Below are positions 1-64,000 of a stretch of 64,000 nt of DNA, in pieces (positions within the stretch are counted from its first letter, which is position 1; every line of letters begins with the position of its first letter). The stretch is from Bradyrhizobium sp. SZCCHNS1050 (lineage in GTDB: Bacteria; Pseudomonadota; Alphaproteobacteria; Rhizobiales; Xanthobacteraceae), in contig NZ_JAUETR010000003.1 of the NCBI RefSeq assembly GCF_032484785.1, forward strand, positions 124,001 through 188,000, given 5' to 3'. Position numbers and translations under genes: made by a program. The notes below the pieces were generated by a model. The model worked only from the letters and a program-made list of their open reading frames with translations. It did no database searches and had not been told where the DNA came from.

Positions 1-273
1 ACCTTTCGCTTCGATCCGTCGCGTGGCTACCTGCCGCTTCTGAAGGATCGTCCGACGCTGGTGATCCTCGCCAGCGGCGGCGACTTCACCACCGGCATCA
101 GCCGGGGGCGTACTGACCTCGCGACGCCCTATTTGCGCGAGGCGCTGCGCTTCATGGGCCTTCGCGACCTGCACTTCGTGGCGATCGGGCCGACCAGCGG
201 GCCGGCGGCGCACACCGGCGTGGCGCGTGAGCGGGCGCACAGGCGGCTCGTCGAGATGGCCGCGCGATTTTGA
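1..273 (+). CDS. azoR: FMN-dependent NADH-azoreductase, C-terminal fragment
   Basis: The reading frame is open from the first base and ends at a TGA at 271-273, so only about the last 90 residues are present. The fragment reads like the C-terminal half of the flavodoxin-fold AzoR family: a central beta strand followed by a glycine patch (LVILASGGDF), the GRTDLATPYLREAL stretch, and the FVAIGPTSGPA segment near the flavin. The family uses NADH to reduce azo compounds and quinones in the cytosol. It converges on nosX, with about 105 bases between the two stops. The true start lies outside the window. Confidence 0.8.
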   Translation, partial: TFRFDPSRGYLPLLKDRPTLVILASGGDFTTGISRGRTDLATPYLREALRFMGLRDLHFVAIGPTSGPAAHTGVARERAHRRLVEMAARF

Positions 274-378
274 CGAGGCAGCCGCGCGGCGCGCATCAGG
301 TCCTAGCAGCAAGCGGTGCGGCCTTCGACCGGCGACCGTCGTCCTCTAGCCGCGCTCTCGACTGATTCGGCCGCGAAT

Positions 379-1377
379 TCAAGCGACAAGCTCGACTGTC
401 GCTCCGGTCGCGTCGATCAGGTGAACACGTTCGACCTCGGTGCGGGGCAGCAGGGCACGAATCTCAGGCTCCGACATCAGGCTGAAGGCGGTCGAGAGCG
501 CGTCTGCCGCCGTTGCATTGCCGGCGACCGTGGTCACGCTGCGATAGCGCTGCGCACAGCCGCCGTCGTGCGGATCGAACAGATGATTGAAGCGGCCTCG
601 CGGATCGAAGCGGAAGCCATAGGCGCCCGATGTCGATACGGCGCGATCGATGATCGGAAGCAGTGCAGCGGTCCGGTCGGGAATGTCCGGATCGGCGATT
701 GCGATCTCCCAGGGCCGTGCATCCGGCCGTGCGCCGATGGCGCGGGCTTCGCCCATGTCGACCAGGCTGTGCTGCACGCCCTCGCTGCGCAGGAGCTCGA
801 CGATCCGGTCCGTGACATAGCCCTGCGCGATGCCATTGAGGGTGAGCGCCATGCCGCGCGGCATGACGATGCGATCGCGGCTGACGCTGAGCCGCTGATG
901 GCCGACCCGCGCCAGCGCCTCTTGCACGGCCGCTTGCGGCGGCCCGTCGGGATTGGCATGCGGGCGCGAAAAATGATCGGCATAGAGCGTCCACAGCGGT
1001 TGCACCGTCGGGTCGAAGCGGCCGTCGGTCATCGCGGCGTAGCGCTGCGAGCGTGTGAGGATGTCGACCAGCTCGGGCGCGGGGTCCACCAGCACACCGG
1101 TGCGGTTCAGCGTCACCAGCGCCGATTGCTCCAGATACAGGCTGAACAGGCGCTCGAGCCGCCGGGCTTCGCCGATCGACACCGTGATCAGCCGTTCGGC
1201 TTCCTGCCGGTCGCGGTGATGAAGCTTGATCGTGGCGACGGCGCCGAGCAGCGTGCCGCGCCATTCGACCGATCCGCTTGTGCTGTCGGCCGCCTGCGCC
1301 CAGGAAGGAGCAACCGCGAGACCCGCCAATGCGGCGCTGATGCGGATGAAGCGCCGGCGCGAGAGGTAAAGTGTCAT
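379..1377 (-). CDS. nosX: NosX, ApbE-like periplasmic flavin transferase for N2O respiration
   Basis: 332 residues. NosX belongs to the ApbE family of FAD:protein FMN transferases and is thought to flavinylate the periplasmic domain of NosR. The N-terminus has a twin-arginine signal (SRRRFIRIS, residues 6-14) followed by a hydrophobic stretch and an AQA cleavage site. ApbE features include the VDMGEARAIG segment and the late FNHLFDPHDGG and ADALSTAFSLM motifs. The ATG at 1377 overlaps the nosL stop (ATGA), so translation is coupled and the longer open frame upstream is not used. It is the last gene of the nos operon. Confidence 0.92.
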   Translation of the reverse strand: MTLYLSRRRFIRISAALAGLAVAPSWAQAADSTSGSVEWRGTLLGAVATIKLHHRDRQEAERLITVSIGEARRLERLFSLYLEQSALVTLNRTGVLVDPAPELVDILTRSQRYAAMTDGRFDPTVQPLWTLYADHFSRPHANPDGPPQAAVQEALARVGHQRLSVSRDRIVMPRGMALTLNGIAQGYVTDRIVELLRSEGVQHSLVDMGEARAIGARPDARPWEIAIADPDIPDRTAALLPIIDRAVSTSGAYGFRFDPRGRFNHLFDPHDGGCAQRYRSVTTVAGNATAADALSTAFSLMSEPEIRALLPRTEVERVHLIDATGATVELVA

Positions 1378-1931
1378 CGCTGGACTCCCGTGGTTTGCTT
1401 CGAACCCGGCTCGGCCAGACCGGCGTTGTCGTCGGCGGAGCTCAGCACGTAGTCGCGGGGCACCTCGGTGAAGCCGACGATGCGGCCGCCGTGCTCGGCA
1501 GCGAACCGCTCGGCCGCGGTCCGATCCGAGAACGGCACCGCCTCGTCGCTGCCCATGCCGCTCCTGACCCGGCTGCCGATCACGAACACCGCCTTGCGCG
1601 CCTCGACCCAATTGTCGGCGCCCGGATTGTCCCAGCTCGCGGCTTTGCCCATGTCGGAGACGTAGATCGCCTGGATGTCCTTGGGCTCGTCGGGCAGCAT
1701 CGTGAAGGCGATGGCGTCACGCGCGGAGGAGAACCAGACCGGTTCGATCAGGCTGGCGGCGAAGATCTGTCCCTTGGGGCCAGAATGCTCGAGCAGATTC
1801 ATGCCGCAATAATGCCCGATCGCCTCCGCCGTCAGCTTGATCGGCGGCGGCGGCGCGGCCGCCTGCCTGTCGTTGCAGGCGGCAAGCGCAAAGGCGGCGA
1901 TGAGCAAGCCGGCGAAAGCGAGGCGTTTCAT
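1374..1931 (-). CDS. nosL: NosL, copper-chaperone lipoprotein
   Basis: 185 residues. NosL is an outer-membrane-anchored lipoprotein that binds Cu(I) and delivers copper to the NosZ CuZ centre. A lipobox (ALAAC) ends the signal peptide near residue 18. The conserved CGM copper site appears in HYCGMNLLEHSGPKG, followed by the SDMGKAASWDNPGADNW region typical of the family. The gene overlaps nosY upstream and nosX downstream by four bases each (ATGA). The longer in-frame extension upstream lies inside nosY and is not the gene. Confidence 0.94.
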   Translation of the reverse strand: MKRLAFAGLLIAAFALAACNDRQAAAPPPPIKLTAEAIGHYCGMNLLEHSGPKGQIFAASLIEPVWFSSARDAIAFTMLPDEPKDIQAIYVSDMGKAASWDNPGADNWVEARKAVFVIGSRVRSGMGSDEAVPFSDRTAAERFAAEHGGRIVGFTEVPRDYVLSSADDNAGLAEPGSKQTTGVQR

Positions 1932-2758
1932 AGCTCCCTCCGGGAGAAGGCCAGCGCGGCGCCGGCGAGCGGCACCAACGTCCAAAGCACCAGCGCTGTG
2001 AGCAACACCTGCACCGACAGCGTGCTGCTGCCGGCGAGCCCGGCCATGCCGGAGAACAGGCTGACATTGGCGAAGCCGGTCAGGTTGAACAGCCGGTAGG
2101 CGTCGGTCGGGTTGAGCAGCAGCAGCGCGCTGAGCACGCCGCCGGAAACGTTGCGGCCCTGATCGATCACGAGAAGGCCGAGCAGCGCCATGTCGTAGAT
2201 CAGGACGAGCACGAGCCACAGGCCGATGCTGACCCCCGCTGCGGTGCCGCGGTCGCGCACCACTGCACTGACGAGATAGCCGATCGCGACGAACACCGCG
2301 CCAAGCAGAACGGAGGAGCCGATCATCGCGGCGAAGGCCGCGAGCCCGTCACTGTCGAAGTGACTGCCGGCGATCAGCAGCGCTACGGCAGCGGCGCCAT
2401 AGCCGAGGCAGGTCGCGAAGGCGAGCACCGCGAGATGACCGAGGAACTTGCCGAGCAGCACCTGCCAGCGCGCCACGGGATAGCTGAGCAGCAGCAGCAT
2501 GGTGCCGCGCTCCATGTCTCCGACGATGGCGTCGTGCGAGATCAGAAGCGCGATCAGCGGGATCAGGAAGATGGTCAGGCTCGACAGGCTGACGATGACG
2601 ACGTCGAGCGCGCGCGCGCCCACGGTGCCGGTCGGTGCGCTGCCGAGAAAGGTCAGCGACAGCGCGAGCCCCGCCAGCAGCAGGGTCGACGCCAGCACCC
2701 AGCGATTGCGGATCGCCTGCTGGATTTCCTTCGCGGCGATGGTGATCACGGCATTCAT
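1928..2758 (-). CDS. nosY: NosY, ABC-2 type permease of the NosDFY complex
   Basis: 276 residues. NosY is the membrane subunit of the NosFY ABC transporter that works with periplasmic NosD in maturing the CuZ centre of nitrous oxide reductase. The sequence has about six hydrophobic helices, beginning with RWVLASTLLLAGLALSLTFL and ending with a helix before the basic tail FSRREL. The segment HDAIVGDMERGTMLLLLSYP is characteristic of ABC-2/NosY permeases. Its ATG overlaps the nosF stop by four bases. Confidence 0.94.
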   Translation of the reverse strand: MNAVITIAAKEIQQAIRNRWVLASTLLLAGLALSLTFLGSAPTGTVGARALDVVIVSLSSLTIFLIPLIALLISHDAIVGDMERGTMLLLLSYPVARWQVLLGKFLGHLAVLAFATCLGYGAAAVALLIAGSHFDSDGLAAFAAMIGSSVLLGAVFVAIGYLVSAVVRDRGTAAGVSIGLWLVLVLIYDMALLGLLVIDQGRNVSGGVLSALLLLNPTDAYRLFNLTGFANVSLFSGMAGLAGSSTLSVQVLLTALVLWTLVPLAGAALAFSRREL

Positions 2759-3675
2759 TGCGAACGCTCCGCGTGGCGCAGGAAATGCGCGTAGAGCTCG
2801 TCGAGATTGGGCGGGATGAGCTCGAGATCCTGCACGGCGGTGCCGTCGGCCGTCGCACGGCGCAGCAGAGCGATCTTCTCGTCCTGCGCTGCGTCGATCT
2901 CGACGATGTGGCCATTGACCCGACGATAGGAGGTCGCCTCCGGCAGCCAGGAGGGCCGGCCGGATGGCGGCAGCTCAGCGACCTTTACCCGGATCCGGGT
3001 CGGCAGTCGCGCGAGGCGGCGCAACTCGTCGAGCGTGCCGTCGGCGACCTTGAGTCCCTTGTTCATGATGATGACACGGCCGGCCCGCTCCTCCAGCTCG
3101 GTCAGCGCATGCGATGACAGCAGCACCGTCGTGCCCTCGGCGGCGAGCTTCTGGATCACCTCGTAGAACGTCTGGCGCAGCTCGGGATCGAGACCGGTGG
3201 TCGGCTCGTCCAGCAGCAGCACGCGTGGCCGGCCGATCAGCGCCTGTGCCAAGCCGAGGCGCTGGCGCATGCCCTTCGAGTAGGTATTGACGCGGCGTCC
3301 GGCAGCGTCGCCCAGCCCGACGACATCGAGCAGCGCCAGCGCGCCCTTCACAGGCTCGCGCTTGAGGCGGGCGTAGAAGCTCTGCGTCTCGCGGCCGGTG
3401 AGCGCGGCATCGAAGGCGACGTTCTCCGGCAGATAGCCGAGCCGACGCCGCGAGGAGAACTCGCCCGCGGCCGGGTTTTCGCCGAGCAGCGCGATCGCGC
3501 CCTTGGTCGGTCGGATCAGGCCGAGCATCATCTTCATCAGCGTGGTCTTGCCGGCGCCGTTGTGGCCGATCAGGGCCACCATCTCCCCGGCCGCGAGATC
3601 GAACGACACGCCCTTGACGGCTTCGACCTTGCCGTAGTGCTTGATCACGTCGGCGATATGGACGGTCGCGCTCAT
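2755..3675 (-). CDS. nosF: NosF, ATPase of the NosDFY complex
   Basis: 306 residues, cytoplasmic ABC ATPase. Visible motifs are Walker A GHNGAGKTT (about residues 38-46), the signature YSKGMRQRLGLAQAL, Walker B VLLLDEPTTGLD and the switch region LLSSHALTELE. It energises NosY and NosD for CuZ assembly. The ATG overlaps the nosD stop (ATGA), and its own stop overlaps nosY in the same way. Confidence 0.95.
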   Translation of the reverse strand: MSATVHIADVIKHYGKVEAVKGVSFDLAAGEMVALIGHNGAGKTTLMKMMLGLIRPTKGAIALLGENPAAGEFSSRRRLGYLPENVAFDAALTGRETQSFYARLKREPVKGALALLDVVGLGDAAGRRVNTYSKGMRQRLGLAQALIGRPRVLLLDEPTTGLDPELRQTFYEVIQKLAAEGTTVLLSSHALTELEERAGRVIIMNKGLKVADGTLDELRRLARLPTRIRVKVAELPPSGRPSWLPEATSYRRVNGHIVEIDAAQDEKIALLRRATADGTAVQDLELIPPNLDELYAHFLRHAERSQ

Positions 3676-5063
3676 CGGGCGCTGCTCCTAGCGGCAGTGC
3701 GGCGCGCCGGCGGTGGCGACATCAGCGGATGGCTGTCGACCACGCCGCCGGGCAGGATCGCCGGGAACTGCGCCTGTGCCCAGCGGATCACCTGCACGGC
3801 CGGACTGTTGATCAGGACCTTGGCGGCCGGCGCGGTCCACAGCACGCGGTCGATCAGATCATTCGGCCGGTAGGCGGTGTCGGCAACGCCGTCGCCGTTG
3901 AGGTCGAAGCCCGGGTTGTCGCTCCAATAATTGCCGCGGCCGTCTTTCGACCAGTCGAGATGGCGGGTGCCGACATACTTGATCTGGCTGGCATTGTTGA
4001 CGAAGGCATTGCCCCTGATGTCGTTGCCCTCGGAGCCGGCGGTAAAGTGAACGCCGATCTCGCACCCTTCGAACCAGTTGTCAGTGATATGGTTGTTGTT
4101 GGTGTTGTAGATGAACACGCATTTCTCGGGACCGGGACGGGCGCCGGCGGTCGGCGTGGCCGTGCTCGCATCGGCCTGCGGCACGCCTTCGTCGGTGCCG
4201 CGGTTCTCCGCGGTGGCCCAGCGCTCTGCCGGCTGCAGCCCACCGATCACGCTGTTGCCGGCGATCTGCGAGCCGTTGGCCGCGTTGAACAGCAAGCCGC
4301 GGTCGCGGTCGTGATCCGAGACGTTATCCCTCACGACGAGCGCCTTGGAGAACATCATCGCATAGCCGATGATGTTGCGGGTCGAGACGTTGCCGGAGAT
4401 TTCGCTGTCGTTGGTGTACATGAAGTGGACCGCGAAGCGCAGGTCGCTGAAGCGATTGCCGCTGAAGACGTTGTTGCGGCTGGTGATGGCGAACACGCCA
4501 TCGCGGCCGTACCGGAATTGGTTGTCGATCACCTTGGCGCCCGGCGCGTTCCAGACGGAGACGCCGTTGCCGGTGACGCCGCCGCGCGTCGCGCGCAGGC
4601 CGATGATGCTGTTGTGACGGACCATGGCGTTGGCTGATCCGTGCAGATAGACGCCGAACAGATTGCCCTCCATCTGGTTGTTCTCGATCAGCGTGTCGTG
4701 CGCGCCCTGGTCGACGAAGATGCCGGAATCCATCTGCTCAAGCGAGCGGCCGGAGCCTTTGATGACGAAACCTCGAATGACGGTACCCGGTGCCATGACG
4801 GTGATGACGCTCCCACGGCCGTCGCCGGTGATCACGGCGCCATGCGCGCCGGTCAGTGTCAGGCGACGGGTGATCCGCAGCGGCCCGTGATAGGTGCCTG
4901 CGGCCAGCGCGATCTCATCGCCCTCGGCCGCGCGATCGAGCACGTCCTGCAAGTCGGCAATGTCGGCCGCGACCGCTCGTGTCGCCGCTGTTGCGCGGAA
5001 GGGCAGGCTGGCGACGACGAGCGCCGCCAGCCCCAGAGTCTTGATATGGCGCATGCGCCGCAT
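3672..5063 (-). CDS. nosD: NosD, periplasmic beta-helix copper-maturation protein
   Basis: 463 residues. A signal peptide (about residues 1-27, ending FRATA-ATRA) leads into a right-handed beta-helix of the CASH/NosD type, with many short repeats rich in Asn and Gly such as NNQMEGNLFGVYL, NQFRYGRDGVF and NVFSGNRFSDL. NosD passes copper, received from NosL, to NosZ as part of the NosDFY machine. The start lies 3 bases after the nosZ stop. An alternative ATG lies three codons downstream. Confidence 0.94.
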   Translation of the reverse strand: MRRMRHIKTLGLAALVVASLPFRATAATRAVAADIADLQDVLDRAAEGDEIALAAGTYHGPLRITRRLTLTGAHGAVITGDGRGSVITVMAPGTVIRGFVIKGSGRSLEQMDSGIFVDQGAHDTLIENNQMEGNLFGVYLHGSANAMVRHNSIIGLRATRGGVTGNGVSVWNAPGAKVIDNQFRYGRDGVFAITSRNNVFSGNRFSDLRFAVHFMYTNDSEISGNVSTRNIIGYAMMFSKALVVRDNVSDHDRDRGLLFNAANGSQIAGNSVIGGLQPAERWATAENRGTDEGVPQADASTATPTAGARPGPEKCVFIYNTNNNHITDNWFEGCEIGVHFTAGSEGNDIRGNAFVNNASQIKYVGTRHLDWSKDGRGNYWSDNPGFDLNGDGVADTAYRPNDLIDRVLWTAPAAKVLINSPAVQVIRWAQAQFPAILPGGVVDSHPLMSPPPARRTAARSSAR

Positions 5064-5066
5064 CGC

Positions 5067-6992
5067 TCACGCGTTCCGCGGCGAGACCAGCATGCGTCCG
5101 CGCATTTCCATGTGCATGGCGTGGCAGAACCATGTGCAGAAATACCAGTACACGCCGGGCTTGTCGGCGATGAACGTCACCGACGAGGTCTGCTGCGGAT
5201 CGATCTCCATGTTGACGCCGTAGTTGACGATGCAGAAGCCGTGCACCAGATCCTCGACGTCGTCGATGTTGGTGACATAGACCGTCACCTCGTCGCCCTG
5301 CTTGACCTCGAACTTTTCGAGCGCGTAGGCGGGCGCGCTGGACCACATGTAGACGCGCACCTTGTTGCCGTCGCGGATCACCTTGGCGTCGCTCTCCAGC
5401 GTGACGCCGTCGGCTGCGGCCTGCTTGCGGGCGTCGGCGAAGAACGGGTCGTCGCGTTTCCAGATCGAGGTCACGCGGCCCTCGAGCTTGGAGCGGTGCA
5501 CGATCACGGCGTCATGCGGCTCAGCGAAGCTCGGGCCGTCATGCACCAGCTCCATCTTGTCGCCGGAGATGTCGATCAGCTGGTCGTTCTCCGGCTTGAG
5601 CGGGCCGACATTCAGGAAGCGATCCTTGGAGAACTTGTTCAGCGACAGCAGCCATTTGCCGTCGGCTTCCTTGGTCTCGCCCATCGAGGCGTGGTTGTGG
5701 CCCGGCTGATAGTGGACGTCGAGCTTCTGGATGATGGGGTTGACCTTCTCGCCCTTGAAGGCGCGCTTGGCGAGATCGAGGCTCCATTTGCAGACCTGGC
5801 TGTCAAGGAACAGCGTGGTGTAGGCGTTGCCCCGGCCGTCGAAGGCGGTGTGCAGCGGCCCGAGGCCGAGCTCCGGCTCGGCCACGACGACGTCGCGCGG
5901 CTTGATCTTGTCGTCGAACAGGTTGTCGATCAGGCGGACGTCGATCACCGTGACCGTCGGCGCCAGCTTGCCATTGGCGACGACGTGGATGCCATCGGGG
6001 GCCGTGTTGAGGCCATGCGGACTGTTGGAGACCGGCACGTAGCGCGTGTAAGGCGATCCTTTGCGGCCGTCGATCACGGGAACGCCGTTCATCTCCTTGA
6101 AGTCGCCCTTCTTGACGGCCTCCTCGATGCGCTTGATGTTGAAGATCGTGACCCAGTCCTGTTCGCTTGCCGTCATCTCGGCCAGGGTGACGCCCTTCTC
6201 CGAGTTGTAGCAGGTCGAGAACGCATATTTGCCCTGGTAGTCGCAGTCGGTGTTGTCGAGATTGCCGTCGACGATCACCTGCCAGGCGACCTTCATGGTG
6301 TCGCCGTCGACGGCCGAGAACATCGACCAGTATTTCGACTTGTCGTCGAGCACCTTGCCGTCGTTCGGCAGCGGCACCTCATATTCGCCGTTGCAGAAAA
6401 CGTAACCGGTGCGCGGGAACTTCTGCGGACGCATGCCGTGGATGGTGTACTGGTTCGGCAGCTCGATGATCTTGTCGCATTTCATCACGTCGGTGCGAAT
6501 GCGGGCGAGCCGGGTGTTGGCCTTGTCGTTGATGAAGATGTAGCGGCCGTCATATGTGCCGTTGGTGAACGACATGTGCGGATGGTGGCAGTCGCCGTTC
6601 ATCCAGATGCCGAGCCGGTCCTTGAGCCGTTCGCGCGTCTCGGGCAGCAGCCCCTCGGTCATGATCTTGCGGCTCTCGTTGGTCTGGCCCCAGCCGGTGG
6701 CGCTGCACCGGTTGAAGACCGGAATGCGCATCAGCTCGCGCATCGAGGGCATGCCAACGATCCGCAACTCGCCGGTCTGGCCGCTGGAGAAGAATACATA
6801 GTACTCGTCGAGCTGGCCGGGCGCGACCTCCGCCTTGCCGGCGCCTTGCGCCGGTCGCGACTGTGCGGCGGCCGGCGTGGTCTCGACGCTCTTGCCGAGG
6901 CCGATGCTGCCGGCAACGCCGGCCGCGCCGAGCGCGGCGGTGCCGACGATTTGTCGGCGGCTGAGTTTCGTCTGGTCGTCGTCGTGCGCCAT
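5067..6992 (-). CDS. nosZ: Nitrous oxide reductase, clade I (Tat-dependent)
   Basis: 641 residues. It is the periplasmic terminal reductase that converts N2O to N2 with a CuA electron-entry site and a tetranuclear CuZ site. The N-terminal [15 protein letters not shown] is a Tat signal, placing it in clade I. CuZ ligands are visible in [30 protein letters not shown] and EPHDAV. The C-terminal cupredoxin domain ends with the CuA motif [13 protein letters not shown]. The ATG at 6992 is chosen because AAGGAG lies 7 bases upstream; an open extension upstream overlaps nosR and lacks coding character. Confidence 0.97.
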
Positions 6993-7002
6993 CGTCGTCT
7001 CC

Positions 7003-9303
7003 TTATGATGGATGAGTGAGATCGTTGGATTGAGCCGGCGCCGTCGTCGGCCGACCGGCATGGGTGATCACGGTCTTTGGACCGGATTTGGCGGCGCGCA
7101 TCGACGGCGATGACATCGCCTCGAACTTCTCGCGCTTGAGCCGGACCTGGATCATGTGCGGACAGCGCTGATCGTCGTAGTAGAGCTCCTGGCAATGCAT
7201 GCAGTAGATGCATTCATTGACATTGATGTGTCCCTCGGGATGGATCGACTGCACCGGACATTCCTTGGCGCAGCGCTGGCAGGGCGAGCCGCACTCCTTC
7301 CAGCGACGCAGCCATTCGAAGGTGCGGATGCGTCCGGGAATCGCCAGCGCGGCGCCCAGCGGGCAGAGATAGCGGCAGAAGAAGCGTTCGATGAACAGGC
7401 CGATGCCGAGCAGCGCCGCGGCATACAGCACGAACGGCCAGCTGCGCGAGAATTTCAGGATGATCGCGGTCTTGAACGGCTCGACCTCCGCGACCTGCTC
7501 GGCGAGCGCGACCGAATACAGCGACAGCCCGAACAGGCCGAGGAAGATGATGTATTTGATCGGCCACAGCCGCTCATGCAGCCCCCAGGGCACCGTGATC
7601 TGCGGCACCTTGAGCCATTTTGCCACTGTGTTGGTCAGCTCCTGCAGCGCGCCGAACGGACAGAGCCAGCCGCAGAACGGCCCGCGGCCCCAGAACAGCA
7701 GTCCAGCCGCCGTTGCCGCCCACAGGATGAAGATCAAGGGCGCCGCGAGGAAGAACTCCCAATGGAAGCCGGTCAGCAGCGCGTTGACGAAGGTGACGAC
7801 GTTGACGACCGAGAGCTGGGCGTTGGCGTACCAGCCGAGCCAGACCAGCACGAACAGCAGATAGGTGCGGCGCACCCAGGTGTAGAGCCGGGGACGGCGC
7901 ACCAGAACGTTCTGGAAGAAGAAGATCCCTGTGAGCGCGGCCAGCGCCAGCGCGGTGATGCCGATGGAGACCGTCTGCGAGCGCCAGATGCGCATCCATA
8001 ACGGCTCCTCGGTGTCGTCGGCGACCGGTTGCGCCGTGGTCGGGGCGGGACGTGCGGACGTCGCCTTCGCTGCCGACACAGCGGGGCGCGTCTGCTGCTT
8101 CAAGTAGGCGTCGGGCACCGTGTAGTCGACATCGAATGTCAGGAACGCCTTGTCGTGGCTGCCTGTGCTTCGTTGCACCAGGAGCTGGAGCTGCCATGGC
8201 TCGGTCGGGTCGAGCGTGAATTCGGGCGGCGTGACGAACAGTCCGATCTCGCGCAGGGCAGGGGCGCCGGCGGCGGCCAGCGCACCGAGTCGCATGTGGT
8301 TCTTGTCGCGGAACCGCGTGCTTCCGCCCTCCTGCAGCACCTCGATACGGTCGAAGATGCCGCCTCGGACATAAGCGGAGCCCTTGAACGAGTAGACGCC
8401 GTCGCCGGCGACGACGATCGCCTGCTGTCCGGGCTGCAATCGCTGCTTGAGTCGCTGATAGCCCTCGTCGCCGAGCAGGCTGCGGCCGATCGTGGGCACG
8501 CTGGCCATGGCCACATAGAGATCGATGAAGGTGTCGCCGGCATCGCCGGGCTCCGGATTTTGCGCGGCCGCCGCATTGCCCGACTTGGCGAACGCGTCGT
8601 TGACGTCGCCGATGCTGAGATGCAGGCGCCGCACCGAGCCGTCGCCGAGCAGGCTGCTCCAGTCGCGGATCTCGCTCTTGTCGGGATCGACCGTCTTGGT
8701 CACGCCGGGCTGCGCTGCGGCGGCGCTCGCCGCTGAGCCGGCGCCGATGCGGCCGCTGCGGATCAGGCGCGTGGCGGCGCGCACGATGCTGTCGTGCATC
8801 ACCAGCACGGTGACCGTGGCACCTGAGACGATGTCGGCCTGCGGCGCATGTTCCGCGCCTTGCGCAATCGGCATCATGTCCTTGCCGAGCAGGCCGTTGA
8901 GTGCGGCAACGATGCGTGGCTGGGGAATGCCGATCAGCACGATGGGCTCTTTGTGATCGACCAGCTTCAGCCCGGTGATGACGCCCTTGGGATCGATGCC
9001 GACGAGGATGTGGATCGGCTTGCCCGAATAGCCGACGGAATTGGCGAAATCGGAGTTGAGATAGACGTAACCCTTGAGCTGATCGCCGCGATACACCGGC
9101 ATGATCGGCGGCTCGCCTTGCGGCTCGCCGAAACGATCCGCATCCGGGAACAGCTCACCCGGCGTGATCTTCGAGAGGTAGGTTGCGAGATCGCCGGCCG
9201 CATGTGCTGCGCGCGGGGCCGCGATCGCGCAGAACCCGATGAGGATTGCTACCAGGATAGCAGGCATGCGCCACCGATTGGTGGCGACATCACTCGCAAC
9301 CAT
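7003..9303 (-). CDS. nosR: NosR, membrane iron-sulfur flavoprotein for N2O respiration
   Basis: 766 residues. NosR is needed for nos expression and for electron delivery to NosZ. It has a signal peptide (ending AAHA) and a periplasmic FMN-binding domain with the covalent-flavin motif SGATVT (about residue 180). Several transmembrane helices follow from about residue 450, with two polyferredoxin-like CxxxCP motifs (FCGWLCP and FCRYLCP). Cytoplasmic ferredoxin cysteines are in CQRCAKECP and CIYCMHC. I prefer the ATG at 9303 because GAGG sits about 7 bases upstream. A GTG at 9309 is also in frame but overlaps that site. nosZ follows 10 bases after the stop. Confidence 0.94.
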
Positions 9304-9468
9304 GATCACCTCAAGCGGAACGGACGGCCCGCGAAGGGGCCGTATTCCAGTCAGGACTGTTTCGGGGAAGGAAGGATCGTCGCCATTGACAATCCCTGAG
9401 CAAATAGAGTCGGGTTAAATTGACTCCTTATCGTGCCGGTTGTCTAGTGGGTCGCAATCCGACGGACG

Positions 9469-9482
9469 TTGCGCTGGATCAA
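9469..9482 (-). promoter_or_regulatory. FixK/FNR-type box with aligned -10 for nosR
   Basis: On the minus strand the site reads TTGATCCAGCGCAA, a 14-base match to the FNR/FixK/NnrR consensus TTG-N8-CAA. A -10-like hexamer TAGACA lies at 9446-9441 on the same strand. Its centre is 32 bases from the box centre, exactly the spacing of a class II (-41.5) activator promoter. The predicted start is near 9434, leaving a leader of about 130 bases before nosR. The box is also 31 bases upstream of the divergent ferritin-like gene and could serve both. Function is inferred from motif and spacing. Confidence 0.75.
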
Positions 9483-9512
9483 ACAAGCCAGGACAATCAG
9501 GCGGACCATCAT

Positions 9513-10382
9513 ATGTTGTTGACACGCACGCTCTCGCTCAAGTCGGAACCGGCCGGGAACCTGCATTCGATCGACGAGCTGTTCGCGCTCGCCAATGCGA
9601 TGGAGCAGGAGGCGGCCGATCGCTACGACGAGCTGTCCGGAGAGATGCAGCGTCAAGGCCGGCTCGATCTGGCCGCTGTCTTCGCGAGGCTGGCCGCGGC
9701 CGAGCGCGAGCATGTCGACAGTGTCGCGCAATGGTCGCAAGCGCGAACGGGGCGTGCCCCCGATGCGTCGCTGGTGCGCTGGCAACCACCGGAGACCTTT
9801 GAGCCTGGCGTGGCACGCGAAATCCAGGACTCGCGGCTGATGACGCCGTACCGCGCGCTGTCGATGGCGGTGCGCAACGAGGAGCGGGCCTTCGCGTTCT
9901 GGTCCTATCTTGCGGCATTTGCCGATGATCCCGAGGTCAAGAGGGCGTCCGAGGCGATGGCGCGAGAGGAACTCGGTCATGTCGCGACGCTGCGCAAGGA
10001 GCGGCGCCGTGCCTATCATCTTGAGACCGACGCCAGGCGCGCGGCGTCGGTGGCGTCGGACGCCGGCACGATCGACGCCGGCCGGCTGGAGCGTCGACTC
10101 GCCGAGTTGCTCGACGCGATGGCTGCGCGCGCCGCTGGCCGCCCGGCGGATCGCGTGCGCGAGCTTGCGCAGGAAGCCGCGGCAATGGCATCGGAGGTTG
10201 CGGACCTGTTGCGCCTGCCGGCTGGGCTCGCGCAAGCCGATGCAGCCGTGCTGGCGGAGGCGCTCGCGGACGCGTATCTGGAGCATGCGGAGCGAGCGAC
10301 CGAACCGGACCGGCTCGATCTGATGCAGCGGCTGGCGTCGCAGGCGATCGCCCGGCTGGCCTGGCTGCGGTCGCTCGGTTGA
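9513..10382 (+). CDS. Ferritin-like diiron protein (rubrerythrin family)
   Basis: 289 residues, no signal peptide, predicted cytoplasmic and mostly alpha-helical. Two ferritin-like half-bundles are visible. MEQEAADRYDEL supplies a first Glu and AAEREHVDSV the first ExxH; NEERAFAFWSYL and AREELGHVATL give the second Glu/ExxH pair, a typical diiron arrangement. The C-terminal 90 residues are Ala/Arg/Leu-rich helix without a rubredoxin domain. The ATG at 9513 is used; the frame is open back to 9420 but crosses the FNR/FixK box. Related proteins act in peroxide or iron handling, and no substrate can be assigned. Position next to nosR and behind the same box suggests expression in low oxygen. Confidence 0.75.
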   Translation: MLLTRTLSLKSEPAGNLHSIDELFALANAMEQEAADRYDELSGEMQRQGRLDLAAVFARLAAAEREHVDSVAQWSQARTGRAPDASLVRWQPPETFEPGVAREIQDSRLMTPYRALSMAVRNEERAFAFWSYLAAFADDPEVKRASEAMAREELGHVATLRKERRRAYHLETDARRAASVASDAGTIDAGRLERRLAELLDAMAARAAGRPADRVRELAQEAAAMASEVADLLRLPAGLAQADAAVLAEALADAYLEHAERATEPDRLDLMQRLASQAIARLAWLRSLG

Positions 10383-10420
10383 GTCCGACTCCAGAACTCC
10401 GCGAAAGAGGCGAAAGACAA

Positions 10421-10447
10421 GGGTCGCCCAGCCAAGCTGGACGACCC
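10421..10447 (-). terminator. Hairpin between convergent genes
   Basis: GGGTCG-C-CCAGC, a CAA loop, then GCTGG-A-CGACCC forms an 11-bp stem with one mismatch. On the minus strand it is followed by TTGTCTTTC, so it fits best as the terminator of the phosphoesterase gene ending at 10462. It could also stop transcription from the plus-strand ferritin-like gene. Confidence 0.6.
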
Positions 10448-10461
10448 GATCATCATGAGGC

Positions 10462-11580
10462 TCAGTTGCGGGTCGGCGCCGGCACGGCGGTGCGGTTCGC
10501 TGGCACCGTGACGGGCTGGAAGGAGAACACGTCGCGACTGAGCGGATCGACGGTCACCTTGAGCCAGCGCACGTCGTTGTTGCCGTTGCCCTGATTGTCG
10601 CCGAACGTTTCGACGCGAACGAAGTTCTCAAGCCGCTGGCCGGCACTGTTGAGGAAGGGCTGGTCGATCCGGAAGTAATGGGAATCGCCGTGGACGTAGG
10701 CGACCGGCTTGCGGAACGCCTCGACTTCGGTGCGCAAGGCGGTCAGAAAGCTGACGAAGCCATCGGGCTGCCCGTCGGCTTCGGCGAGCGTCCTGGGATC
10801 GCGGAGCGGCGCGCGCGTCGGATCGGCCTGGTCCCAGCCCGGGTTGCCCTGGGTGATGAACATCACCGCGGCGGAGTTGCGCCTCTTGGCTTCCGCGAAG
10901 GTCTGTTGCATCCACAGAATCACGGCCGCGTTGCGCGCGTTGTATTCGTCCGGATCGGGATTTGTGTCGCAGAGATTGTTGCAGGATCCCTGGATGTTGA
11001 GGGTCGCGTAGGTGACCCGGCCAACGGTCCAGCGGCGATTCTCGACGCAGCCGACCTTGGTGCCGTTGGCGCTCAGACACAGCGGATCGGTCTGCACCTC
11101 CTGGCGCAGCTTGCGCTGGCCGAGCGAAAACGGCGTCGAGAAGAACACCTTGCGCTCGTAATCGAGCCGGTCGCGCGAGTTGAAGCCGCCATTCGAGGGG
11201 CGATCGCAATCGACCCAGTCGTTGTCGCCCGGCGTGAACATCGCGGGCGCCTCGAGGCTGTTGAAGAAGGCGAGCGCCTGGGCGTAGAGGCCGGCGTCGC
11301 AGGCGGAATTGGAGCCCTGCTTCAGGTCGCCATCGTGCGCCGTAAATTTCAGCCGATGGGCGTTCATGTCGGCGATCAGGTTGGGGACGCCGACGGTGGC
11401 CTGCAGCGTGGAGTAGGGCAGGTCGCCCCACAGGCCGATGGCGTAGCTGTCGTCATCGTCGTCGAAGCCATGGTCGTGCGCGAGGCTCGGCGCGGCAGCG
11501 GAAAACGCCAGCAAAGACACCGTGACGGACAATGCGAGCAATTCATGAAAGGCAGATTTGAAAGATGATCGAAGTGACAT
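10462..11580 (-). CDS. Secreted calcineurin-like metallophosphoesterase
   Basis: 372 residues. An N-terminal signal peptide (about residues 1-34) is followed at once by an acidic His/Asp patch, HDHGFDDDDD. Metallophosphoesterase motifs then follow: WGDLPY, HDGDLKQG, TPGDNDW and a late VHGDSHYFR, matching the GD, GDN(H/D) and GHxH ligand blocks of the calcineurin-like fold. The substrate is unknown. The ATG at 11580 is preferred over an earlier ATG 16 codons upstream because the signal peptide then starts normally and a GGGGGA lies about 10 bases upstream. It may be a substrate of the neighbouring type II secretion system (inference). Confidence 0.75.
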   Translation of the reverse strand: MSLRSSFKSAFHELLALSVTVSLLAFSAAAPSLAHDHGFDDDDDSYAIGLWGDLPYSTLQATVGVPNLIADMNAHRLKFTAHDGDLKQGSNSACDAGLYAQALAFFNSLEAPAMFTPGDNDWVDCDRPSNGGFNSRDRLDYERKVFFSTPFSLGQRKLRQEVQTDPLCLSANGTKVGCVENRRWTVGRVTYATLNIQGSCNNLCDTNPDPDEYNARNAAVILWMQQTFAEAKRRNSAAVMFITQGNPGWDQADPTRAPLRDPRTLAEADGQPDGFVSFLTALRTEVEAFRKPVAYVHGDSHYFRIDQPFLNSAGQRLENFVRVETFGDNQGNGNNDVRWLKVTVDPLSRDVFSFQPVTVPANRTAVPAPTRN

Positions 11581-11755
11581 TCTGCAAGATCCCCCAAGAC
11601 CTCGGTTGCAACGCGCCGCTTCGTTCAAGCGGCGGCGGGATGATGCGGAGGCTCGATAACGGGGGCGTGACGATCGGCTGACAATCCGCTGACGGCGTCA
11701 CGATGTTGCAAATCGGTGCACGATCAATCTCGTCGCCGCGCACAATGCGCAGATG

Positions 11756-11780
11756 GCCCGCCGCAACGTGTGCGGCGGGC
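11756..11780 (-). terminator. GC-rich hairpin downstream of the phosphoesterase gene
   Basis: GCCCGCCGCA and TGCGGCGGGC form a perfect 10-bp stem around a 5-base loop, 31 bases after the stop at 11811. There is no clear U-tract on the minus strand, so it may be a weak terminator or an mRNA-stabilising hairpin. Confidence 0.5.
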
Positions 11781-11810
11781 TGTTCTTGACAGCGGCAGAC
11801 TCCCGGTCGA

Positions 11811-13688
11811 TCAGCGGTCGTCGCCGTATCCGTGCTCACCGTGGTCGTGATGATGCCAGCCGCCGTCGTGATCGTGATCGCCATCGTTATCGCCGAAGGC
11901 GAACAGATTCATCAGGTCGCCGATCGCAGGACGGTTCTTCGGCACATAGCGGTTGTCGTCCCGGTCATGGATCGGATTGGGGAGTCGGTCGCGGCTGACG
12001 GCGGAGATCGTGGGCAGCCGCCAGTTGCGCTCGATGAATTTCAGCAGCGAGACGTGATCGTAATAGGTGTGGTCGACATGACCCTTCTTGGCCAGCGGCG
12101 AGACCAGGATGAAGGGAATGCGGGTGCCGTCGCCGAGGAAGTCCACCGGCTGGACATAGCCGGAGTCATAGTAGCCACCGCCCTCGTCCGTCGTGATGAA
12201 GATCGCGGTCTTGGCCCAGAGCTGCGGGTTGGCCTTGACGCGATTGATCAGGGCCTCGAGGAATTTTTCGTAGAGGTCGGTGGTCGAATCGGCGGGATGC
12301 CCGGCGAGCGCCTCGAACGGACGCACGAATGACACTGCGGGCAGCGTGTTGTTCTGCACGTCCTTCACGAAGGCGCCGTAGTTCTGCAGCTTGGCTTCCT
12401 CGGCGGGGTTCTTCATGATGTTGTTGAAGCCGGTGAGCGGGTCGCAGATGCCGCAATAGGAGTGGAACAGCAGCGGCACGCCGTCGACGCTCTTGGCGAA
12501 GGTGGTGGCATCGTCACCGCGGTCGGCGCTGTAGTATTTCCAGGACACGCCTTTTGCGGTCATCACGTCGGCGATGGTCGGCGCGCTCTGCGGCGGCAGC
12601 ACGAACTTGTCCGAGCCGAGGGCATTCGGCTTGGCGCTGGTCTGGTTCCAGAACATGCTGTAGTTGTTGACGAGATAATAGTGGTTCGGCGCGCAGTTGT
12701 TGCTATAGACGCCGTTCTTGAAAAGCTGCTCGTTGACGGCGGCGACGCCGGGCGCGCTGGGGTCCGAGCAATTGACGTAGGAGCCGCCGCTGTAACCGTC
12801 CTGCTTGTAGTAGTTGTTGGTGCCGGGAACCGGATCCGGGTTCTCGATCTGGTTGGCGTAGGGCACGGCGGGGGCGCCGTTCAGCGTCTCGGGATTGGTG
12901 AAGAACGCGGCGTGGCCGGTCACGAGCGCCTGGAAGTTGGCTCCGGTGCCGCCCATGATCGCCTGATGATAGTTGTCGCTGATCGCATACTCGTCGGCGA
13001 GCTGCTTGAAGAACGCTGCGTCACCGGGCTGGGCCTTGCCGGCGGCGTCGGTGAACGGGTTCATATTGTAGAAGCCCATCGAGATGGCGCCTTCCATCGG
13101 GTTGAACCCGCCGGCCGGATAGGGCTGACCGTTCGAGCCGGTGCCGATGGTCTGCTCGACCCACACGAATTTGTCGTGCTTGCCGCCGTCGATGTCCTGC
13201 CACATCTGGAAGAAGCGGTGCACCGGATCTCCGGTGTAGGCGGCATAGGAGACGTATTTCGAAATCTGGTACGGGCCGTTGGGAAGATTGGCCGGGAAGC
13301 GGGTGTCGAGGACGTTCTGCGGCAGGCCGATCCCGTAGGTGGTGTAGGGCTGCGGAAGTGTCGCATAGGCGCCGGTGGACGCGGTCTCGGCAGTGTAGCG
13401 AACCTCGTCGCGGCCGATCCGTTGCTCCGCTTTCTTGAAATGCCGGCCCGGCGTGCCGTCTTCGTTGACGATTCCCTTGCTGAGCAGATTGTCGATCGTC
13501 TGACCCGCCTTCGGCTTGTAGGTGCCGAACAGATTGTCGAAGGTGTGGTTCTCGCCGACGATGATGATGACGTGCTCGATCGGTGTGCTCGTCGCCGGTT
13601 CGGCGAGGGCTGGCGCGACGCTGGTCGCGGTGAAGACGGCGGTGGTCGCAAGGGCGAGCGCCTTGGACCGTGTGACTGTTCTGGTCAT
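11811..13688 (-). CDS. Secreted phosphoesterase (acid phosphatase / phospholipase C family)
   Basis: 625 residues. A signal peptide (about residues 1-29, ending PALA) precedes IIIVGENHTFDNLFGTY, the metal- and nucleophile-bearing motif of the phosphoesterase family that includes AcpA and bacterial phospholipases C. Other family features are FITTDEGGGYYDSGYV and LVSPLAKKGHVDHTYYDH near the C-terminal third. The last 30 residues are a His/Asp/Gly-rich tail (for example GDHDHDGGWHHHDHGEHG) not needed for the fold and probably metal-binding. Export is likely; use of the adjacent type II system is an inference. The next 246 bases upstream hold no gene. Confidence 0.85.
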   Translation of the reverse strand: MTRTVTRSKALALATTAVFTATSVAPALAEPATSTPIEHVIIIVGENHTFDNLFGTYKPKAGQTIDNLLSKGIVNEDGTPGRHFKKAEQRIGRDEVRYTAETASTGAYATLPQPYTTYGIGLPQNVLDTRFPANLPNGPYQISKYVSYAAYTGDPVHRFFQMWQDIDGGKHDKFVWVEQTIGTGSNGQPYPAGGFNPMEGAISMGFYNMNPFTDAAGKAQPGDAAFFKQLADEYAISDNYHQAIMGGTGANFQALVTGHAAFFTNPETLNGAPAVPYANQIENPDPVPGTNNYYKQDGYSGGSYVNCSDPSAPGVAAVNEQLFKNGVYSNNCAPNHYYLVNNYSMFWNQTSAKPNALGSDKFVLPPQSAPTIADVMTAKGVSWKYYSADRGDDATTFAKSVDGVPLLFHSYCGICDPLTGFNNIMKNPAEEAKLQNYGAFVKDVQNNTLPAVSFVRPFEALAGHPADSTTDLYEKFLEALINRVKANPQLWAKTAIFITTDEGGGYYDSGYVQPVDFLGDGTRIPFILVSPLAKKGHVDHTYYDHVSLLKFIERNWRLPTISAVSRDRLPNPIHDRDDNRYVPKNRPAIGDLMNLFAFGDNDGDHDHDGGWHHHDHGEHGYGDDR

Positions 13689-13934
13689 GAGATCTCCGGA
13701 CGGAGGAGGGTGGTGGCGCGCGCATGCTGATGGCCGCTTGCCTGCGACGATCTATCGCGGCAACAAATTGCAACGTGGTGTCGGTCTTGCTTCGGTTTTG
13801 TGAAATGCGCCGAGCAGCGCGGATACTGGACACGCACGTCACAGCACCAGCTTGGCAGCGCGTGTGCCGCCAGGAGCTTGACTCCATTGCTGTCGGGAGC
13901 CAGCGCTCGCCGGGCTATGGACCGGTGATACTGG

Positions 13935-14429
13935 TCAGAGCTGGCCGGGCACCCAGCTCAGCGCGAGGGCTTGGCCTTGCGCGATCTGGCTGGCCGACAT
14001 TTTGGATGCGACGGCGTTGCGAAGCCGCAGGAAGTAGCTGCGCTGGGTCGACTTGGCATGTCCGGCAGCAAGGTTCAGCCATTTGTAGGCGAGCACGACG
14101 TCCTGTGGAACGCCATGACCCTTGTCGTACATCAGGCCGAGCATCGCTTGGCCGAACGGATTGCCGGCTGCGGCGGCCTGACAATAGAGATCGCTCGCGA
14201 CCTCGTAGGCCTGCGGGGTTCCAAAGCCGTTTTCATACATGAAGCCGAGCATCGCCTGAGCGCGTGGATCGCCGCGCAGGGCAGGCGGGGTCAGCACGCG
14301 CACGGCGCGGACGAAGTCGCCGCGCGCATAGGCGATGCGTGCGGTGCTGACCGAATCGGCGCGAACGGGCGAGGCGAGTGCTCCCAGCAGCAGGATGGCT
14401 GCGGTGCAGGCGATGGTGAGGCGCCCCAT
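13935..14429 (-). CDS. Secreted Sel1-repeat protein next to gspD
   Basis: 164 residues. Signal peptide of about 24 residues (ending PVRA), then two Sel1/TPR-like repeats with the signatures AQAMLGFMYENGFG and GQAMLGLMYDKGHG and the following AYKWLNLAA helix. Sel1 repeats are protein-protein interaction scaffolds. The gene follows gspD by 25 bases on the same strand, so it probably shares its transcript and could help assemble the secretin. The start at 14429 is chosen because it begins the signal peptide; the longer frame overlaps gspD. No strong ribosome site is seen. Confidence 0.75.
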   Translation of the reverse strand: MGRLTIACTAAILLLGALASPVRADSVSTARIAYARGDFVRAVRVLTPPALRGDPRAQAMLGFMYENGFGTPQAYEVASDLYCQAAAAGNPFGQAMLGLMYDKGHGVPQDVVLAYKWLNLAAGHAKSTQRSYFLRLRNAVASKMSASQIAQGQALALSWVPGQL

Positions 14430-14454
14430 CGTCGGCCGGATCACGTGGCTGGGG

Positions 14455-16758
14455 TCAACGGGTGGTGCGGACACGCAAATCATCCGTGATGCTCGCTCCG
14501 ACTGATCCGCGGAGCTTGGAACGGAGTTCTTCTGCCACCTGATGCGCATCGCTGCCGTCGCGAATGATCTGCGGCCGGATGAAGATGATGAGCTCGGTGC
14601 GTGTGCCCTTCTTGCCCTGATGCGAGAACGCATCGCCAAGAACCGGAATCTCGTCGAAGCCCGGAATGCCGTTGCGATTGCCGGTCTGCTGCTCGCTGAT
14701 CAGGCCCGCCAGCAGCACGGTCTGGCCGTTGGCGACCGAGATGGCGCTCTTGACCTTGCGCTGCGACACCGTCGGCGTGAGACTCGTGGCGGTCTGGGCC
14801 GCGACGTTGCTGATCTCCTGCTCGACCTCGAGCCGCACATTGCCGTTGGCGGCGATGCGCGGCACGACGCGCAGGATGATGCCGGTGTTGCGATAGTCGA
14901 TGGTGTTGACGACAGTATTGCTCGACGACAGTACGGTCGCGCTGCCGGTCGATACCGGCACGACGTCGCCGACCTGCAGGGTGGCGGTCTGGTTGTTGAT
15001 CACGACCAGCGAGGGATTGGAGAGCACCTTGACGCTGGTGACAGTATGGAGTGCGTCGAGGATCATGTTGGGCGAGGCTTCGTGTCCGATCAGGAAGTTG
15101 AAGCCGGGCAGAGCGCGGTTGATCAAGGCCGTCGTCGCCGCGGATGTCGTCGCTGTGGCGACCGACGTGGCTTGCGTATTGGTGATCGATCCTTTGTCGG
15201 TCCCGAGGCCGAGCACCTTGCTCGAAAGATAGGCCTGCACGCCGTAGGACAGCTCGTTGGTGAGCGTCACTTCGGCAATCGTGGCGTCGATCCCGACCTG
15301 CAGCACCGGCTGGTCGAGCTGCTGCAGCGTGCTGGAGATGATGCGGTAGTTCTCGCGGTCGGCATAGATGAGCAGCGAGTTGTTCACCGTGTCCGGGGTG
15401 ATCCGGACATTCGGCATGATGGCCTGGCCTCCGCCAGCACCACTGCTGCGTGGCTCCAGCCCGGTCGAGGACGGCGTACTGCTGGAGGACGATGTGCTCG
15501 AAGATGACATGCTCGAGAGACCACCGGCTTGGGACCGGCTCGTCGGATTGGCGCTCGAACCCGATGATCCCGCTGCATTTGTGTTGAAGGAGAGCCGATC
15601 GGCGACCGATGTCGTCGTGCCGTCGGACCCCGGCGCGGTCTGGCCGTCGGCGCCGTCGGTGGAGGACGAGCCGGCGCCGCCGAACATGTCGGTGAGCACC
15701 TTGGCGAGCTGGCGCGCGTCGCCGTAGCGGACCCGGTAGACGTGGACGCTGGTGCGCCCGGAGTCGGCCTGATCGAGCCGGCGGATCCAGGTTGCCGCGC
15801 TCTGCAGCAGCGCTGGCTTGCGCGTCACGACCATGATCGCGTTCAGGCGATTGACGACCTGCAGCTTGACGAGATTCTGGCTCAATCCGTTCTCACCGGA
15901 GTCCATGATCTTCTCCAGCTCCGCCATCAAAGGCTCTGGCGCCGAATTGCTGACCGGGAAGATGCCGACGGACTGGCCGCGCATCCAGTCGACGTCGAAG
16001 CTCATCACCGTTTCGATCGCGGAGCGTCGCTCGGCTCCTGTGCCCTGGATCAGAAGCAAGTTCCGGGTAGTGTCGGCGCGCACGCTGCCGGCGCGAGTCG
16101 CGAAGCTGTCCATCAGCTTGAGGATCGTCTGCGCACCGACATATTGCAGCGGCACGACGGAGACGCCGTAGCCGGGCTCGGCGCGGCCGGCCTCGCCGTC
16201 GACGCGTCCGGCGCCGATGGCGTCGCCGAGCGGGGTCAGCTTGTAGCCGCCGCCTTCGCGGACTAGCACGACGCCGGACAGGCGCAGCGCGCTCTCCAGC
16301 ACGAACAGGATGTCGGATTTCGGCACCGGCCGCGCCGACACCAGGCTGACGCTGCCCTGCACGCGGGGATCGATCGAGTAGCCCGCGCCGAGGATGTCGC
16401 CGATCACGACCTTCGCAACCACTGCGATCGGCGTGTTCTCGAAATTGAGGTCATAGCCCTTGCCATCGGCCGCCGGAAGCGGCCTGACCTCGGCGACCTC
16501 CTGAACCGTGGTCCCCTGATATGTCCGCGCGCTCGCGCGCTCGACCTCGGGGCGTCCCTGGATCGATGCGACCGGTCCACTGTCGCGCGGCAGGATATCG
16601 AGCGAGCGCACCTTGTCGATGACGTCGACATCGGCCGGCGCGCTGGCCTGGGAATTGAGCGTTGCCATGTTGCAGGAGGCGAGCAGCACCGCAATCGCCA
16701 GCAGCGAGGCAGGTCTGACAACCGCAGCGGACTGGCTTCGATTGCCGATACGAAACAT
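14455..16758 (-). CDS. gspD: GspD, type II secretion secretin
   Basis: 767 residues. It forms the outer-membrane channel of the type II secretion system. A lipoprotein-type signal (AIAVLLASC, Cys about residue 29) suggests it may need no separate pilotin. N-terminal N0 to N3 domains follow (for example VPLQYVGAQTILKLMDSFA and YRVRYGDARQLAKVLTDMFG). N3 contains a Ser-rich insertion of about 60 residues. The C-terminal secretin domain has VLSNPSLVVINNQTATLQVG, VVPRIAANGNVRLEVEQE and VLLAGLISEQ. It is divergent from gspE, with 256 bases between the starts. Confidence 0.93.
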   Translation of the reverse strand: MFRIGNRSQSAAVVRPASLLAIAVLLASCNMATLNSQASAPADVDVIDKVRSLDILPRDSGPVASIQGRPEVERASARTYQGTTVQEVAEVRPLPAADGKGYDLNFENTPIAVVAKVVIGDILGAGYSIDPRVQGSVSLVSARPVPKSDILFVLESALRLSGVVLVREGGGYKLTPLGDAIGAGRVDGEAGRAEPGYGVSVVPLQYVGAQTILKLMDSFATRAGSVRADTTRNLLLIQGTGAERRSAIETVMSFDVDWMRGQSVGIFPVSNSAPEPLMAELEKIMDSGENGLSQNLVKLQVVNRLNAIMVVTRKPALLQSAATWIRRLDQADSGRTSVHVYRVRYGDARQLAKVLTDMFGGAGSSSTDGADGQTAPGSDGTTTSVADRLSFNTNAAGSSGSSANPTSRSQAGGLSSMSSSSTSSSSSTPSSTGLEPRSSGAGGGQAIMPNVRITPDTVNNSLLIYADRENYRIISSTLQQLDQPVLQVGIDATIAEVTLTNELSYGVQAYLSSKVLGLGTDKGSITNTQATSVATATTSAATTALINRALPGFNFLIGHEASPNMILDALHTVTSVKVLSNPSLVVINNQTATLQVGDVVPVSTGSATVLSSSNTVVNTIDYRNTGIILRVVPRIAANGNVRLEVEQEISNVAAQTATSLTPTVSQRKVKSAISVANGQTVLLAGLISEQQTGNRNGIPGFDEIPVLGDAFSHQGKKGTRTELIIFIRPQIIRDGSDAHQVAEELRSKLRGSVGASITDDLRVRTTR

Positions 16759-16852
16759 GGACTTACCGATCTACTCGTGTTGACCGGCCGAAACGCAGCA
16801 GCGCCTCGTTTAGACCGCGCAGCCTGCATAGCGGTCCAATATGACACTTATG

Positions 16853-16858
16853 TATAAT
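16853..16858 (+). promoter_or_regulatory. Possible -10 element ahead of gspE
   Basis: A perfect TATAAT lies in the gspD-gspE intergenic region, 156 bases before the gspE start. No convincing -35 hexamer is found at 16-18 bases, so this is only a candidate promoter for the gspE-C operon. Confidence 0.3.
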
Positions 16859-17014
16859 TGGCGGCTGCCGCCCGACCTTTGCGCCGCATGTGTGTCGGAA
16901 ATGTCGGCGCCTCCGGCATTCGTACAGCCGTCATGTTCGCGATCAATAACGTGGGTCACCAGTAGCGGCGTGCCGAGACGTTGGGCCCGGCACGGGCGCC
17001 ACCCGGATCACGCC

Positions 17015-18670
17015 ATGAGCGGTACACTGTCGACCCAATTTCATGCCTATCTTCGCGAGCGCCATCCCCAGCTGGCGGGCGAAGGCGGAGCTGCGGGCGA
17101 AACGCAGATCGCGCTCTGGGACAGGTTCGGCCTGACCGCTGACGTTTTCGCGGAGGAGGTCGCCGGCTTCACCGGACTGGAGCGCGTCGCGCTGCGCGAA
17201 CTGATGGCGGCACTGCCCGCGGTGAGCGAGTTCTCCGACCGCTTCCTCCGCGAGGTGCTCGGCTATCCATACAAAGATTCTGACGGCGCCGCCGTGTTCG
17301 CGATGGCCGATCCGACCGATCAGGCGGTGCGGCGGGCCGCCGAACTGGTGCTCGGCCCGCAGACTCTCTTCAAGGTCGCCTCGCATGAGGATATCGCCGT
17401 CGTCCTCGACCAGCGGCTTGGCGATTCCGACGACGCCGAGATCTCGCCGGCACAGGAGATCCGTGACGACGACATCGAAAGTCTGCGCGATCTCGCCAGC
17501 GGCGCGCCGGTCGTCCGCGCGGTGAACGATCTGATCGAGAAGGCGGTGGAGATGCGCGCCAGCGACATCCACATCGAGCCGTTCTCGACCGGCCTCGTGG
17601 TCAGGCTGCGTGTCGACGGCCTGTTGCGTCCGATCGCGGCGCCCTCAGGCGTGCTGCCGCAGGCAGTGATCTCGCGCATCAAGATCGTCGCCGGTCTGAA
17701 CATCGCCGAGCGGCGCCTGCCGCAGGACGGCGCGGCGCGCATTCGCGCCGGCCGGGCCGAGATCGACGTCCGCGTCGCGGTCATGCCGACCCAGCACGGG
17801 GAATCGGCGGTGCTGCGCATCCTGCCGAAGGATCGCTCGCAGCTGGTTGCGAGCCGCCTCGGCCTCGCGACCCGCGACGACGCTGCACTCCGGCGCCTGA
17901 TCACGCTGCCGCACGGCATGATCGTGATCACGGGGCCCACCGGCAGCGGCAAGACCACGACCCTGGCGACGATCCTGTCCATGCTCAACACGCCGGAGCG
18001 CAAGATCCTCACTGTCGAGGATCCGGTGGAATATGAGATCCCCGGCATCAATCAGTCACAGATCAAGCCGGCGATCGGGCTGACATTTGCGAGCGCGCTG
18101 CGCTCCTTCGTGCGTCAGGATCCCGACGTCATCATGGTCGGCGAAATCCGAGACAGCGAGACGGCGCATGTCGCCGTCCATGCTGCGCTGACCGGCCATC
18201 TGGTGCTGACGACGCTGCACACGGAAACCGCCGCGGCGGCGGTGCCGCGCCTGCTCGACCTCGGCGTCGAAGGCTTCTTGTTGCGGTCGACCCTGCGCGC
18301 GGTGATCGCGCAGCGGTTGGTGCGCCAGCTCTGCGATCACTGCAAGACGCCGAAGCCGCTCGATGACGAGGCGTGTCGCGATGACCCGCGCTTCGGTCAT
18401 CTCGGCCTCGTCCCCGGCGACATCACCTGGCACCCGAGGGGATGCGAGCGATGCGGCCAGAGCGGCTATCGCGGCCGGGTCGGCGTATTCGAGCTGCTCG
18501 AGCTGACAAGCAGCCTGCGCGAGCTGATCGCTGACAGTGCCGACGGCCTCGCGATCGATCGGCTGGCGATCCGGGAAGGCATGACGACCATGCTCGATGA
18601 CGGTGTCGCCAAGTGCCGTGCGGGTGTCACGTCGGCCTCCGAGCTGCTTCGTGTCCTCGTGGCGCGGTGA
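17015..18670 (+). CDS. gspE: GspE, type II secretion assembly ATPase
   Basis: 551 residues, cytoplasmic AAA-type secretion ATPase. The N-terminal GspE_N-like region spans about residues 30-130. The catalytic domain has MRASDIHIEPF, Walker A GPTGSGKTTT (about residue 308), the Walker B region VIMVGEIRDSETA and a tetracysteine zinc site (CDHC and CERC). It powers pseudopilus assembly. The ATG at 17015 begins the conserved protein; the 58 codons open upstream look non-coding. gspF begins just after or overlapping its stop. Confidence 0.94.
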   Translation: MSGTLSTQFHAYLRERHPQLAGEGGAAGETQIALWDRFGLTADVFAEEVAGFTGLERVALRELMAALPAVSEFSDRFLREVLGYPYKDSDGAAVFAMADPTDQAVRRAAELVLGPQTLFKVASHEDIAVVLDQRLGDSDDAEISPAQEIRDDDIESLRDLASGAPVVRAVNDLIEKAVEMRASDIHIEPFSTGLVVRLRVDGLLRPIAAPSGVLPQAVISRIKIVAGLNIAERRLPQDGAARIRAGRAEIDVRVAVMPTQHGESAVLRILPKDRSQLVASRLGLATRDDAALRRLITLPHGMIVITGPTGSGKTTTLATILSMLNTPERKILTVEDPVEYEIPGINQSQIKPAIGLTFASALRSFVRQDPDVIMVGEIRDSETAHVAVHAALTGHLVLTTLHTETAAAAVPRLLDLGVEGFLLRSTLRAVIAQRLVRQLCDHCKTPKPLDDEACRDDPRFGHLGLVPGDITWHPRGCERCGQSGYRGRVGVFELLELTSSLRELIADSADGLAIDRLAIREGMTTMLDDGVAKCRAGVTSASELLRVLVAR

Positions 18671-18678
18671 GGTGGATC

Positions 18679-19887
18679 GTGCCGAGCTACCGCTATCGCG
18701 CCCTGACGCAGTCCGGTGAGATCGTCGTCGGCTCCCTCGTCGCGCCGTCGCGCGGCGAGGTCGAGCGGCGCATCTCCTATCTGCAACTGCTGCCGATCGA
18801 AACCGTGGAGGAGAAGGAGCGGACGGGGGCTGCGTCCGGGCTCTCGTTCGGCGCTCCGTCCGCGGCTGAAGTGACCACGTTCACGCGCGACCTGGCCCTG
18901 CTGCTCAAGGCCGGCGCGCGGCTCGACGACGCGCTCGACCTGCTGTCCGGCGACTCCGACGTCGGCCGCCTCCGTCCCGTGGTGGCGCGGCTGCGCGCGG
19001 CGATCATGGCCGGCGAAAGCTTCGCGGACGCGGCGGCTGCCCAGCCGCGGCTGTTCTCGCCGATGTATGTCGCGCTGATGCGCGTCGGCGAAGCGTCGGG
19101 AACGCTCGACCACGTGCTGACTGCGCTGGCCGGCGAACGCGAGCGTTCCGAGGCGACGCGACGCAAACTGACCGACGCGATGCAATACCCCGCCTTCGTC
19201 TTCCTCGCGGCGATCGGCGTGATGCTGTTCTTTCTCGTGGCCGTGCTGCCGAACTTCTCTGCCGTGCTGCGCGACTTCGGCGGCCGTGCCGATACCGCGC
19301 TCGGCTTCTTCATGACGATGTCGGATCTGCTGCGCGCCAATGCAGTTGCGATCACGCTCGGCTGTGCGGCGCTGCTTGCGGCAGGCTGGTGGCTGTTGCG
19401 TCAGCCCGCGGTTCGCGCCGGCCTGACCAGTGTGCTGGCGGTGACGCCCGGCATCGGCAGCCTCCTGCTGTTCTATCGGACCAGCCTGTTCTGTCGCAAT
19501 CTCGGCCTGCTGCTCGGCTGCGGCGTCAATCTGAGCGCGGCCCTGCGCATCCTCGTTGACGTGATGGCGGTGACGTCGTCGCGCGCGCCATGGTCGGCGG
19601 CGGCGGATCGCGTCCGTCACGGTGGCAAGCTGTCCCAGGCGCTGTCGGCCGACAACATGCTGCCGCCGATGGCGCTGCGCATGCTGCGGCTCGGCGAGGA
19701 GACCGGCCAGTTGCCGACGCTGTCGACCCGGATCGCCGAATTCTACGAAGCCAAGCTGCAGCGGGGACTCGACCGTGTCGTCGGCATCGTCGGTCCCGCC
19801 GCCATTCTGCTGATCAGCGTGGTCGTCGGTGGCCTGATCGTCTCGATCATGACGGCCCTGCTTTCGGTGACGCAACTGGTCGGCTGA
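18679..19887 (+). CDS. gspF: GspF, type II secretion inner-membrane platform protein
   Basis: 402 residues, about the family length. Three transmembrane segments are visible (QYPAFVFLAAIGVMLFFLVA, NAVAITLGCAALLAAGWWLL, and the C-terminal GPAAILLISVVVGGLIVSI), with two GspF repeats marked by FTRDLALLLKAGARLDDAL and FCRNLGLLLGCGVNLSAAL. The GTG at 18679 is chosen because GAGGTGG lies just upstream and the product starts MPSYRYRAL, as in homologues. A GTG at 18667 that overlaps the gspE stop is the alternative. Confidence 0.92.
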   Translation: MPSYRYRALTQSGEIVVGSLVAPSRGEVERRISYLQLLPIETVEEKERTGAASGLSFGAPSAAEVTTFTRDLALLLKAGARLDDALDLLSGDSDVGRLRPVVARLRAAIMAGESFADAAAAQPRLFSPMYVALMRVGEASGTLDHVLTALAGERERSEATRRKLTDAMQYPAFVFLAAIGVMLFFLVAVLPNFSAVLRDFGGRADTALGFFMTMSDLLRANAVAITLGCAALLAAGWWLLRQPAVRAGLTSVLAVTPGIGSLLLFYRTSLFCRNLGLLLGCGVNLSAALRILVDVMAVTSSRAPWSAAADRVRHGGKLSQALSADNMLPPMALRMLRLGEETGQLPTLSTRIAEFYEAKLQRGLDRVVGIVGPAAILLISVVVGGLIVSIMTALLSVTQLVG

Positions 19888-19907
19888 CCGACATCAAGGA
19901 GAACGAT

Positions 19908-20390
19908 ATGAGATCAGATACGCAGATCGAGCCGGCCACGAGGGCCGGGCGCGAGCAGGAGCGCGGCTTCACGCTGGTCGAGATGCTGGTCGTGATCACG
20001 ATCATCGGACTGATCATGGGGCTGATCGGTCCGCGCGTTCTGAACTATCTCAGTGAATCCAAGACCAAGGCGGCGCGGATCCAACTGCAGAGCTTCTCGG
20101 CGGCGCTCGATCTGTTCTATCTCGATGCCGGCCGCTACCCCTCGACCTCGGAAGGTCTCGGTGCGCTGGCGCAACGGCCGGCCGGACTGAGCGCCTGGAA
20201 CGGCCCCTATCTCAAGGGCGGTGCCGTGCCGAAGGATCCGTGGAATACGGCCTATGTCTACCGCGCGCCGGGCGACCACGGCCCGTATGACATCCTGTCC
20301 TACGGTGCCGATGGCCAGGAGGGCGGCAGCGGAACGGCGGCGGACATCGTCCTGGGAACGCCGACGCAGACGAGCGCGCGCAGTGAGTGA
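19908..20390 (+). CDS. gspG: GspG, major pseudopilin
   Basis: 160 residues. A prepilin leader with the cleavage motif ERGFTLVEMLVVITIIGL (Gly-1, Phe+1, Glu+5) is followed by the long N-terminal helix. The major-pseudopilin C-terminal region includes YPSTSEGLGAL, GPYLKGG and PKDPWNTAYVYR, with the acidic Ca-site region near GPYDILSYGADGQEGG. A strong AAGGAG lies 7 bases before the ATG. It builds the periplasmic pseudopilus after cleavage by the prepilin peptidase. Confidence 0.95.
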   Translation: MRSDTQIEPATRAGREQERGFTLVEMLVVITIIGLIMGLIGPRVLNYLSESKTKAARIQLQSFSAALDLFYLDAGRYPSTSEGLGALAQRPAGLSAWNGPYLKGGAVPKDPWNTAYVYRAPGDHGPYDILSYGADGQEGGSGTAADIVLGTPTQTSARSE

Positions 20391-20847
20391 CGACGGCCAG
20401 CGCGGCTTCACGCTGCTCGAGATGGTCTGCGTGCTCGCGATCGTCGCGCTGCTGGCGTCCGTCGCGCTGCCTTATCTGCCGCGACAGACGTCGCGACCGC
20501 GGCTGCAGGCCTATGCGCTGCAGGCGGCGACGCTGTTGAAGTCGGATCGTGCCTCGTCGATGCGGACAGGTACGCGCGTCGACACTGAGATCGACACGTC
20601 GCGCCGCTTGATCCGCTCCGGTAGCGGCGCGGCTGCGTTGAAGCTGCCCGACGACGTCGCGTTCCTGGCGACGTTGCCGCGCAGCTGCCAGCATCGGCCG
20701 GTGCTGGCGACGATCAGCTTCTTTCCTGATGGCCTGTCCTGCGGCGGCGCGATTACCTTGTCGCGCGCCGATCTGAGCCTGGAGATCAGGGTGAACTGGC
20801 TGACGGGGAGGATCGACATTGTCTCGCGCGCGCTTGCCAATGGTTGA
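20383..20847 (+). CDS. gspH: GspH, minor pseudopilin
   Basis: 154 residues starting at a GTG that overlaps the end of gspG by 8 bases. The prepilin motif is QRGFTLLEMVCVLAIVALL with Glu+5 present. The rest matches minor pseudopilins in size and in its C-terminal beta-rich part (for example ISFFPDGLSCGGAITLSR). It would join GspI, GspJ and GspK in the pseudopilus tip. Confidence 0.88.
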   Translation: MSDDGQRGFTLLEMVCVLAIVALLASVALPYLPRQTSRPRLQAYALQAATLLKSDRASSMRTGTRVDTEIDTSRRLIRSGSGAAALKLPDDVAFLATLPRSCQHRPVLATISFFPDGLSCGGAITLSRADLSLEIRVNWLTGRIDIVSRALANG

Positions 20848-21238
20848 TATAGGCGACCGGAGTGACGCAGGCTTCACGCTGATCGAGGTGCTCGTCGCGC
20901 TTGCCATCGTCAGCGTGTCGATCATCGCCATCGGCGCCGTGGTGTCGCGCAACGCGGCCAGTGTTCGCAAGCTCGAACAGCATGTCACCCTGGTCACCGA
21001 CATGAGGCTGGCATTGGCAACGGTGCTGGCTGATCGCAGCCGGCTGCAGCCGGGCAGGATCGATCAGCGCTCCGGCTCTGGGGCGGTGGTGCTGCAAGTC
21101 AGGCCGCTCGGTGGTGATTGGAATGAGCCGGCCGGGCAGACCGGGTGGATTCCGGAGGCAGTGACCTTGCGTGTGAAGACCGGCTCGGGCGCGGTCGCCG
21201 ATGTGCAGACGGTTCGCCTCGCGCGAGGAGCGCGCTGA
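20840..21238 (+). CDS. gspI: GspI, minor pseudopilin
   Basis: 132 residues. The start ATG at 20840 overlaps the gspH stop by 8 bases. The prepilin motif is DAGFTLIEVLVALAIVSVS with Glu+5. Size and position in the operon match GspI. Confidence 0.88.
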   Translation: MVDIGDRSDAGFTLIEVLVALAIVSVSIIAIGAVVSRNAASVRKLEQHVTLVTDMRLALATVLADRSRLQPGRIDQRSGSGAVVLQVRPLGGDWNEPAGQTGWIPEAVTLRVKTGSGAVADVQTVRLARGAR

Positions 21239-21957
21239 TGCGCGTCCCACCCGATCGACCGAAACAGCAGGGCTTTGCGCTGATCGAGGCGCTGGGCGCG
21301 CTCGCGATTGCCGGAATCGTGTTGTCGGCGCTGGCTGCGGTGACGTCGCAATGGCTGCCGGCATGGAAGCGCGGACTGGATCGCGTGCAGCGCGCCGAGA
21401 TGGTGGCCGCCGCGCTGCGGCGGGTCGGCGATGATTTCGCTGCCGTGCAGTTTGTTTCGGCCAATCGCGAGCAGAAGGGACCGCTGTTCGTGGGCGACGA
21501 GGTCTCGGCGATGTTCGTGCGCGCCGAGTTTGGTCCGAATGCGGGACATGGCCTCGATATCGTGCGCATCGGCGAGGAAGGGGGCAGGGGCGAGCGCGCT
21601 CTGCGGCGATCGCGTGCCGCGTTCGAGCCCGTGTCGGTCGGCCAGCCCGTGACCGAGCATTTCAAATTCGTCGATCCCGTGGTGCTGCTGTCGGCGCCGT
21701 TCCGGATGTCGTTCGCCTATGCCGACAGGACGATGGCCTGGACGACGGAATGGCGCGATGCGACCAAGCTGCCGTCCGCCGTCCGCATGACGATCTACGA
21801 CGACAGCCGTGGCGGCGCGGCCGTACTCGTCAGCGCAGTCCGTATTCAGGTCGATGCGCCGGGGGGCGGTTTTGCCGATACGGGAGCGGGCGGCACCGCG
21901 AACCAGCCAGCCGTGGCCGAGCCGGCCCAACCGAACAAGAGCGAGCCGGTCGACTGA
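21238..21957 (+). CDS. gspJ: GspJ, minor pseudopilin
   Basis: 239 residues. The start overlaps the gspI stop by one base (TGATG). The prepilin motif is QQGFALIEALGALAIAGIV with Glu+5. The C-terminal tail is Pro/Ala-rich and looks disordered. Order and size match GspJ. Confidence 0.87.
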   Translation: MRVPPDRPKQQGFALIEALGALAIAGIVLSALAAVTSQWLPAWKRGLDRVQRAEMVAAALRRVGDDFAAVQFVSANREQKGPLFVGDEVSAMFVRAEFGPNAGHGLDIVRIGEEGGRGERALRRSRAAFEPVSVGQPVTEHFKFVDPVVLLSAPFRMSFAYADRTMAWTTEWRDATKLPSAVRMTIYDDSRGGAAVLVSAVRIQVDAPGGGFADTGAGGTANQPAVAEPAQPNKSEPVD

Positions 21958-22901
21958 TGCCCGTTCGCTTCTTCAGCAATGGCTCTGCCGACCGGCGCGG
22001 CGCGCAGGATGGCTTCATCCTGATCGCGGCGCTGTGGATGCTCGCGGCGCTGGCGGCCCTCGTCGTGGTCGTCTCGCAGCAGCTGGGCAGCTCGGCGCGG
22101 TTGCTGCGGCTCGAAGACGAGGCGGTCGAGGCCGATGCGCTGATCTCGGCGGCCATCGAACTGTCGGCCTATCGCCTGCTGCTGTCCAAGGATGAGGAGC
22201 GGCCGCGGCAGGGCGGTTTCCGCCTGGCCCTTGCAGGCAACGACATCGCAGTCTCGTTCGTCAACGAAGCGGCGCGGATCGATCTCAACACGGCCTCGAA
22301 GGACATGCTCGAAAACCTCTTCGTCACGCTGGGCGTCGACCGGGATGCTGCCAAGGATCATGCTGAGCGGGTGGTCGCGTGGCGCTCCAAGCCGTCCGAT
22401 GCAGCCAGGGCCCAGGCGGAGGAGGCGCGCTATGCGGTGGCCGGTCTCAAGCGTGTCCCGCGCCTGGCGCCGTTCGCACATGTCGGCGAGCTGTCGCTCG
22501 TCCTCGGCATTCCCGCATCGCTCGTCGATCGGGTCCTTCCGCTGGTGACCGTCTTCAACGGCTCTCCCGGAATCGATCCGACGATCGCTGCGCCGGAGGT
22601 CGTTGCAGCGTTGCCGGGAATGACGCCGCTGATCTTGAAGGATTTCCTCAACGCAAGGGCGTCGCTGTCACAGGATGCCGATACGCTGGCCAAGACGCTC
22701 GGTCCTGTTGCGAAGGATGCCGCCAAGGGCAAGAGCAAGGCCTATCGGCTGCGCATCGTCGTCAGTCCGGCGGGCGGGCTTCGTCATGCGGCGACGGCGG
22801 TGATCGTTCCCGGCGAAGGCGAGGAGCCTTATCGGGTGCTGGCGCGCCAGGACGAGGGGCCGCAACCGAGGGGAGCGCTTCAGGCGCGGGGAATGCCATG
22901 A
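21957..22901 (+). CDS. gspK: GspK, pseudopilus tip protein
   Basis: 314 residues. The leader QDGFILIAALWMLAALAAL lacks Glu at +5, as is normal for GspK, which caps the pseudopilus. The body carries the family region INTASKDMLENLFVTLG and a second helix-hairpin-helix-like repeat. The start overlaps the gspJ stop by one base. Confidence 0.9.
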   Translation: MPVRFFSNGSADRRGAQDGFILIAALWMLAALAALVVVVSQQLGSSARLLRLEDEAVEADALISAAIELSAYRLLLSKDEERPRQGGFRLALAGNDIAVSFVNEAARIDLNTASKDMLENLFVTLGVDRDAAKDHAERVVAWRSKPSDAARAQAEEARYAVAGLKRVPRLAPFAHVGELSLVLGIPASLVDRVLPLVTVFNGSPGIDPTIAAPEVVAALPGMTPLILKDFLNARASLSQDADTLAKTLGPVAKDAAKGKSKAYRLRIVVSPAGGLRHAATAVIVPGEGEEPYRVLARQDEGPQPRGALQARGMP

Positions 22902-23968
22902 AGCTGACCGAAGCGATCGAGCGCGGACTGACGGCGTGGACGGCCAGCGTCGCGACAGCGATCGAAGCCGTGGCCGATCGGCAGCTCAGACGTCCGCAGG
23001 TCCTGGTCCGCCATGACCGAACAGACAGCGTCGTCTTGACGATTCAGGCGCGACCGAAGGCGAAGCCGATGCCGGCGCCGGCAAGGGTGAATCCGGCGGC
23101 CGGCGCTGCGCAGGCCGGGCTCTCGCCGGAGTGGCTGCGAACGTTGCGCGGCGCCGCGCTGGAAATCCATCTGGCCGCCGAGAGCGTCCTGGTCCGCCCG
23201 CTCGACTTTCCGAAGCAGGCCGAGCCGTTTCTCGACGGCATGATCCGGACGCAGATCGGCAGGTTGACGCCGTGGAATCTCGATCAGGTCCTCTACGGTT
23301 GCAGCGCCCCGCGCGCAGTCGGGGATCGGATCGCGCTGACGCTCGCGGCGACGCCGCGCGCTCTGGTCCAGCCCTTGCTTGCCTTGGCCGATCAGGTCGG
23401 CGCCGCCAGGCTCGTCATCACCGCCGATGTCGACTCAGCCGATGGCGGCCAGATCCAGATCTTCAAGACGTCGCTGCGCTCGTCGCTTGCCGGCGGGCGC
23501 GATCTCGGGCGCGTGCTCAAGCTCGGCTGGCTGTCGGTTGCTGCGACCACGGCCGTGCTGCTGATCGCGACGACATTGATCGGCGGATATCTCGATGGCG
23601 AGCTCGAAGATGCGCAGGCGCAGGTCACGCGGCTGCGCGCGGCGCTGCGGCCCGCGATGGGCGCCACCGCCGCCGACGGGCTGCTCGCCAAGCGCAAGCA
23701 GACCAGTCCCGCCAGCGTCATCGTGCTCGACACGCTGTCGAAGATCCTGCCCGACGGGACGTATGTCGTCGAGATGCATGTCGAGAACGATCGGCTGCAG
23801 ATCTCCGGCCTGACCCAGGACGCCCCCGCGCTGATCCGGCTGATCGAGCAGTCGCCGCAGTTCAGCCGCGCCACCTTCTATGCGCCGACGACGCGCACCG
23901 CGGGGGAAGCGGGCGAGCGTTTCCATATCGAGGCGCGCATCAACGCCTATTTCGGGGACCGGGCATGA
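22898..23968 (+). CDS. gspL: GspL, inner-membrane platform protein
   Basis: 356 residues. The cytoplasmic N-terminal part (about 1-200) has an actin-like/PilM-like character (LVRPLDFPKQAEPFLDGMI). A single transmembrane helix at about residues 208-232 (LSVAATTAVLLIATTLIGGY) and a periplasmic PilN/GspL-like domain follow. It links GspE to the pseudopilus base. The ATG overlaps the gspK stop by four bases. Confidence 0.85.
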   Translation: MKLTEAIERGLTAWTASVATAIEAVADRQLRRPQVLVRHDRTDSVVLTIQARPKAKPMPAPARVNPAAGAAQAGLSPEWLRTLRGAALEIHLAAESVLVRPLDFPKQAEPFLDGMIRTQIGRLTPWNLDQVLYGCSAPRAVGDRIALTLAATPRALVQPLLALADQVGAARLVITADVDSADGGQIQIFKTSLRSSLAGGRDLGRVLKLGWLSVAATTAVLLIATTLIGGYLDGELEDAQAQVTRLRAALRPAMGATAADGLLAKRKQTSPASVIVLDTLSKILPDGTYVVEMHVENDRLQISGLTQDAPALIRLIEQSPQFSRATFYAPTTRTAGEAGERFHIEARINAYFGDRA

Positions 23969-24528
23969 ACTGGTCGACATCGCTGCGCCGGATCTTCGTG
24001 AACTCGCCGGCCGCTTCTGCGATCCTCTATGCGGTGACCATCGTCGCACTGCTCTGGCTTGGTGCTGCAGCGGTCGCCGATCTCGTCGCCAAGCACGACC
24101 AGCTCAATGACACCAATGCGCAGCTGGCGCAGTTCTCCGGACGCAAACGGCCGGCCGGCAGTTCCTCCCCAGGCCACGCGACGGCTCCGGGCGGATCGGT
24201 GTTCGTCGAGGGACGAACGGTCACCATCGCGGGCGCGGCGCTGGTGCAGCGCCTCACGGAGGCGATCAGCAAGGCCGGCGGCAGCGTGCTGTCGACCCAG
24301 GTCGAGCTACCGGCGGCGCGCGGCAACGAGAACCTGATCAGCGTCGTCGCCAGCTGCGAGCTCGAACAGCCGGCGCTGCAGCAGTTGCTCTATGATCTCG
24401 AAGCGGGATTGCCGTTTCTCTTCGTCGATCAGCTGCACGTGCAGCAACCGCTGGCGGCCGCGGCCGGCGGTGTGGGGCGGCTGACGGTGCTGGTCACCGT
24501 GTCGGGCCAATGGCAGGGAAAAATGTGA
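23965..24528 (+). CDS. gspM: GspM, inner-membrane platform protein
   Basis: 187 residues with one N-terminal membrane helix (ASAILYAVTIVALLWLGAAA), a short coiled segment and a periplasmic ferredoxin-like domain, the arrangement of GspM. It overlaps gspL by four bases and ends next to the GspC-like start. Confidence 0.85.
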   Translation: MNWSTSLRRIFVNSPAASAILYAVTIVALLWLGAAAVADLVAKHDQLNDTNAQLAQFSGRKRPAGSSSPGHATAPGGSVFVEGRTVTIAGAALVQRLTEAISKAGGSVLSTQVELPAARGNENLISVVASCELEQPALQQLLYDLEAGLPFLFVDQLHVQQPLAAAAGGVGRLTVLVTVSGQWQGKM

Positions 24529-25157
24529 TGCGATCGTTCGTCGGTTCAGGTCTCGTCACCGTTGCTACCGTATGCGTGCTTGCAGCTTCGCTCGGCCGTG
24601 CCTGGGGTGAGACGGCGGATGGTCTCGAGCCCGCTGCGCCCGCGCAGGCCGCGCCCGGCGCCTCCGACCCGCCGGCCGTTTCCGAGGCGCCCAGCGCGCA
24701 AGTCCCGGGGCGCAGGAGTGCCAACCCGCTGTGGGATGTTCCGATCAGTGCTCTCTCGGCGACGCGCGACCGTCCGATCTTCTCGGCCTCGCGCCGGCCG
24801 CCACCGGTTGCCGCACCCGTCATGGTCATGCGAGCGCCGCCGCCTCCGCCGCAGCAAGAGCCGGAACGACCAAACCTGCAGCTCGTCGGCACGGTGATCG
24901 GCGACGAGGAGAGCTTCGGCATCTTCGTCGATGCCTCGTCGCAGGCGTCGCTGCGCTTGCGGGTCGGCGCCTCGCATGAGGGATGGGTGCTGCAGTCGCT
25001 GCGACCGCGTGAGGCCTCGCTGCTGAAGGCGCCGGAGACCGTCACGCTGCAAATGCCGCAGCTCGGCACAGCCGGCAGCGGCGACGTGCAGGCGGGACCG
25101 ATGACCCCGCCTGCGCCGCCGGGCGGACGCGAGCGGATGGCGCGGCGGGCGCGTTGA
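24528..25157 (+). CDS. GspC/GspN-like type II secretion protein
   Basis: 209 residues. An N-terminal hydrophobic segment (SGLVTVATVCVLAASLGRA) precedes a Pro/Ala-rich linker. It is followed by a homology-region-like domain (NLQLVGTVIGDEESFGIFVD and LRLRVGASHEGWVLQSL) that resembles the GspC HR domain contacting the secretin. No PDZ domain is present. The ATG at 24528 overlaps the gspM stop; an ATG six codons earlier is possible. It is the last gene of the plus-strand operon and converges on the prepilin peptidase gene with 18 bases between stops. Confidence 0.75.
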   Translation: MRSFVGSGLVTVATVCVLAASLGRAWGETADGLEPAAPAQAAPGASDPPAVSEAPSAQVPGRRSANPLWDVPISALSATRDRPIFSASRRPPPVAAPVMVMRAPPPPPQQEPERPNLQLVGTVIGDEESFGIFVDASSQASLRLRVGASHEGWVLQSLRPREASLLKAPETVTLQMPQLGTAGSGDVQAGPMTPPAPPGGRERMARRAR

Positions 25158-25175
25158 GGTCACGGCTTACCGCAT

Positions 25176-25667
25176 TCAGAAGGTCACGAGCAATTCGCTC
25201 CCGGTGGCCTGCAGAGCGAGTACGGCAAGCAGGCCGAGGACGAGGAACGGGCCGAACGGCAGCGCCGTTTGGCCTGTCAGCCGGCGGCCCATGATGAAGA
25301 GGACGAGCGCTGCGGCGAGTGCCGTCGTCGCGGCGATGAGCAGCAGGATCGGCATATTTGGCAGGCCGGCCCAAAGCGTCGCAGCCATCAGAAACTTGAC
25401 GTCGCCGAGGCCCAATCCTTGGCGGCCGCGGGCCATTGCGTAGAGCAGCCGCAGCAGCAGCAGCGCCGAGCCGAGGGCGAGGGCTGCGGCGCAATTCCAC
25501 AGTGCCTCGGGGAGATCGACAAGCGTCGCCAGTCTTGCGAAGCCGCTGGCGGCGACCAGCGCATTCATCCAGTCCGGCAGCAGCCCGCTGCGCAGATCTG
25601 TCCAGATCAGTCCGGCGCAGGTCAGCAGCAGCACGATGATCGTAACGATGTTGATGGCGTCGGTCAC
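25176..25667 (-). CDS. gspO: Minimal prepilin peptidase (GspO/PilD type A24)
   Basis: 163 residues, only the peptidase half of the family; the N-terminal cysteine/methyltransferase domain is absent. The two catalytic aspartates are visible, Asp24 in WTDLRSGLLPDW and Asp89 in GLGLGDVKF. About five or six membrane helices are seen. It would process the five pseudopilins encoded by the facing operon. It lies 46 bases downstream of the HupE-type genes on the same strand and may be cotranscribed with them rather than with gsp. Confidence 0.88.
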   Translation of the reverse strand: MTDAINIVTIIVLLLTCAGLIWTDLRSGLLPDWMNALVAASGFARLATLVDLPEALWNCAAALALGSALLLLRLLYAMARGRQGLGLGDVKFLMAATLWAGLPNMPILLLIAATTALAAALVLFIMGRRLTGQTALPFGPFLVLGLLAVLALQATGSELLVTF

Positions 25668-25713
25668 GCAGCCCTGGAATTTGCGGGGTCGGATCGCCCG
25701 AGCATAGGCCAGC

Positions 25714-26334
25714 TCAGGCTGCGAGCGATAGTCCCGCCATCATCATGCCGATTGCGGCGACCCAGCCACCGACTGCGCGCACCGCGATCCCGCGCCAGCT
25801 CGACACCGGCTCGGTCTCAGGACGCCTGAAGGTGACCGCCAGCGCCATCACGAGGGTGATGGTGACGTAGCCCGCACTGGCGAGACCGGCGGCGTAGAGG
25901 AGGCGGTCGGTCTGCGGCACGAACTCGCCGGCATTGGCGGCGCCGCGCATCACGCCGAGCACGAATGCAATCATGCTCAGCACGACCACGGGAATGCGCA
26001 AGGCCGCCGCCAGCAGCAGCCCGAGAATCAGAATGGTCGCGGCATCGCCGAGTGGAGACACCGCCGTTGCGCCAGAGCCGGCGGCGAGTGCAAGCCCCGT
26101 GCACAAGCCGAGCGGGAACACCACGACGAGCCAGCGTCCGCTCGCCGTACCGAGCGAGCCGGCCAGCAACCCGAGGGCGACCCAGACCACGACGTCCTGC
26201 AGCGCGAGCAGCGGGTGCAGGGCGCCGGCGTAGAAGTCGCCGAGCCGGGCCGACACGATATGGGCATCAGCGAGCTGCGCTTGCGTCAGCAGCAGCGCCG
26301 ATGCGAGCAGGGCGGTCCGGCGGTACGTGCTCAT
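25714..26334 (-). CDS. HupE/UreJ-family membrane protein (third copy)
   Basis: 206 residues. Signal-like N-terminus with a His at the mature end (ADAHIVSARLGDFYAGALHP), then about six membrane helices. Family-type motifs are GDFYAGALHPLLALQDVVVW and the internal GVMRGAANAGEF. HupE/UreJ proteins are linked to nickel or cobalt entry. The ATG overlaps the previous gene's stop by four bases. Confidence 0.8.
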   Translation of the reverse strand: MSTYRRTALLASALLLTQAQLADAHIVSARLGDFYAGALHPLLALQDVVVWVALGLLAGSLGTASGRWLVVVFPLGLCTGLALAAGSGATAVSPLGDAATILILGLLLAAALRIPVVVLSMIAFVLGVMRGAANAGEFVPQTDRLLYAAGLASAGYVTITLVMALAVTFRRPETEPVSSWRGIAVRAVGGWVAAIGMMMAGLSLAA

Positions 26335-26963
26335 GCCGCGACTCCGAGGCTCGCGACCAGGAAGTAGCCGCCGAGCGCGGCGATGGCTGCTCCGACGCCT
26401 TGGATGATGCGCTCGCCGCCGGGCCAGCGCGCGAGCGCGCCGATGGTGATGCCGCAGGCGTGGAGAAGACCGGTCGCGACCACGAAGCCGCAGCCATAGG
26501 CCAGGGGATTTGCCGCCGTCGGAAGCTCGACGCCGTGCGCGTGGCCGTGAAAGATGGCGAAGATCGCAACGATGATGGCCGCAACTGCAAACGGGACACG
26601 GATGCGGATCGCGACCGCGAGCCCGAGCACCAGCGCCGACAGCGCGATGATGAGCTCCGGGACGGGCAATCCGACCTTCAGGATTCCCAGGACGGCCCCG
26701 AACGCCATCACCAGCGGGAAGACGACCGGCAGGATCCAGATCGCCGCGCCGCCGAGCTGCGCGCCCCAGATGCCGACTGCAACCATCGCGATCAGATGAT
26801 CCAGCCCCGTCAAGGGATGCAGCAGGCCGCCGGCGAGCCCGCCGCCGACGCCCGTCTGCTCGTGGGCAAGGCTCGGATTCGATGTCAGCAGCGAGAGCAG
26901 CGCCGCACCCAACACGGTGTGCAGGAGTTTGCGCGCGATCATGTTCGTCCCATTCGTCATCAT
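26331..26963 (-). CDS. hupE: HupE/UreJ-family membrane protein (second copy)
   Basis: 210 residues. After a signal sequence the mature end is AHEQTGVGGGLAGGLLHPLTGLDHL, matching the HupE/UreJ signature in which the His and Asp residues are proposed metal ligands. A second His-rich site is HGHAHGVELP. Six membrane helices are predicted. Two adjacent ATG codons (26963 and 26960) are possible starts, the first overlapping the upstream stop. Confidence 0.88.
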   Translation of the reverse strand: MMTNGTNMIARKLLHTVLGAALLSLLTSNPSLAHEQTGVGGGLAGGLLHPLTGLDHLIAMVAVGIWGAQLGGAAIWILPVVFPLVMAFGAVLGILKVGLPVPELIIALSALVLGLAVAIRIRVPFAVAAIIVAIFAIFHGHAHGVELPTAANPLAYGCGFVVATGLLHACGITIGALARWPGGERIIQGVGAAIAALGGYFLVASLGVAA

Positions 26964-27940
26964 GCGGCCGCCAGAACCCGCACCAGGCGGCCCAGGAACC
27001 AGAACATCGATACCGAGCCGATTGCATAGGCCGGCAGCTCGGCGCCCCAGCGCGGCAGCGCCGCGCCGAGGCGGCGATGTGCCCAGATCAGCGCCAGCAC
27101 CAGCAGCACGAACAGGATCTGTCCGATCTCGACGCCGACATTGAAGAAGAGCAATGCCGCAGGCAGGATCCGTCGTTCGAGCCCGAGGCCTGCGAGCGCA
27201 CTGGCGAAGCCGATGCCGTGCACCAGACCGAAGCTGGAAGCGACAGCCCATGGGTAGCGGGCGGTCAGCCCGGTCTCGCCGCGCTGCTGTTTGACGATCT
27301 CGACGCCGACAAACACGATGCTGAGCGCGATGCAGGCGTTGAGCGGCCCTTCGGCGACGCCGATCCATCCGAACGCTGTTGCGGCCAGCGAGGCGCTATG
27401 GCCGATCGTGAAAGCCGTGATCGTCTTGAGCAGGCGCCAGCCGCCCTGGACGATCCAGATCAGCCCGAGCACGAACAGCAGGTGATCGGCGCCGAGCAGG
27501 ATGTGGTCAATGCCGAGATTGACGTATGTCTTGGCGAGCTCGAGCCAGGTGTCGAGCGTCGGCGCATCGGTGCCCAGCACGGTCACGACCGGATTGGCCG
27601 CAGAGATCGTGTAGCTGCGCGTCTCTCCAGCGAGCGACGTCACGCGGATGATGGCAGCCGACATGTCCTCGCCGAGATTGGCGATCGTCATCTGCCCGAC
27701 GAGGCCCTTGTCGCCGCAATTGAGCTCCGGCAGGCGCAGGTAGCAATGCGGGGGCATCTTGAGATCGATGCGGTTGACGCCATCCTTCGGCAAGGTCGTC
27801 CATCGCCCGATATACGCGCCGGGGCGCATCTCGCGAAACTCGAGCACGGCGATCGTCGCCTGATGCGCAGCCGCCGGCCGCCCGGGCAGCAGCGCTGCGA
27901 GCGCGAGCACGATGGCGATCAGGGCGCGCGCGCCGGTCAC
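26960..27940 (-). CDS. HupE/UreJ-type membrane protein with periplasmic domain
   Basis: 326 residues. A signal peptide (ending AAA-HQATIAV) is followed by a periplasmic domain of about 130 residues containing a Cys pair (PPHCYLRLPELNCGDKG). A HupE_2-type membrane domain comes next, with NLGIDHILLGADHLLFVLGL, FTIGHSASL and FGLVHGIGFASAL. The conserved His/Asp residues point to metal or proton handling in the membrane. It starts at a GTG overlapping the stop of the isomerase gene (GTGA). Confidence 0.82.
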   Translation of the reverse strand: MTGARALIAIVLALAALLPGRPAAAHQATIAVLEFREMRPGAYIGRWTTLPKDGVNRIDLKMPPHCYLRLPELNCGDKGLVGQMTIANLGEDMSAAIIRVTSLAGETRSYTISAANPVVTVLGTDAPTLDTWLELAKTYVNLGIDHILLGADHLLFVLGLIWIVQGGWRLLKTITAFTIGHSASLAATAFGWIGVAEGPLNACIALSIVFVGVEIVKQQRGETGLTARYPWAVASSFGLVHGIGFASALAGLGLERRILPAALLFFNVGVEIGQILFVLLVLALIWAHRRLGAALPRWGAELPAYAIGSVSMFWFLGRLVRVLAAA

Positions 27941-28836
27941 GGCTCGTACCTGATCGTGTAGTTGGCCTTGAGCCGGCTCACCGCCTCCCAGGCCCGTTTC
28001 CGTGTCTCTTCGGTGTGCCAGATCTTGGCCGCCTCGGCGCGGATGTCCTCGAGCTTCGCCGGAGCGCCCGGCTTCCGGGCGTCGAGACGAACCACGTGCC
28101 ACCCGTCCTTCGACTGCAGCAAGGTCCATTCCTGGAGGGGCGCCTTGAGCAGGCCGTCGCTGAAGCCGTCGCCGAAGCCGGCGGCCAGGCTCGGCACCGG
28201 TCGGTCGAGAATCGCGCGCGTCTGATCGCGCAGCTCCTCGGATTCGCGCTGCTCGCGAATGTCGTCCAGATAGCGCCGCGCCGTCGCCTCGTCGCTGGGT
28301 GGCGTCATGAAGAAGCTGACACGCTCGGGCTCGTCGAACCGGGCATGATTGTCGGCGAACCAGGCGCGCAACTGCTCCTCGCTCGGCTGTGGCACGCGCA
28401 CCTGATCGAAGATCAGATATTGCAGCTTGAACGCGACACGGTCGCGGATCATCTCGTCGCCGCGGTCGACGCCGAGCGTCTTGCCTTCCCGATAGAGGAT
28501 TTCGCTGGCGACCCAGGCCTCGACCATCTTCTGCAGCTCGGCCTCGCTCGGGGTCCGCTGCTTGTCCTCGTCGAACGTGTCGATGAAGGACTGGCGCAGG
28601 GCCTTGGTCACGGTGATGACCTTCTCGTCCTTCGCCGGCGGGTGGATGATGGCATCGGCCGCGAAGATCAGGCCACCGAGAACGAGGAAGTGCAGGAGTG
28701 GCTCCCTGCTGAGCCCGCGCAGGGCGGTCACGGATGATGATCGCGCAGGGGAAGAGCTGTTGCCATCTTGCTGATTGGAGCGTGCAGAGGCGCTCTCGAA
28801 GGTCTGCGCCGCATTCGACATGGCAGGGGCTGACAT
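27937..28836 (-). CDS. Membrane-anchored parvulin-like peptidyl-prolyl isomerase
   Basis: 299 residues. A Ser/Gln-rich cytoplasmic tail of about 40 residues is followed by one membrane helix (LLHFLVLGGLIFAADAII). A SurA/PpiD-like helical chaperone region (about 70-190) and a C-terminal parvulin-like domain with GFGDGFSDGLLKAPLQEW and SKDGWHVVRLD come next. It would help fold secreted or periplasmic proteins. It is the first gene of the operon with the HupE proteins. The start at 28836 is favoured by the domain layout; an ATG at 28821 is also possible. Confidence 0.8.
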   Translation of the reverse strand: MSAPAMSNAAQTFESASARSNQQDGNSSSPARSSSVTALRGLSREPLLHFLVLGGLIFAADAIIHPPAKDEKVITVTKALRQSFIDTFDEDKQRTPSEAELQKMVEAWVASEILYREGKTLGVDRGDEMIRDRVAFKLQYLIFDQVRVPQPSEEQLRAWFADNHARFDEPERVSFFMTPPSDEATARRYLDDIREQRESEELRDQTRAILDRPVPSLAAGFGDGFSDGLLKAPLQEWTLLQSKDGWHVVRLDARKPGAPAKLEDIRAEAAKIWHTEETRKRAWEAVSRLKANYTIRYEP

Positions 28837-28882
28837 ACGTTCTTTACAACTCGGACCGCGCTCGTTGCGCGGCGCGTATATG

Positions 28883-28902
28883 CAACGGCACACTTGCCGT
28901 TG
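28883..28902. promoter_or_regulatory. Inverted repeat in divergent promoter region
   Basis: CAACGGCA-CACT-TGCCGTTG is a perfect 8-bp inverted repeat lying 46 bases upstream of the isomerase gene, in the 266-base gap between it and the PHP phosphoesterase gene. It may be an operator or a small hairpin. No regulator can be named, and no clear sigma-70 promoter was found. Confidence 0.4.
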
Positions 28903-29102
28903 TCACCGGGCAAACGTCAGTGTCACAAAAATTTCGCAACGACGGCCGACCGCGATGTTCGTGGGGAAGACGCCAGCAAAAATAAATCCTTCAACAAACT
29001 GTCTCCGAGTTTTGGTTTGGTCGCGCCGCGAATGACGACGGCGCATCGGTCGCGTTGTCATCTCGGTTTGGAGATCGATCGAATTCTTTAGGGGCGACGA
29101 TA

Positions 29103-31127
29103 ATGGTTCCATCTACCAAGACAATCCTGCTGACAGCGGCCTCGGTCTCGCTGGCCCTGTCACAGAGCGCCGACGCTGGGGAGCGTTGGGGGGAAACGAC
29201 CAAGAACAATCCGTATGTCGCGGGCGACATGCACAACCACAACACCTGCACCGACGGTTCGGTTGCTGCCGGCTATGCGATCGACCGCTCGGTCGGCAAG
29301 GGCACCGCGGCGGCTGGCGGCAACAATTTCGATCTCGACTGGTTCACGCTCGGCAACCACGGCGGTTCGGGCAACCGCGATTGCCGCTTCAGCGATGCGA
29401 GCGCCAACATCCCCGGCGACAACACGACGACGTATTGGAGCCAGACGCTCGGGAAGACCATCGACGGCATTACGATCACCAGCCTGAAGGGCACGCCGAA
29501 CGGCACCGATACCGGCGCCAAGATGTGGCGCTGGCAGTCGATCAAAGAGATCGAGTACCCAACCATCGTCAATCGCACCGCGACCTACAACAAGGTGCTG
29601 GTCGAGGGCCTGGAGTGGATCCTGCCCGGTCACGAGCATGGCGACGTCGCCGTGATCGCCGGCCAGAACCCGCGCGGTTACGGCAATGCCGACAAGATGG
29701 CCGAGTTCGAATATCGCTTCGACCGCGCCGACACCGACGCCATCGGTCCGGTCGATGCCAGCAACAACCCGGTCTGGGCCGGCAAGGACAATGTCAACAA
29801 TTCCGGCACGGCCGGTCACCAGAAGGCCGTCGCCGGCATCGCCTGGCTGCAGGCGAACCACCCGCTGCAATCCTATGCTGTGCCGACCCATACCGAGCGG
29901 CAGGGACCGTTCAATCCGAACGGCTCGGCCGGCTACAACATCGAGCACTTCCGTGACTTCAACAACGCCGGCCCGACGGTCGCGTTCGGCATCGAAGCCC
30001 CGGGTCACATGGCCGAGGGCGGCGTGAACGGCGGCTCGGGCTCCTATGGCTCGGGCGCAGTCGGCGGCGGCACCTACGGCATGCAGGGCGTCTACACCGC
30101 CAAGGTTGGCGGGCTGTGGGACGGTCTGCTCGGCGAAGGCCGCAACTTCTTCCTGTTCCAGAGTTCGGACTGGCACAGCCGCGGCGTCTATGGCGCGCGC
30201 GATCCCGGCACGACGGCGGACTTCATCCCCGGCGAGTACACCAGGCTGTACGTGCCGAACGAGCGGCGCTTCTCCCAGCAGTCGATCATCGACGGCATGC
30301 GCTCGGGTAATTCCTACTCGGTCAACGCCGACATCATCGGCTCCGACATGGAGTTCCGTGCGAAGGGTGAGTGGGACGACGACTGGAAGACGATGGGCGA
30401 GACGCTCGTCGTGCGCCCGGGCGAGAAGGTCACGCTCGAGATGGAGATGACCGTTCCGGCCTCCAACAACAGCCCGTACGGCTTCAACAACCCGCTGCTG
30501 CTGCCGGTCGGCATCAAGCAGCCGTTGAACAAGCCCTATCTCGACCACGTCGATCTGATTACCGGCGACATCACCGGTCCGATCGCGCCGGGCGCCCCTG
30601 GCTATGCGGTGGCCAATGCCAAGGGTGTCGATGGTGCGGCCATCGTCTACAACCCGTCGGCCAAGATCGCGAAGCAGATCCCGGCGACCAAGATGCGGAG
30701 CCACAAGCTGCGCGACGGTTCGACCCGCCTCAGCTTCACGACCACCTTCATCGCCGGCCAGACACCGTTCTACATCCGCGCCCGCGGCACCAACATCCCG
30801 CCGGCGACTCCGAACGTGTCCGACAGCGCCGGCAATCCGCTGCTCGATGCCAACAACGCCACCGTCAGTTGCACAGATCCGGCATGTCCCTCGCACCTCG
30901 GCACGGTCGGCGGCGTCAAGAAGGTGACCAACGACGTGCAGGCCTGGTCGAACGTCTGGTTCTACGCGAACCCGATCTTCGTCCGAACCTACAGCACGCC
31001 CAAGCTGCTGGTCGAAAAGAATCAGGAGCTGGCCCGCAAGCTGGCTCACGAGCATCACCACTGGCACGATTGGGACCACTGGGGTCACTGGGGCCACTGG
31101 GGTCGCTGGGCGTTCAACCGCGACTGA
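29103..31127 (+). CDS. Secreted PHP-domain-like metal-dependent phosphoesterase
   Basis: 674 residues. A signal peptide (about 1-25, ending SADA) is followed by NNPYVAGDMHNHNTCTDGS, the HxH motif that opens a PHP metal site, and further His/Asp-rich blocks (DWFTLGNHGGSGN, LPGHEHGDVAVI, QSSDWHSRGVYGARD). The family hydrolyses phosphoesters with bound metals; the substrate is unknown. The last 26 residues are an extraordinary His/Trp/Gly tail (HDWDHWGHWGHWGRW). AGGGG lies 9 bases before the ATG. It is divergent from the isomerase/HupE operon. Confidence 0.8.
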   Translation: MVPSTKTILLTAASVSLALSQSADAGERWGETTKNNPYVAGDMHNHNTCTDGSVAAGYAIDRSVGKGTAAAGGNNFDLDWFTLGNHGGSGNRDCRFSDASANIPGDNTTTYWSQTLGKTIDGITITSLKGTPNGTDTGAKMWRWQSIKEIEYPTIVNRTATYNKVLVEGLEWILPGHEHGDVAVIAGQNPRGYGNADKMAEFEYRFDRADTDAIGPVDASNNPVWAGKDNVNNSGTAGHQKAVAGIAWLQANHPLQSYAVPTHTERQGPFNPNGSAGYNIEHFRDFNNAGPTVAFGIEAPGHMAEGGVNGGSGSYGSGAVGGGTYGMQGVYTAKVGGLWDGLLGEGRNFFLFQSSDWHSRGVYGARDPGTTADFIPGEYTRLYVPNERRFSQQSIIDGMRSGNSYSVNADIIGSDMEFRAKGEWDDDWKTMGETLVVRPGEKVTLEMEMTVPASNNSPYGFNNPLLLPVGIKQPLNKPYLDHVDLITGDITGPIAPGAPGYAVANAKGVDGAAIVYNPSAKIAKQIPATKMRSHKLRDGSTRLSFTTTFIAGQTPFYIRARGTNIPPATPNVSDSAGNPLLDANNATVSCTDPACPSHLGTVGGVKKVTNDVQAWSNVWFYANPIFVRTYSTPKLLVEKNQELARKLAHEHHHWHDWDHWGHWGHWGRWAFNRD

Positions 31128-31247
31128 TTGATCGGCACCAATCCGGCGGGACATATCGTCCCGTCGGATCCTGCTCACTCCGAGCGCCAGTTTGCGAACC
31201 GGCGCTTCGTCTTTGAAACCTGCCTTTCCCTGGGGTTCGTCGAGGTG

Positions 31248-31577
31248 ATGTCGCGTTTGTCCGCCGTGAGTCTCGCCGTTCTAGTCCTCACGATCGCAGT
31301 CGCATCGGCGCATGACGAGGAGCCGACGCAGGAGGTCTGCGACGCCGCAGTGGCGGAGGCCCGCGCACAGGCGGCGACCCTGCCGACGGACGACGTGTCG
31401 CGCTATTTCGCCGAGCGGGACATTCAGCAGGCGCTGGTCGAGGCCGGCAATGGCGAGTTCGATGATTGTGTCGAGAAGGCCGAGAGGGCCGTGCTGGAAG
31501 TGCGCGACCGGCCCCACAGCCTGAAGCCCGGCGAGCGGCTCAACATTCTCAGTGCCGACGAAATGCCGACGCGCTGA
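31248..31577 (+). CDS. Small secreted protein of unknown function
   Basis: 109 residues. Signal peptide of about 20 residues (ending AVASA) with a mature end HDEEPTQEVCD. The rest is helical and acidic with two cysteines that could form a disulfide. It lies 120 bases after the PHP gene on the same strand. The ATG at 31248 gives the signal peptide; a GAGGTG immediately upstream is unusually close. I do not recognise a family. Confidence 0.6.
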   Translation: MSRLSAVSLAVLVLTIAVASAHDEEPTQEVCDAAVAEARAQAATLPTDDVSRYFAERDIQQALVEAGNGEFDDCVEKAERAVLEVRDRPHSLKPGERLNILSADEMPTR

Positions 31578-31672
31578 CGGGCGCGCGCCGCGTCTCCACT
31601 CCCGTCATCCGGCTGTCATGCAAGTCGGCAAATTGTCGGTCCCGTTGCGGCGCGTGCAAGGCCTTGAGAGAC

Positions 31673-32296
31673 ATGGACCAGATCGAAGCTCTTTTCCCGA
31701 TACCGTTGTTGCGTTCGCCAGGGCTCTTGAGCGCCGAGCTCAAGGACGCGGCCGTGGCCGCCATCCGCAATTCGAAGATCGAGAACAACCTGCGGTCCGG
31801 ACAGTTGTTTCACACCGAGGTCGCCGATCCCCGCGCCAACAATCTGTTTCAGACCATCGCCGAGCTCGCCGTGCCCAAGCTGATCGATTTCGGCGAGCTG
31901 CTGTTCGGCGAGAAGCTGCGCTGGACGGTCAAGGAGATGTGGACGAACATGCTGGAGACCGGCGGCAACCAGACCCTGCACGCCCATGCCAACAGCTTCA
32001 TCTCCGGCATCTTCTATCTGACGCCGTCTCACCCCGGCAGCCGCACCGTGTTCGTGCGGCCGCCCGGCGGCAGCGACTTCTCGTTCCGCCATCACACGCG
32101 CAGCGCCGCGGTCGGCCCGTTCAATGCCGGCAAATACGTGCTGCCGGAGGCGGAGCCCGGCGATCTCGTGCTGTTCCCAAGCTATCTCTACCACGAGGTG
32201 CCGCGCAATCAGGGCGACCAACGTATCACGATCGCTTTCAACGCGATTCCTGATCATCTGGATTGCTGGGGCTACCGCGTCAGCTTCGCGTCCTGA
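31673..32296 (+). CDS. TIGR02466-type putative 2OG-Fe(II) oxygenase
   Basis: 207 residues. The pattern LFPIPLL at the N-terminus, the central HAHANSFISGIFYLTP and the late LVLFPSYLYHEVPRNQGDQRI fit a cupin-fold 2-oxoglutarate/Fe(II) oxygenase of the TIGR02466 group, where the paired His and a C-terminal Arg act in iron and 2OG binding. The substrate is not known. It is on the same strand as the PHP gene and its small neighbour. Its stop is 4 bases from the stop of the convergent gene. Confidence 0.72.
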   Translation: MDQIEALFPIPLLRSPGLLSAELKDAAVAAIRNSKIENNLRSGQLFHTEVADPRANNLFQTIAELAVPKLIDFGELLFGEKLRWTVKEMWTNMLETGGNQTLHAHANSFISGIFYLTPSHPGSRTVFVRPPGGSDFSFRHHTRSAAVGPFNAGKYVLPEAEPGDLVLFPSYLYHEVPRNQGDQRITIAFNAIPDHLDCWGYRVSFAS

Positions 32297-32300
32297 CGCT

Positions 32301-34829
32301 CTATCGTTCGAACTCGCGCGACAGCAGGTCGCGCGCTTCGCGTCGCGACGGCGCGGCGGAGTCGATTGCCCGAAGCAGGCGTTCAGCAGCCGCGCGATCC
32401 GATGCAAGCAGCGCTTTTGCCATGCTCATCAGCGGCGCATAGGCCGGCTCGAACTCGGCGCTGGCGCGAATGGAATCGAGGAGGCCGGGTGCGGCGGCTG
32501 CGATGAGCGCCGGTCCGCGCGGTTCGCCGGTCAGCGCCGCGCCGACCTGGATGAATTGGTTGCGAGCCCGCCAATAGGCGCCGAGCCGTTGCTCCCACAT
32601 TCCGCGTTTCGAGTCTTCCAGCAAATCGGCCGCGTCGGTCTTTGTCTGGCTCAGGACCGTCAGCAGCAATTGCCATGGGGCCGCCGAGAGAGCGTGAACG
32701 TTGCTGCGCGCGTCGAACGTGACGAACGGGAAATCGTCGGTGTTGCGCGGTCCCGGACCGGCGAAGCTCGCGAGCGCTTTCGCGCCGGCGACATACTGGC
32801 CCAGAAGATCGATCGGCTGATCGAAGCCGAGAGGTTGAATGACCGGGTGAAGCTTCCGGTCGGAGAACCGTGCGGCGACGAACTCGGGGTCGATCGGGCT
32901 CGGGGCGCCTGATCCGATCAGAGCCAGCATCGGCGTGCGCACGCTGTAATGGTTCAGCCAGGCGGACCCTTGTGGGAAGACTGCGAGAAAGCTTCTGACG
33001 ATCGCGCGCAGTGACGGCGTATCGAGCTGATAGAGCGGCAGCCACTGGCAGAACATGCCCTCGGTCGCCAGTCGCCGCTTGACGGCCGCGAAATGTTCGA
33101 CCGTGTACAGCGCGCCGCTGCCATCGAGCGCCGGGTGGAACAGGTCGGCCACGATCACGTCGTAGCGTCCGTCATCGGCGATGATGAAGCGCCGGGCATC
33201 GGCAACGGAGATCGGCGGCCTTTCCTTCTCGGCCGCGGGGTTGTCGAACCAGGGCAGCAGCGCGACGACCTCGGAGGACAGCTCGACCGCGCGCACGTCG
33301 ATGCCCGGCATCTGCGCGGCGCCGAGCACGGTCGCGCCGGTGCCGACACCGAGGAAGAGGGCCTTGCGCGGCGCTGGGTGCAAGAGCAACGGCAGCACGG
33401 CCTGGCGGAAATCGGATCGCACCGAACTGGTGCCGCCCATGCGGAAGTGGCCGTTCACCTCGAGATAGCGTGCTCCTGAGGCGTCGTCGACGACGCTCGC
33501 GGTCGCCATCGGTCCCTCGCGCACGGCCAGAAGCTTGCCGCCCGGCGGGACCTTAATGAGCAGGGGGGCGGGAAGCCACAACAGCGCGAGTGCAAGTAGA
33601 GCGAGCGCCGCCGCCCAGCGCAGCGCAGCGCGTTGGGGCAGCAGCAGCAGAAGATATCCGACAGCAACGAGGACCAATGCTCTCCAAGTGCCGAAAGCGG
33701 GAATCAGCAGCTGTGCCGCGACCAGCGGCGCAATGGCTGCGCCGAGGCTGTTGATGCCGACGGCCCAGCCGACCGATCCTCTGACGTCGCGGACATCCTG
33801 CATGAGCTGGCCGAACAAGGCGCCCATCGCCATCGCAGGCAACAGGAACAGCGCCAGCGCAATGCCGAGCTCGCCGACGACGCCGAGGCTCGCAGCGCTG
33901 TCAGCGAGGCCGCCCAGCAAGGGCGTCACGAGCGCCGTGCCGAGGCAGACGAGCGCGGTGCCGCTGATCAACGCGGTTCTGCCGCGCGCAACCGTGTGCC
34001 CCACGCGCTGCCAGATCATGCCGCCCATCGCGGTGCCCAGCAGGTAGGCGGCCAACAGACAGGCGAAGCTATAGACCGTGTCCTGCATCATCTGCGCGGC
34101 CAGGCGCACGACCAGCACTTCGAACACGATGCCGAGCAGGCCGGTGACGAACAGGGTTCCTGTCAGGCGGAGGCCGGCGACAGCACGCCTGCGATCGTCG
34201 CGCGCGCGAGCGTCGACCTGCGGGGCTCGGCCGAGGCGAAGCGCTGCGAGCGCGCAGGCCGCGTTGACGGCTGCCAGGCAAAGCAGCGTCGCCGACAATC
34301 CGAGCGCGGGGATCAGCACGAAGGTGGACAGCAGCGTGCCGGCGACGGCGCCGGCGGTGTTCGCGGCGTAGACGCCGGCGCTGACGGGCCGCGTGCCATG
34401 CGCCGCGGACGTCATGCGTTCCAGCGCGGTCAGCGTGCCGCCCATCGCCACCGTCGCCGGCAACAGCACCAGCGTCGGCAGCAGGAAGCTCGCGCTCCAC
34501 AACAACACGTTGGAAGGCGCCGTGCCGAGCAGCGGCGCGAGGGCGCGCGCGCACGCGGGAAGCAGCCAGACCGCACACAGCCCCCACACGCCGATGACCG
34601 TTTCGAGGACGGCATACACCCGGTGCGGATTGGCGGCGCGGCGGATCCGGCCATCGAGGACGAAGGCGCCCACCGCCAGCCCGGCGAAGAATCCTGCGAT
34701 GGCGCCGAGCACGGCCATCATCTCCGTGCCCAAGGCGAGGGCGAGCTGGCGCGTCCAGACGATCTCATAGCCCAGCCCGGCGAGGCCGGATGCTGCAATC
34801 AGCAGCTTCAGCGTTCTCAGCTGAGCCAT
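32301..34829 (-). CDS. Fused multi-pass membrane protein with spermidine-synthase-like domain
   Basis: 842 residues. The N-terminal half carries at least a dozen hydrophobic helices (from LKLLIAASGLAGLGYEIVWT on), as in fused MFS/spermidine-synthase proteins. The C-terminal half has a SAM/aminopropyltransferase fold with FLGVGTGATVLGAA, DVRAVELSSEVVALL and YDVIVADLFHPALDG, then a helical tail. True polyamine synthesis is uncertain, because such fusions often lack activity data. The ATG at 34829 places the first helix right after the start. A TTG at 34928 in the same frame would add 33 residues. Confidence 0.75.
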   Translation of the reverse strand: MAQLRTLKLLIAASGLAGLGYEIVWTRQLALALGTEMMAVLGAIAGFFAGLAVGAFVLDGRIRRAANPHRVYAVLETVIGVWGLCAVWLLPACARALAPLLGTAPSNVLLWSASFLLPTLVLLPATVAMGGTLTALERMTSAAHGTRPVSAGVYAANTAGAVAGTLLSTFVLIPALGLSATLLCLAAVNAACALAALRLGRAPQVDARARDDRRRAVAGLRLTGTLFVTGLLGIVFEVLVVRLAAQMMQDTVYSFACLLAAYLLGTAMGGMIWQRVGHTVARGRTALISGTALVCLGTALVTPLLGGLADSAASLGVVGELGIALALFLLPAMAMGALFGQLMQDVRDVRGSVGWAVGINSLGAAIAPLVAAQLLIPAFGTWRALVLVAVGYLLLLLPQRAALRWAAALALLALALLWLPAPLLIKVPPGGKLLAVREGPMATASVVDDASGARYLEVNGHFRMGGTSSVRSDFRQAVLPLLLHPAPRKALFLGVGTGATVLGAAQMPGIDVRAVELSSEVVALLPWFDNPAAEKERPPISVADARRFIIADDGRYDVIVADLFHPALDGSGALYTVEHFAAVKRRLATEGMFCQWLPLYQLDTPSLRAIVRSFLAVFPQGSAWLNHYSVRTPMLALIGSGAPSPIDPEFVAARFSDRKLHPVIQPLGFDQPIDLLGQYVAGAKALASFAGPGPRNTDDFPFVTFDARSNVHALSAAPWQLLLTVLSQTKTDAADLLEDSKRGMWEQRLGAYWRARNQFIQVGAALTGEPRGPALIAAAAPGLLDSIRASAEFEPAYAPLMSMAKALLASDRAAAERLLRAIDSAAPSRREARDLLSREFER

Positions 34830-35095
34830 GCTCTGGCGGGCGACGAGATCGACGCCGGAAGACCGGGCGCCTTGCTTCTCCGCGACCAGATCATTGTCGC
34901 GCGGGTCTGCGTGGCGTGCCTCGGTCAAGATTTGGTACCTGCAATTCCCGTGATCGGTCTTCGGATGCAGCGCGCCGTGCGGGATACTGCTCCGGGCGCG
35001 GGATCAAGCTCGGCTGCATGGGCCGCCAAGGTCGAGATCGTTTCCTTGTGTTCGTGTTTCGTGACGGTGGTTTGACAGAAGCTGTGGGAGCACGC

Positions 35096-35194
35096 GGCTC
35101 GGCGCAGATGGTTGTATCGCATGAGACCCGTCAGGGAGCGATGACCAGACGCAGCCGCGATCTGCGGAACGTTGTGGTTGAATTCGGTAAACCA
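35096..35194 (-). pseudogene. Tyrosine recombinase (integrase) C-terminal remnant
   Basis: A 33-codon stretch on the minus strand reads NVPQIAAASGHRSLTGLMRYNHL. This matches the catalytic C-terminus of phage-type tyrosine recombinases: the SGH(R/K)S block with the active-site His, then the nucleophile Tyr in the RYxHL context. The upstream Arg-box (HDLRH) and the rest of the enzyme are missing. The frame around it reads as noise, so this is a decayed fragment. It lies about 100 bases from the dusA remnant. Confidence 0.6.
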
Positions 35195-35301
35195 TCGATC
35201 CTCTCCGATCCGACATTGTTGTGCTGCGCACGAAAAACGGGTCGAAATCGGTGGAAACCGGTGTAAATGCGCGGTGATCGGGTGGCTCTGGTACACTTCC
35301 A

Positions 35302-35403
35302 ATGGCTGATGTCTCGAATAAAACAGTGGAATCAACGACTTGGCGCTTCTCCGTGGCGCCGATGATGGATTGGACAGAGAGCTTTTTGAAATCAAATAGT
35401 TAG
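35302..35403 (+). pseudogene. dusA: dusA 5' remnant, probable island attachment site
   Basis: A 33-codon ORF starts at the ATG at 35302 and contains RFSVAPMMDWTE (residues 15-26), the invariant N-terminal block of tRNA-dihydrouridine synthase A. After this block the sequence leaves the DusA family and stops at 35401. The 5' end of dusA is a known target of a family of tyrosine recombinases that insert prophages and genomic islands, leaving just such a 5' fragment at one junction. The likely attachment core is within about 35350-35378. An integrase remnant and an excisionase-like gene flank it. Confidence 0.7.
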
Positions 35404-35750
35404 GTGAAGGGCGTGTGCAAATCCTGTGCACGCGTGTTCTACTATTCTTTCGCTTTCGTTCTCACGAAATTGCCGCCGGCGCTCGCCGAAAACTGTCGGT
35501 CCTGCATTGAAGCTTTGTCGTGACGCTGCTCTTGGCCGTCATGGTGTCGCGGAAATGCCGAGTGGCTGGCGATGTGAACGAACGCCTTGTTCGTCTGCAC
35601 ATCCGTTTGCGACGTCGAGGGTCGCCGGCGGGGTTGTTGTGCATGAGCGCAACGGCGCAGCTAAATAATTGACAGAACGAGAATTTTGGAAGATCCCCCA
35701 TCAACGGGGGACGGAGAGTGGGGACGGTAGCGCGCGACAAATCGTGATCA
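35404..35750. other. Gene-free stretch inside the island junction
   Basis: No ORF with coding character is seen here on either strand. The sequence is less GC-rich than its neighbours and looks like decayed DNA between the dusA remnant and the HTH gene. Confidence 0.5.
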
Positions 35751-35981
35751 TCACGCCTGATCATGCCCAGTCGCCGGCGACCGTCCTGGCGCACGGCAGG
35801 ACACCGTGTTTCTCTTGTCCCACGCGTCGAGTTCACCAATCGGATATAGGACCGCTTTCCCGATTTTGACGAAGGCCGGCCCAACGCGCATTGCTCGCCA
35901 GTTCCGGAGTGTTCCGACGCTCACTGCGCCACGGTAGCGATCCGAGACTTCCTCCGGTGTCAGGTATTTTCGATCCTCCAT
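35751..35981 (-). CDS. AlpA/excisionase-like helix-turn-helix protein
   Basis: 76 residues. MEDRKYLTPEEVSDRYRG and VSVGTLRNWRAMRVGPAFVK, followed by YPIGELDAWDKRN, form the HTH_17 winged-helix pattern of excisionases and AlpA-type regulators carried by integrative elements. GGGAG lies 9 bases before the ATG. The downstream gene direction and the neighbouring integrase and dusA remnants support a mobile-element origin. About 250 bases upstream, to 36231, hold no gene. Confidence 0.7.
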   Translation of the reverse strand: MEDRKYLTPEEVSDRYRGAVSVGTLRNWRAMRVGPAFVKIGKAVLYPIGELDAWDKRNTVSCRAPGRSPATGHDQA

Positions 35982-36231
35982 TGCATCACTCCCGATCACG
36001 CGACCATGAATGCAGTATTTTCCGGTCCCAGCGGCGCTCGATAGCCAGACGTACTCGTGGATAGTGAAAGAGAAAGCGAACGGCGGTACAAAGGCGTATC
36101 GTCCACTTCGATCTAGCGTCGCGATGTCCGGTGTGCTCAAGAAACCGCATCTCATTTCGATGAGTGATATCGTCAGCTTCAGGCCAGAAGCACACCTCAG
36201 CGATCGATTGACGGGTCGTAAAGCTGCGCTC

Positions 36232-37836
36232 TCACTCCGGCAGGCCCGCCAGCCGCAGCCCCTTCTTGAACGTAGCCCGATGCTCAGGCCGCTGGATCGG
36301 TATCCAATTCTCCAGATTGGACATCCGAAACGCGGGATGCAGCTTGAGCAAATGCGCGGCTGCGTCTTTCGCCTGCTCCATCCGCCCGGCAAGCGCGTGC
36401 GACGCGATGATGATCAGCACGACGAACCCTGAACTCGGCAATTGCCGGAACGATCGTTCGGCCCAGGACAGAGCCAGCTCGAAACGCTCCGCGAACAAAT
36501 GCGCCATCGCCATCCCGGCCTGCATCCGGAACATCTCTGGATCGAGCGGGCTGAATCGCATCGCACGTGTGAAGAAATCGATAGCGCTCTCGGGATCACC
36601 GCGCAAAACCCGCAGGAAGCCGCCCAAGAACCAGGCCGCCGCCAGATTGGGGTTGAGCAGCAGCGCCCTGTCGAGCAATGCAACCGCGCCCTCCAGATCA
36701 CCGGCCAGATGGGCCAGCGTATGCCCCGCGCGGGTCAGCGCGACGGCGTCATCCCTGCCCAATTCGATCGCGGAATGAGCCAGCCGGATCCCTTCGGCGA
36801 ACTCCAGGGACTGATCGGTCATCCAGCCGTTGATCTTTCGCAGGCAATAGCACCACGCCGCCATCGCATGGGCCGAGGCAAAACTGGGATCGAGCGAAAG
36901 CGCCTTCTGAAACAGAAGCGAAGCCTCGTCGATCGCGTCGCGCGTCCCGCGGTGCAGATGCGGCATCGCGCGCAAATAGTGATCATACGCGCTCAGATTC
37001 CCCGTCGGCTTTCGCCGGGCGCGGTCGATTTCCGCGCGCTCGAGTTGTGAGGCGATCACGCCGACGATGCTGGTTGCGATCTGGTCCTGAAGCTCGAAAA
37101 GGTCGTCGATCGTCTCTTCAAACCTATCCGCCCACAGATGAGTGCCGGTGGTCGCGTCCACGAGTTGCCCGGTGATGCGTACCCGGTTCGCGGACTGCCG
37201 CACACTGCCTTCGACGACGTAGCGCACGCCGAGCTCGCGGCCGACCTGCTGCTCATTCACGGTGCGTCCCTTGTAGGTGAAGCTCGAATTGCGGGCGATC
37301 ACGAACAGCCAGCCGATCCGCGACAACGCGGTGATGATGTCTTCGACGACGCCGTCCGCAAAATAGTCCTGCCCGGGATCGCCGCTGAGGTTACGAAACG
37401 GCAGCACCGCGACGGAGGGAGCATCCGGGAGTGACAGCGTCGGCCGCTGGTCGCCCGCCGAAGAATGCGATCGGGCGTCTACGGTGGTGGCGGACACCTC
37501 GTCCTGCCGGACCTGCCCGATGAAGCGCATTCCCTTGCGCGAAATCGTCCGGATCAGGCGCTGCTCCTTGCCGCTATCTCCGACTGCCCGGCGCACGGCG
37601 TTGACGTGACTCGTCAATGTCGATTCGGAGACGATGCGACCCTGCCAGACGGCGGTCAGCAGATCGTCCCGTGTCACCACCTGATCCCTGTTGCGGACCA
37701 GGTAGAGCAGAAGGTCGAAAACTTTCGGCCCGACCGCGACGAGCTGCGAGCCACGGGTCAGCTCGCGCCGCTCCGCATCCAGGCAAAAATCTTCGAACAG
37801 GAAACGCAAAGCCGCTCCGCTTGGACGACAATCCAA
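36232..37836 (-). CDS. Winged-helix, TolB-like and TPR regulator
   Basis: 534 residues, cytoplasmic, no membrane helix. Residues about 10-105 are an OmpR/PhoB-type winged helix (TRDDLLTAVWQGRIVSESTL, RTISRKGMRFIG). Residues 135-275 form a TolB/FlgO-like domain found in CadC-type and cyclase-like regulators (SVAVLPFRNLSGDPGQDYFA, YVVEGSVRQSANRVRITGQL). The C-terminal half is TPR-like helices. It probably acts as a transcription factor for the divergent genes starting at 37948, 111 bases away. The start is a TTG with no strong ribosome site, so the exact N-terminus is uncertain. Confidence 0.8.
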   Translation of the reverse strand: MDCRPSGAALRFLFEDFCLDAERRELTRGSQLVAVGPKVFDLLLYLVRNRDQVVTRDDLLTAVWQGRIVSESTLTSHVNAVRRAVGDSGKEQRLIRTISRKGMRFIGQVRQDEVSATTVDARSHSSAGDQRPTLSLPDAPSVAVLPFRNLSGDPGQDYFADGVVEDIITALSRIGWLFVIARNSSFTYKGRTVNEQQVGRELGVRYVVEGSVRQSANRVRITGQLVDATTGTHLWADRFEETIDDLFELQDQIATSIVGVIASQLERAEIDRARRKPTGNLSAYDHYLRAMPHLHRGTRDAIDEASLLFQKALSLDPSFASAHAMAAWCYCLRKINGWMTDQSLEFAEGIRLAHSAIELGRDDAVALTRAGHTLAHLAGDLEGAVALLDRALLLNPNLAAAWFLGGFLRVLRGDPESAIDFFTRAMRFSPLDPEMFRMQAGMAMAHLFAERFELALSWAERSFRQLPSSGFVVLIIIASHALAGRMEQAKDAAAHLLKLHPAFRMSNLENWIPIQRPEHRATFKKGLRLAGLPE

Positions 37837-37947
37837 TGAGAATTGAAGGCCGATTCAGCCCGTCCGCAAGGCTTTCCTGCCCGCATCAGCTCATCCTCGC
37901 CGTCGCAATAAGGCCGTCTCCGGCTGGAAAAGTCGAGGAAAATCAGC

Positions 37948-38697
37948 ATGAAGATCGTTGTCGTCGGGGGCACAGGCCGGATCGGGACCAAGCTTGCCGG
38001 CTTGCTGCGCCGCAAGGGGCACGATGTCGTTCAGGCCTCCCCCCGCACGGGTGTCGACGCCGTCACCGGTGACGGGCTCGACTTCGCGCTGTCGGGCGCG
38101 GACGTTGTCGTCGATGTCGCCAATTCACCGTCGTTCGAGGACGGCGCGGTTCTGGAATTCTTCACGAGGTCCACCCGCAATGTCCTTGCGGCCGAAATCG
38201 CCGCGCGCTTACAGCACCACGTCGCACTGTCCATCGTCGGGACCGATCGCCTTCCGGATTGCGGTTACTTCCGCGGCAAGCTCGCCCAAGAGCGTCTGAT
38301 CCGGAATTCGGGGCGTCGTTACAGCATCCTCCGCGCCACACAGTTTTACGAATTTGCCGACGATATCGTCGCGACCTCCACGCATGGACAAGTCGCCCGG
38401 CTGTCGCCGGCGCTGTTTCAGCCGGTCGCCGCGGACGATGTCGCTGCCGCGCTGGCCGCCGTGACGCTGGCCCCGCCGATCGACGGCATCATCGAACTGG
38501 CCGGCCCGGAGCAGCTCAGCCTCGACGACTTCGGCCGCAGATACCTCGCCGCGATCAACGACCCGCGCAAGGTCGTCGCCGATATCCACGCCCGCTATTT
38601 CGGCGCGGAGCTGGACGACCGATCGCTCACGCCGGGCGACCATCCGCGCCTCGGCGTCATCCGCTTCGCCGATTGGCTTTCCTCCCTTCGCCAGTAA
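37948..38697 (+). CDS. NAD(P)-binding atypical short-chain oxidoreductase (NmrA-like)
   Basis: 249 residues. It opens with the Rossmann motif MKIVVVGGTGRIGTKLAGLL and resembles NmrA/SDR-a family proteins, which bind NAD(P) and act as reductases or redox sensors. The GRRYSILRATQFYEF region matches the family substrate pocket. A GAGGAAAA precedes the ATG. It is the first gene of a plus-strand set read away from the TPR regulator. Confidence 0.82.
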   Translation: MKIVVVGGTGRIGTKLAGLLRRKGHDVVQASPRTGVDAVTGDGLDFALSGADVVVDVANSPSFEDGAVLEFFTRSTRNVLAAEIAARLQHHVALSIVGTDRLPDCGYFRGKLAQERLIRNSGRRYSILRATQFYEFADDIVATSTHGQVARLSPALFQPVAADDVAAALAAVTLAPPIDGIIELAGPEQLSLDDFGRRYLAAINDPRKVVADIHARYFGAELDDRSLTPGDHPRLGVIRFADWLSSLRQ

Positions 38698-38750
38698 CGC
38701 AGCGCGGCCGGCGGAGCTCTCCGGCAACCGCCACGCCGTCCTCGTGCGAG

Positions 38751-39710
38751 ATGAACATGACCAAGGCCGTTCCACACGATCTTGAGGGAGAGGAGACGGC
38801 GGCAGCGCCCGAACCGCGCGAAGCCGTTCGCCCGTCGGCCAACCGCCCTCTCGCGGACGCCGAGATGGCCCGCGTGCTCGGCACCGAGCCATTTCGCATG
38901 GCACTGGACGCGACCGGCGGCGGGGTGACGCACTGGAAGCACGACCCGCTCCACGACGTCGTCGAGCCGATGACCCACCACGTCATCATGGCCTACAACG
39001 GCGTGGTTCAGCGCATGGAGCGGCGGTCGGGACGTTTCGTCTCGGCGGGCACGTTTCGTCCCGGCGTCGTGATCATCATTCCCGAGGGCGCGAGCTCGCG
39101 ATGGGACATCCCGAAGCCGGTCGATGTCGTGCAGCTCTATCTTCCGCACAGCACGCTGGTTCGTGTGGCCGACGAAGCCGAAACCAACAGGCCGGCCGAT
39201 CTCCTGGAACGGACCGCGCATCCCGACCCGATCACGTCCCGCCTGCTGCTGAGCGCGGCGGACGTCCTGGAAGGCAGCGAGGCCCTGGATTCGCTGTTCA
39301 GACAGCAACTCACCGACCTCCTCGCCACGCGTCTGCTGGCCGCGCACACCGGGGCGCCGACCGCGGTCCAGCCCATCGTCGGCGGTCTGGCGCCGAGAGT
39401 GCTGATGCGCGCCATCGAGCGGCTTCGCTCCGAGAGCGACGCGGACGTCTCGCTTGCGGCGCTCGCCGCGGACGCCGGCCTGTCGCGCTTCCATTTCTGC
39501 CGCGCCTTCAAGGAAAGCACCGGGCTCTCGCCGCACGCCTGGCTTCGCCAGCGCCGGCTCGAGCAGGCGATGCAGATGCTGCGCGACCCGGACGTGTCCG
39601 TCGTCACGGTCGCGGCCGCGCTCGGCTACGCCTCGCAGACCGCGTTTGCTGCTGCATTCAAGCGGCTGACCGGGGACACCCCTACCGATTGGCGCCGGCG
39701 GGCGCGTTAG
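38751..39710 (+). CDS. AraC-family transcriptional regulator
   Basis: 319 residues. The C-terminal 100 residues carry two helix-turn-helix motifs (SLAALAADAGLSRFHFCRAF and SVVTVAAALGYASQTAFAAA) ending in FKRLTGDTPTDWRR, typical of AraC/XylS. The N-terminal region is a cupin-like effector domain. Ligand unknown. Two ATGs at 38751 and 38757 are both possible. It may control its own set. Confidence 0.88.
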   Translation: MNMTKAVPHDLEGEETAAAPEPREAVRPSANRPLADAEMARVLGTEPFRMALDATGGGVTHWKHDPLHDVVEPMTHHVIMAYNGVVQRMERRSGRFVSAGTFRPGVVIIIPEGASSRWDIPKPVDVVQLYLPHSTLVRVADEAETNRPADLLERTAHPDPITSRLLLSAADVLEGSEALDSLFRQQLTDLLATRLLAAHTGAPTAVQPIVGGLAPRVLMRAIERLRSESDADVSLAALAADAGLSRFHFCRAFKESTGLSPHAWLRQRRLEQAMQMLRDPDVSVVTVAAALGYASQTAFAAAFKRLTGDTPTDWRRRAR

Positions 39711-39809
39711 CAGCAATTGCTCTTTAGTCGCCGCAACCGCGCTGGGGCACCAGCACACAGGGTTCGTTAGATCATCATCGTGTCCAAGCCCACCAATCGG
39801 AGATGACCA

Positions 39810-40799
39810 ATGCCCTTGAACAAGCCGCTCAATCGGATTGTGAACACCACGCGCCGGAAGATCCTCGCGACCTCGGTGATGTCCGCGGTCTCGCTCAGCG
39901 TCCGTTCCACGACCGCGATCGGCGAGGAGTCAAGAAGCTCGACCTTCGCCGCGCAAGCGGTGGATCCGACGGCGTTCGTAACGACCAAAGACGGCGTGAA
40001 GATCTTCTACAAGGACTGGGGGCCGAAATCGGGTCAGCCGATCGTCTTCCATCACGGCTGGCCGCTCTCGTCCGACGACTGGGACACTCAGATACTGCAT
40101 TTCGTCGGCAAGGGGTTTCGCGTGATCGCCCATGACCGCCGCGGTCACGGCCGTTCGAGCCAAGTCGGCGAAGGCCACGACATGGATCACTACGCGGCCG
40201 ATGCTGCCGCGGTCGTCGACCATCTGGACCTGCGAAATGCGGTCCATGTCGGACATTCCACCGGCGGCGGCGAAGCCGCCCGCTACGTCGCGCGTCACGG
40301 CCGCGGCCGTGTCGCGAAGCTCGTGCTGATCAGCGCCGTGCCGCCGCTGATGGTCAAGACGGAGAACAATCCCGGCGGCTTGCCGATCGCCGTTCTCGAC
40401 GATGTGCGCCGGCAGCTCGCCGCCGGCCGGGCGCAGTTCTATCTGGAATTCGCGAGCGGTCCGTTCTTTGGCTACAACCGCCCCGGTGCCACGGCGTCGC
40501 AGGCCGTGATCTGGAACTGGTGGCGTCAGGCCATGAGCGGCGGCGCCAAGGCGCATCTGGACGGCATCAAGGCGTTCTCCGAAACCGACTTCACCGAAGA
40601 CCTCAAGGCCATCGCGGTGCCGACCCTCGTCCTGCACGGCAGCGACGACCAGATCGTGCCCGTCGCGGACTCGGCGCCGCTTTCGGCGAAATTGCTGAAG
40701 AACAGCTCGCTGAAAATCTACGACGGCCTGCCGCACGGCATCTGTACCACCCATGCAGCGATCGTGAATGCCGACCTGTCGGCCTTCATCGCCGGCTGA
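39810..40799 (+). CDS. Exported alpha/beta hydrolase (non-heme chloroperoxidase-like)
   Basis: 329 residues. The N-terminus has a twin-arginine-like pair ([10 protein letters not shown]) and a hydrophobic stretch, so it is probably exported. The hydrolase fold shows the oxyanion region [13 protein letters not shown], the nucleophile elbow [17 protein letters not shown], Asp in [12 protein letters not shown] and the final His in LPHGICTTH. It may hydrolyse esters or act as a perhydrolase; the substrate cannot be told. GGAG lies close to the ATG. Confidence 0.85.
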
Positions 40800-40838
40800 T
40801 CCTCTGCATCGATCCAATCCAATCACAGGAGACACAAA

Positions 40839-42044
40839 ATGCGACTGGTCGTCATCGGTGCCGGCTTCGCCGGTATGTATGCGGCATTGTCCGCCGCCCG
40901 GCTGCGCGACATCCACGGCGTTTCGCCCGAGGCGCTGGAGATCGCGCTGATCGCCCCGGAGCCGACCTTGGTTGTCCGTCCGCGGCTCTACGAACCAAAC
41001 CCCGAAACGCTGACGGCGCCGCTGCTGGATGTGCTCAAGGCGATCGACGTGGTCTATGTGCAGGGCACCGCCGAGGCGATCGATGCTGCGGCGCGCGAAG
41101 TGAGCATAGCGGCACCCGGGGGCAGACGAACGCGGCTCGCCTACGATCGTCTGGTCGTGGCCACCGGCAGCCGGCTGTTTCGTCCGAGCATTCCCGGCCT
41201 TGCCGAGTACGGTTTCAGCGTCGACTCGCTGGACGACGCGGTGGCCCTCGACAGGCACCTGCACGGACTGGCCGGCCGGCCGGCCGGGAATGGCCGCGAC
41301 ACGGTCGTCGTCGCCGGCGGCGGGTTCACGGGCATCGAGGCAGCTACCGAGATGCCCGCGCGGCTCCGCGCCATTCTCGGCCCCGATGCGCGGCCGCGCG
41401 TCGTCATCGTCGAGCGCAATCCGGTCATCGCCCCCGACATGGGCGAAACCGCGCGTCCCGTCATCGAGAACGCATTGAAGCGGATCGGCGTGGAGACATG
41501 GCTGGGAGTCGGCGTTGCGTCGCTCGACCAGTCCGGCGTGACCTTGTCGGGTGGCGAGCGCATCGCAGCCGAGACCGTGATCTGGGCTGCCGGCATGCGT
41601 GCCGCGCCCCTGACCGCGCAGATTCCAGCCGAGCGCGACAGTTTCGGCCGGCTGCTGGTCGACCGCGACTTGCGCGTGCCGAGCGCGGCGGGCATCTTCG
41701 CGACCGGCGACGCTGCGCGTGCCGCCTGTGATGATGCCGGCAACTACGCGCTAATGTCGTGCCAGCACGCCACGCGGATGGGCGCTTTCGCCGGCAATAA
41801 CGCCGCCGCCGAACTGCTCGGCGTTCCGACCGCGCCTTATCACCAGGCGGCCTACGTCACCTGCCTCGATCTCGGCGAGGCCGGCGCTTTGTTTACACGC
41901 GGCTGGGATCGGACGATCGAGATGGTCGGCGACCAGGCGAAGAAGACCAAACGCGAGATCAACACCGCCTGGATCTACCCGCCGCTTGCCGAACGTGCCG
42001 CCGCGCTCGCCTCCGCCGATCCGGAACGCGTCACCGATCTCTGA
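40839..42044 (+). CDS. NDH-2-like FAD-dependent pyridine nucleotide oxidoreductase
   Basis: 401 residues. FAD-binding MRLVVIGAGFAGMYAALSAA at the N-terminus, a second Rossmann motif VVVAGGGFTGIEAATEM at about residue 157, and the FAD-contacting FATGDAARAA near residue 288 define the type II NADH dehydrogenase/disulfide-reductase-like fold. CAGGAG precedes the ATG. It follows the hydrolase by 39 bases. Confidence 0.88.
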   Translation: MRLVVIGAGFAGMYAALSAARLRDIHGVSPEALEIALIAPEPTLVVRPRLYEPNPETLTAPLLDVLKAIDVVYVQGTAEAIDAAAREVSIAAPGGRRTRLAYDRLVVATGSRLFRPSIPGLAEYGFSVDSLDDAVALDRHLHGLAGRPAGNGRDTVVVAGGGFTGIEAATEMPARLRAILGPDARPRVVIVERNPVIAPDMGETARPVIENALKRIGVETWLGVGVASLDQSGVTLSGGERIAAETVIWAAGMRAAPLTAQIPAERDSFGRLLVDRDLRVPSAAGIFATGDAARAACDDAGNYALMSCQHATRMGAFAGNNAAAELLGVPTAPYHQAAYVTCLDLGEAGALFTRGWDRTIEMVGDQAKKTKREINTAWIYPPLAERAAALASADPERVTDL

Positions 42045-42116
42045 CCGCCTCACCGAACGAGCCGGACGTCTTCAGGGATGAAACCAGCCTTCAATAACCT
42101 GCAACAGGAGACCAAC

Positions 42117-43034
42117 ATGAATCTGCAAAACACCTCACACCTCGTCACACCGAAGCCGGATGAACTGGTGCCGTCGCGCTATGCCCTGAAGGTCGGCGAG
42201 ATCGACGTGCTGGTGATCAGCGACGGGGTGCTCCCGCTGCCGACCACGATGCTCGGGCACAACGCTGCGCCGTCGGCGCGGGCCGCTTGGTTCAAGGACA
42301 TGTTCCTGCCGACCGACGCCTTCGATTGGGCCCTGAATGCCGTCGTCGTCCGGAGCGGCGGCAAGACCATCCTGATCGACGCAGGGCTCGGGTCGGATCC
42401 CGACCTGAACCTGCCGCGGGCCGGACAGCTGATCAAACGCCTCGACGCCGCCGGCATCGATCTCGCGTCCGTCACCGACGTCGTGCTGACCCATATGCAC
42501 ATGGATCACGTCGGCGGCCTGCTGGTCGAGGGCGTGAAAGACCGGCTGCGGCCGGACCTGCAGATCCATGTTGCGGCCGCCGAAGTCGAATTCTGGCGGG
42601 CGCCGGATTTCTCGCGAACGGCGATGCCGGAAGGCTTCCCGGACGCGCTGCGCGCAGCCGCGAAGCGCTTCGCGAGGGAGTACCACAACCAGATCCGGCA
42701 GTTCGACGAGGAGCACGAAGTCGCGCCGGGCGTCGTCGTCCGCCGCACCGGCGGTCACACCCCGGGACACAGCATCGTCCGCCTGACGTCCGGCGGCGAA
42801 GCGATGACCTTCGCGGGCGACGCCGTGTTCACGGTCGGCTTCGACCATCCCGACTGGCACAACGGCTTCGAGCACGACCCGGACGAGGCAACGCGCGTTC
42901 GCGAGGGATTGCTGCGGGACTTGGCGAAGACGGGCGAGCTACTGGTCGCCACCCATATGCCGTTCCCGTCCATCGGACGCGTCGGGCGCGAAGGTAACGT
43001 GTTTCGGTTCGTGCCGATCTACTGGGACTACTAA
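42117..43034 (+). CDS. Metallo-beta-lactamase-fold hydrolase
   Basis: 305 residues. The zinc motif LTHMHMDHVGGL (HxHxDH), the second His in GGHTPGHSIV, Asp in FAGDAVF and a final His in ATHMPFP fit the lactonase/glyoxalase branch of the superfamily. CAGGAG is placed well before the ATG at 42117; an ATG at 42078 is weaker. A quorum-quenching or ester-cleaving role is possible but unproven. Confidence 0.85.
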   Translation: MNLQNTSHLVTPKPDELVPSRYALKVGEIDVLVISDGVLPLPTTMLGHNAAPSARAAWFKDMFLPTDAFDWALNAVVVRSGGKTILIDAGLGSDPDLNLPRAGQLIKRLDAAGIDLASVTDVVLTHMHMDHVGGLLVEGVKDRLRPDLQIHVAAAEVEFWRAPDFSRTAMPEGFPDALRAAAKRFAREYHNQIRQFDEEHEVAPGVVVRRTGGHTPGHSIVRLTSGGEAMTFAGDAVFTVGFDHPDWHNGFEHDPDEATRVREGLLRDLAKTGELLVATHMPFPSIGRVGREGNVFRFVPIYWDY

Positions 43035-43057
43035 TCGTTCACCGGATTGAAGCCGGG

Positions 43058-43100
43058 CTGCGGCGCAGGACATCACCAACGGAGTGTGCCTGCGCCGCAG
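43058..43100 (+). terminator. Strong hairpin ending the SDR-MBL gene set
   Basis: CTGCGGCGCAGG and CCTGCGCCGCAG form a perfect 12-bp stem around a 19-base loop, 24 bases after the MBL stop. A short TTT follows on the plus strand. It is well placed as the operon terminator. Confidence 0.6.
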
Positions 43101-43761
43101 TTTGCAAGGCTGGTCAGCCGGCTTCGCCGATCGCGCTTAGGCGCGAGCTCTAACTGGTTCCGGTGATCCGGCAGCGGTCCTCCATGGGCTCACGGCTAGG
43201 TCTTCCCAATTTTGCGAACCGGTTCGCTAGGCTGCGATTGGTGCCATCCGGCACGTTGATCTCTCAGGTCTTTCTTCTTCTAGCAACACTGTGGGTGTCG
43301 GAGCAGTGCCATACTGCAATAAGTGAGCAACAGAACTTACGACCGCCGAATCTACGCCGCGGAGAGGCGCTTTTATCTTGCCGGAGTAATCGGGCGTCTC
43401 TCCGCCTTCTTCTTCGACATGATCGTCTCCTCTGCTTCATACTATACGGCTGCACCCGAGCGGTCGACAACATGACAATGGTCCGGCTTTCGTCGTGATC
43501 TTGCGGTGATGACATCTGGTGGTCCATGCAGGAGTCCGTGCTCAGCCCCGCTCGCCATGCGGGCGCACATGTCGTCGTCAGGATCGCGGGGCAACACAGG
43601 CACTCACGCGCGCTCGCAGCCTCGATCGGGCTGTCGTCGCCGGCAAGATAGCGTGCTCTCCACATCCGCTTCGATCCACCAAACGCCTTTCCGCCGATCA
43701 GCGGAAACTCAGCCATTCTTCTGTCGTCGAGCTGTCTGCCAGACGGCGCTCGCCAGAGCTC
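43101..43761. other. Gene-poor stretch before the IS110 gene
   Basis: No ORF with coding character was found. A 16-codon minus-strand ORF at 43373-43420 (MSKKKAERRPITPAR) has a very good ribosome site (AGAGGAGACGATC) and looks like the cut-off 5' end of an insertion-sequence gene. Confidence 0.4.
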
Positions 43762-44847
43762 TCACATTGCGGCGGCGAGCGCCGTCGGGTTGCTTAAATT
43801 CGGTTCAGCGGGGCTTTTATCTTCGGCTGCGAACCGGAACACAGATCCGTCGATCCACATGCGATGCATCACCACTGCCAGCTTGCGTGCAACGGCCACC
43901 ACCGCGCGCTTGTGGCCTCGCTTAGCTGCGACCCGGACACCCCAGGCCTTGATGCCGCACCATTGCTTGGAGCGCACCAGCATCGCGCTCGCCGCCTCGT
44001 AGAGCACGGTGCGCACCTCCCCGTCGCCGCACTTCGAAATGTGCCCTTCGATGTCGATGGATGTGCCCGTCTGGATACGCCTGGATGTCAGTCCGAAATG
44101 CGCGCCGACGGTCTTCGACTTGCTGAACCTGTGCGGATCATCGATGGCCGCCTTGAAGGTCAGTGCCGTCACCGGGCCGACGCCGGGAATGGCGCAAAAG
44201 CGTCGACAGAGTTCGTCCCGGCCGACCATCTGCACCAGCAGATCATGCAGCTTTTTGTACTCGGCCCACAGTGCTTCCCACGCTCTCAACACGCAGTCTG
44301 TCACGCCGGCGATAAGCCGGTCACAAGCCACCAACTCGTGCACTCGCGCTACAAATGTCGCGCGCTGGACCCGCGGTCCGACCATCAATCCGAAGACCTT
44401 CAGGGACTGTCTGATCTCGTTCTCTATGTCGAGCAATTTTCGCTTCAGCGTTCGCCGGTGTCCCAGCAGAAGCCGTATCTTGTGACTCTCCTGACTCTTG
44501 ACATGAACCGGTCGATACCAGCCCGCACGCACGAGGTGCGCCAATCCTCGCGCGTCATTTTTGTCAGTCTTGTTGCGCTGGGCTTCCAGCGCAGCCGCGG
44601 CCTGCCGCGTTTCCAACAGGACCATGGGCAGGCCAAGAGACACGAGCTCGCGGTGCAGCCACGGTGCTACACTTCCTGCTTCATGGCCGACCTTGTCGAG
44701 CCGTGGCAGGTACGGTGACAACGCTTCGAAGATGATCGCAGGATCGGTCGCCACGCTGGCTTCGAACACGACGGCGCCGTCACGGCTGTTCACAACGCAG
44801 ATTGCGGTCTTGGTGCTGGATGTGTCGAGTGCTGCTGAGAGTTTCAT
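43762..44847 (-). mobile_element. IS110-family transposase gene
   Basis: 361 residues. The N-terminal RuvC-like DEDD domain has the first Asp in ALDTSSTKTAICVV and the AxD motif in NKTDKNDARGLAHLV. The C-terminal Transposase_20 domain has the helix-hairpin-helix IPGVGPVTALTFKAAI and the SKCGDGEVRTVLYEAA block with the catalytic Ser. The length is normal and no frameshift is visible, so the gene may be active. IS110 elements have no terminal inverted repeats, so the element ends were not fixed. An ATG nine codons upstream is the other possible start. Confidence 0.9.
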
Positions 44848-45655
44848 CGGCGGACGTCCTCTTCGGCGAATCATTTTTGATTCCCCGCGATGCTGCGCCT
44901 TTGTTGCCGCGACTGTCTCATCTCGCACTCGCCCGATTACGCCGCCAGTCGAACCCGCTCTACGCTCGCTCCTCTCAAATCCAAGTCTGAACTGCGCTCA
45001 GACACCGTGCGGTGGCTACACGAGGAGTGAGTCTCAGGCAGCATCTCTGCTGCGGCTCTGGTCTGACCGTTGGCATACGGCCGCGGGGTCTTGGCGATCT
45101 ATCGACAGAAACCAGAGCGATCGAACTGCATCGGCGATGCAATTCGTCCGCAGATCCGAGATGGAAAGTCGGACGGCCCGCTAGCATCAGTTCAACACGG
45201 ACCGGTCCAGCATCGAGGAAAACTGGTGTTAAAGCCGCACGCAAATCGCCCACACGGATGGACCAGACTGAGTGTCGAGCGGCGGCAGCTCGGCAGCAAC
45301 GGCGCGCATCGTGGCCGTTAAGGGCAGGGCTGTAGCGTGCGACGTCGCGCAATTCGGCCGTTCCGCTCTGGCCTCGGACGTGCCACCTTTGCGGGACACC
45401 TGCGCGGAGGGCGGGGCTCGCGAGCCTTGATCCGCTTTCGCCAACCGTCGGGCAGAATCGTCCGCCATCCGGCACCGCTACGCCCAGGCCTCTCCGTATT
45501 CTCTCCACGGGGCGAGCAGAAGAGATGACCGATCCCGGTCCGGGCAGGCAGCTCCCCGTTCCGGCCACTGAGTTCTGCGTTATCGTTTTGGAGCAGCCGG
45601 CCTTTGGCGTGCCTCCGAACGCGCGGGGCCGAGACGCAAGGAGCAGCATCTGATC
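44848..45655. other. Gene-poor stretch upstream of the IS110 gene
   Basis: No convincing gene is seen on either strand. The 150-200 bases directly upstream of the transposase start would be the place of an IS110 left end and its bridge RNA. The remainder looks like non-coding or decayed DNA. Confidence 0.4.
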
Positions 45656-46702
45656 ATGACCGAGTCCGTTCCGCCCCATCCATTCGATGATATGGAGGCG
45701 CTGGCTTGGCTGCGCTCTCAGCCCGACGGACGCGTGACGGTCAGCGCCGCGGAGCTCGGACGTCAGTGGGGCTGGAACAGGATGCGGACCAGTCGTCGCC
45801 TGAAAGCCTGGGAGCACGCGGGCCTGATCAGTCGTAACGCTGAAGCGATCAATGTAACGGGGACCGCGACGTCGATCGTTACAGATGGTACTGCCGTCGC
45901 TACGGACGCCGCCGGCGTTACAGGGATGTCCGGAGCGGAGGAAGGCCGTCGTTCCCTGACACGCGTCAAGCTCGCTGCTTTGATTGTGGCTCTGGCGCTG
46001 GCTTGTGTATCGGCTGCCTTTTCTATCGACGGCCTGACCGCGATCTTCGCCGGGGCTTTCTGGCCTGTCATCATGATGGGCGCCGTGCTGGAGGCCGGAA
46101 AGCTCGTGGCGGCGGCCTGGCTGACGGAGCATTGGACGTCTGCGCCGTCCCTCTTGAGGTTCGTCCTCGTCCTGATGATTGGTGTGTTGATGGGCCTGAA
46201 CGCCATTGGCGTATTCGGCTTCCTCACCCGCGCTCACCTCGACCATATGGCATCCAGAGATCTCACCCTTGCCGACAGAACCGCAGACGTCGAGGCCCGC
46301 CTCGGGATGCAGAGCCGAGTGGTCACCGACATTGACCGGTGTATTGCCCAGATCGACGCGGCCGTCGACGAGGCGACGCGCCTTGGCAGGCCAGTCGGAG
46401 CGATGACGATTGTTGACCAGAGGCGTCGCGAACGTGCCGACATCGCTGCGGAACGGCAGCGTGAGTCCCAGGCTCTCGCCAATCTACAGATCGAAAAAGC
46501 CAAGATTGACGCGCAGCGCCGGCGCGCCGAGGCTGAGGTCGGACCGATACGCTATCTCGCCGAGCTGATTGGCATACCCGCCACGGACTTCGAGCGAGCG
46601 GTCCGGCTGCTCACGCTGGCGCTGGTTGCCGTCCTTGATCCGATGGCAGTGGCGCTGCTGCTCGCTGCCGGAGTTCACAGCAGGCGCGCTGGTTCATTCT
46701 GA
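45656..46702 (+). CDS. HTH, transmembrane and coiled-coil protein of unknown function
   Basis: 348 residues. Residues about 12-62 (MEALAWLRSQPDGRVTVSAA, WNRMRTSRRLKAWEHAGLIS) resemble a winged helix. A Thr/Ala-rich linker leads to four membrane helices at about 105-205 (AALIVALALACVSAAFSIDG, PVIMMGAVLEAGKLVAAAWL, LLRFVLVLMIGVLMGLNAIG). A charged coiled coil (about 205-295) and a final membrane helix near 310-335 follow. AAGGAG lies 13 bases before the ATG. I do not recognise the family; it looks like mobile-element cargo. Confidence 0.65.
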   Translation: MTESVPPHPFDDMEALAWLRSQPDGRVTVSAAELGRQWGWNRMRTSRRLKAWEHAGLISRNAEAINVTGTATSIVTDGTAVATDAAGVTGMSGAEEGRRSLTRVKLAALIVALALACVSAAFSIDGLTAIFAGAFWPVIMMGAVLEAGKLVAAAWLTEHWTSAPSLLRFVLVLMIGVLMGLNAIGVFGFLTRAHLDHMASRDLTLADRTADVEARLGMQSRVVTDIDRCIAQIDAAVDEATRLGRPVGAMTIVDQRRRERADIAAERQRESQALANLQIEKAKIDAQRRRAEAEVGPIRYLAELIGIPATDFERAVRLLTLALVAVLDPMAVALLLAAGVHSRRAGSF

Positions 46703-47604
46703 CTTTGCCGTTTCGTCTAAGCAAGCTCATTGCGCGATACGGGTCTGCCCCAAATCGGTGAGCAGCAAACCTGCGTACGCGCAGACTTCCAGCCGAAGGC
46801 CAGAAGAACAAAGCAAGGCCTTCTCACACCCTATGCACCTGTGGTGCTGACGCTTCGCGGGCCGCATGCGGCTATCTCATTGGGTGAAGCCAGCAATTCC
46901 GCTGAACACGTATTTACATAAGACATCCTGAGTGAATACAGCAGTCTTGCCGATTGATCGACAAATCGAATATCGTCAATAACTTGCCGGCGTTTGGGCG
47001 CGCATACGAATGGAATTGCCCGTCTCGTTCTCGATCGGTGGTGAGTTTGCGTCGGTTTAGGGGCCCCGAAAGCTGTCGGCTCTCGCGATCTGAATTGAAG
47101 TTCTCGCTTCCTGAGGGCTGCAGATTCATTGCGAGGCGCGCAGGGGCTCTGCCAGCCGGCAATCCCGTTGCGCGATCCTTCGGCCTCCGCAGGCCCAGGA
47201 AGCAACGTCCACGCGGCATAGGCGGCTCAATTCCGTCTGATATTTCTCAAGCTCAAGGGCCGATGACAGGCCGGGTCCGTTTGGACGCATCGATCCGCGC
47301 GTGGTTCGTGCGGCTGATACCGCCCGGCCGGATTGAACGATGCGCATCCTGGTCACGGGAGCCGAGGGCCCGACGACCCCCGCTGCCGCTTCGCATCATG
47401 GCGGTTATCATCAGGCGTTGCTGACACAACGGGGCGGTGTGAGCTTACGCAGGTTGTTCGCGAATGATGAGGTGTTCGCAGCAGCTTATTTAGAACGCAA
47501 CGGCAAAGCCGCATTGTCCTCGGTGAGATACGGACCGCGGTGGGGCCGGATGCGGCAAAGGTGGTTGGTGGCATGTGCTGCCATTCATCATGGGCAGTTC
47601 AGGC
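46703..47604. other. Gene-poor stretch between HTH-membrane protein and tetR
   Basis: About 900 bases with only short ORFs that lack coding character. One ORF at 47340 starts MRILVTGAEG, like an SDR/epimerase, but loses the family after ten residues. No promoter or repeat was established. Confidence 0.4.
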
Positions 47605-48288
47605 TCACTGTGGGCGCCGGCTCCAGACATGTCCCTTGCGCAATGTTTGTTTCGCATTGGTCACGACGGTCTCGGCCGCCACGATATCGATGCCCAGCAC
47701 CCGCAGGATGGCCTGGGCCGCCATTGCTGGAATCGAGTCGTCTCTTTTGACCAATGCTTCGCGCATCGAGGCGCTGACGATGGCCAACAGCATCGCATAC
47801 AGGGCCGGCGAATCGACCGTCTTAAAATAACCCTGGCGGATGCCGATGCCGACATCCTTGCGAATGCCCGCAAAGATCTGCTCACGAAATTCTCCGAGAT
47901 CGGAGAGTGCGTGGACGATCAGGCGCCCCCATATCGGATCCTGCAGACCGCGTTCGATGAACAGCATCGTTGCGAGCGCAACCCGCTCGGTGCCCTGCTC
48001 AATTCCAGAAATCGCCTCGTCGACCTCGCGGACCAATGCGGCCGCGACGGCGCCGGCAACGGCCTCGACCAGCTCCGTCTTGTTTCGGAAGTGATAATAG
48101 AAGCTTCCGTTGGAGAGCCCGGCCTGCTCGGCGACTTCCATGACGGACGTGCGTTCGATTCCTTTTTTGGCCATGACCGCGATAGCCGTGTCCAGGATCA
48201 ACGCTCGAGTCCGCAGGCGCTTGGTGTCGTCCTGACTTGCGTCCTGAAAGTGACGGCTCTTCTTCGTCCGGGGCGAGTACGTGCTCAT
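47605..48288 (-). CDS. TetR-family transcriptional regulator
   Basis: 227 residues. The N-terminal helix-turn-helix is plain (ILDTAIAVMAKKGIERTSVM, then VAEQAGLSNGSFYYHFRNKT). The C-terminal ligand domain is of the usual length. It is the last gene of the ALDH to TetR minus-strand set, 18 bases after the alcohol dehydrogenase, and probably represses that set. Confidence 0.9.
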   Translation of the reverse strand: MSTYSPRTKKSRHFQDASQDDTKRLRTRALILDTAIAVMAKKGIERTSVMEVAEQAGLSNGSFYYHFRNKTELVEAVAGAVAAALVREVDEAISGIEQGTERVALATMLFIERGLQDPIWGRLIVHALSDLGEFREQIFAGIRKDVGIGIRQGYFKTVDSPALYAMLLAIVSASMREALVKRDDSIPAMAAQAILRVLGIDIVAAETVVTNAKQTLRKGHVWSRRPQ

Positions 48289-48306
48289 GTCACGGCAATA
48301 GCACGG

Positions 48307-49467
48307 TCAGGCTGCGGCGGCACCGATTATCCCATCCAATGAGCGCTGAATCATCTCCGTATATTCCGCCGCAGACGGGTGGTAGCGTGCGGTCTGGTTG
48401 AAGGGGCTCGCATGTGCGCGCGAACCCAAAGCTGAGACGTCGGCCCCCCGGTAACCAAGTTCGGCCAAGGTCGCCGGCAGGTTCAAGGTCCGCATCAACA
48501 CGGCGATTGCCGCGGAAAGCGACGCTCCGGGGGAGAGTCCCATCGCCCCCGCAATAGCCGCGGCCCGATCGGAGGCGTGACAGCAGACGGAGTCCAACGA
48601 GCAGACCAGGCCAATGCCGCTCAACAGTCCATGATGGAAGCCCTGGTCGCCGCAGGTGATCGCGATGGCGTGCGCCGGTCCTAGGCCCATGCTGATGGCT
48701 ACGCCGCCTGCATAGGCCGCGGCCATCATCTCCGATCGTGCGCGAAGGTCGCCGCCGCGTTGGGTTGCGTCTCGGATGGCCGCCATTGCTCGTCGGATGC
48801 CGTCCAATGCAAGCGCGTCGGCAAAGGGTAACATTCGGCTGGAAAGATAACCTTCCACGCAGTGTGAGATCGCATCGATTCCGGTGGCCGCGGTGAGCCG
48901 GGGCGGCAGCGTCAACGACAGCTCCGGATCGAGCATCGCAAAATGCGGCACGATGGCGGGCGAACTCATTCCCGTCGAGGCGGTCGTGGCGTCCGGGTGG
49001 ATGCCGGCATCGGGCGATGCCTCGCTTCCTGTCCCGGCAGTGGTCGGAATCACTGCAAGCGGGGCGCATCGCCGAGGCTTGGCCGTGGGATTGCCGGCAT
49101 AGTTGGTTACGCTTCCAGGGTTGGTTGCGAGCAGCGCGATGTATTTGGCCGTGTCGATCACCGAGCCGCCGCCGAGCGCGATCACGCCATCGCAATTGCT
49201 TGTTCTGTAGAGCGCCGCACCCCGGTCAGCGTCCGAGAACAGGGGATTTTCGGTCACGTCGTTCAGGATCGCCGCGGCCGGGCCCCGTTTGAGCGCAGCG
49301 GTGACGCGATCGACCAGGCCGACCGTCGTGATCCCGTGGTCGGTCACCAGCATCGGCCGCCTCATGCCCAGACGATCGAGCTCCTCGTCGAGGCAGGACA
49401 GTGCACCGGCGCCGAACACGGTGCGGGGAAGTTGCAGTGATGCGACCATCTGCAATCCTGTGATCAT
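48307..49467 (-). CDS. Iron-type (group III) alcohol dehydrogenase
   Basis: 386 residues. NAD-binding GVIALGGGSVIDTAKYIAL and VIPTTAGTGSEAS, then the metal-site regions ATGIDAISHCVEGYLS and GFHHGLLSGIGLV, define the Fe-ADH family (which includes maleylacetate reductases and lactaldehyde reductases). Substrate unknown. The ATG at 49467 overlaps the stop of the 68-residue gene (ATGA). A second in-frame ATG at 49449 has a good AGGA before it, so either start is possible. Confidence 0.86.
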   Translation of the reverse strand: MITGLQMVASLQLPRTVFGAGALSCLDEELDRLGMRRPMLVTDHGITTVGLVDRVTAALKRGPAAAILNDVTENPLFSDADRGAALYRTSNCDGVIALGGGSVIDTAKYIALLATNPGSVTNYAGNPTAKPRRCAPLAVIPTTAGTGSEASPDAGIHPDATTASTGMSSPAIVPHFAMLDPELSLTLPPRLTAATGIDAISHCVEGYLSSRMLPFADALALDGIRRAMAAIRDATQRGGDLRARSEMMAAAYAGGVAISMGLGPAHAIAITCGDQGFHHGLLSGIGLVCSLDSVCCHASDRAAAIAGAMGLSPGASLSAAIAVLMRTLNLPATLAELGYRGADVSALGSRAHASPFNQTARYHPSAAEYTEMIQRSLDGIIGAAAA

Positions 49468-49670
49468 TTTCCGGCGAGGACCATGCGCAATGCTCTCACA
49501 ACGAGAGCCCAGCTCAGAAACCTGTAGCCGGCCCGCAGCTCGTTGCCGCGAAGGACGCCCTTCATCGGCATGGCGCCCATGATCGTGCCGCCGATGACAA
49601 GCCCGTCCTCCGTTGCATCGACGCTGGTGATCGTCATCAGCTCGGTCCCTTCCGGTGTGAAGATCCGCAT
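49464..49670 (-). CDS. Small conserved-looking protein between CrtI-like and Fe-ADH genes
   Basis: 68 residues. It reads MRIFTPEGTELMTITSVDAT and then IGGTIMGAMPMKGVLRGNEL before a basic hydrophobic C-terminus, with no signal peptide. The start lies 4 bases after the flavoprotein stop, and its stop overlaps the alcohol dehydrogenase start, so translation is coupled on both sides. I recall similar short proteins beside aromatic-catabolic genes, but I assign no function. Confidence 0.65.
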   Translation of the reverse strand: MRIFTPEGTELMTITSVDATEDGLVIGGTIMGAMPMKGVLRGNELRAGYRFLSWALVVRALRMVLAGK

Positions 49671-49674
49671 CGCC

Positions 49675-51258
49675 TCACCCGATCAAGCTGTCGAAGTTGA
49701 TCTTCAGATCCTGGCATGCCCTGATCGCGGTCGCGCGGCCTGCGCCGCTGACGCTCGATACGTTGATCGCGGTCCCCGTGAGATAGAGGTTCTCGATCCC
49801 CGGTATCTTCAGTTTCGCGAGCTCGGGATTGGGACGGTGGCCCCCGATCTGGTGCAGATATTCGCCGGCCCCGCTCACGTCGCCCTTCTGGAACATCGAT
49901 GAATGCCGTGACACTTCCAATGGCGTATCGAACCGGCGGCCGATGATGTTCTCATGGGTGACGTTGGGCGCATATTCGCGGTAACGCTCCAGCAGCCAGT
50001 CGCCGATTTCCCATTGGCGCTCGTCCCAGGATGCCGCACCGGTCCGCAGGTCGAACGGACCGAAGCCATAGACGGTGATCGCGGCCTTGCCCGGGGGACA
50101 TTGGGTCTCATCGAACTGGCACTGCATATGCGAGGCAAGAATGGTGTCGGTCGATCCTTCGCTCCACATATCGCCGTAGCGATAATTGTCGAAGACGCGC
50201 AGAAATCGCTCGAGCGTGGGCGGTGCATAATTGGCGAGGATCACCCGGCCGGCCTCGGCGCCGGCCTTGTATTTTGGGGGTTCGTTAAGCGCGAGATGCT
50301 GGGGCATGATGGAGAAGGCGCCGGTCTTGACTCGCCTGGCACGGGCGACGACATCCGGCGCCACTTTCTCGACCATATCGCCGATCAGCCAAGGATGAAT
50401 TTGGCCGATAACAGCTGCACGCGCCTTGATCTCTTCGCCGGACGCCAGACGGACCGAGGTGGCGCGGCCGTTTTGGACCAGTACCTTTTCGACCGGTGCT
50501 TCCGTCCGAAGCTCCGCGCCATGATCCTCAAGGCAGGCGACCAATGCGTCGACCAGTGCGCCGCTGCCGCCGACCGGGACGCCGATCGGATACGTGTGAA
50601 CCATCCCAGGCATGGTGTAGAGGATGAATCCAGTGCCCATGTCCTCTGGCGCGGTCAGCGTCTCCGCTGCGAACTTGAGCAGGTGAATGATCAGCTTGTC
50701 GCTCTCGAACCACTCGCGGCAGATGTCGAGCTTGCTCATCTGCAGAGCGCGGAAAATCTCCTGTCCCTCCACGCTCTGGTCGAGCAGGGCGTAAAACGGC
50801 CCTTGCTGCGGCGCGGGCGTGAACAGGCTCTGCGTCACCATCGGCACGATCTTCATGCTCATCGCCGCAAAGCGGCGGTAGGCCTCGGCGTCGCTGGGCG
50901 AAATCCTGGCAATGCTCTCGCAGGTCCGGTCAACATCCTTATAGGTGACGAGGGAGGAGCCGTCCTCGAACATCGTCGAATAGACGGCGTCCGGGTAAAG
51001 ATATTTCAAGCCGTATTTGGACTGAAGCTTCAGCTCGTCATTCCTGATCAGTGGATTGGCCTGGATGTTGACGTGCAGCGACGAATGCAGGTCGAACTTG
51101 AAGCCGGGCGCCAAGATTTCCTTGGTCACCACGCCACCGCCGAGCCAGTCATTCTTTTCCAGTACGAGCACGCTCAGGCCTGCCTTGGCCAGATAGGCTG
51201 CGGTCGTCAGGCCGTTATGGCCGGACCCGATGACCACGATGTCGTAGCTCTTGGACAT
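49675..51258 (-). CDS. CrtI/phytoene-desaturase-like FAD oxidoreductase
   Basis: 527 residues. FAD-binding DIVVIGSGHNGLTTAAYLAK at the N-terminus, VLEKNDWLGGGVVTKEI after it, and the C-terminal GIENLYLTGTAINVSSVSGA match the phytoene-dehydrogenase-like amine-oxidase fold. The real substrate in this setting is probably not a carotenoid; members are found in aromatic and dehydro-dimer pathways. It follows ALDH by 30 bases. Confidence 0.86.
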   Translation of the reverse strand: MSKSYDIVVIGSGHNGLTTAAYLAKAGLSVLVLEKNDWLGGGVVTKEILAPGFKFDLHSSLHVNIQANPLIRNDELKLQSKYGLKYLYPDAVYSTMFEDGSSLVTYKDVDRTCESIARISPSDAEAYRRFAAMSMKIVPMVTQSLFTPAPQQGPFYALLDQSVEGQEIFRALQMSKLDICREWFESDKLIIHLLKFAAETLTAPEDMGTGFILYTMPGMVHTYPIGVPVGGSGALVDALVACLEDHGAELRTEAPVEKVLVQNGRATSVRLASGEEIKARAAVIGQIHPWLIGDMVEKVAPDVVARARRVKTGAFSIMPQHLALNEPPKYKAGAEAGRVILANYAPPTLERFLRVFDNYRYGDMWSEGSTDTILASHMQCQFDETQCPPGKAAITVYGFGPFDLRTGAASWDERQWEIGDWLLERYREYAPNVTHENIIGRRFDTPLEVSRHSSMFQKGDVSGAGEYLHQIGGHRPNPELAKLKIPGIENLYLTGTAINVSSVSGAGRATAIRACQDLKINFDSLIG

Positions 51259-51288
51259 TGGATGTTCCTCGCGATCGCGGCAAAACGG

Positions 51289-52737
51289 TCAGATCGGATA
51301 GTGCTGGTTGGGATCCTCGACGGAGATCCACTGCACGTCGGTGAATTCATGGATGCCCGGGGCACCGCCGAACCGGCCATACCCGCTTGCCTTCATGCCG
51401 CCGAGCGGCATCTGAGCCTCGTCGTTGACGGTCGGTCCGTTGATATGGCAGCAGCCAAAATCGAGCCGCTGCGCGATCACCATCGCAAGACCGACATCCC
51501 TGGTGAAGATCGCGGAGGAAAGACCATATTCCGTGTCGTTGGCGACACGGATGGCGTCCTCGATGTCATTGACGCGCACAATCGTCGTGACCGGTCCAAA
51601 GGACTCCTCGTAGTAGATGTTCATGCCGGGCCTGACGTGATCGAGCAGCGCCGCATTCATGAGCGCGCCGTCCGCGTCGCCGCCGGCAAGCAGCTTTGCG
51701 CCTTTTCCAACCGCGTCCGCGATCAGTTCCTGCACGCGATGAACGGACTGGACGGAGATCAATCCGCCGAGCGGAACATCGCTGGTCAACGGATTGCCAG
51801 CGACCAGAGTCCTGGCCTTCGCCGCCAGCTTGTTGGCGAACTCGTCGGCGACGGCATGATCGATAACCACGCGCTCGGTCGACATGCAGATTTGACCCTG
51901 GTGCATGTAGGCGCCGAACGCGGTCGCTGCGACCGCGGCGTCGATATCAGCATCTCTCAACACCAGAATCGGAGCTTTGCCACCGAGTTCGAGCAGCGCC
52001 GGCTTCAGATAGCGGGCACAAGTTCCGGCGACGATCCTGCCCGTTCGCGTCGAACCGGTGAAGTTGACGCGGCGGACGGCCGGATGAGCGATCATCGCCT
52101 CGGCGACGGCTCCGGCATCCTGCGGCTTGTGAGTGATGAAGTTGAGGACGCCCGGTGGCAGCCCCGCATCGTGCATCACCTGCGCGAGCTTGAACTGGGT
52201 CCCGGGGCTAAGCTCGGAGGCCTTGAGAATTACCGTGTTGCCGCAAGCAATGGCCGTGCAGAACGCCCGCACGGCCAGGATCACGGGTGCATTCCACGGC
52301 GCAATCGCCAACACCACGCCAGCCGGGCGTCGTACCGCCATCGAGAACATTCCCGGCTTGTTGCTCGGAATGATCTCTCCCTTCACCTGGGTGGTAAGAC
52401 CGGCGGCTTCCCGCAACATGCCGGCGGCAAGTTTCGCGTTGAATACATACCAGGGCTTCGATGCTCCGGTCTCGCCGATCATGACGTCCCTGAACTCGTC
52501 AGTGCGCGCTTCGAGCAAAGCGGCAGCTCGTAGGAGAATGTCGCGCTTGGCGGCGGGGGCCGTCGCGGCCCAGGCGGGAAAAGCCGCCGCGCAGGACTCG
52601 ACCGCCTTGACGGCTTGTTCGGGTGTCGCTGCGGCTGCTTCCGTGACCAGATCGCCGCTGATGGGGCTGCGCCTTTCGAACCGTCCGGCGGCGCCGGGCC
52701 ACTCCACGCCGTCGATGATCAATGATGCCTCGAGCAC
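51289..52737 (-). CDS. NAD(P)-dependent aldehyde dehydrogenase (vanillin/benzaldehyde type)
   Basis: 482 residues, a typical length. The active-site Glu lies in LELGGKAPILVL and the catalytic Cys in GQICMSTERVV; the NAD-binding NFTGSTRTGRIVA is present. The sequence resembles salicylaldehyde/vanillin dehydrogenases. A GTG start at 52737 follows GGGAGGA at good spacing. It is the first gene of the five-gene minus-strand set, reading away from a region with a LysR-type box. Confidence 0.88.
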   Translation of the reverse strand: MLEASLIIDGVEWPGAAGRFERRSPISGDLVTEAAAATPEQAVKAVESCAAAFPAWAATAPAAKRDILLRAAALLEARTDEFRDVMIGETGASKPWYVFNAKLAAGMLREAAGLTTQVKGEIIPSNKPGMFSMAVRRPAGVVLAIAPWNAPVILAVRAFCTAIACGNTVILKASELSPGTQFKLAQVMHDAGLPPGVLNFITHKPQDAGAVAEAMIAHPAVRRVNFTGSTRTGRIVAGTCARYLKPALLELGGKAPILVLRDADIDAAVAATAFGAYMHQGQICMSTERVVIDHAVADEFANKLAAKARTLVAGNPLTSDVPLGGLISVQSVHRVQELIADAVGKGAKLLAGGDADGALMNAALLDHVRPGMNIYYEESFGPVTTIVRVNDIEDAIRVANDTEYGLSSAIFTRDVGLAMVIAQRLDFGCCHINGPTVNDEAQMPLGGMKASGYGRFGGAPGIHEFTDVQWISVEDPNQHYPI

Positions 52738-53268
52738 GCATTCCTCCCAAAACCGTCGGATGCCCTGGTTCAGTCCCCGGGCCCGCGCTTGTTGTTTTTC
52801 GAGACTACTCTCGAAATTGTCCGCAAGTCAAACTGAACATCGCATGAAGCGAAAAGCACGGACCGGATCTTTGATCCGAAGAGGAGGCAGAGGACCGCCG
52901 CACTGCGCGACGGGTGGGTATCGACAACGTCGATACATCTCATCGATACAATCTGTTATGTGATTTGAGGGCCCATCCATAAAGTACATATTCGGAAAAT
53001 CAAAAAAAGAGTGGTTGATGGAGGGATGCTTCGCGTGGGTGGTGTCGACGCCGCTATCGCCAGCTCAACTGATGGGCTTTCGATTGCCGTCCTCAGGAGT
53101 TATCTCCCGCACGAGGGGCGGATAGACTTCGCGAAACCCAGCACTGCATTTCCACCGTGTTTGAGGGCCGGCCGTCCAGCCGTGCATCGGAAATCGCTCG
53201 CCCGATCATGGAGCGACGCCGGTTTCGATGATCCCATCGTGTCGTTCTCGTTGTGAAAGGAAATCGAA
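52738..53268. other. Divergent control region between ALDH and carotenoid oxygenase
   Basis: 531 bases without a convincing gene. It holds the TATC-N9-GATA palindrome at 52918-52936 and a third half-site CATCGATAC at 52941-52949, and becomes AT-rich near 52960-53020, as expected for promoters. A short ORF at 53011-53256 has no recognisable family. Confidence 0.5.
52918..52936. promoter_or_regulatory. LysR-type operator, TATC-N9-GATA palindrome
   Basis: GTATCGACAACGTCGATAC is a perfect 8-bp inverted repeat with a 3-base centre. Read as ATC-N9-GAT it equals the half-site rule of NodD-like LysR regulators. It lies 181 bases from the ALDH start and 332 bases before the carotenoid oxygenase start. 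The NodD-like LysR gene at 57116-58063 is the obvious candidate partner. Confidence 0.6.
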
Positions 53269-54749
53269 ATGAACGAACATGTCGGGCCGGCGGAGGGGAT
53301 GCAGTTTCCGGATGATATCGTCTTCCAGGGACACGCCGCACCCGTTCGCATCGAAGGCAGCGTTCACGACCTGGAAGTGGTCGGTGCCATTCCTCCCGAA
53401 CTCGAAGGCGTCTATTACCGCAACAGCGCGGACCATGCCTATCCGCCGCTGCACGGCCGCGACATTTTCCTGAATGGCGACGGCATGGTGCACATGGTGC
53501 GGTTCGAGCGCGGGCACGCCGACCTCACCACGCGCTACGTGCGCACGCGCAAGTTCGAGTTGGAGCGGGCGGCCAGGCGAGCGTTATTCGGTGCATACCG
53601 CAATTCGTTTACCGACTCCTCCGAAGTTGCGGGCGAGGACGCCAACACGGCGAACACATCCGTGATGTGGCACCACGGCAAGCTGTACGCCTTGAAGGAA
53701 TCCGGCAGGCCGTACGAACTGGATCCGATCACCTGGAGACTCGCGGGCAGAGCGACTTTGGCGGCCAGTTGAAGAGCCGTACCTTCACGGCTCACCCGAA
53801 GTTCGATCCTTTGACCGGCGAATGTATCGCGTTCGCCTACAATTGCGAGGGCGTGGCCAGCGACGAAATCGAGCTCTACCGAGTCGACCGCGAGGGCTGT
53901 TTCACTCGGACCGAACGCTTCAAGGCGCCGTACTGCTCCATGGTGCACGATTTCCTGGTCTCGCGAAACTACATCGCTTTCGTCATCTGTCCGATGGTTT
54001 GCGATTGGGAACGCGTCAAGCGCGGCGAGCCGTATTGGCATTGGGACAGCTATCGCAAGACCTATATCGGCGTGATTCCGCGTGAGCAGGGCGTCGACGC
54101 TATCCGCTGGTTCACCGCGCCCAAGCTGGCGATGCAGACGCACACGTTCAACGCCTGGGAAGACGGCAGCAGGCTGGTGCTCGATCATTTCGTGACGGAG
54201 TCCGGCTGGCTGAGCCAGTTTCCTGATCTGCACAATCCCAACGCCCATGAAATGCCGCCATTCGGCGAGCGCTGGATCGTGGATCTCGCAAGCGAAGCCG
54301 ATCACGTCGAGATCAGGCGGTTCATCTCGCATATCGGCGAGATGCCGGTGATCGATCCGCGCTTTGCGATGGGCCGCGCCCGGCATTACTGGTTCGGGAC
54401 CAACAATCCGAAGCTGGGACCCATGCTGCCGTCCGGCCCGAAGGGGCCGCCCTTTACCTGCTTGGGCCACTTCGACGAGAGGACCGGAGCCCTGGATTTC
54501 TATTACGCCGGCCCCGACTCGTCCCCCGAGGAGCCGTACTTCGTTCCCCGAAGCGCCGACGCAGCCGAAGGCGACGGATGGCTGCTGTCAATGGTCGGCC
54601 GGAGAGCCGAGAACCGGACCGACCTCGTGATCCTCGATGCTCTGCATCTGAGCCGTGGGCCCGGTGCCGTCGTGAAGTTTCCATGCCGGGTGCACGAGGG
54701 CTTTCACGGTACCTGGGTCAGCCAAAAAGTACTTGAGCGGTCGCTGTGA
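53269..54749 (+). pseudogene. Lignostilbene-dioxygenase-like carotenoid oxygenase, frameshifted
   Basis: The protein runs from the ATG at 53269 (AAAGGA upstream) to Trp at 53734-53736. There a single G is missing, and the family continues in the next frame (ETRGQSDFGGQLKS) to the stop at 54747-54749. The rebuilt product is about 493 residues. The four iron ligands are present after the break: TAHPK, MVHDF, THTFNAWE and GFHGTW. ALFGAYRNSFTD and LYALKESGRPYE are the Tyr and Lys regions of lignostilbene cleavage enzymes. The open frame ends at 53772, so as written the gene is broken unless the missing G is a sequencing error. Confidence 0.82.
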
Positions 54750-54789
54750 TGCGCTCGCACCGATCTCAGCACGACGGAGGAATCTGGCA

Positions 54790-55451
54790 GTGATAAAGCT
54801 CTACGGATCGCTGCATTCGCGCGCCCTTCGGAATGGGTGGATGCTCAGAGAACTCGGGTTGGAATGGGAGAACGTGCCGACCAATTTTCAGGATGGCAGC
54901 ACGCGTACACCGGAGTTTCTCGCCATCAACCCCAATGGCCGTGTCCCTGCGCTCGAGGACGACGGCCTGCGACTGTGCGAGTCGCTTGCGATCAATCTCT
55001 ATCTCGCTCGCAAGTATGGCGGACCGCTCGCGCCGCGCACGAGGGAGGAGGAAGCGCTCGCAACCCAATGGAGCTTCTGGGTGATCGCCGAAATCGAGAA
55101 GCCCCTGCTGCTGGCTGCGGCCAACCGAGTTCTGTTCGAGCCCGCGAGTGCGCGACGCGAGGCTGAGTCGATATCGCGCTCGGCAAGCTCGCGCGGCCCT
55201 GGGGCGTCCTCGACGCTCATCTACAGAAGCAGGCTTATCTAGTGAATGAGGACTTCACCGTCGCCGACCTGAACGTTGCATCGGTCATGACGCTTCTACC
55301 GCTCGCCGGGATCGATATTGAGGCGTGGCCGGCCATGCGACGTTGGTTGCTTGAATGTTTGGAGCGCCCTGCGATCGCAGACTGGAAGGATGTCAGCTTC
55401 AGGATCCCTCGTTCGGAAACGCCGCTCGAGATGCTGCGGATGTTCGTTTGA
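54790..55451 (+). pseudogene. Glutathione S-transferase, frameshifted
   Basis: The GTG at 54790 follows GGAGG at ideal spacing. The N-terminal thioredoxin-like domain is present (KLYGSLHSRALR, NPNGRVPALEDDGLRLCESL). The reading frame then changes near 55168: the helical domain continues one base back as DIALGKLARPWGVLDAHLQ and ends in NEDFTVADLNVASVM to 55451. The full product would be about 220 residues. It begins 40 bases after the carotenoid oxygenase. Like that gene it needs one added base to read through, so both may be decayed or share an assembly error. Confidence 0.8.
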
Positions 55452-55961
55452 CGCGTGATGCTGCACTGGGCCGGTGAAACGCGGTCGTCACAGCGCCGTT
55501 CCGATCTGACTTGCGAGCTCTGACTTGCAAGACAGGGCGGGTCTCCGGGATCGGATGCGTGATCCCTGGAGATCAATGCAGATACATAAAAGCGATCGGG
55601 GAGCGAAAGATGAGAAGGGACCGGTGAGCAGGACGAGATCGTTGCGCTCAGTGCTGTGGCAACCCTGACTTAGGCCGAATCTCATCGACGATCCTGCGTT
55701 CGAATCACAACCGACCAGTTGTTGATTGCGCGTATCGCCTGTGCGACGCCTTGCAGGCGATCGCCTGCTGCAATCGAACAGAGGCGGGAGCAATCCGAAG
55801 CGCTACTATCAAAAACGACGATAGCTGATATCGATTGATTTTGTTTGTTTAGGAAGCGTCTGCTCTCCAGGATCGCGATGTTTGCGCCAAGCTCTTGAGA
55901 GAGCCCGTTCGGCCAAGGTTCCGAAGAGGATCGCAAGCCGCGGAAAACAAAGGGGGGATAC
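55452..55961. other. Control region upstream of the outer-membrane channel gene
   Basis: 510 bases with no gene of coding character. It holds a second TATC-N9-GATA palindrome at 55806-55824 and is AT-rich around 55800-55850. A GTTCGAATC string near 55691 is not part of a tRNA. Confidence 0.5.
55806..55824. promoter_or_regulatory. LysR-type operator, second TATC-N9-GATA palindrome
   Basis: CTATCAAAAACGACGATAG keeps the CTATC and GATAG arms with nine bases between ATC and GAT, the same rule as the site at 52918. It lies 138 bases before the outer-membrane channel gene. Confidence 0.55.
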
Positions 55962-57059
55962 ATGGCATTTCGTTGCCACTTGCTTGCGTCTGTCATCATC
56001 GTTCAACTGAGCGCCGTTGCCAATGCCGCGGACTTGGCCGTCAAGGCCAATCCGCCGCCGGATCAGCCGTTCTTCTTCGTGGTCGACGATCGCGCGACTG
56101 TCTCATGGATGCCGAGCGGGACGACACCCGGCCAGTTCGGTGTCGGCCCCAATGGGACGGTCAACGGCACGACCGCCAAGCAGGTCTATGCGCTCACGCA
56201 CTTCGACGCGTGGGCCTACGGTACCAACTTCGTCAATATCATGATGCTCAAGTCGGGTCACAATGACCCGGCGTCGCCCTGCATCAACGCGGGCGTCACG
56301 GTCAATTTCACAGCAGGAGATTGTGCGGGGGCGACCGAGTTCTACGGACTGTTTCGAAGCACCTTCGGATGGAATCAGATCTTCAACACCAATGCATTCA
56401 GCGCCGGGCCGTTGCATAACGTTTCCTTCGAAATCGGCGCGGATGCCGAGACCGCCAACATCTTTCTTGCGCCGGCCAAGCGACAGGTCGTCGCCGGCCT
56501 GCAATTTGCGTTTGACCTGCCGTACAAGGGATACTTCAACGTCGCGCCCCTGGTGTCCTGGGAGTTCTCCAACCACAACGCATTCACTCAATGCGGAACC
56601 GCTTTCGCAGGCGGGCCGATCGCGGGCGTTAGCTGTAACGCCAGCGGAAACATCAGCTTTCGGCCGACATGGGCAGTCGAGGTGAACTACTACATGGACC
56701 TGGGCGTCCTGCCTCTGTCCCTGCAATTCTTCTCGATCAGCGGACGCGCCGGATGGTATGGGGCCAAAGGGGACTCGAATGGCTTGCCCGCTCTCTCAGG
56801 CACGGGACGGTTCAGCACCGCGAGCGCGGTCGAGTTCAACAGCGAGCCCATCCGGCTGACGTTCGACGCCAGTAAGGCGGTGATGGGTCCTAAATACTCG
56901 CATCTTGTGGACGTCTGGGTTGCCTACCGATATTGGCAGAACAAGTTCGGCCTTGATCACAACGCGGCGCCTGGGGTGTGCACCATCGCCGCGACTGGCC
57001 AAAGCACGAATTCCTGCACGGAAAAGACCGTCTATAGTGGTATCACCGTGAAGTTCTAG
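55962..57059 (+). CDS. Outer-membrane beta-barrel channel (Tsx/OmpK-like)
   Basis: 365 residues. Signal peptide about 1-22 (ending AVANA). The mature part alternates polar and aromatic residues, with HFDAWAYGTNFVNIMMLKSG, GATEFYGLFRSTFGWN and FDLPYKGYFNVAPLVSWEF, and ends in Phe (GITVKF), as in outer-membrane barrels recognised by BAM. It resembles nucleoside-channel (Tsx-like) proteins. GGGGGG lies just before the ATG. It could admit the cluster's aromatic substrate. Confidence 0.72.
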   Translation: MAFRCHLLASVIIVQLSAVANAADLAVKANPPPDQPFFFVVDDRATVSWMPSGTTPGQFGVGPNGTVNGTTAKQVYALTHFDAWAYGTNFVNIMMLKSGHNDPASPCINAGVTVNFTAGDCAGATEFYGLFRSTFGWNQIFNTNAFSAGPLHNVSFEIGADAETANIFLAPAKRQVVAGLQFAFDLPYKGYFNVAPLVSWEFSNHNAFTQCGTAFAGGPIAGVSCNASGNISFRPTWAVEVNYYMDLGVLPLSLQFFSISGRAGWYGAKGDSNGLPALSGTGRFSTASAVEFNSEPIRLTFDASKAVMGPKYSHLVDVWVAYRYWQNKFGLDHNAAPGVCTIAATGQSTNSCTEKTVYSGITVKF

Positions 57060-57115
57060 CTGATTGCCCGTATGCCTGGCCTCGAAGCGGCGGTGCGATG
57101 CTCGCGTAGCGCCGC

Positions 57116-58063
57116 TCAGGACAGGGGGAGGCCGACAGGTTCCGAAAGGGACCATCGTGCCTCCACCTCGGCTGCCGACGCCTGGATCATGTCGCGCAGC
57201 CACATGTTGGCGGGATCCTTGTCGAGATGCACAGGCCACTGCAGCCTTTCGGTGATGGTCGGGAGCTCGAAATCAGTCCGCAGAATACGAAGCGGCAGGC
57301 GCTGCGCGCGAGACAGGACCAGGCGCAGCGGGAGAATCGCCATATATGGCGTGCCGACGATGAACTCGGGCACCAGGAGGAGGCTCTGTAGCCGGATCGT
57401 CTTGGTCCGGCTGATACCCATGGACTGAAAGAACTGATCGACGATCCGGACGTTCAGTCGCTCGTCGAGCGCAACGGAAACGTGGGTGAAGGTCGCAATC
57501 GTGTTCAGCGAGACAGCGGCCGACGCCGCCGTATTGCCGGACCAGACAACAGGAACGAACCGCTCCTCCCACAGCATGCTAGTATTGACGGCGGTTTCGA
57601 AGGGAACATTGGAGCCTATGAAGACATCGAATTGGGCGACCGAGGCACGCTCGCGTGACTCCGGAAGCGGCAGCTGGGAAATTGAAATACCAGGCGCCAC
57701 CTGGGCGACCCGCCTGATGAGATTGGACAGGAGAAGGCCTGCCACGTAATCCAGTGCGACCACGGAAAAATCGTGCTCTGCGGTTTCCGGCGTGAACTCG
57801 GTGCGGGCCAGCGCGATCGTGCGGGCGCGCGCCACGAACTGATCAACCGCTTCCGCAATCTGAGCGGCGAACGGCGTCGCCAGCATCTCACGGCCGGATT
57901 GAATCAAGAGGTCGTCATCGAAGTGATTGCGCAATCGCGCCAGCGCGCTGCTGATCGTTGATTGTGTCAGGTTGAGCGTCTCGGCAACCCGGCTGACGCT
58001 CCTCATCTTGAGCAGCAGGTCCAGCACCAGAAGTAGGTTCAGGTCCAGTCTATGGCACCGCAT
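57116..58063 (-). CDS. NodD-like LysR-family regulator
   Basis: 315 residues. The N-terminal winged helix (LDLNLLLVLDLLLKMRSVSR, then VAETLNLTQSTISSALARLR) is close to the NodD/LinR branch of LysR. The effector domain follows from about residue 95. Such proteins bind ATC-N9-GAT boxes and respond to small aromatic inducers. Two such boxes lie nearby (52918 and 55806). It is convergent with the channel gene, and the amidohydrolase follows on its upstream side. Confidence 0.9.
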   Translation of the reverse strand: MRCHRLDLNLLLVLDLLLKMRSVSRVAETLNLTQSTISSALARLRNHFDDDLLIQSGREMLATPFAAQIAEAVDQFVARARTIALARTEFTPETAEHDFSVVALDYVAGLLLSNLIRRVAQVAPGISISQLPLPESRERASVAQFDVFIGSNVPFETAVNTSMLWEERFVPVVWSGNTAASAAVSLNTIATFTHVSVALDERLNVRIVDQFFQSMGISRTKTIRLQSLLLVPEFIVGTPYMAILPLRLVLSRAQRLPLRILRTDFELPTITERLQWPVHLDKDPANMWLRDMIQASAAEVEARWSLSEPVGLPLS

Positions 58064-58141
58064 GGGCCCTCCGGCGAAGACGCCGCATCGCGCGACATGT
58101 CTCGTGGGGTGGCGGCCAGCCGAGGTGCGTGGCCGATCCGC

Positions 58142-59146
58142 TCAGGACAGCGCAAACAGGCGCTCGGCATTTTGGTATGCAATCAGTTCTCGCTCGCGCT
58201 GCGTGAGCGCAGCTCCCTCGAGGAAGCGAACGGCTTCGGCGTCATCCTCGTAAGGAAAATCGGCGGCGAACAGGATGCGTTCAGCGCCGAGCGCGTCGAT
58301 CGAAAGGCGAAGTGCGGGCATCGAGGTGACACCGGCCGTGGTGATCACGAAGTTGTCCAGGAAATATTCGCTCGGAAGTCGGGGCAGCTGTTCGACGGCG
58401 CCGATTTTCACCTGCAGCAGATAGCGGTTGTCGATGCGCTGCAGCCAGAACGGGATGCCTTCGCCCATATGGCCAAGAATGATCTTGAGCTTCGGATAGC
58501 GGGCAAAGGTGCCGGACATGATCAGCCGCATGGCGTGCAGTCCGGTCTCCGCCGCAAAGCCCCAGCCGGCGAAATACAGGCCATAGTCGAGAAACGGCTG
58601 GACCATTCCGGGTCCAGGTTCCCGCGGGTGCAAGTACATCGGCAGGCCGGTCGCCTCCATCGCCTCGAAGATCGGGGCGTAGCGTGACGCATCGAGATAT
58701 TCGCCGAACGTGTGGGAATTGACGATCAGGCCGCGCAGGCCGAGCGCCTTGATCCGTTCGATCTCGCGCGCGGCAGCAACCGGATCCTGCGGCGCAATGG
58801 CGCCCAGGCCGGCCAGCCTTGTCGGTGCAGCGCGCACTGCTTCAGCTAGCGCATCGTTGGCTTCGGCGGCGAGCCGTACCGCGAGATCCGGCGCGAACAC
58901 CTGGACGCCGGGGGACGTCAAGGAGAGCACCTGCACGTCGATACCGACTTTGTCCATATGGGCGATCCGGCCCTTGCCGATATCGATCAGGCGTCCGTGC
59001 AGCAGCGCGTTGCCGGGCGTGTCGGCCAGGATGCTTTCGCCCATCTTGGCAAAGCCGGGCTCGACGTCGGCGCGCGCTAGCACCTTTTTCCATTCCGCGG
59101 CGATCTCGGCGGTGACGAAGGCTTCCTCGACCGCAATCTTCTTCAT
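58142..59146 (-). CDS. LigW-like amidohydrolase (aromatic acid decarboxylase family)
   Basis: 334 residues, TIM-barrel fold. The N-terminal VEEAFVT carries the metal Glu in the EEAF form seen in 5-carboxyvanillate decarboxylase (LigW). Other site residues are in LPMYLHPREPGPG, LIMSGTFARYPKLKIILGHM and FAADFPYED. The gamma-resorcylate decarboxylase branch is the alternative. AAGGAG stands before the ATG. It is the last gene of the ABC transporter set, 27 bases after it. Confidence 0.82.
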   Translation of the reverse strand: MKKIAVEEAFVTAEIAAEWKKVLARADVEPGFAKMGESILADTPGNALLHGRLIDIGKGRIAHMDKVGIDVQVLSLTSPGVQVFAPDLAVRLAAEANDALAEAVRAAPTRLAGLGAIAPQDPVAAAREIERIKALGLRGLIVNSHTFGEYLDASRYAPIFEAMEATGLPMYLHPREPGPGMVQPFLDYGLYFAGWGFAAETGLHAMRLIMSGTFARYPKLKIILGHMGEGIPFWLQRIDNRYLLQVKIGAVEQLPRLPSEYFLDNFVITTAGVTSMPALRLSIDALGAERILFAADFPYEDDAEAVRFLEGAALTQRERELIAYQNAERLFALS

Positions 59147-59173
59147 TTCGATCTCCTTGCGGCCGTCGGCCGC

Positions 59174-60694
59174 TCACTCTTCAGACCCGAAGTAAAGATG
59201 ACGCAGCCGCTCGTCCGCACGCAGGACGGCAGGCGGCCCGGATAGGGTAATCCGTCCCTTGTTGATGATATGCGCGACGTCGGCAAGGTCGAGCGCGCGC
59301 TCGATATCCTGCTCCACCACGAGCATGGTGAGGCCCTCGCGCTTGAGCTCGGCGAGTGCCGCGTACAGGCGGTCCATCATGACCGGTGCGAGGCCCAGGC
59401 TGATCTCGTCGAAGATGACGAGCCGCGGCTTGGCCATCAGCGCGCGACCGATCGCCAAGGTCTGCTGCTGGCCGCCGGACATCGAGGTGCCCGGCGCGTT
59501 GCGGCGATCGGCGAGCACCGGAAACAGGGCGTAGACGTGCGCCAGACGCGCCTTGCGCTCTGCTGCATCGGCGCCGCGTGCAGCGACCAGTAGATTTTCC
59601 TCAACCGACAGCGAGCCGAAGATGCGCCGCCCCTCCATGCAATGGGCGAGGCCGCGTGTCGCCACCGCATGCGCCGGCAAACGCGTGATGTCCTCGCCGT
59701 CAAATCGGATCCGGCCAGCGGTGATCGGCAAGGCGCGGCTGATGACATGGGCGACAGTAGTCTTGCCAGCACCGTTGCTGCCGAGAAGCCCGACGACCTG
59801 GCCCTGCATGACCGACAGGCTGAGGTCGTGGAGCACGCGGGCTTGGCCGTAGCCCGCGGACACGCCGTCAAGTGCAAGCAGCGGCTCGGTGCTTGCTATC
59901 GACGAAACGACATCGGCGCGCGGCGCAACTGAAGTGGAGGTCCTGGCCGCGGCGCCATGGCTGGTGCCGAGATAGATTGCAGCGACCTCGTCGCTCCCCA
60001 GCACGTCGGTCGTCGGCCCCCTAGCGAGCACCTTGCCGAAGTTGATGACCATGAGGTCCTCGCAGCACTCCTTCACGATCCGGATCACATGTTCGATGAT
60101 GATGATCGAGCGTTCCGCGTCCTTCAGCGACTGGATCAGGGCGATCAATTCGCTGACTTCGCTGTCGATGAGACCGGCGCCGACCTCGTCGAGCAGCAAC
60201 AGTTTGGGCTTGAGCGCAAGGGCGCGGGCGACTTCGAGGCGCTTGCGCCGCAGCAGCGGCAGATCGCGCGCCGTGACGTGTGCAGCATCGCCGAGGCCGC
60301 AGCGATCGAGGATCTCGCGCCGTTCAGCGGCGGCGGTGCCCGAGGCGATGAAGGGAGACAGCGAGAATTGCGCGACGGCCAGATTTTCTTCAACGGTCAT
60401 GTCGAGGAAGGGGCGAGGAATCTGATAGGTCCGGCCAATGCCGCTGCGCGCCCGCTCGGAAGCGGGCAGGCTGGTGATGTCGTGGCCATCGAAATGGATT
60501 CGTCCTGCGCTTGCGGAAATGGCGCCGCCGAGCAGCCCTATCAGGGTCGACTTGCCGGCGCCGTTCGGCCCGATGACGCCGAGCACGCGGCCCTTGTCGA
60601 GGCGGATATCGAGGCTTTCGACTGCGACAAGGCCGCCATAGCGCTTGCCGAGGCCGACGGCGTCGAGCAGGGGAGGCGCGTCAGCGGCGATCAT
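59174..60694 (-). CDS. LivG-LivF fused ABC transporter ATPase
   Basis: 506 residues containing two complete ABC ATPase domains. The LivG-like half (about 1-255) has Walker A GPNGAGKST, the variant signature LPLLRRKRLEVARAL and Walker B LLLLDEVGAGL. The LivF-like half (about 275-506) has GSNGAGKTT, SMSGGQQQTLAIGRAL and LVIFDEISLGL. A linker rich in Ala/Thr/Ser joins them. They are normally two proteins. The ATG at 60694 overlaps the livM stop (ATGA). It energises import of a small organic acid or amino acid. Confidence 0.9.
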   Translation of the reverse strand: MIAADAPPLLDAVGLGKRYGGLVAVESLDIRLDKGRVLGVIGPNGAGKSTLIGLLGGAISASAGRIHFDGHDITSLPASERARSGIGRTYQIPRPFLDMTVEENLAVAQFSLSPFIASGTAAAERREILDRCGLGDAAHVTARDLPLLRRKRLEVARALALKPKLLLLDEVGAGLIDSEVSELIALIQSLKDAERSIIIIEHVIRIVKECCEDLMVINFGKVLARGPTTDVLGSDEVAAIYLGTSHGAAARTSTSVAPRADVVSSIASTEPLLALDGVSAGYGQARVLHDLSLSVMQGQVVGLLGSNGAGKTTVAHVISRALPITAGRIRFDGEDITRLPAHAVATRGLAHCMEGRRIFGSLSVEENLLVAARGADAAERKARLAHVYALFPVLADRRNAPGTSMSGGQQQTLAIGRALMAKPRLVIFDEISLGLAPVMMDRLYAALAELKREGLTMLVVEQDIERALDLADVAHIINKGRITLSGPPAVLRADERLRHLYFGSEE

Positions 60695-61671
60695 GAGCTC
60701 GCAACCTTGGTGAGGCCGGCGCGCCGAAGCGCGGTTTCCAGCAAGCCGCAAAGTCCGCGCGGGGCACAACGGATCAGGATGATGAGAATGACCCCGGTTA
60801 TCGCGACATGAAGCTCGGGATATTCGGCGAGCAGCTCGCCGACCGCGACGAAGAAGATCGCGCCGACGATGGCGCCGAAGCGCATACCGAGGCCGCCGAT
60901 GATCACGATCGCGAGCGGATCGACCGACCATTGCAGGCCGAAGCTGCCATAGGGCTCGATGGCGCCGAGCTTGATCGCCTGGAGGCCGCCCGCGATCGCG
61001 ATCAATGCGCTGGCGACCATGAGAGCCGCAAGCTTCACCCGGAATGCGCGCACGCCGACTTGGCTTGCGGCGTCCTCGTCGTCGCGCACCGCTCGCAGCA
61101 GCACTGAGAACCGCGAGCCCGTGGCCAAGGTCATGACCAGGGAGGTGACGACGAGCAGCAGAGCGGCGTCCCGAAACAGCTCTGCGATTTCGGGCAAGTC
61201 GGCGCTGACGAACAGGCCGGAAGCACCGCCGAACCAGGGCACGTTGACGACGAGCAGCCGGAGCGCTTCGGCGAGCGCCAGGGTCCCGACGGTGAAATAG
61301 AGCCCGCGCAGCCGAAACAGACCGCGCGACATCACAAGCGCCAGCGCCATAGCCACAAGCGCCGAGGCGGCCAGCGCCAAGCCGATACCGCTATCCGTGT
61401 GATTGAGTAGCCCGACCGTGAGATAGGCGCCGAGGCCGAAGAAGGAGGAACTGCCCAGCGAAACCAGCCCGCAATAGCCGGCGAGCAGATTCCACGCTTC
61501 CGCCAGCACGATATAGAGCAGCAGCTTGAATCCGATCTCGACGAAATAGGCCGGAAGAAACGAAGGCGCCGCCATCAGCGCCGCGAAGGAGATGCCGGCA
61601 ACCGCGACGCGGACGAACGGATGATACAGCAACAGGCTGCGTTCGGGGACGGACGTTGTCAGCACGGTCAT
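60691..61671 (-). CDS. LivM-type ABC permease
   Basis: 326 residues with about ten hydrophobic helices. AEAWNLLAGYCGLVSLGSSS and GLYFTVGTLALAEALRLLV, then the cytoplasmic loop LRAVRDDEDAASQVGV, are LivM signatures. The start overlaps the livH stop by four bases (ATGA). Confidence 0.88.
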   Translation of the reverse strand: MTVLTTSVPERSLLLYHPFVRVAVAGISFAALMAAPSFLPAYFVEIGFKLLLYIVLAEAWNLLAGYCGLVSLGSSSFFGLGAYLTVGLLNHTDSGIGLALAASALVAMALALVMSRGLFRLRGLYFTVGTLALAEALRLLVVNVPWFGGASGLFVSADLPEIAELFRDAALLLVVTSLVMTLATGSRFSVLLRAVRDDEDAASQVGVRAFRVKLAALMVASALIAIAGGLQAIKLGAIEPYGSFGLQWSVDPLAIVIIGGLGMRFGAIVGAIFFVAVGELLAEYPELHVAITGVILIILIRCAPRGLCGLLETALRRAGLTKVASS

Positions 61672-62540
61672 GCGCGGCTCCCGAGGAAGCCTTGCGGCCT
61701 GAGCTGCAGCATCGCCAGGAACAGCACGAGGCCGACGAGGTCGCGATAGCCGTCGCCGAGGGTGAGCCCACCGACGCTCTGCAGCACCCCGAGCACGATG
61801 CCTCCGACCAGCGTCCCCAGCACGTTGCCGAGCCCGCCAAGCACGATCACCGCGAAATCCGTCAGCAGATAGGTGGCGCCGCTGGTCGGCGTGAACGATA
61901 GCGCCACACCAATCAGCGTACCGCCGATCCCGGCACAGGCAGTGCCGAGACAGAAGGTCAGGGCATGGACCCGGCTCACATTGATTCCGATAATGGCAGC
62001 CGCCAGCGGCTGGTCGGCGCTCGCGCGCAACTCGCTGCCGAACCGGCTGCGCGCAATCAACACGTGCACGGCCATGATCAGCGCGACCGAGATGGCAAAG
62101 CCGATTGCATAGATCTGCGGCACGCTGATTGGGCCGAGCGTCAGGGGAACTGTGGCGTAGTCCCGCTCGATGGCGCGGGTATCGGCGCTGAACAGCAGCA
62201 CGAACAGGTTCTGCAGGATGATCGAGAGACCGAACATGGTCATCATCGCTGCTTCGGATCCCTTGCCTGCGAGCGGCGCCAGCAGGAAGCGATAGATTGG
62301 ATACCCGATCAGCGCGAGAATGAGGCCGATCAGCAGGAGTCCAACGAGCGGATCGATGCCGGTTCGTTGCAGCAGAAAGAGACCGGCGTAGGCACCCGCA
62401 ACGAGGAATTCGCCATGCGCGAGGTTCACCAGACGCATGACGCCGAGGATGATCGAGAGGCCGAGCGCCGTCAGCGCCAGCATGCCGCCGAGCAGCAGGC
62501 CAGAGATCAGTGCATTGACGATCACATCGAGACCGGGCAT
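61668..62540 (-). CDS. LivH-type ABC permease
   Basis: 290 residues with about eight hydrophobic helices. LGGMLALTALGLSIILGVMR, LVNLAHGEFLVAGAYAGL and the loop RSRFGSELRASADQPLAAAI define LivH. GGAG lies about 9 bases before the ATG. It follows the substrate-binding gene by 64 bases. Confidence 0.88.
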   Translation of the reverse strand: MPGLDVIVNALISGLLLGGMLALTALGLSIILGVMRLVNLAHGEFLVAGAYAGLFLLQRTGIDPLVGLLLIGLILALIGYPIYRFLLAPLAGKGSEAAMMTMFGLSIILQNLFVLLFSADTRAIERDYATVPLTLGPISVPQIYAIGFAISVALIMAVHVLIARSRFGSELRASADQPLAAAIIGINVSRVHALTFCLGTACAGIGGTLIGVALSFTPTSGATYLLTDFAVIVLGGLGNVLGTLVGGIVLGVLQSVGGLTLGDGYRDLVGLVLFLAMLQLRPQGFLGSRA

Positions 62541-62604
62541 TCGCGTTCGCTCCGCATGAGATCATTGAAGACCGGCGCGATCGGCGCCGGCCTTGGGTCT
62601 GCGG

Positions 62605-63834
62605 TCAGGGCACCGGGAACAGGATCTTGCCGGTGGCGCGGTCCGCCGGCCAGACGATGCTCGTCTTGCCGCCCTGCCATTGCAGCATCGCCAGCGGCAG
62701 TTTGGCGGTATGGCTCTCGTCGAACTTGATGGGCCCGACCACATAGGTCTTGTCGGTCTTGGCTACCGCGGCATTTATCTTTTCGGGATCGAGCGAGCCG
62801 GCTGACGCGATCGCGTCGAGCAGGATCTGCGCCGCCGCATAACTGTCGGCGATGTGCTGGCTGAAGGTGAGCTTGGTCTCGCTTTCGAACGCGGTCGCGA
62901 GATCCTTGGCATCGGGATAGGGGAAGCTTGGATCCCAGTAGCCGCCAACCAGCACGCCGTCGGCGAGCTTGCCGAGCGCTTCGGCGAACTGCACCGGCTC
63001 GGCGCCTTTTTCGATGACGAGTAGCTTGGGTGCATAGCCTGCTGAGGCAATCTGCTTGCGGATCGAGACCGCCTGCGGCGTGATGGCATCGACCAGCACG
63101 ACCTCTGCGCCCTTTGCTTTCGCCTCTGCAACGAGCGAGTTGAACTGGGTATTGTCGACCGGGAATGACGCGTTCTGCACGACCTCGTAGCCGGCGGCCT
63201 TGGCCATCTGCGGCCACAGCATGCCCCCGACGACTTGGCCGTCCGGGCCGTTGTCGTGGAAGATCGCAACCTTCTTGTTGGTCTCGAGCTTAAGATCGTC
63301 CAGCACCCTGAACGGAATCGCGGCGAGCTCGGGCTCGTGGAAGAACAGATCCCAGGCGTAATTCCATTTGCGAACCGACTTGAACGCTTCGAGCGGATTG
63401 CAGCCGGTGACCAGCGGGATCTTCTTGCGTTCGGCGACCAGCGCCCCGGCATTGACCAATGCCGGCGTGCAGGAGCCGAGCAGGGCTCGCGCCTGATCGC
63501 GCGACAGCAGGCTCTCCGTATTGGCCGCTGTGACATTGGGATCGGTCTTGTCGTCACGCAGCACGAGTCGGACCGGCATCTTCCTGCCGTCGATGGTGAT
63601 GCCGCCGGCCTTGTTGACCTCGTCGACCGCCCGGCTGTAGCCCCATTTCTGGAAGCTGCCGAAACCAGCGAGCGGTCCGCTCAGCGGGATCGACGCGCCG
63701 ATGACGATCTCGTCTGCTGCTTTGGCCGATGTTGATGTCCAGGCTGCTGCGATCGTGAGCAGCGCGACGGGAAGAAGTCGCTTCAGGACGGGAAGCGGCG
63801 CTGATAACGCCGCCTGCGACGTGCGAGTTGCCAT
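62605..63834 (-). CDS. LivK-like periplasmic substrate-binding protein
   Basis: 409 residues. A signal peptide (about 1-40, ending AKA) is followed by EIVIGASIPLSGPLAGFGSF, the typical start of type I periplasmic binding proteins, then KWGYSRAVDEVNKAGGI and VALFHDNGP-like regions. Members bind branched-chain amino acids or aromatic acids. The ATG at 63834 has a strong GGAGG at good spacing; the ATG at 63846 does not. Confidence 0.88.
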   Translation of the reverse strand: MATRTSQAALSAPLPVLKRLLPVALLTIAAAWTSTSAKAADEIVIGASIPLSGPLAGFGSFQKWGYSRAVDEVNKAGGITIDGRKMPVRLVLRDDKTDPNVTAANTESLLSRDQARALLGSCTPALVNAGALVAERKKIPLVTGCNPLEAFKSVRKWNYAWDLFFHEPELAAIPFRVLDDLKLETNKKVAIFHDNGPDGQVVGGMLWPQMAKAAGYEVVQNASFPVDNTQFNSLVAEAKAKGAEVVLVDAITPQAVSIRKQIASAGYAPKLLVIEKGAEPVQFAEALGKLADGVLVGGYWDPSFPYPDAKDLATAFESETKLTFSQHIADSYAAAQILLDAIASAGSLDPEKINAAVAKTDKTYVVGPIKFDESHTAKLPLAMLQWQGGKTSIVWPADRATGKILFPVP

Positions 63835-63883
63835 GTTTTCCTCCATGATGGGTGAGGCCGTTTCGCCTCGTTTTATTGACGGT

Positions 63884-63903
63884 CGCTCCGTCGGGTCGGA
63901 GCG
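63884..63903 (-). promoter_or_regulatory. Inverted repeat between partial gene and LivK-like gene
   Basis: CGCTCCG-TCGGGT-CGGAGCG is a perfect 7-bp stem in the 82-base gap after the partial gene. It may be a weak transcription-attenuating hairpin between cotranscribed genes. Confidence 0.35.
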
Positions 63904-63916
63904 TTCCGCAGATGCG

Positions 63917-64000
63917 TCAGAACGCGTTGTCGCCGGTATAGCGCCGGTACAGCACCGGCAGAATCTCGGCGAGATAGCCCATCTCCTCGGTGGCGTGCTG
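63917..64000 (-). CDS. C-terminal fragment of an unidentified gene
   Basis: Only the last 27 residues and the stop are inside the window (reading EEMGYLAEILPVLYRRYTGD near the end). The fragment is helical. It lies 82 bases upstream of the LivK-like gene on the same strand and probably belongs to the same transcript. It is too short for a family call. Confidence 0.55.
   Translation of the reverse strand, partial: QHATEEMGYLAEILPVLYRRYTGDNAF

Follow-up and report, generated by a model that had tools for sequence, protein, structure and literature searches.

A short reading frame at 35302-35403 of this Bradyrhizobium sp. SZCCHNS1050 sequence begins like dusA, the gene for tRNA-dihydrouridine synthase A, and then ceases to resemble it. 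Is it a discarded piece of that gene, and does it mark one end of a genomic island? The window analysed here is the whole stretch of 64,000 nucleotides (G000:C3:124001-188000), taken from a 7.62-Mb genome in six contigs; positions above 64000 extend the window scale along contig C3, and adding 124000 to a position gives its C3 coordinate.

Very probably, a genomic island of ~63.2 kb was inserted in the 5′ end of dusA by a tyrosine recombinase of the dusA-associated type. This reading is based on the observation of a core repeat, a matching frame, an integrase at the right end, a step in composition, an uninterrupted gene in a relative and dusA starts that travel with integrase type. Features at the left end are as follows.

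35302..35403, plus strand: stranded dusA 5′ end, with at least 16 original codons, the core, then about eight island codons and a stop
35351..35378, plus strand: left attachment core (attL), which shares 26 of 28 bases with its counterpart in the complete dusA
35379..35500, plus strand: left arm of the island, with matches of 76-88% after dusA cores in G015, G026 and G032 and a weak one in G147
35379..64000, no strand: part of the island inside the window, continuing to about C3:222557 (window scale 98557)
35753..35981, minus strand: 76-aa HTH_17-like protein, a candidate excision factor with weak Pfam and phrog_66 matches

The stranded start and the complete gene

The 35302-35403 frame encodes 33 amino acids before its stop, reads MADVSNKTVESTTWRFSVAPMMDWTESFLKSNS and tracks the N-terminal block of DusA up to MMDWT before diverging. 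When 145 bp around it were compared with the whole genome, two places were found: the frame itself and the 5′ end of a complete dusA, to which the remnant is 93% identical over 28 bp (E = 1.4e-4 in this whole-genome search). The complete gene, which the first-pass annotation had suggested seeking beyond the right end of the window as a check, lies at 98529-99527 and is DusA by model NF008774 (504.9 bits, cut-off 269); the genome has two Dus-family genes, and the other, on contig C2, is DusB as judged by eye. A direct repeat of the core had likewise been sought, and one was found at C3:222557-222584 (98557-98584 on the window scale, outside the window); it is imperfect, and its start is separated from that of the left core by 63,206 bp. 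The attachment core itself had been placed at 35350-35378, correct within one base.

Pattern searches gave the same picture. The exact degenerate core GCNCCNATGATGGAYTGGAC has two copies genome-wide and its reversed control none. With up to three mismatches, the 20-mer GCGCCGATGATGGATTGGAC occurs at four places in the genome (the remnant with none, the complete dusA with one and two others with three), and its reversed control has no match. Joining the left head to the right body yields a single open frame, 339 codons long; dusA as it now stands has 332 codons and starts MKRYQLHRFAVAPMMDWTD.

The closest relative is G065. Its DusA is the most similar (91%) among 119 relatives searched, its dusA is uninterrupted, with both halves in one gene, and no integrase match was found in its genome at E ≤ 1e-15. 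The start of the G065 gene matches the remnant at 35333-35378 (46 bp, 93%, E = 2.4e-12), and its body and downstream sequence match 98557-105214 at 85.6%, with the match beginning at the core; the alignment thus breaks at the core, as insertion there predicts. A chance resemblance of so short an ORF to DusA is practically negligible: the matching stretch is short, but the resemblance exceeds chance because of the E values in this genome and in G065, the two copies of the core and the empty reversed controls, and the arm adjoining the remnant is conserved as well. Judged by its sequence, the ORF is the abandoned 5′ end of dusA, which bears out the first-pass annotation through the DusA block to MMDWT, the second core and the G065 match.

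To the left of the core, where the chromosome had been supposed to lie, 13935-35082 is 88% identical to G065:C22:56686-77797 over ~20 kb. This identity and a GC content of 66.2% give the left flank a host-like character; no TGTGCA or GTACC-type repeat occurs in the last 500 bp ahead of the core, and the edge of the flank has no integrase match. The chromosomal assignment is therefore likely, but the link of this flank to dusA is not conserved: G065 dusA sits on contig C9, and the counterpart of the flank lies on C22, with block 379-10383 next to it instead. The further expectation of relatives with an uninterrupted dusA next to the spermidine-synthase-like gene was borne out by G065 as regards the uninterrupted gene, but not as regards its neighbour. 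That neighbour is not beside dusA in G065, nor in G002, G022 or G014, which gave 63-68% matches when 70 genomes were searched (this one plus 69 relatives other than G065; matches of at least 63% counted).

No conserved left neighbour of dusA was found when all ORFs were compared against all at 29 loci, this genome included: among ORFs within the 5-13 kb adjoining the core on the left, only the integrase and its antisense ORF recurred in at least three loci. A candidate promoter homology between 35001-35332 and G065 was likewise not supported (score 42, against a best of 41 from 300 shuffles and 43 for an unrelated G065 segment). In G065, 4 kb left of dusA match contig C1 of this genome at 94%, and the 9 kb beyond lack any long counterpart in this genome. 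Blocks 13935-35082 and then 379-10383 lie at G065:C22:56686-88324, in swapped order relative to the window, and no match to 10383-13935 turned up between or near them. By eye, ORFs at 379-9309 resemble a cluster for nitrous oxide reductase (nos) that includes an ApbE-like protein, and those at 14455-24528 a type II secretion cluster (GspD, GspE, GspF, GspG and others).

The island, its cargo and its integrase

Base composition steps at the island: GC is 66.2% on the left (1-35350), 61.8% in the island and 65.3% on the right. Over most of 44-98 kb the tetranucleotide distance is elevated, and it returns to host level after dusA; composition at 36-43 kb is nearly host-like. A rough gene call gave 56 ORFs in the island. 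Cargo inside the window comprises the following.

36232..37836, minus strand: winged-helix regulator with TPR repeats
39810..43034, plus strand: alpha/beta hydrolase, FAD/NAD oxidoreductase and metallo-beta-lactamase-fold hydrolase
43762..44928, minus strand: IS110-type transposase
47605..49467, minus strand: TetR regulator and iron-containing alcohol dehydrogenase
53667..54749, plus strand: RPE65-type oxygenase without the first 132 profile positions (truncated)
58142..62540, minus strand: amidohydrolase and ABC transporter genes for branched-chain-type substrates

A Pfam scan of 34 of the 56 island ORFs and the HTH ORF, which left four without a family, returned regulators (winged helix with TPR, TetR, IclR), enzymes (Fe-type alcohol dehydrogenase, amidohydrolase, 3-hydroxyacyl-CoA dehydrogenase, short-chain dehydrogenase, enoyl-CoA hydratase and an NDP-forming-type CoA ligase), transporters in parts (ABC, TRAP with DctP and DctM, TctA/TctC) and IS110 and Mutator transposases. 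An AI-2E-type transporter is truncated, like the RPE65-type oxygenase, and no phage structural families were among the matches of the scanned ORFs. The first-pass annotation had expected an island on this side with regulators, IS110 and perhaps catabolic genes; all of these were found, together with transport genes. With the identity of the ORF and this island end settled, the metabolic genes to the right can be treated as acquired cargo. No tRNA genes that might serve as island ends were found in the window or in loci L009-L011. In the 20-kb dusA stretches of G032 and G026, the match is confined to the integrase end. Segments 35637-35998 and 44948-46947 recur in G065 at C22:18166-18526 and C22:24144-26138 (77% and 89%), 6 kb apart and far from G065 dusA.

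A tyrosine recombinase gene (98417-97358), encoded on the minus strand and pointing away from dusA, lies directly upstream of the complete copy; its open first part exceeds the PF00589 cut-off (28.3 bits versus 27.1). Aligned with the gene of G032, the recombinase gene runs through three frames (248 residues at 79%, a short middle piece, then the last 80 residues at 86%), so the catalytic RHRH/Y set does not lie in one intact protein; RH- and GH-like motifs are visible by eye in the last piece. Both frame changes fall, by eye, near short single-base runs, so a sequencing error is possible, and this copy would be either such an error or a broken member; intact copies are present in relatives. 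With its integrase broken up in this way, the island may be fixed in place, provided that the frame changes are real and not sequencing errors.

The intact G032 integrase exceeds the cut-off of no NCBIfam model. It matches 322 records in a set of 50,697 from phages, with identities of 38.8% for Pseudomonas phage H66, 37.6% for Enterobacteria phage mEp460 and 36.6% for Burkholderia phage BcepMigl. Farrugia et al. (2015, PMC4482086) name six phages as carriers of dusA-associated integrases; these three are among them, and the match points to membership of that family. An integrase of the dusA-associated type thus adjoins the complete gene, in keeping with the earlier suggestion of a dusA-targeting tyrosine recombinase. 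At the other end of the island, the HTH_17-like protein reaches 25.8 bits with Pfam (cut-off 27) and E = 1e-4 with phrog_66, ‘excisionase and transcriptional regulator’, both weak matches.

In the mechanism that we propose, the recombinase would recombine the core carried by the circular form of the island with the matching one in the dusA codons for VAPMMDWT and split dusA within it. At least 16 codons of the original start would remain at the left end, and the dusA body, now at the right end, would gain an island start made up of an ATG, at least nine codons and presumably a promoter. As the frame is kept, DusA could still be produced after insertion. The present integrase presumably made the insertion, the small HTH protein may take part in excision and dusA would be expressed from the island; a search for a promoter before the new dusA start found none, the two promoter-like matches lying one inside the gene and one pointing away.

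The dusA site and island arms in relatives

Of 29 fetched relatives, chosen for the best DusA scores rather than at random, 19 have an integrase match no more than ~1.5 kb upstream of dusA; among 80 named loci, 17 have one within 4 kb upstream, the named DusA relatives being mostly Bradyrhizobium and neighbouring Hyphomicrobiales. Across 146 genomes of the genus, 62 have an integrase match anywhere at E ≤ 1e-20. At least one exact core is present in 141 and at least two in 25, a count that misses variants such as those in G032. The dusA site has therefore been reused repeatedly in the genus, so that a host gene has its start exchanged together with the islands.

Seven of 110 dusA loci were dropped because they had no core or no clean body. 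With gene-body similarity allowed for, similarity of the head (63 bp before the core) tracks integrase similarity (partial rank correlation 0.61, 0/2000 permutations; 29 loci with an integrase match of at least 180 residues, this one included). The relation of head to gene body, with integrase allowed for, is weaker (0.22, 48/2000 permutations). Since head similarity follows the integrase, each island appears to bring its own dusA start, as also described for the islands of Farrugia et al. (PMC4482086).

These comparisons bear on whether the partial dusA copy arose by ordinary duplication or rearrangement instead of site-specific integration. The different arrangement of the left flank in G065 would suit such an origin, but the shared sequence stops at the core on both sides, the integrase lies at the expected end and partial copies share a conserved left arm. 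Furthermore, all 14 further partial copies that we read leave the dusA frame within one or two residues of MMDWT, where random ends would be expected to vary, and none ended at random. We consider duplication very improbable and retain site-specific integration.

Several relatives carry more than two exact cores: four each in G025, G031 and G173, and three each in G015, G039 and G135. Such multiple cores suggest stacked islands; in G025 and G135 the cores share a strand and span at most a few hundred kb. At locus L028 (G042), a dusA remnant (position 211) lies ~1.3 kb upstream of a complete dusA (1537), perhaps the scar of an almost wholly lost island.

The first 150 bp from the left core occur at eight places in five of the 146 genomes of the genus, always after a dusA-like block with another head. 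This genome (G000), G026 and G032 also have the close integrase type at dusA (at least 75% to the query), so in these three a single element type appears to supply both the left and the right end; in G015, a 116-residue fragment of that integrase type lies elsewhere than at dusA. Against a strict link between left arm and integrase, in G041 an 81% integrase fragment adjoins dusA with no left arm, G031 and G193 have short 74-75% fragments without a left arm, and G147 has a weak left-arm match yet a 60% integrase.

Stacking in relatives also raises the alternative that the stretch between the cores is composite, made of several elements, or of one with later large losses or gains, or with a left flank that is itself older acquired DNA. 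The IS110 and Mutator transposases and truncated genes inside, the uneven composition, the two short pieces 6 kb apart in G065 and far from dusA, and the lack of a conserved left neighbour would all fit such a history. However, the genome holds just two exact cores, both ends are of one element type in G000, G026 and G032, and the edge of the left flank shows neither arm repeat nor integrase match. On balance we find a composite origin unlikely, if worth keeping in mind, and continue with a single island inserted in dusA.

Short repeats flank the cores. The left arm has TGTGCA at 35414 and 35425, and the right arm has it at 98432 and, in reverse, at 98489; for the 262 bp of these two arms together, 0.08 sites would be expected (from 35 sites in 122 kb); two further copies lie at 35596 and 35638. 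These repeats at the island ends look like arm sites of the integrase, a prediction that relatives allow us to extend. TGTGCA-N5-TGTGCA occurs seven times in 620 kb, four times placed 50-52 bp after the ATGATGGA of a core. The other three have no core just before them, and two of these represent one place in overlapping fetches. The coreless pairs (L070, L071; G173, G186) fall within triples 182-211 bp before a remnant core. In G173 and G186, the triples have spacings of 18 and 11 bp, the same as in the right arm of L017, with the other code after the core and no integrase in the preceding 4 kb; they are likely the right arm of an older island beneath a younger one.

On the right arm, at least two TGTGCA are present in 22 of 24 loci with an integrase of at least 50% identity, and in none of the same 24 in a control stretch 600-800 bp upstream. 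Only one of nine loci with a more distant integrase has them (L022, with four copies, which by eye resembles the first, TGTGCA type), as do seven of 70 with no integrase match of 90 residues. In five of the nine distant-integrase loci, GGTACTG occurs at least twice. Fisher's test of the arm repeats gave p = 2.7e-5, although the loci are related and the events not independent. Half of the 14 remnants inspected carry TGC(A/T)GTACC twice, 12 bp apart, and four of these seven also have a single TGTGCA elsewhere; the remainder have a TGTGCA pair (three), a single TGTGCA (one) or neither (three: L063, L065 and L074).

Tentatively, and with slightly less than even confidence, we predict that dusA integrases of these alphaproteobacteria read two arm codes, one per subfamily, around one core; that islands of different code stack without mutual excision; and that stranded starts record past insertions. 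The first code would be TGTGCA, with a left-arm pair 11 bp apart and mostly two to five right-arm copies, and the second TGC(A/T)GTACC / GGTACTGC, with a left-arm pair 12 bp apart. The pattern offers a testable proposal for how islands share or stack at one site while the gene stays readable.

Comparison with known dusA-specific elements

A word search of the available text of PMC4482086 and PMC8409611 found no mention of arm-type repeats, and a literature search found no report of dusA arm sites, though one may exist; the association of arm repeats with integrase type may thus be the new part of this finding. Two differences from the islands of PMC4482086 are the integrase split over three frames and the predicted arm-type repeats, which that text does not mention. 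A PrtN/RdfN homologue occurs in 60 of the 94 islands reported there and is not required. The corresponding PrtN search (PF11112) gave no matches here and none in 14 control genomes either. In Vibrio, the excision and directionality factor RdfN is a 76-aa PrtN-domain protein (PMC8409611), whereas the candidate here is a 76-aa HTH_17-like protein of another family.

Rci shufflon recombinases, given in PMC4482086 as the closest characterised relatives of dusA-associated integrases, are described there as having a longer C-terminus; they invert a plasmid segment. The Vibrio dusA-specific integrative elements share the same target, and experiments have shown that they give dusA a new promoter and restore its frame (PMC8409611).

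The resemblance is closest to the dusA-specific islands of Farrugia et al. (2015, PMC4482086), whose cases include Bradyrhizobium sp. BTAi1. As described there, a tyrosine recombinase lies beside the dusA 5′ end, imperfect direct repeats of the dusA core (21-bp consensus) stand at both ends, the old dusA start lies at the far end and a new island-derived start keeps the frame. The cargo is mixed, and the 63 kb found here compare with 4.8-185 kb there. The island is an ordinary member of a known, dusA-specific kind of genomic island.
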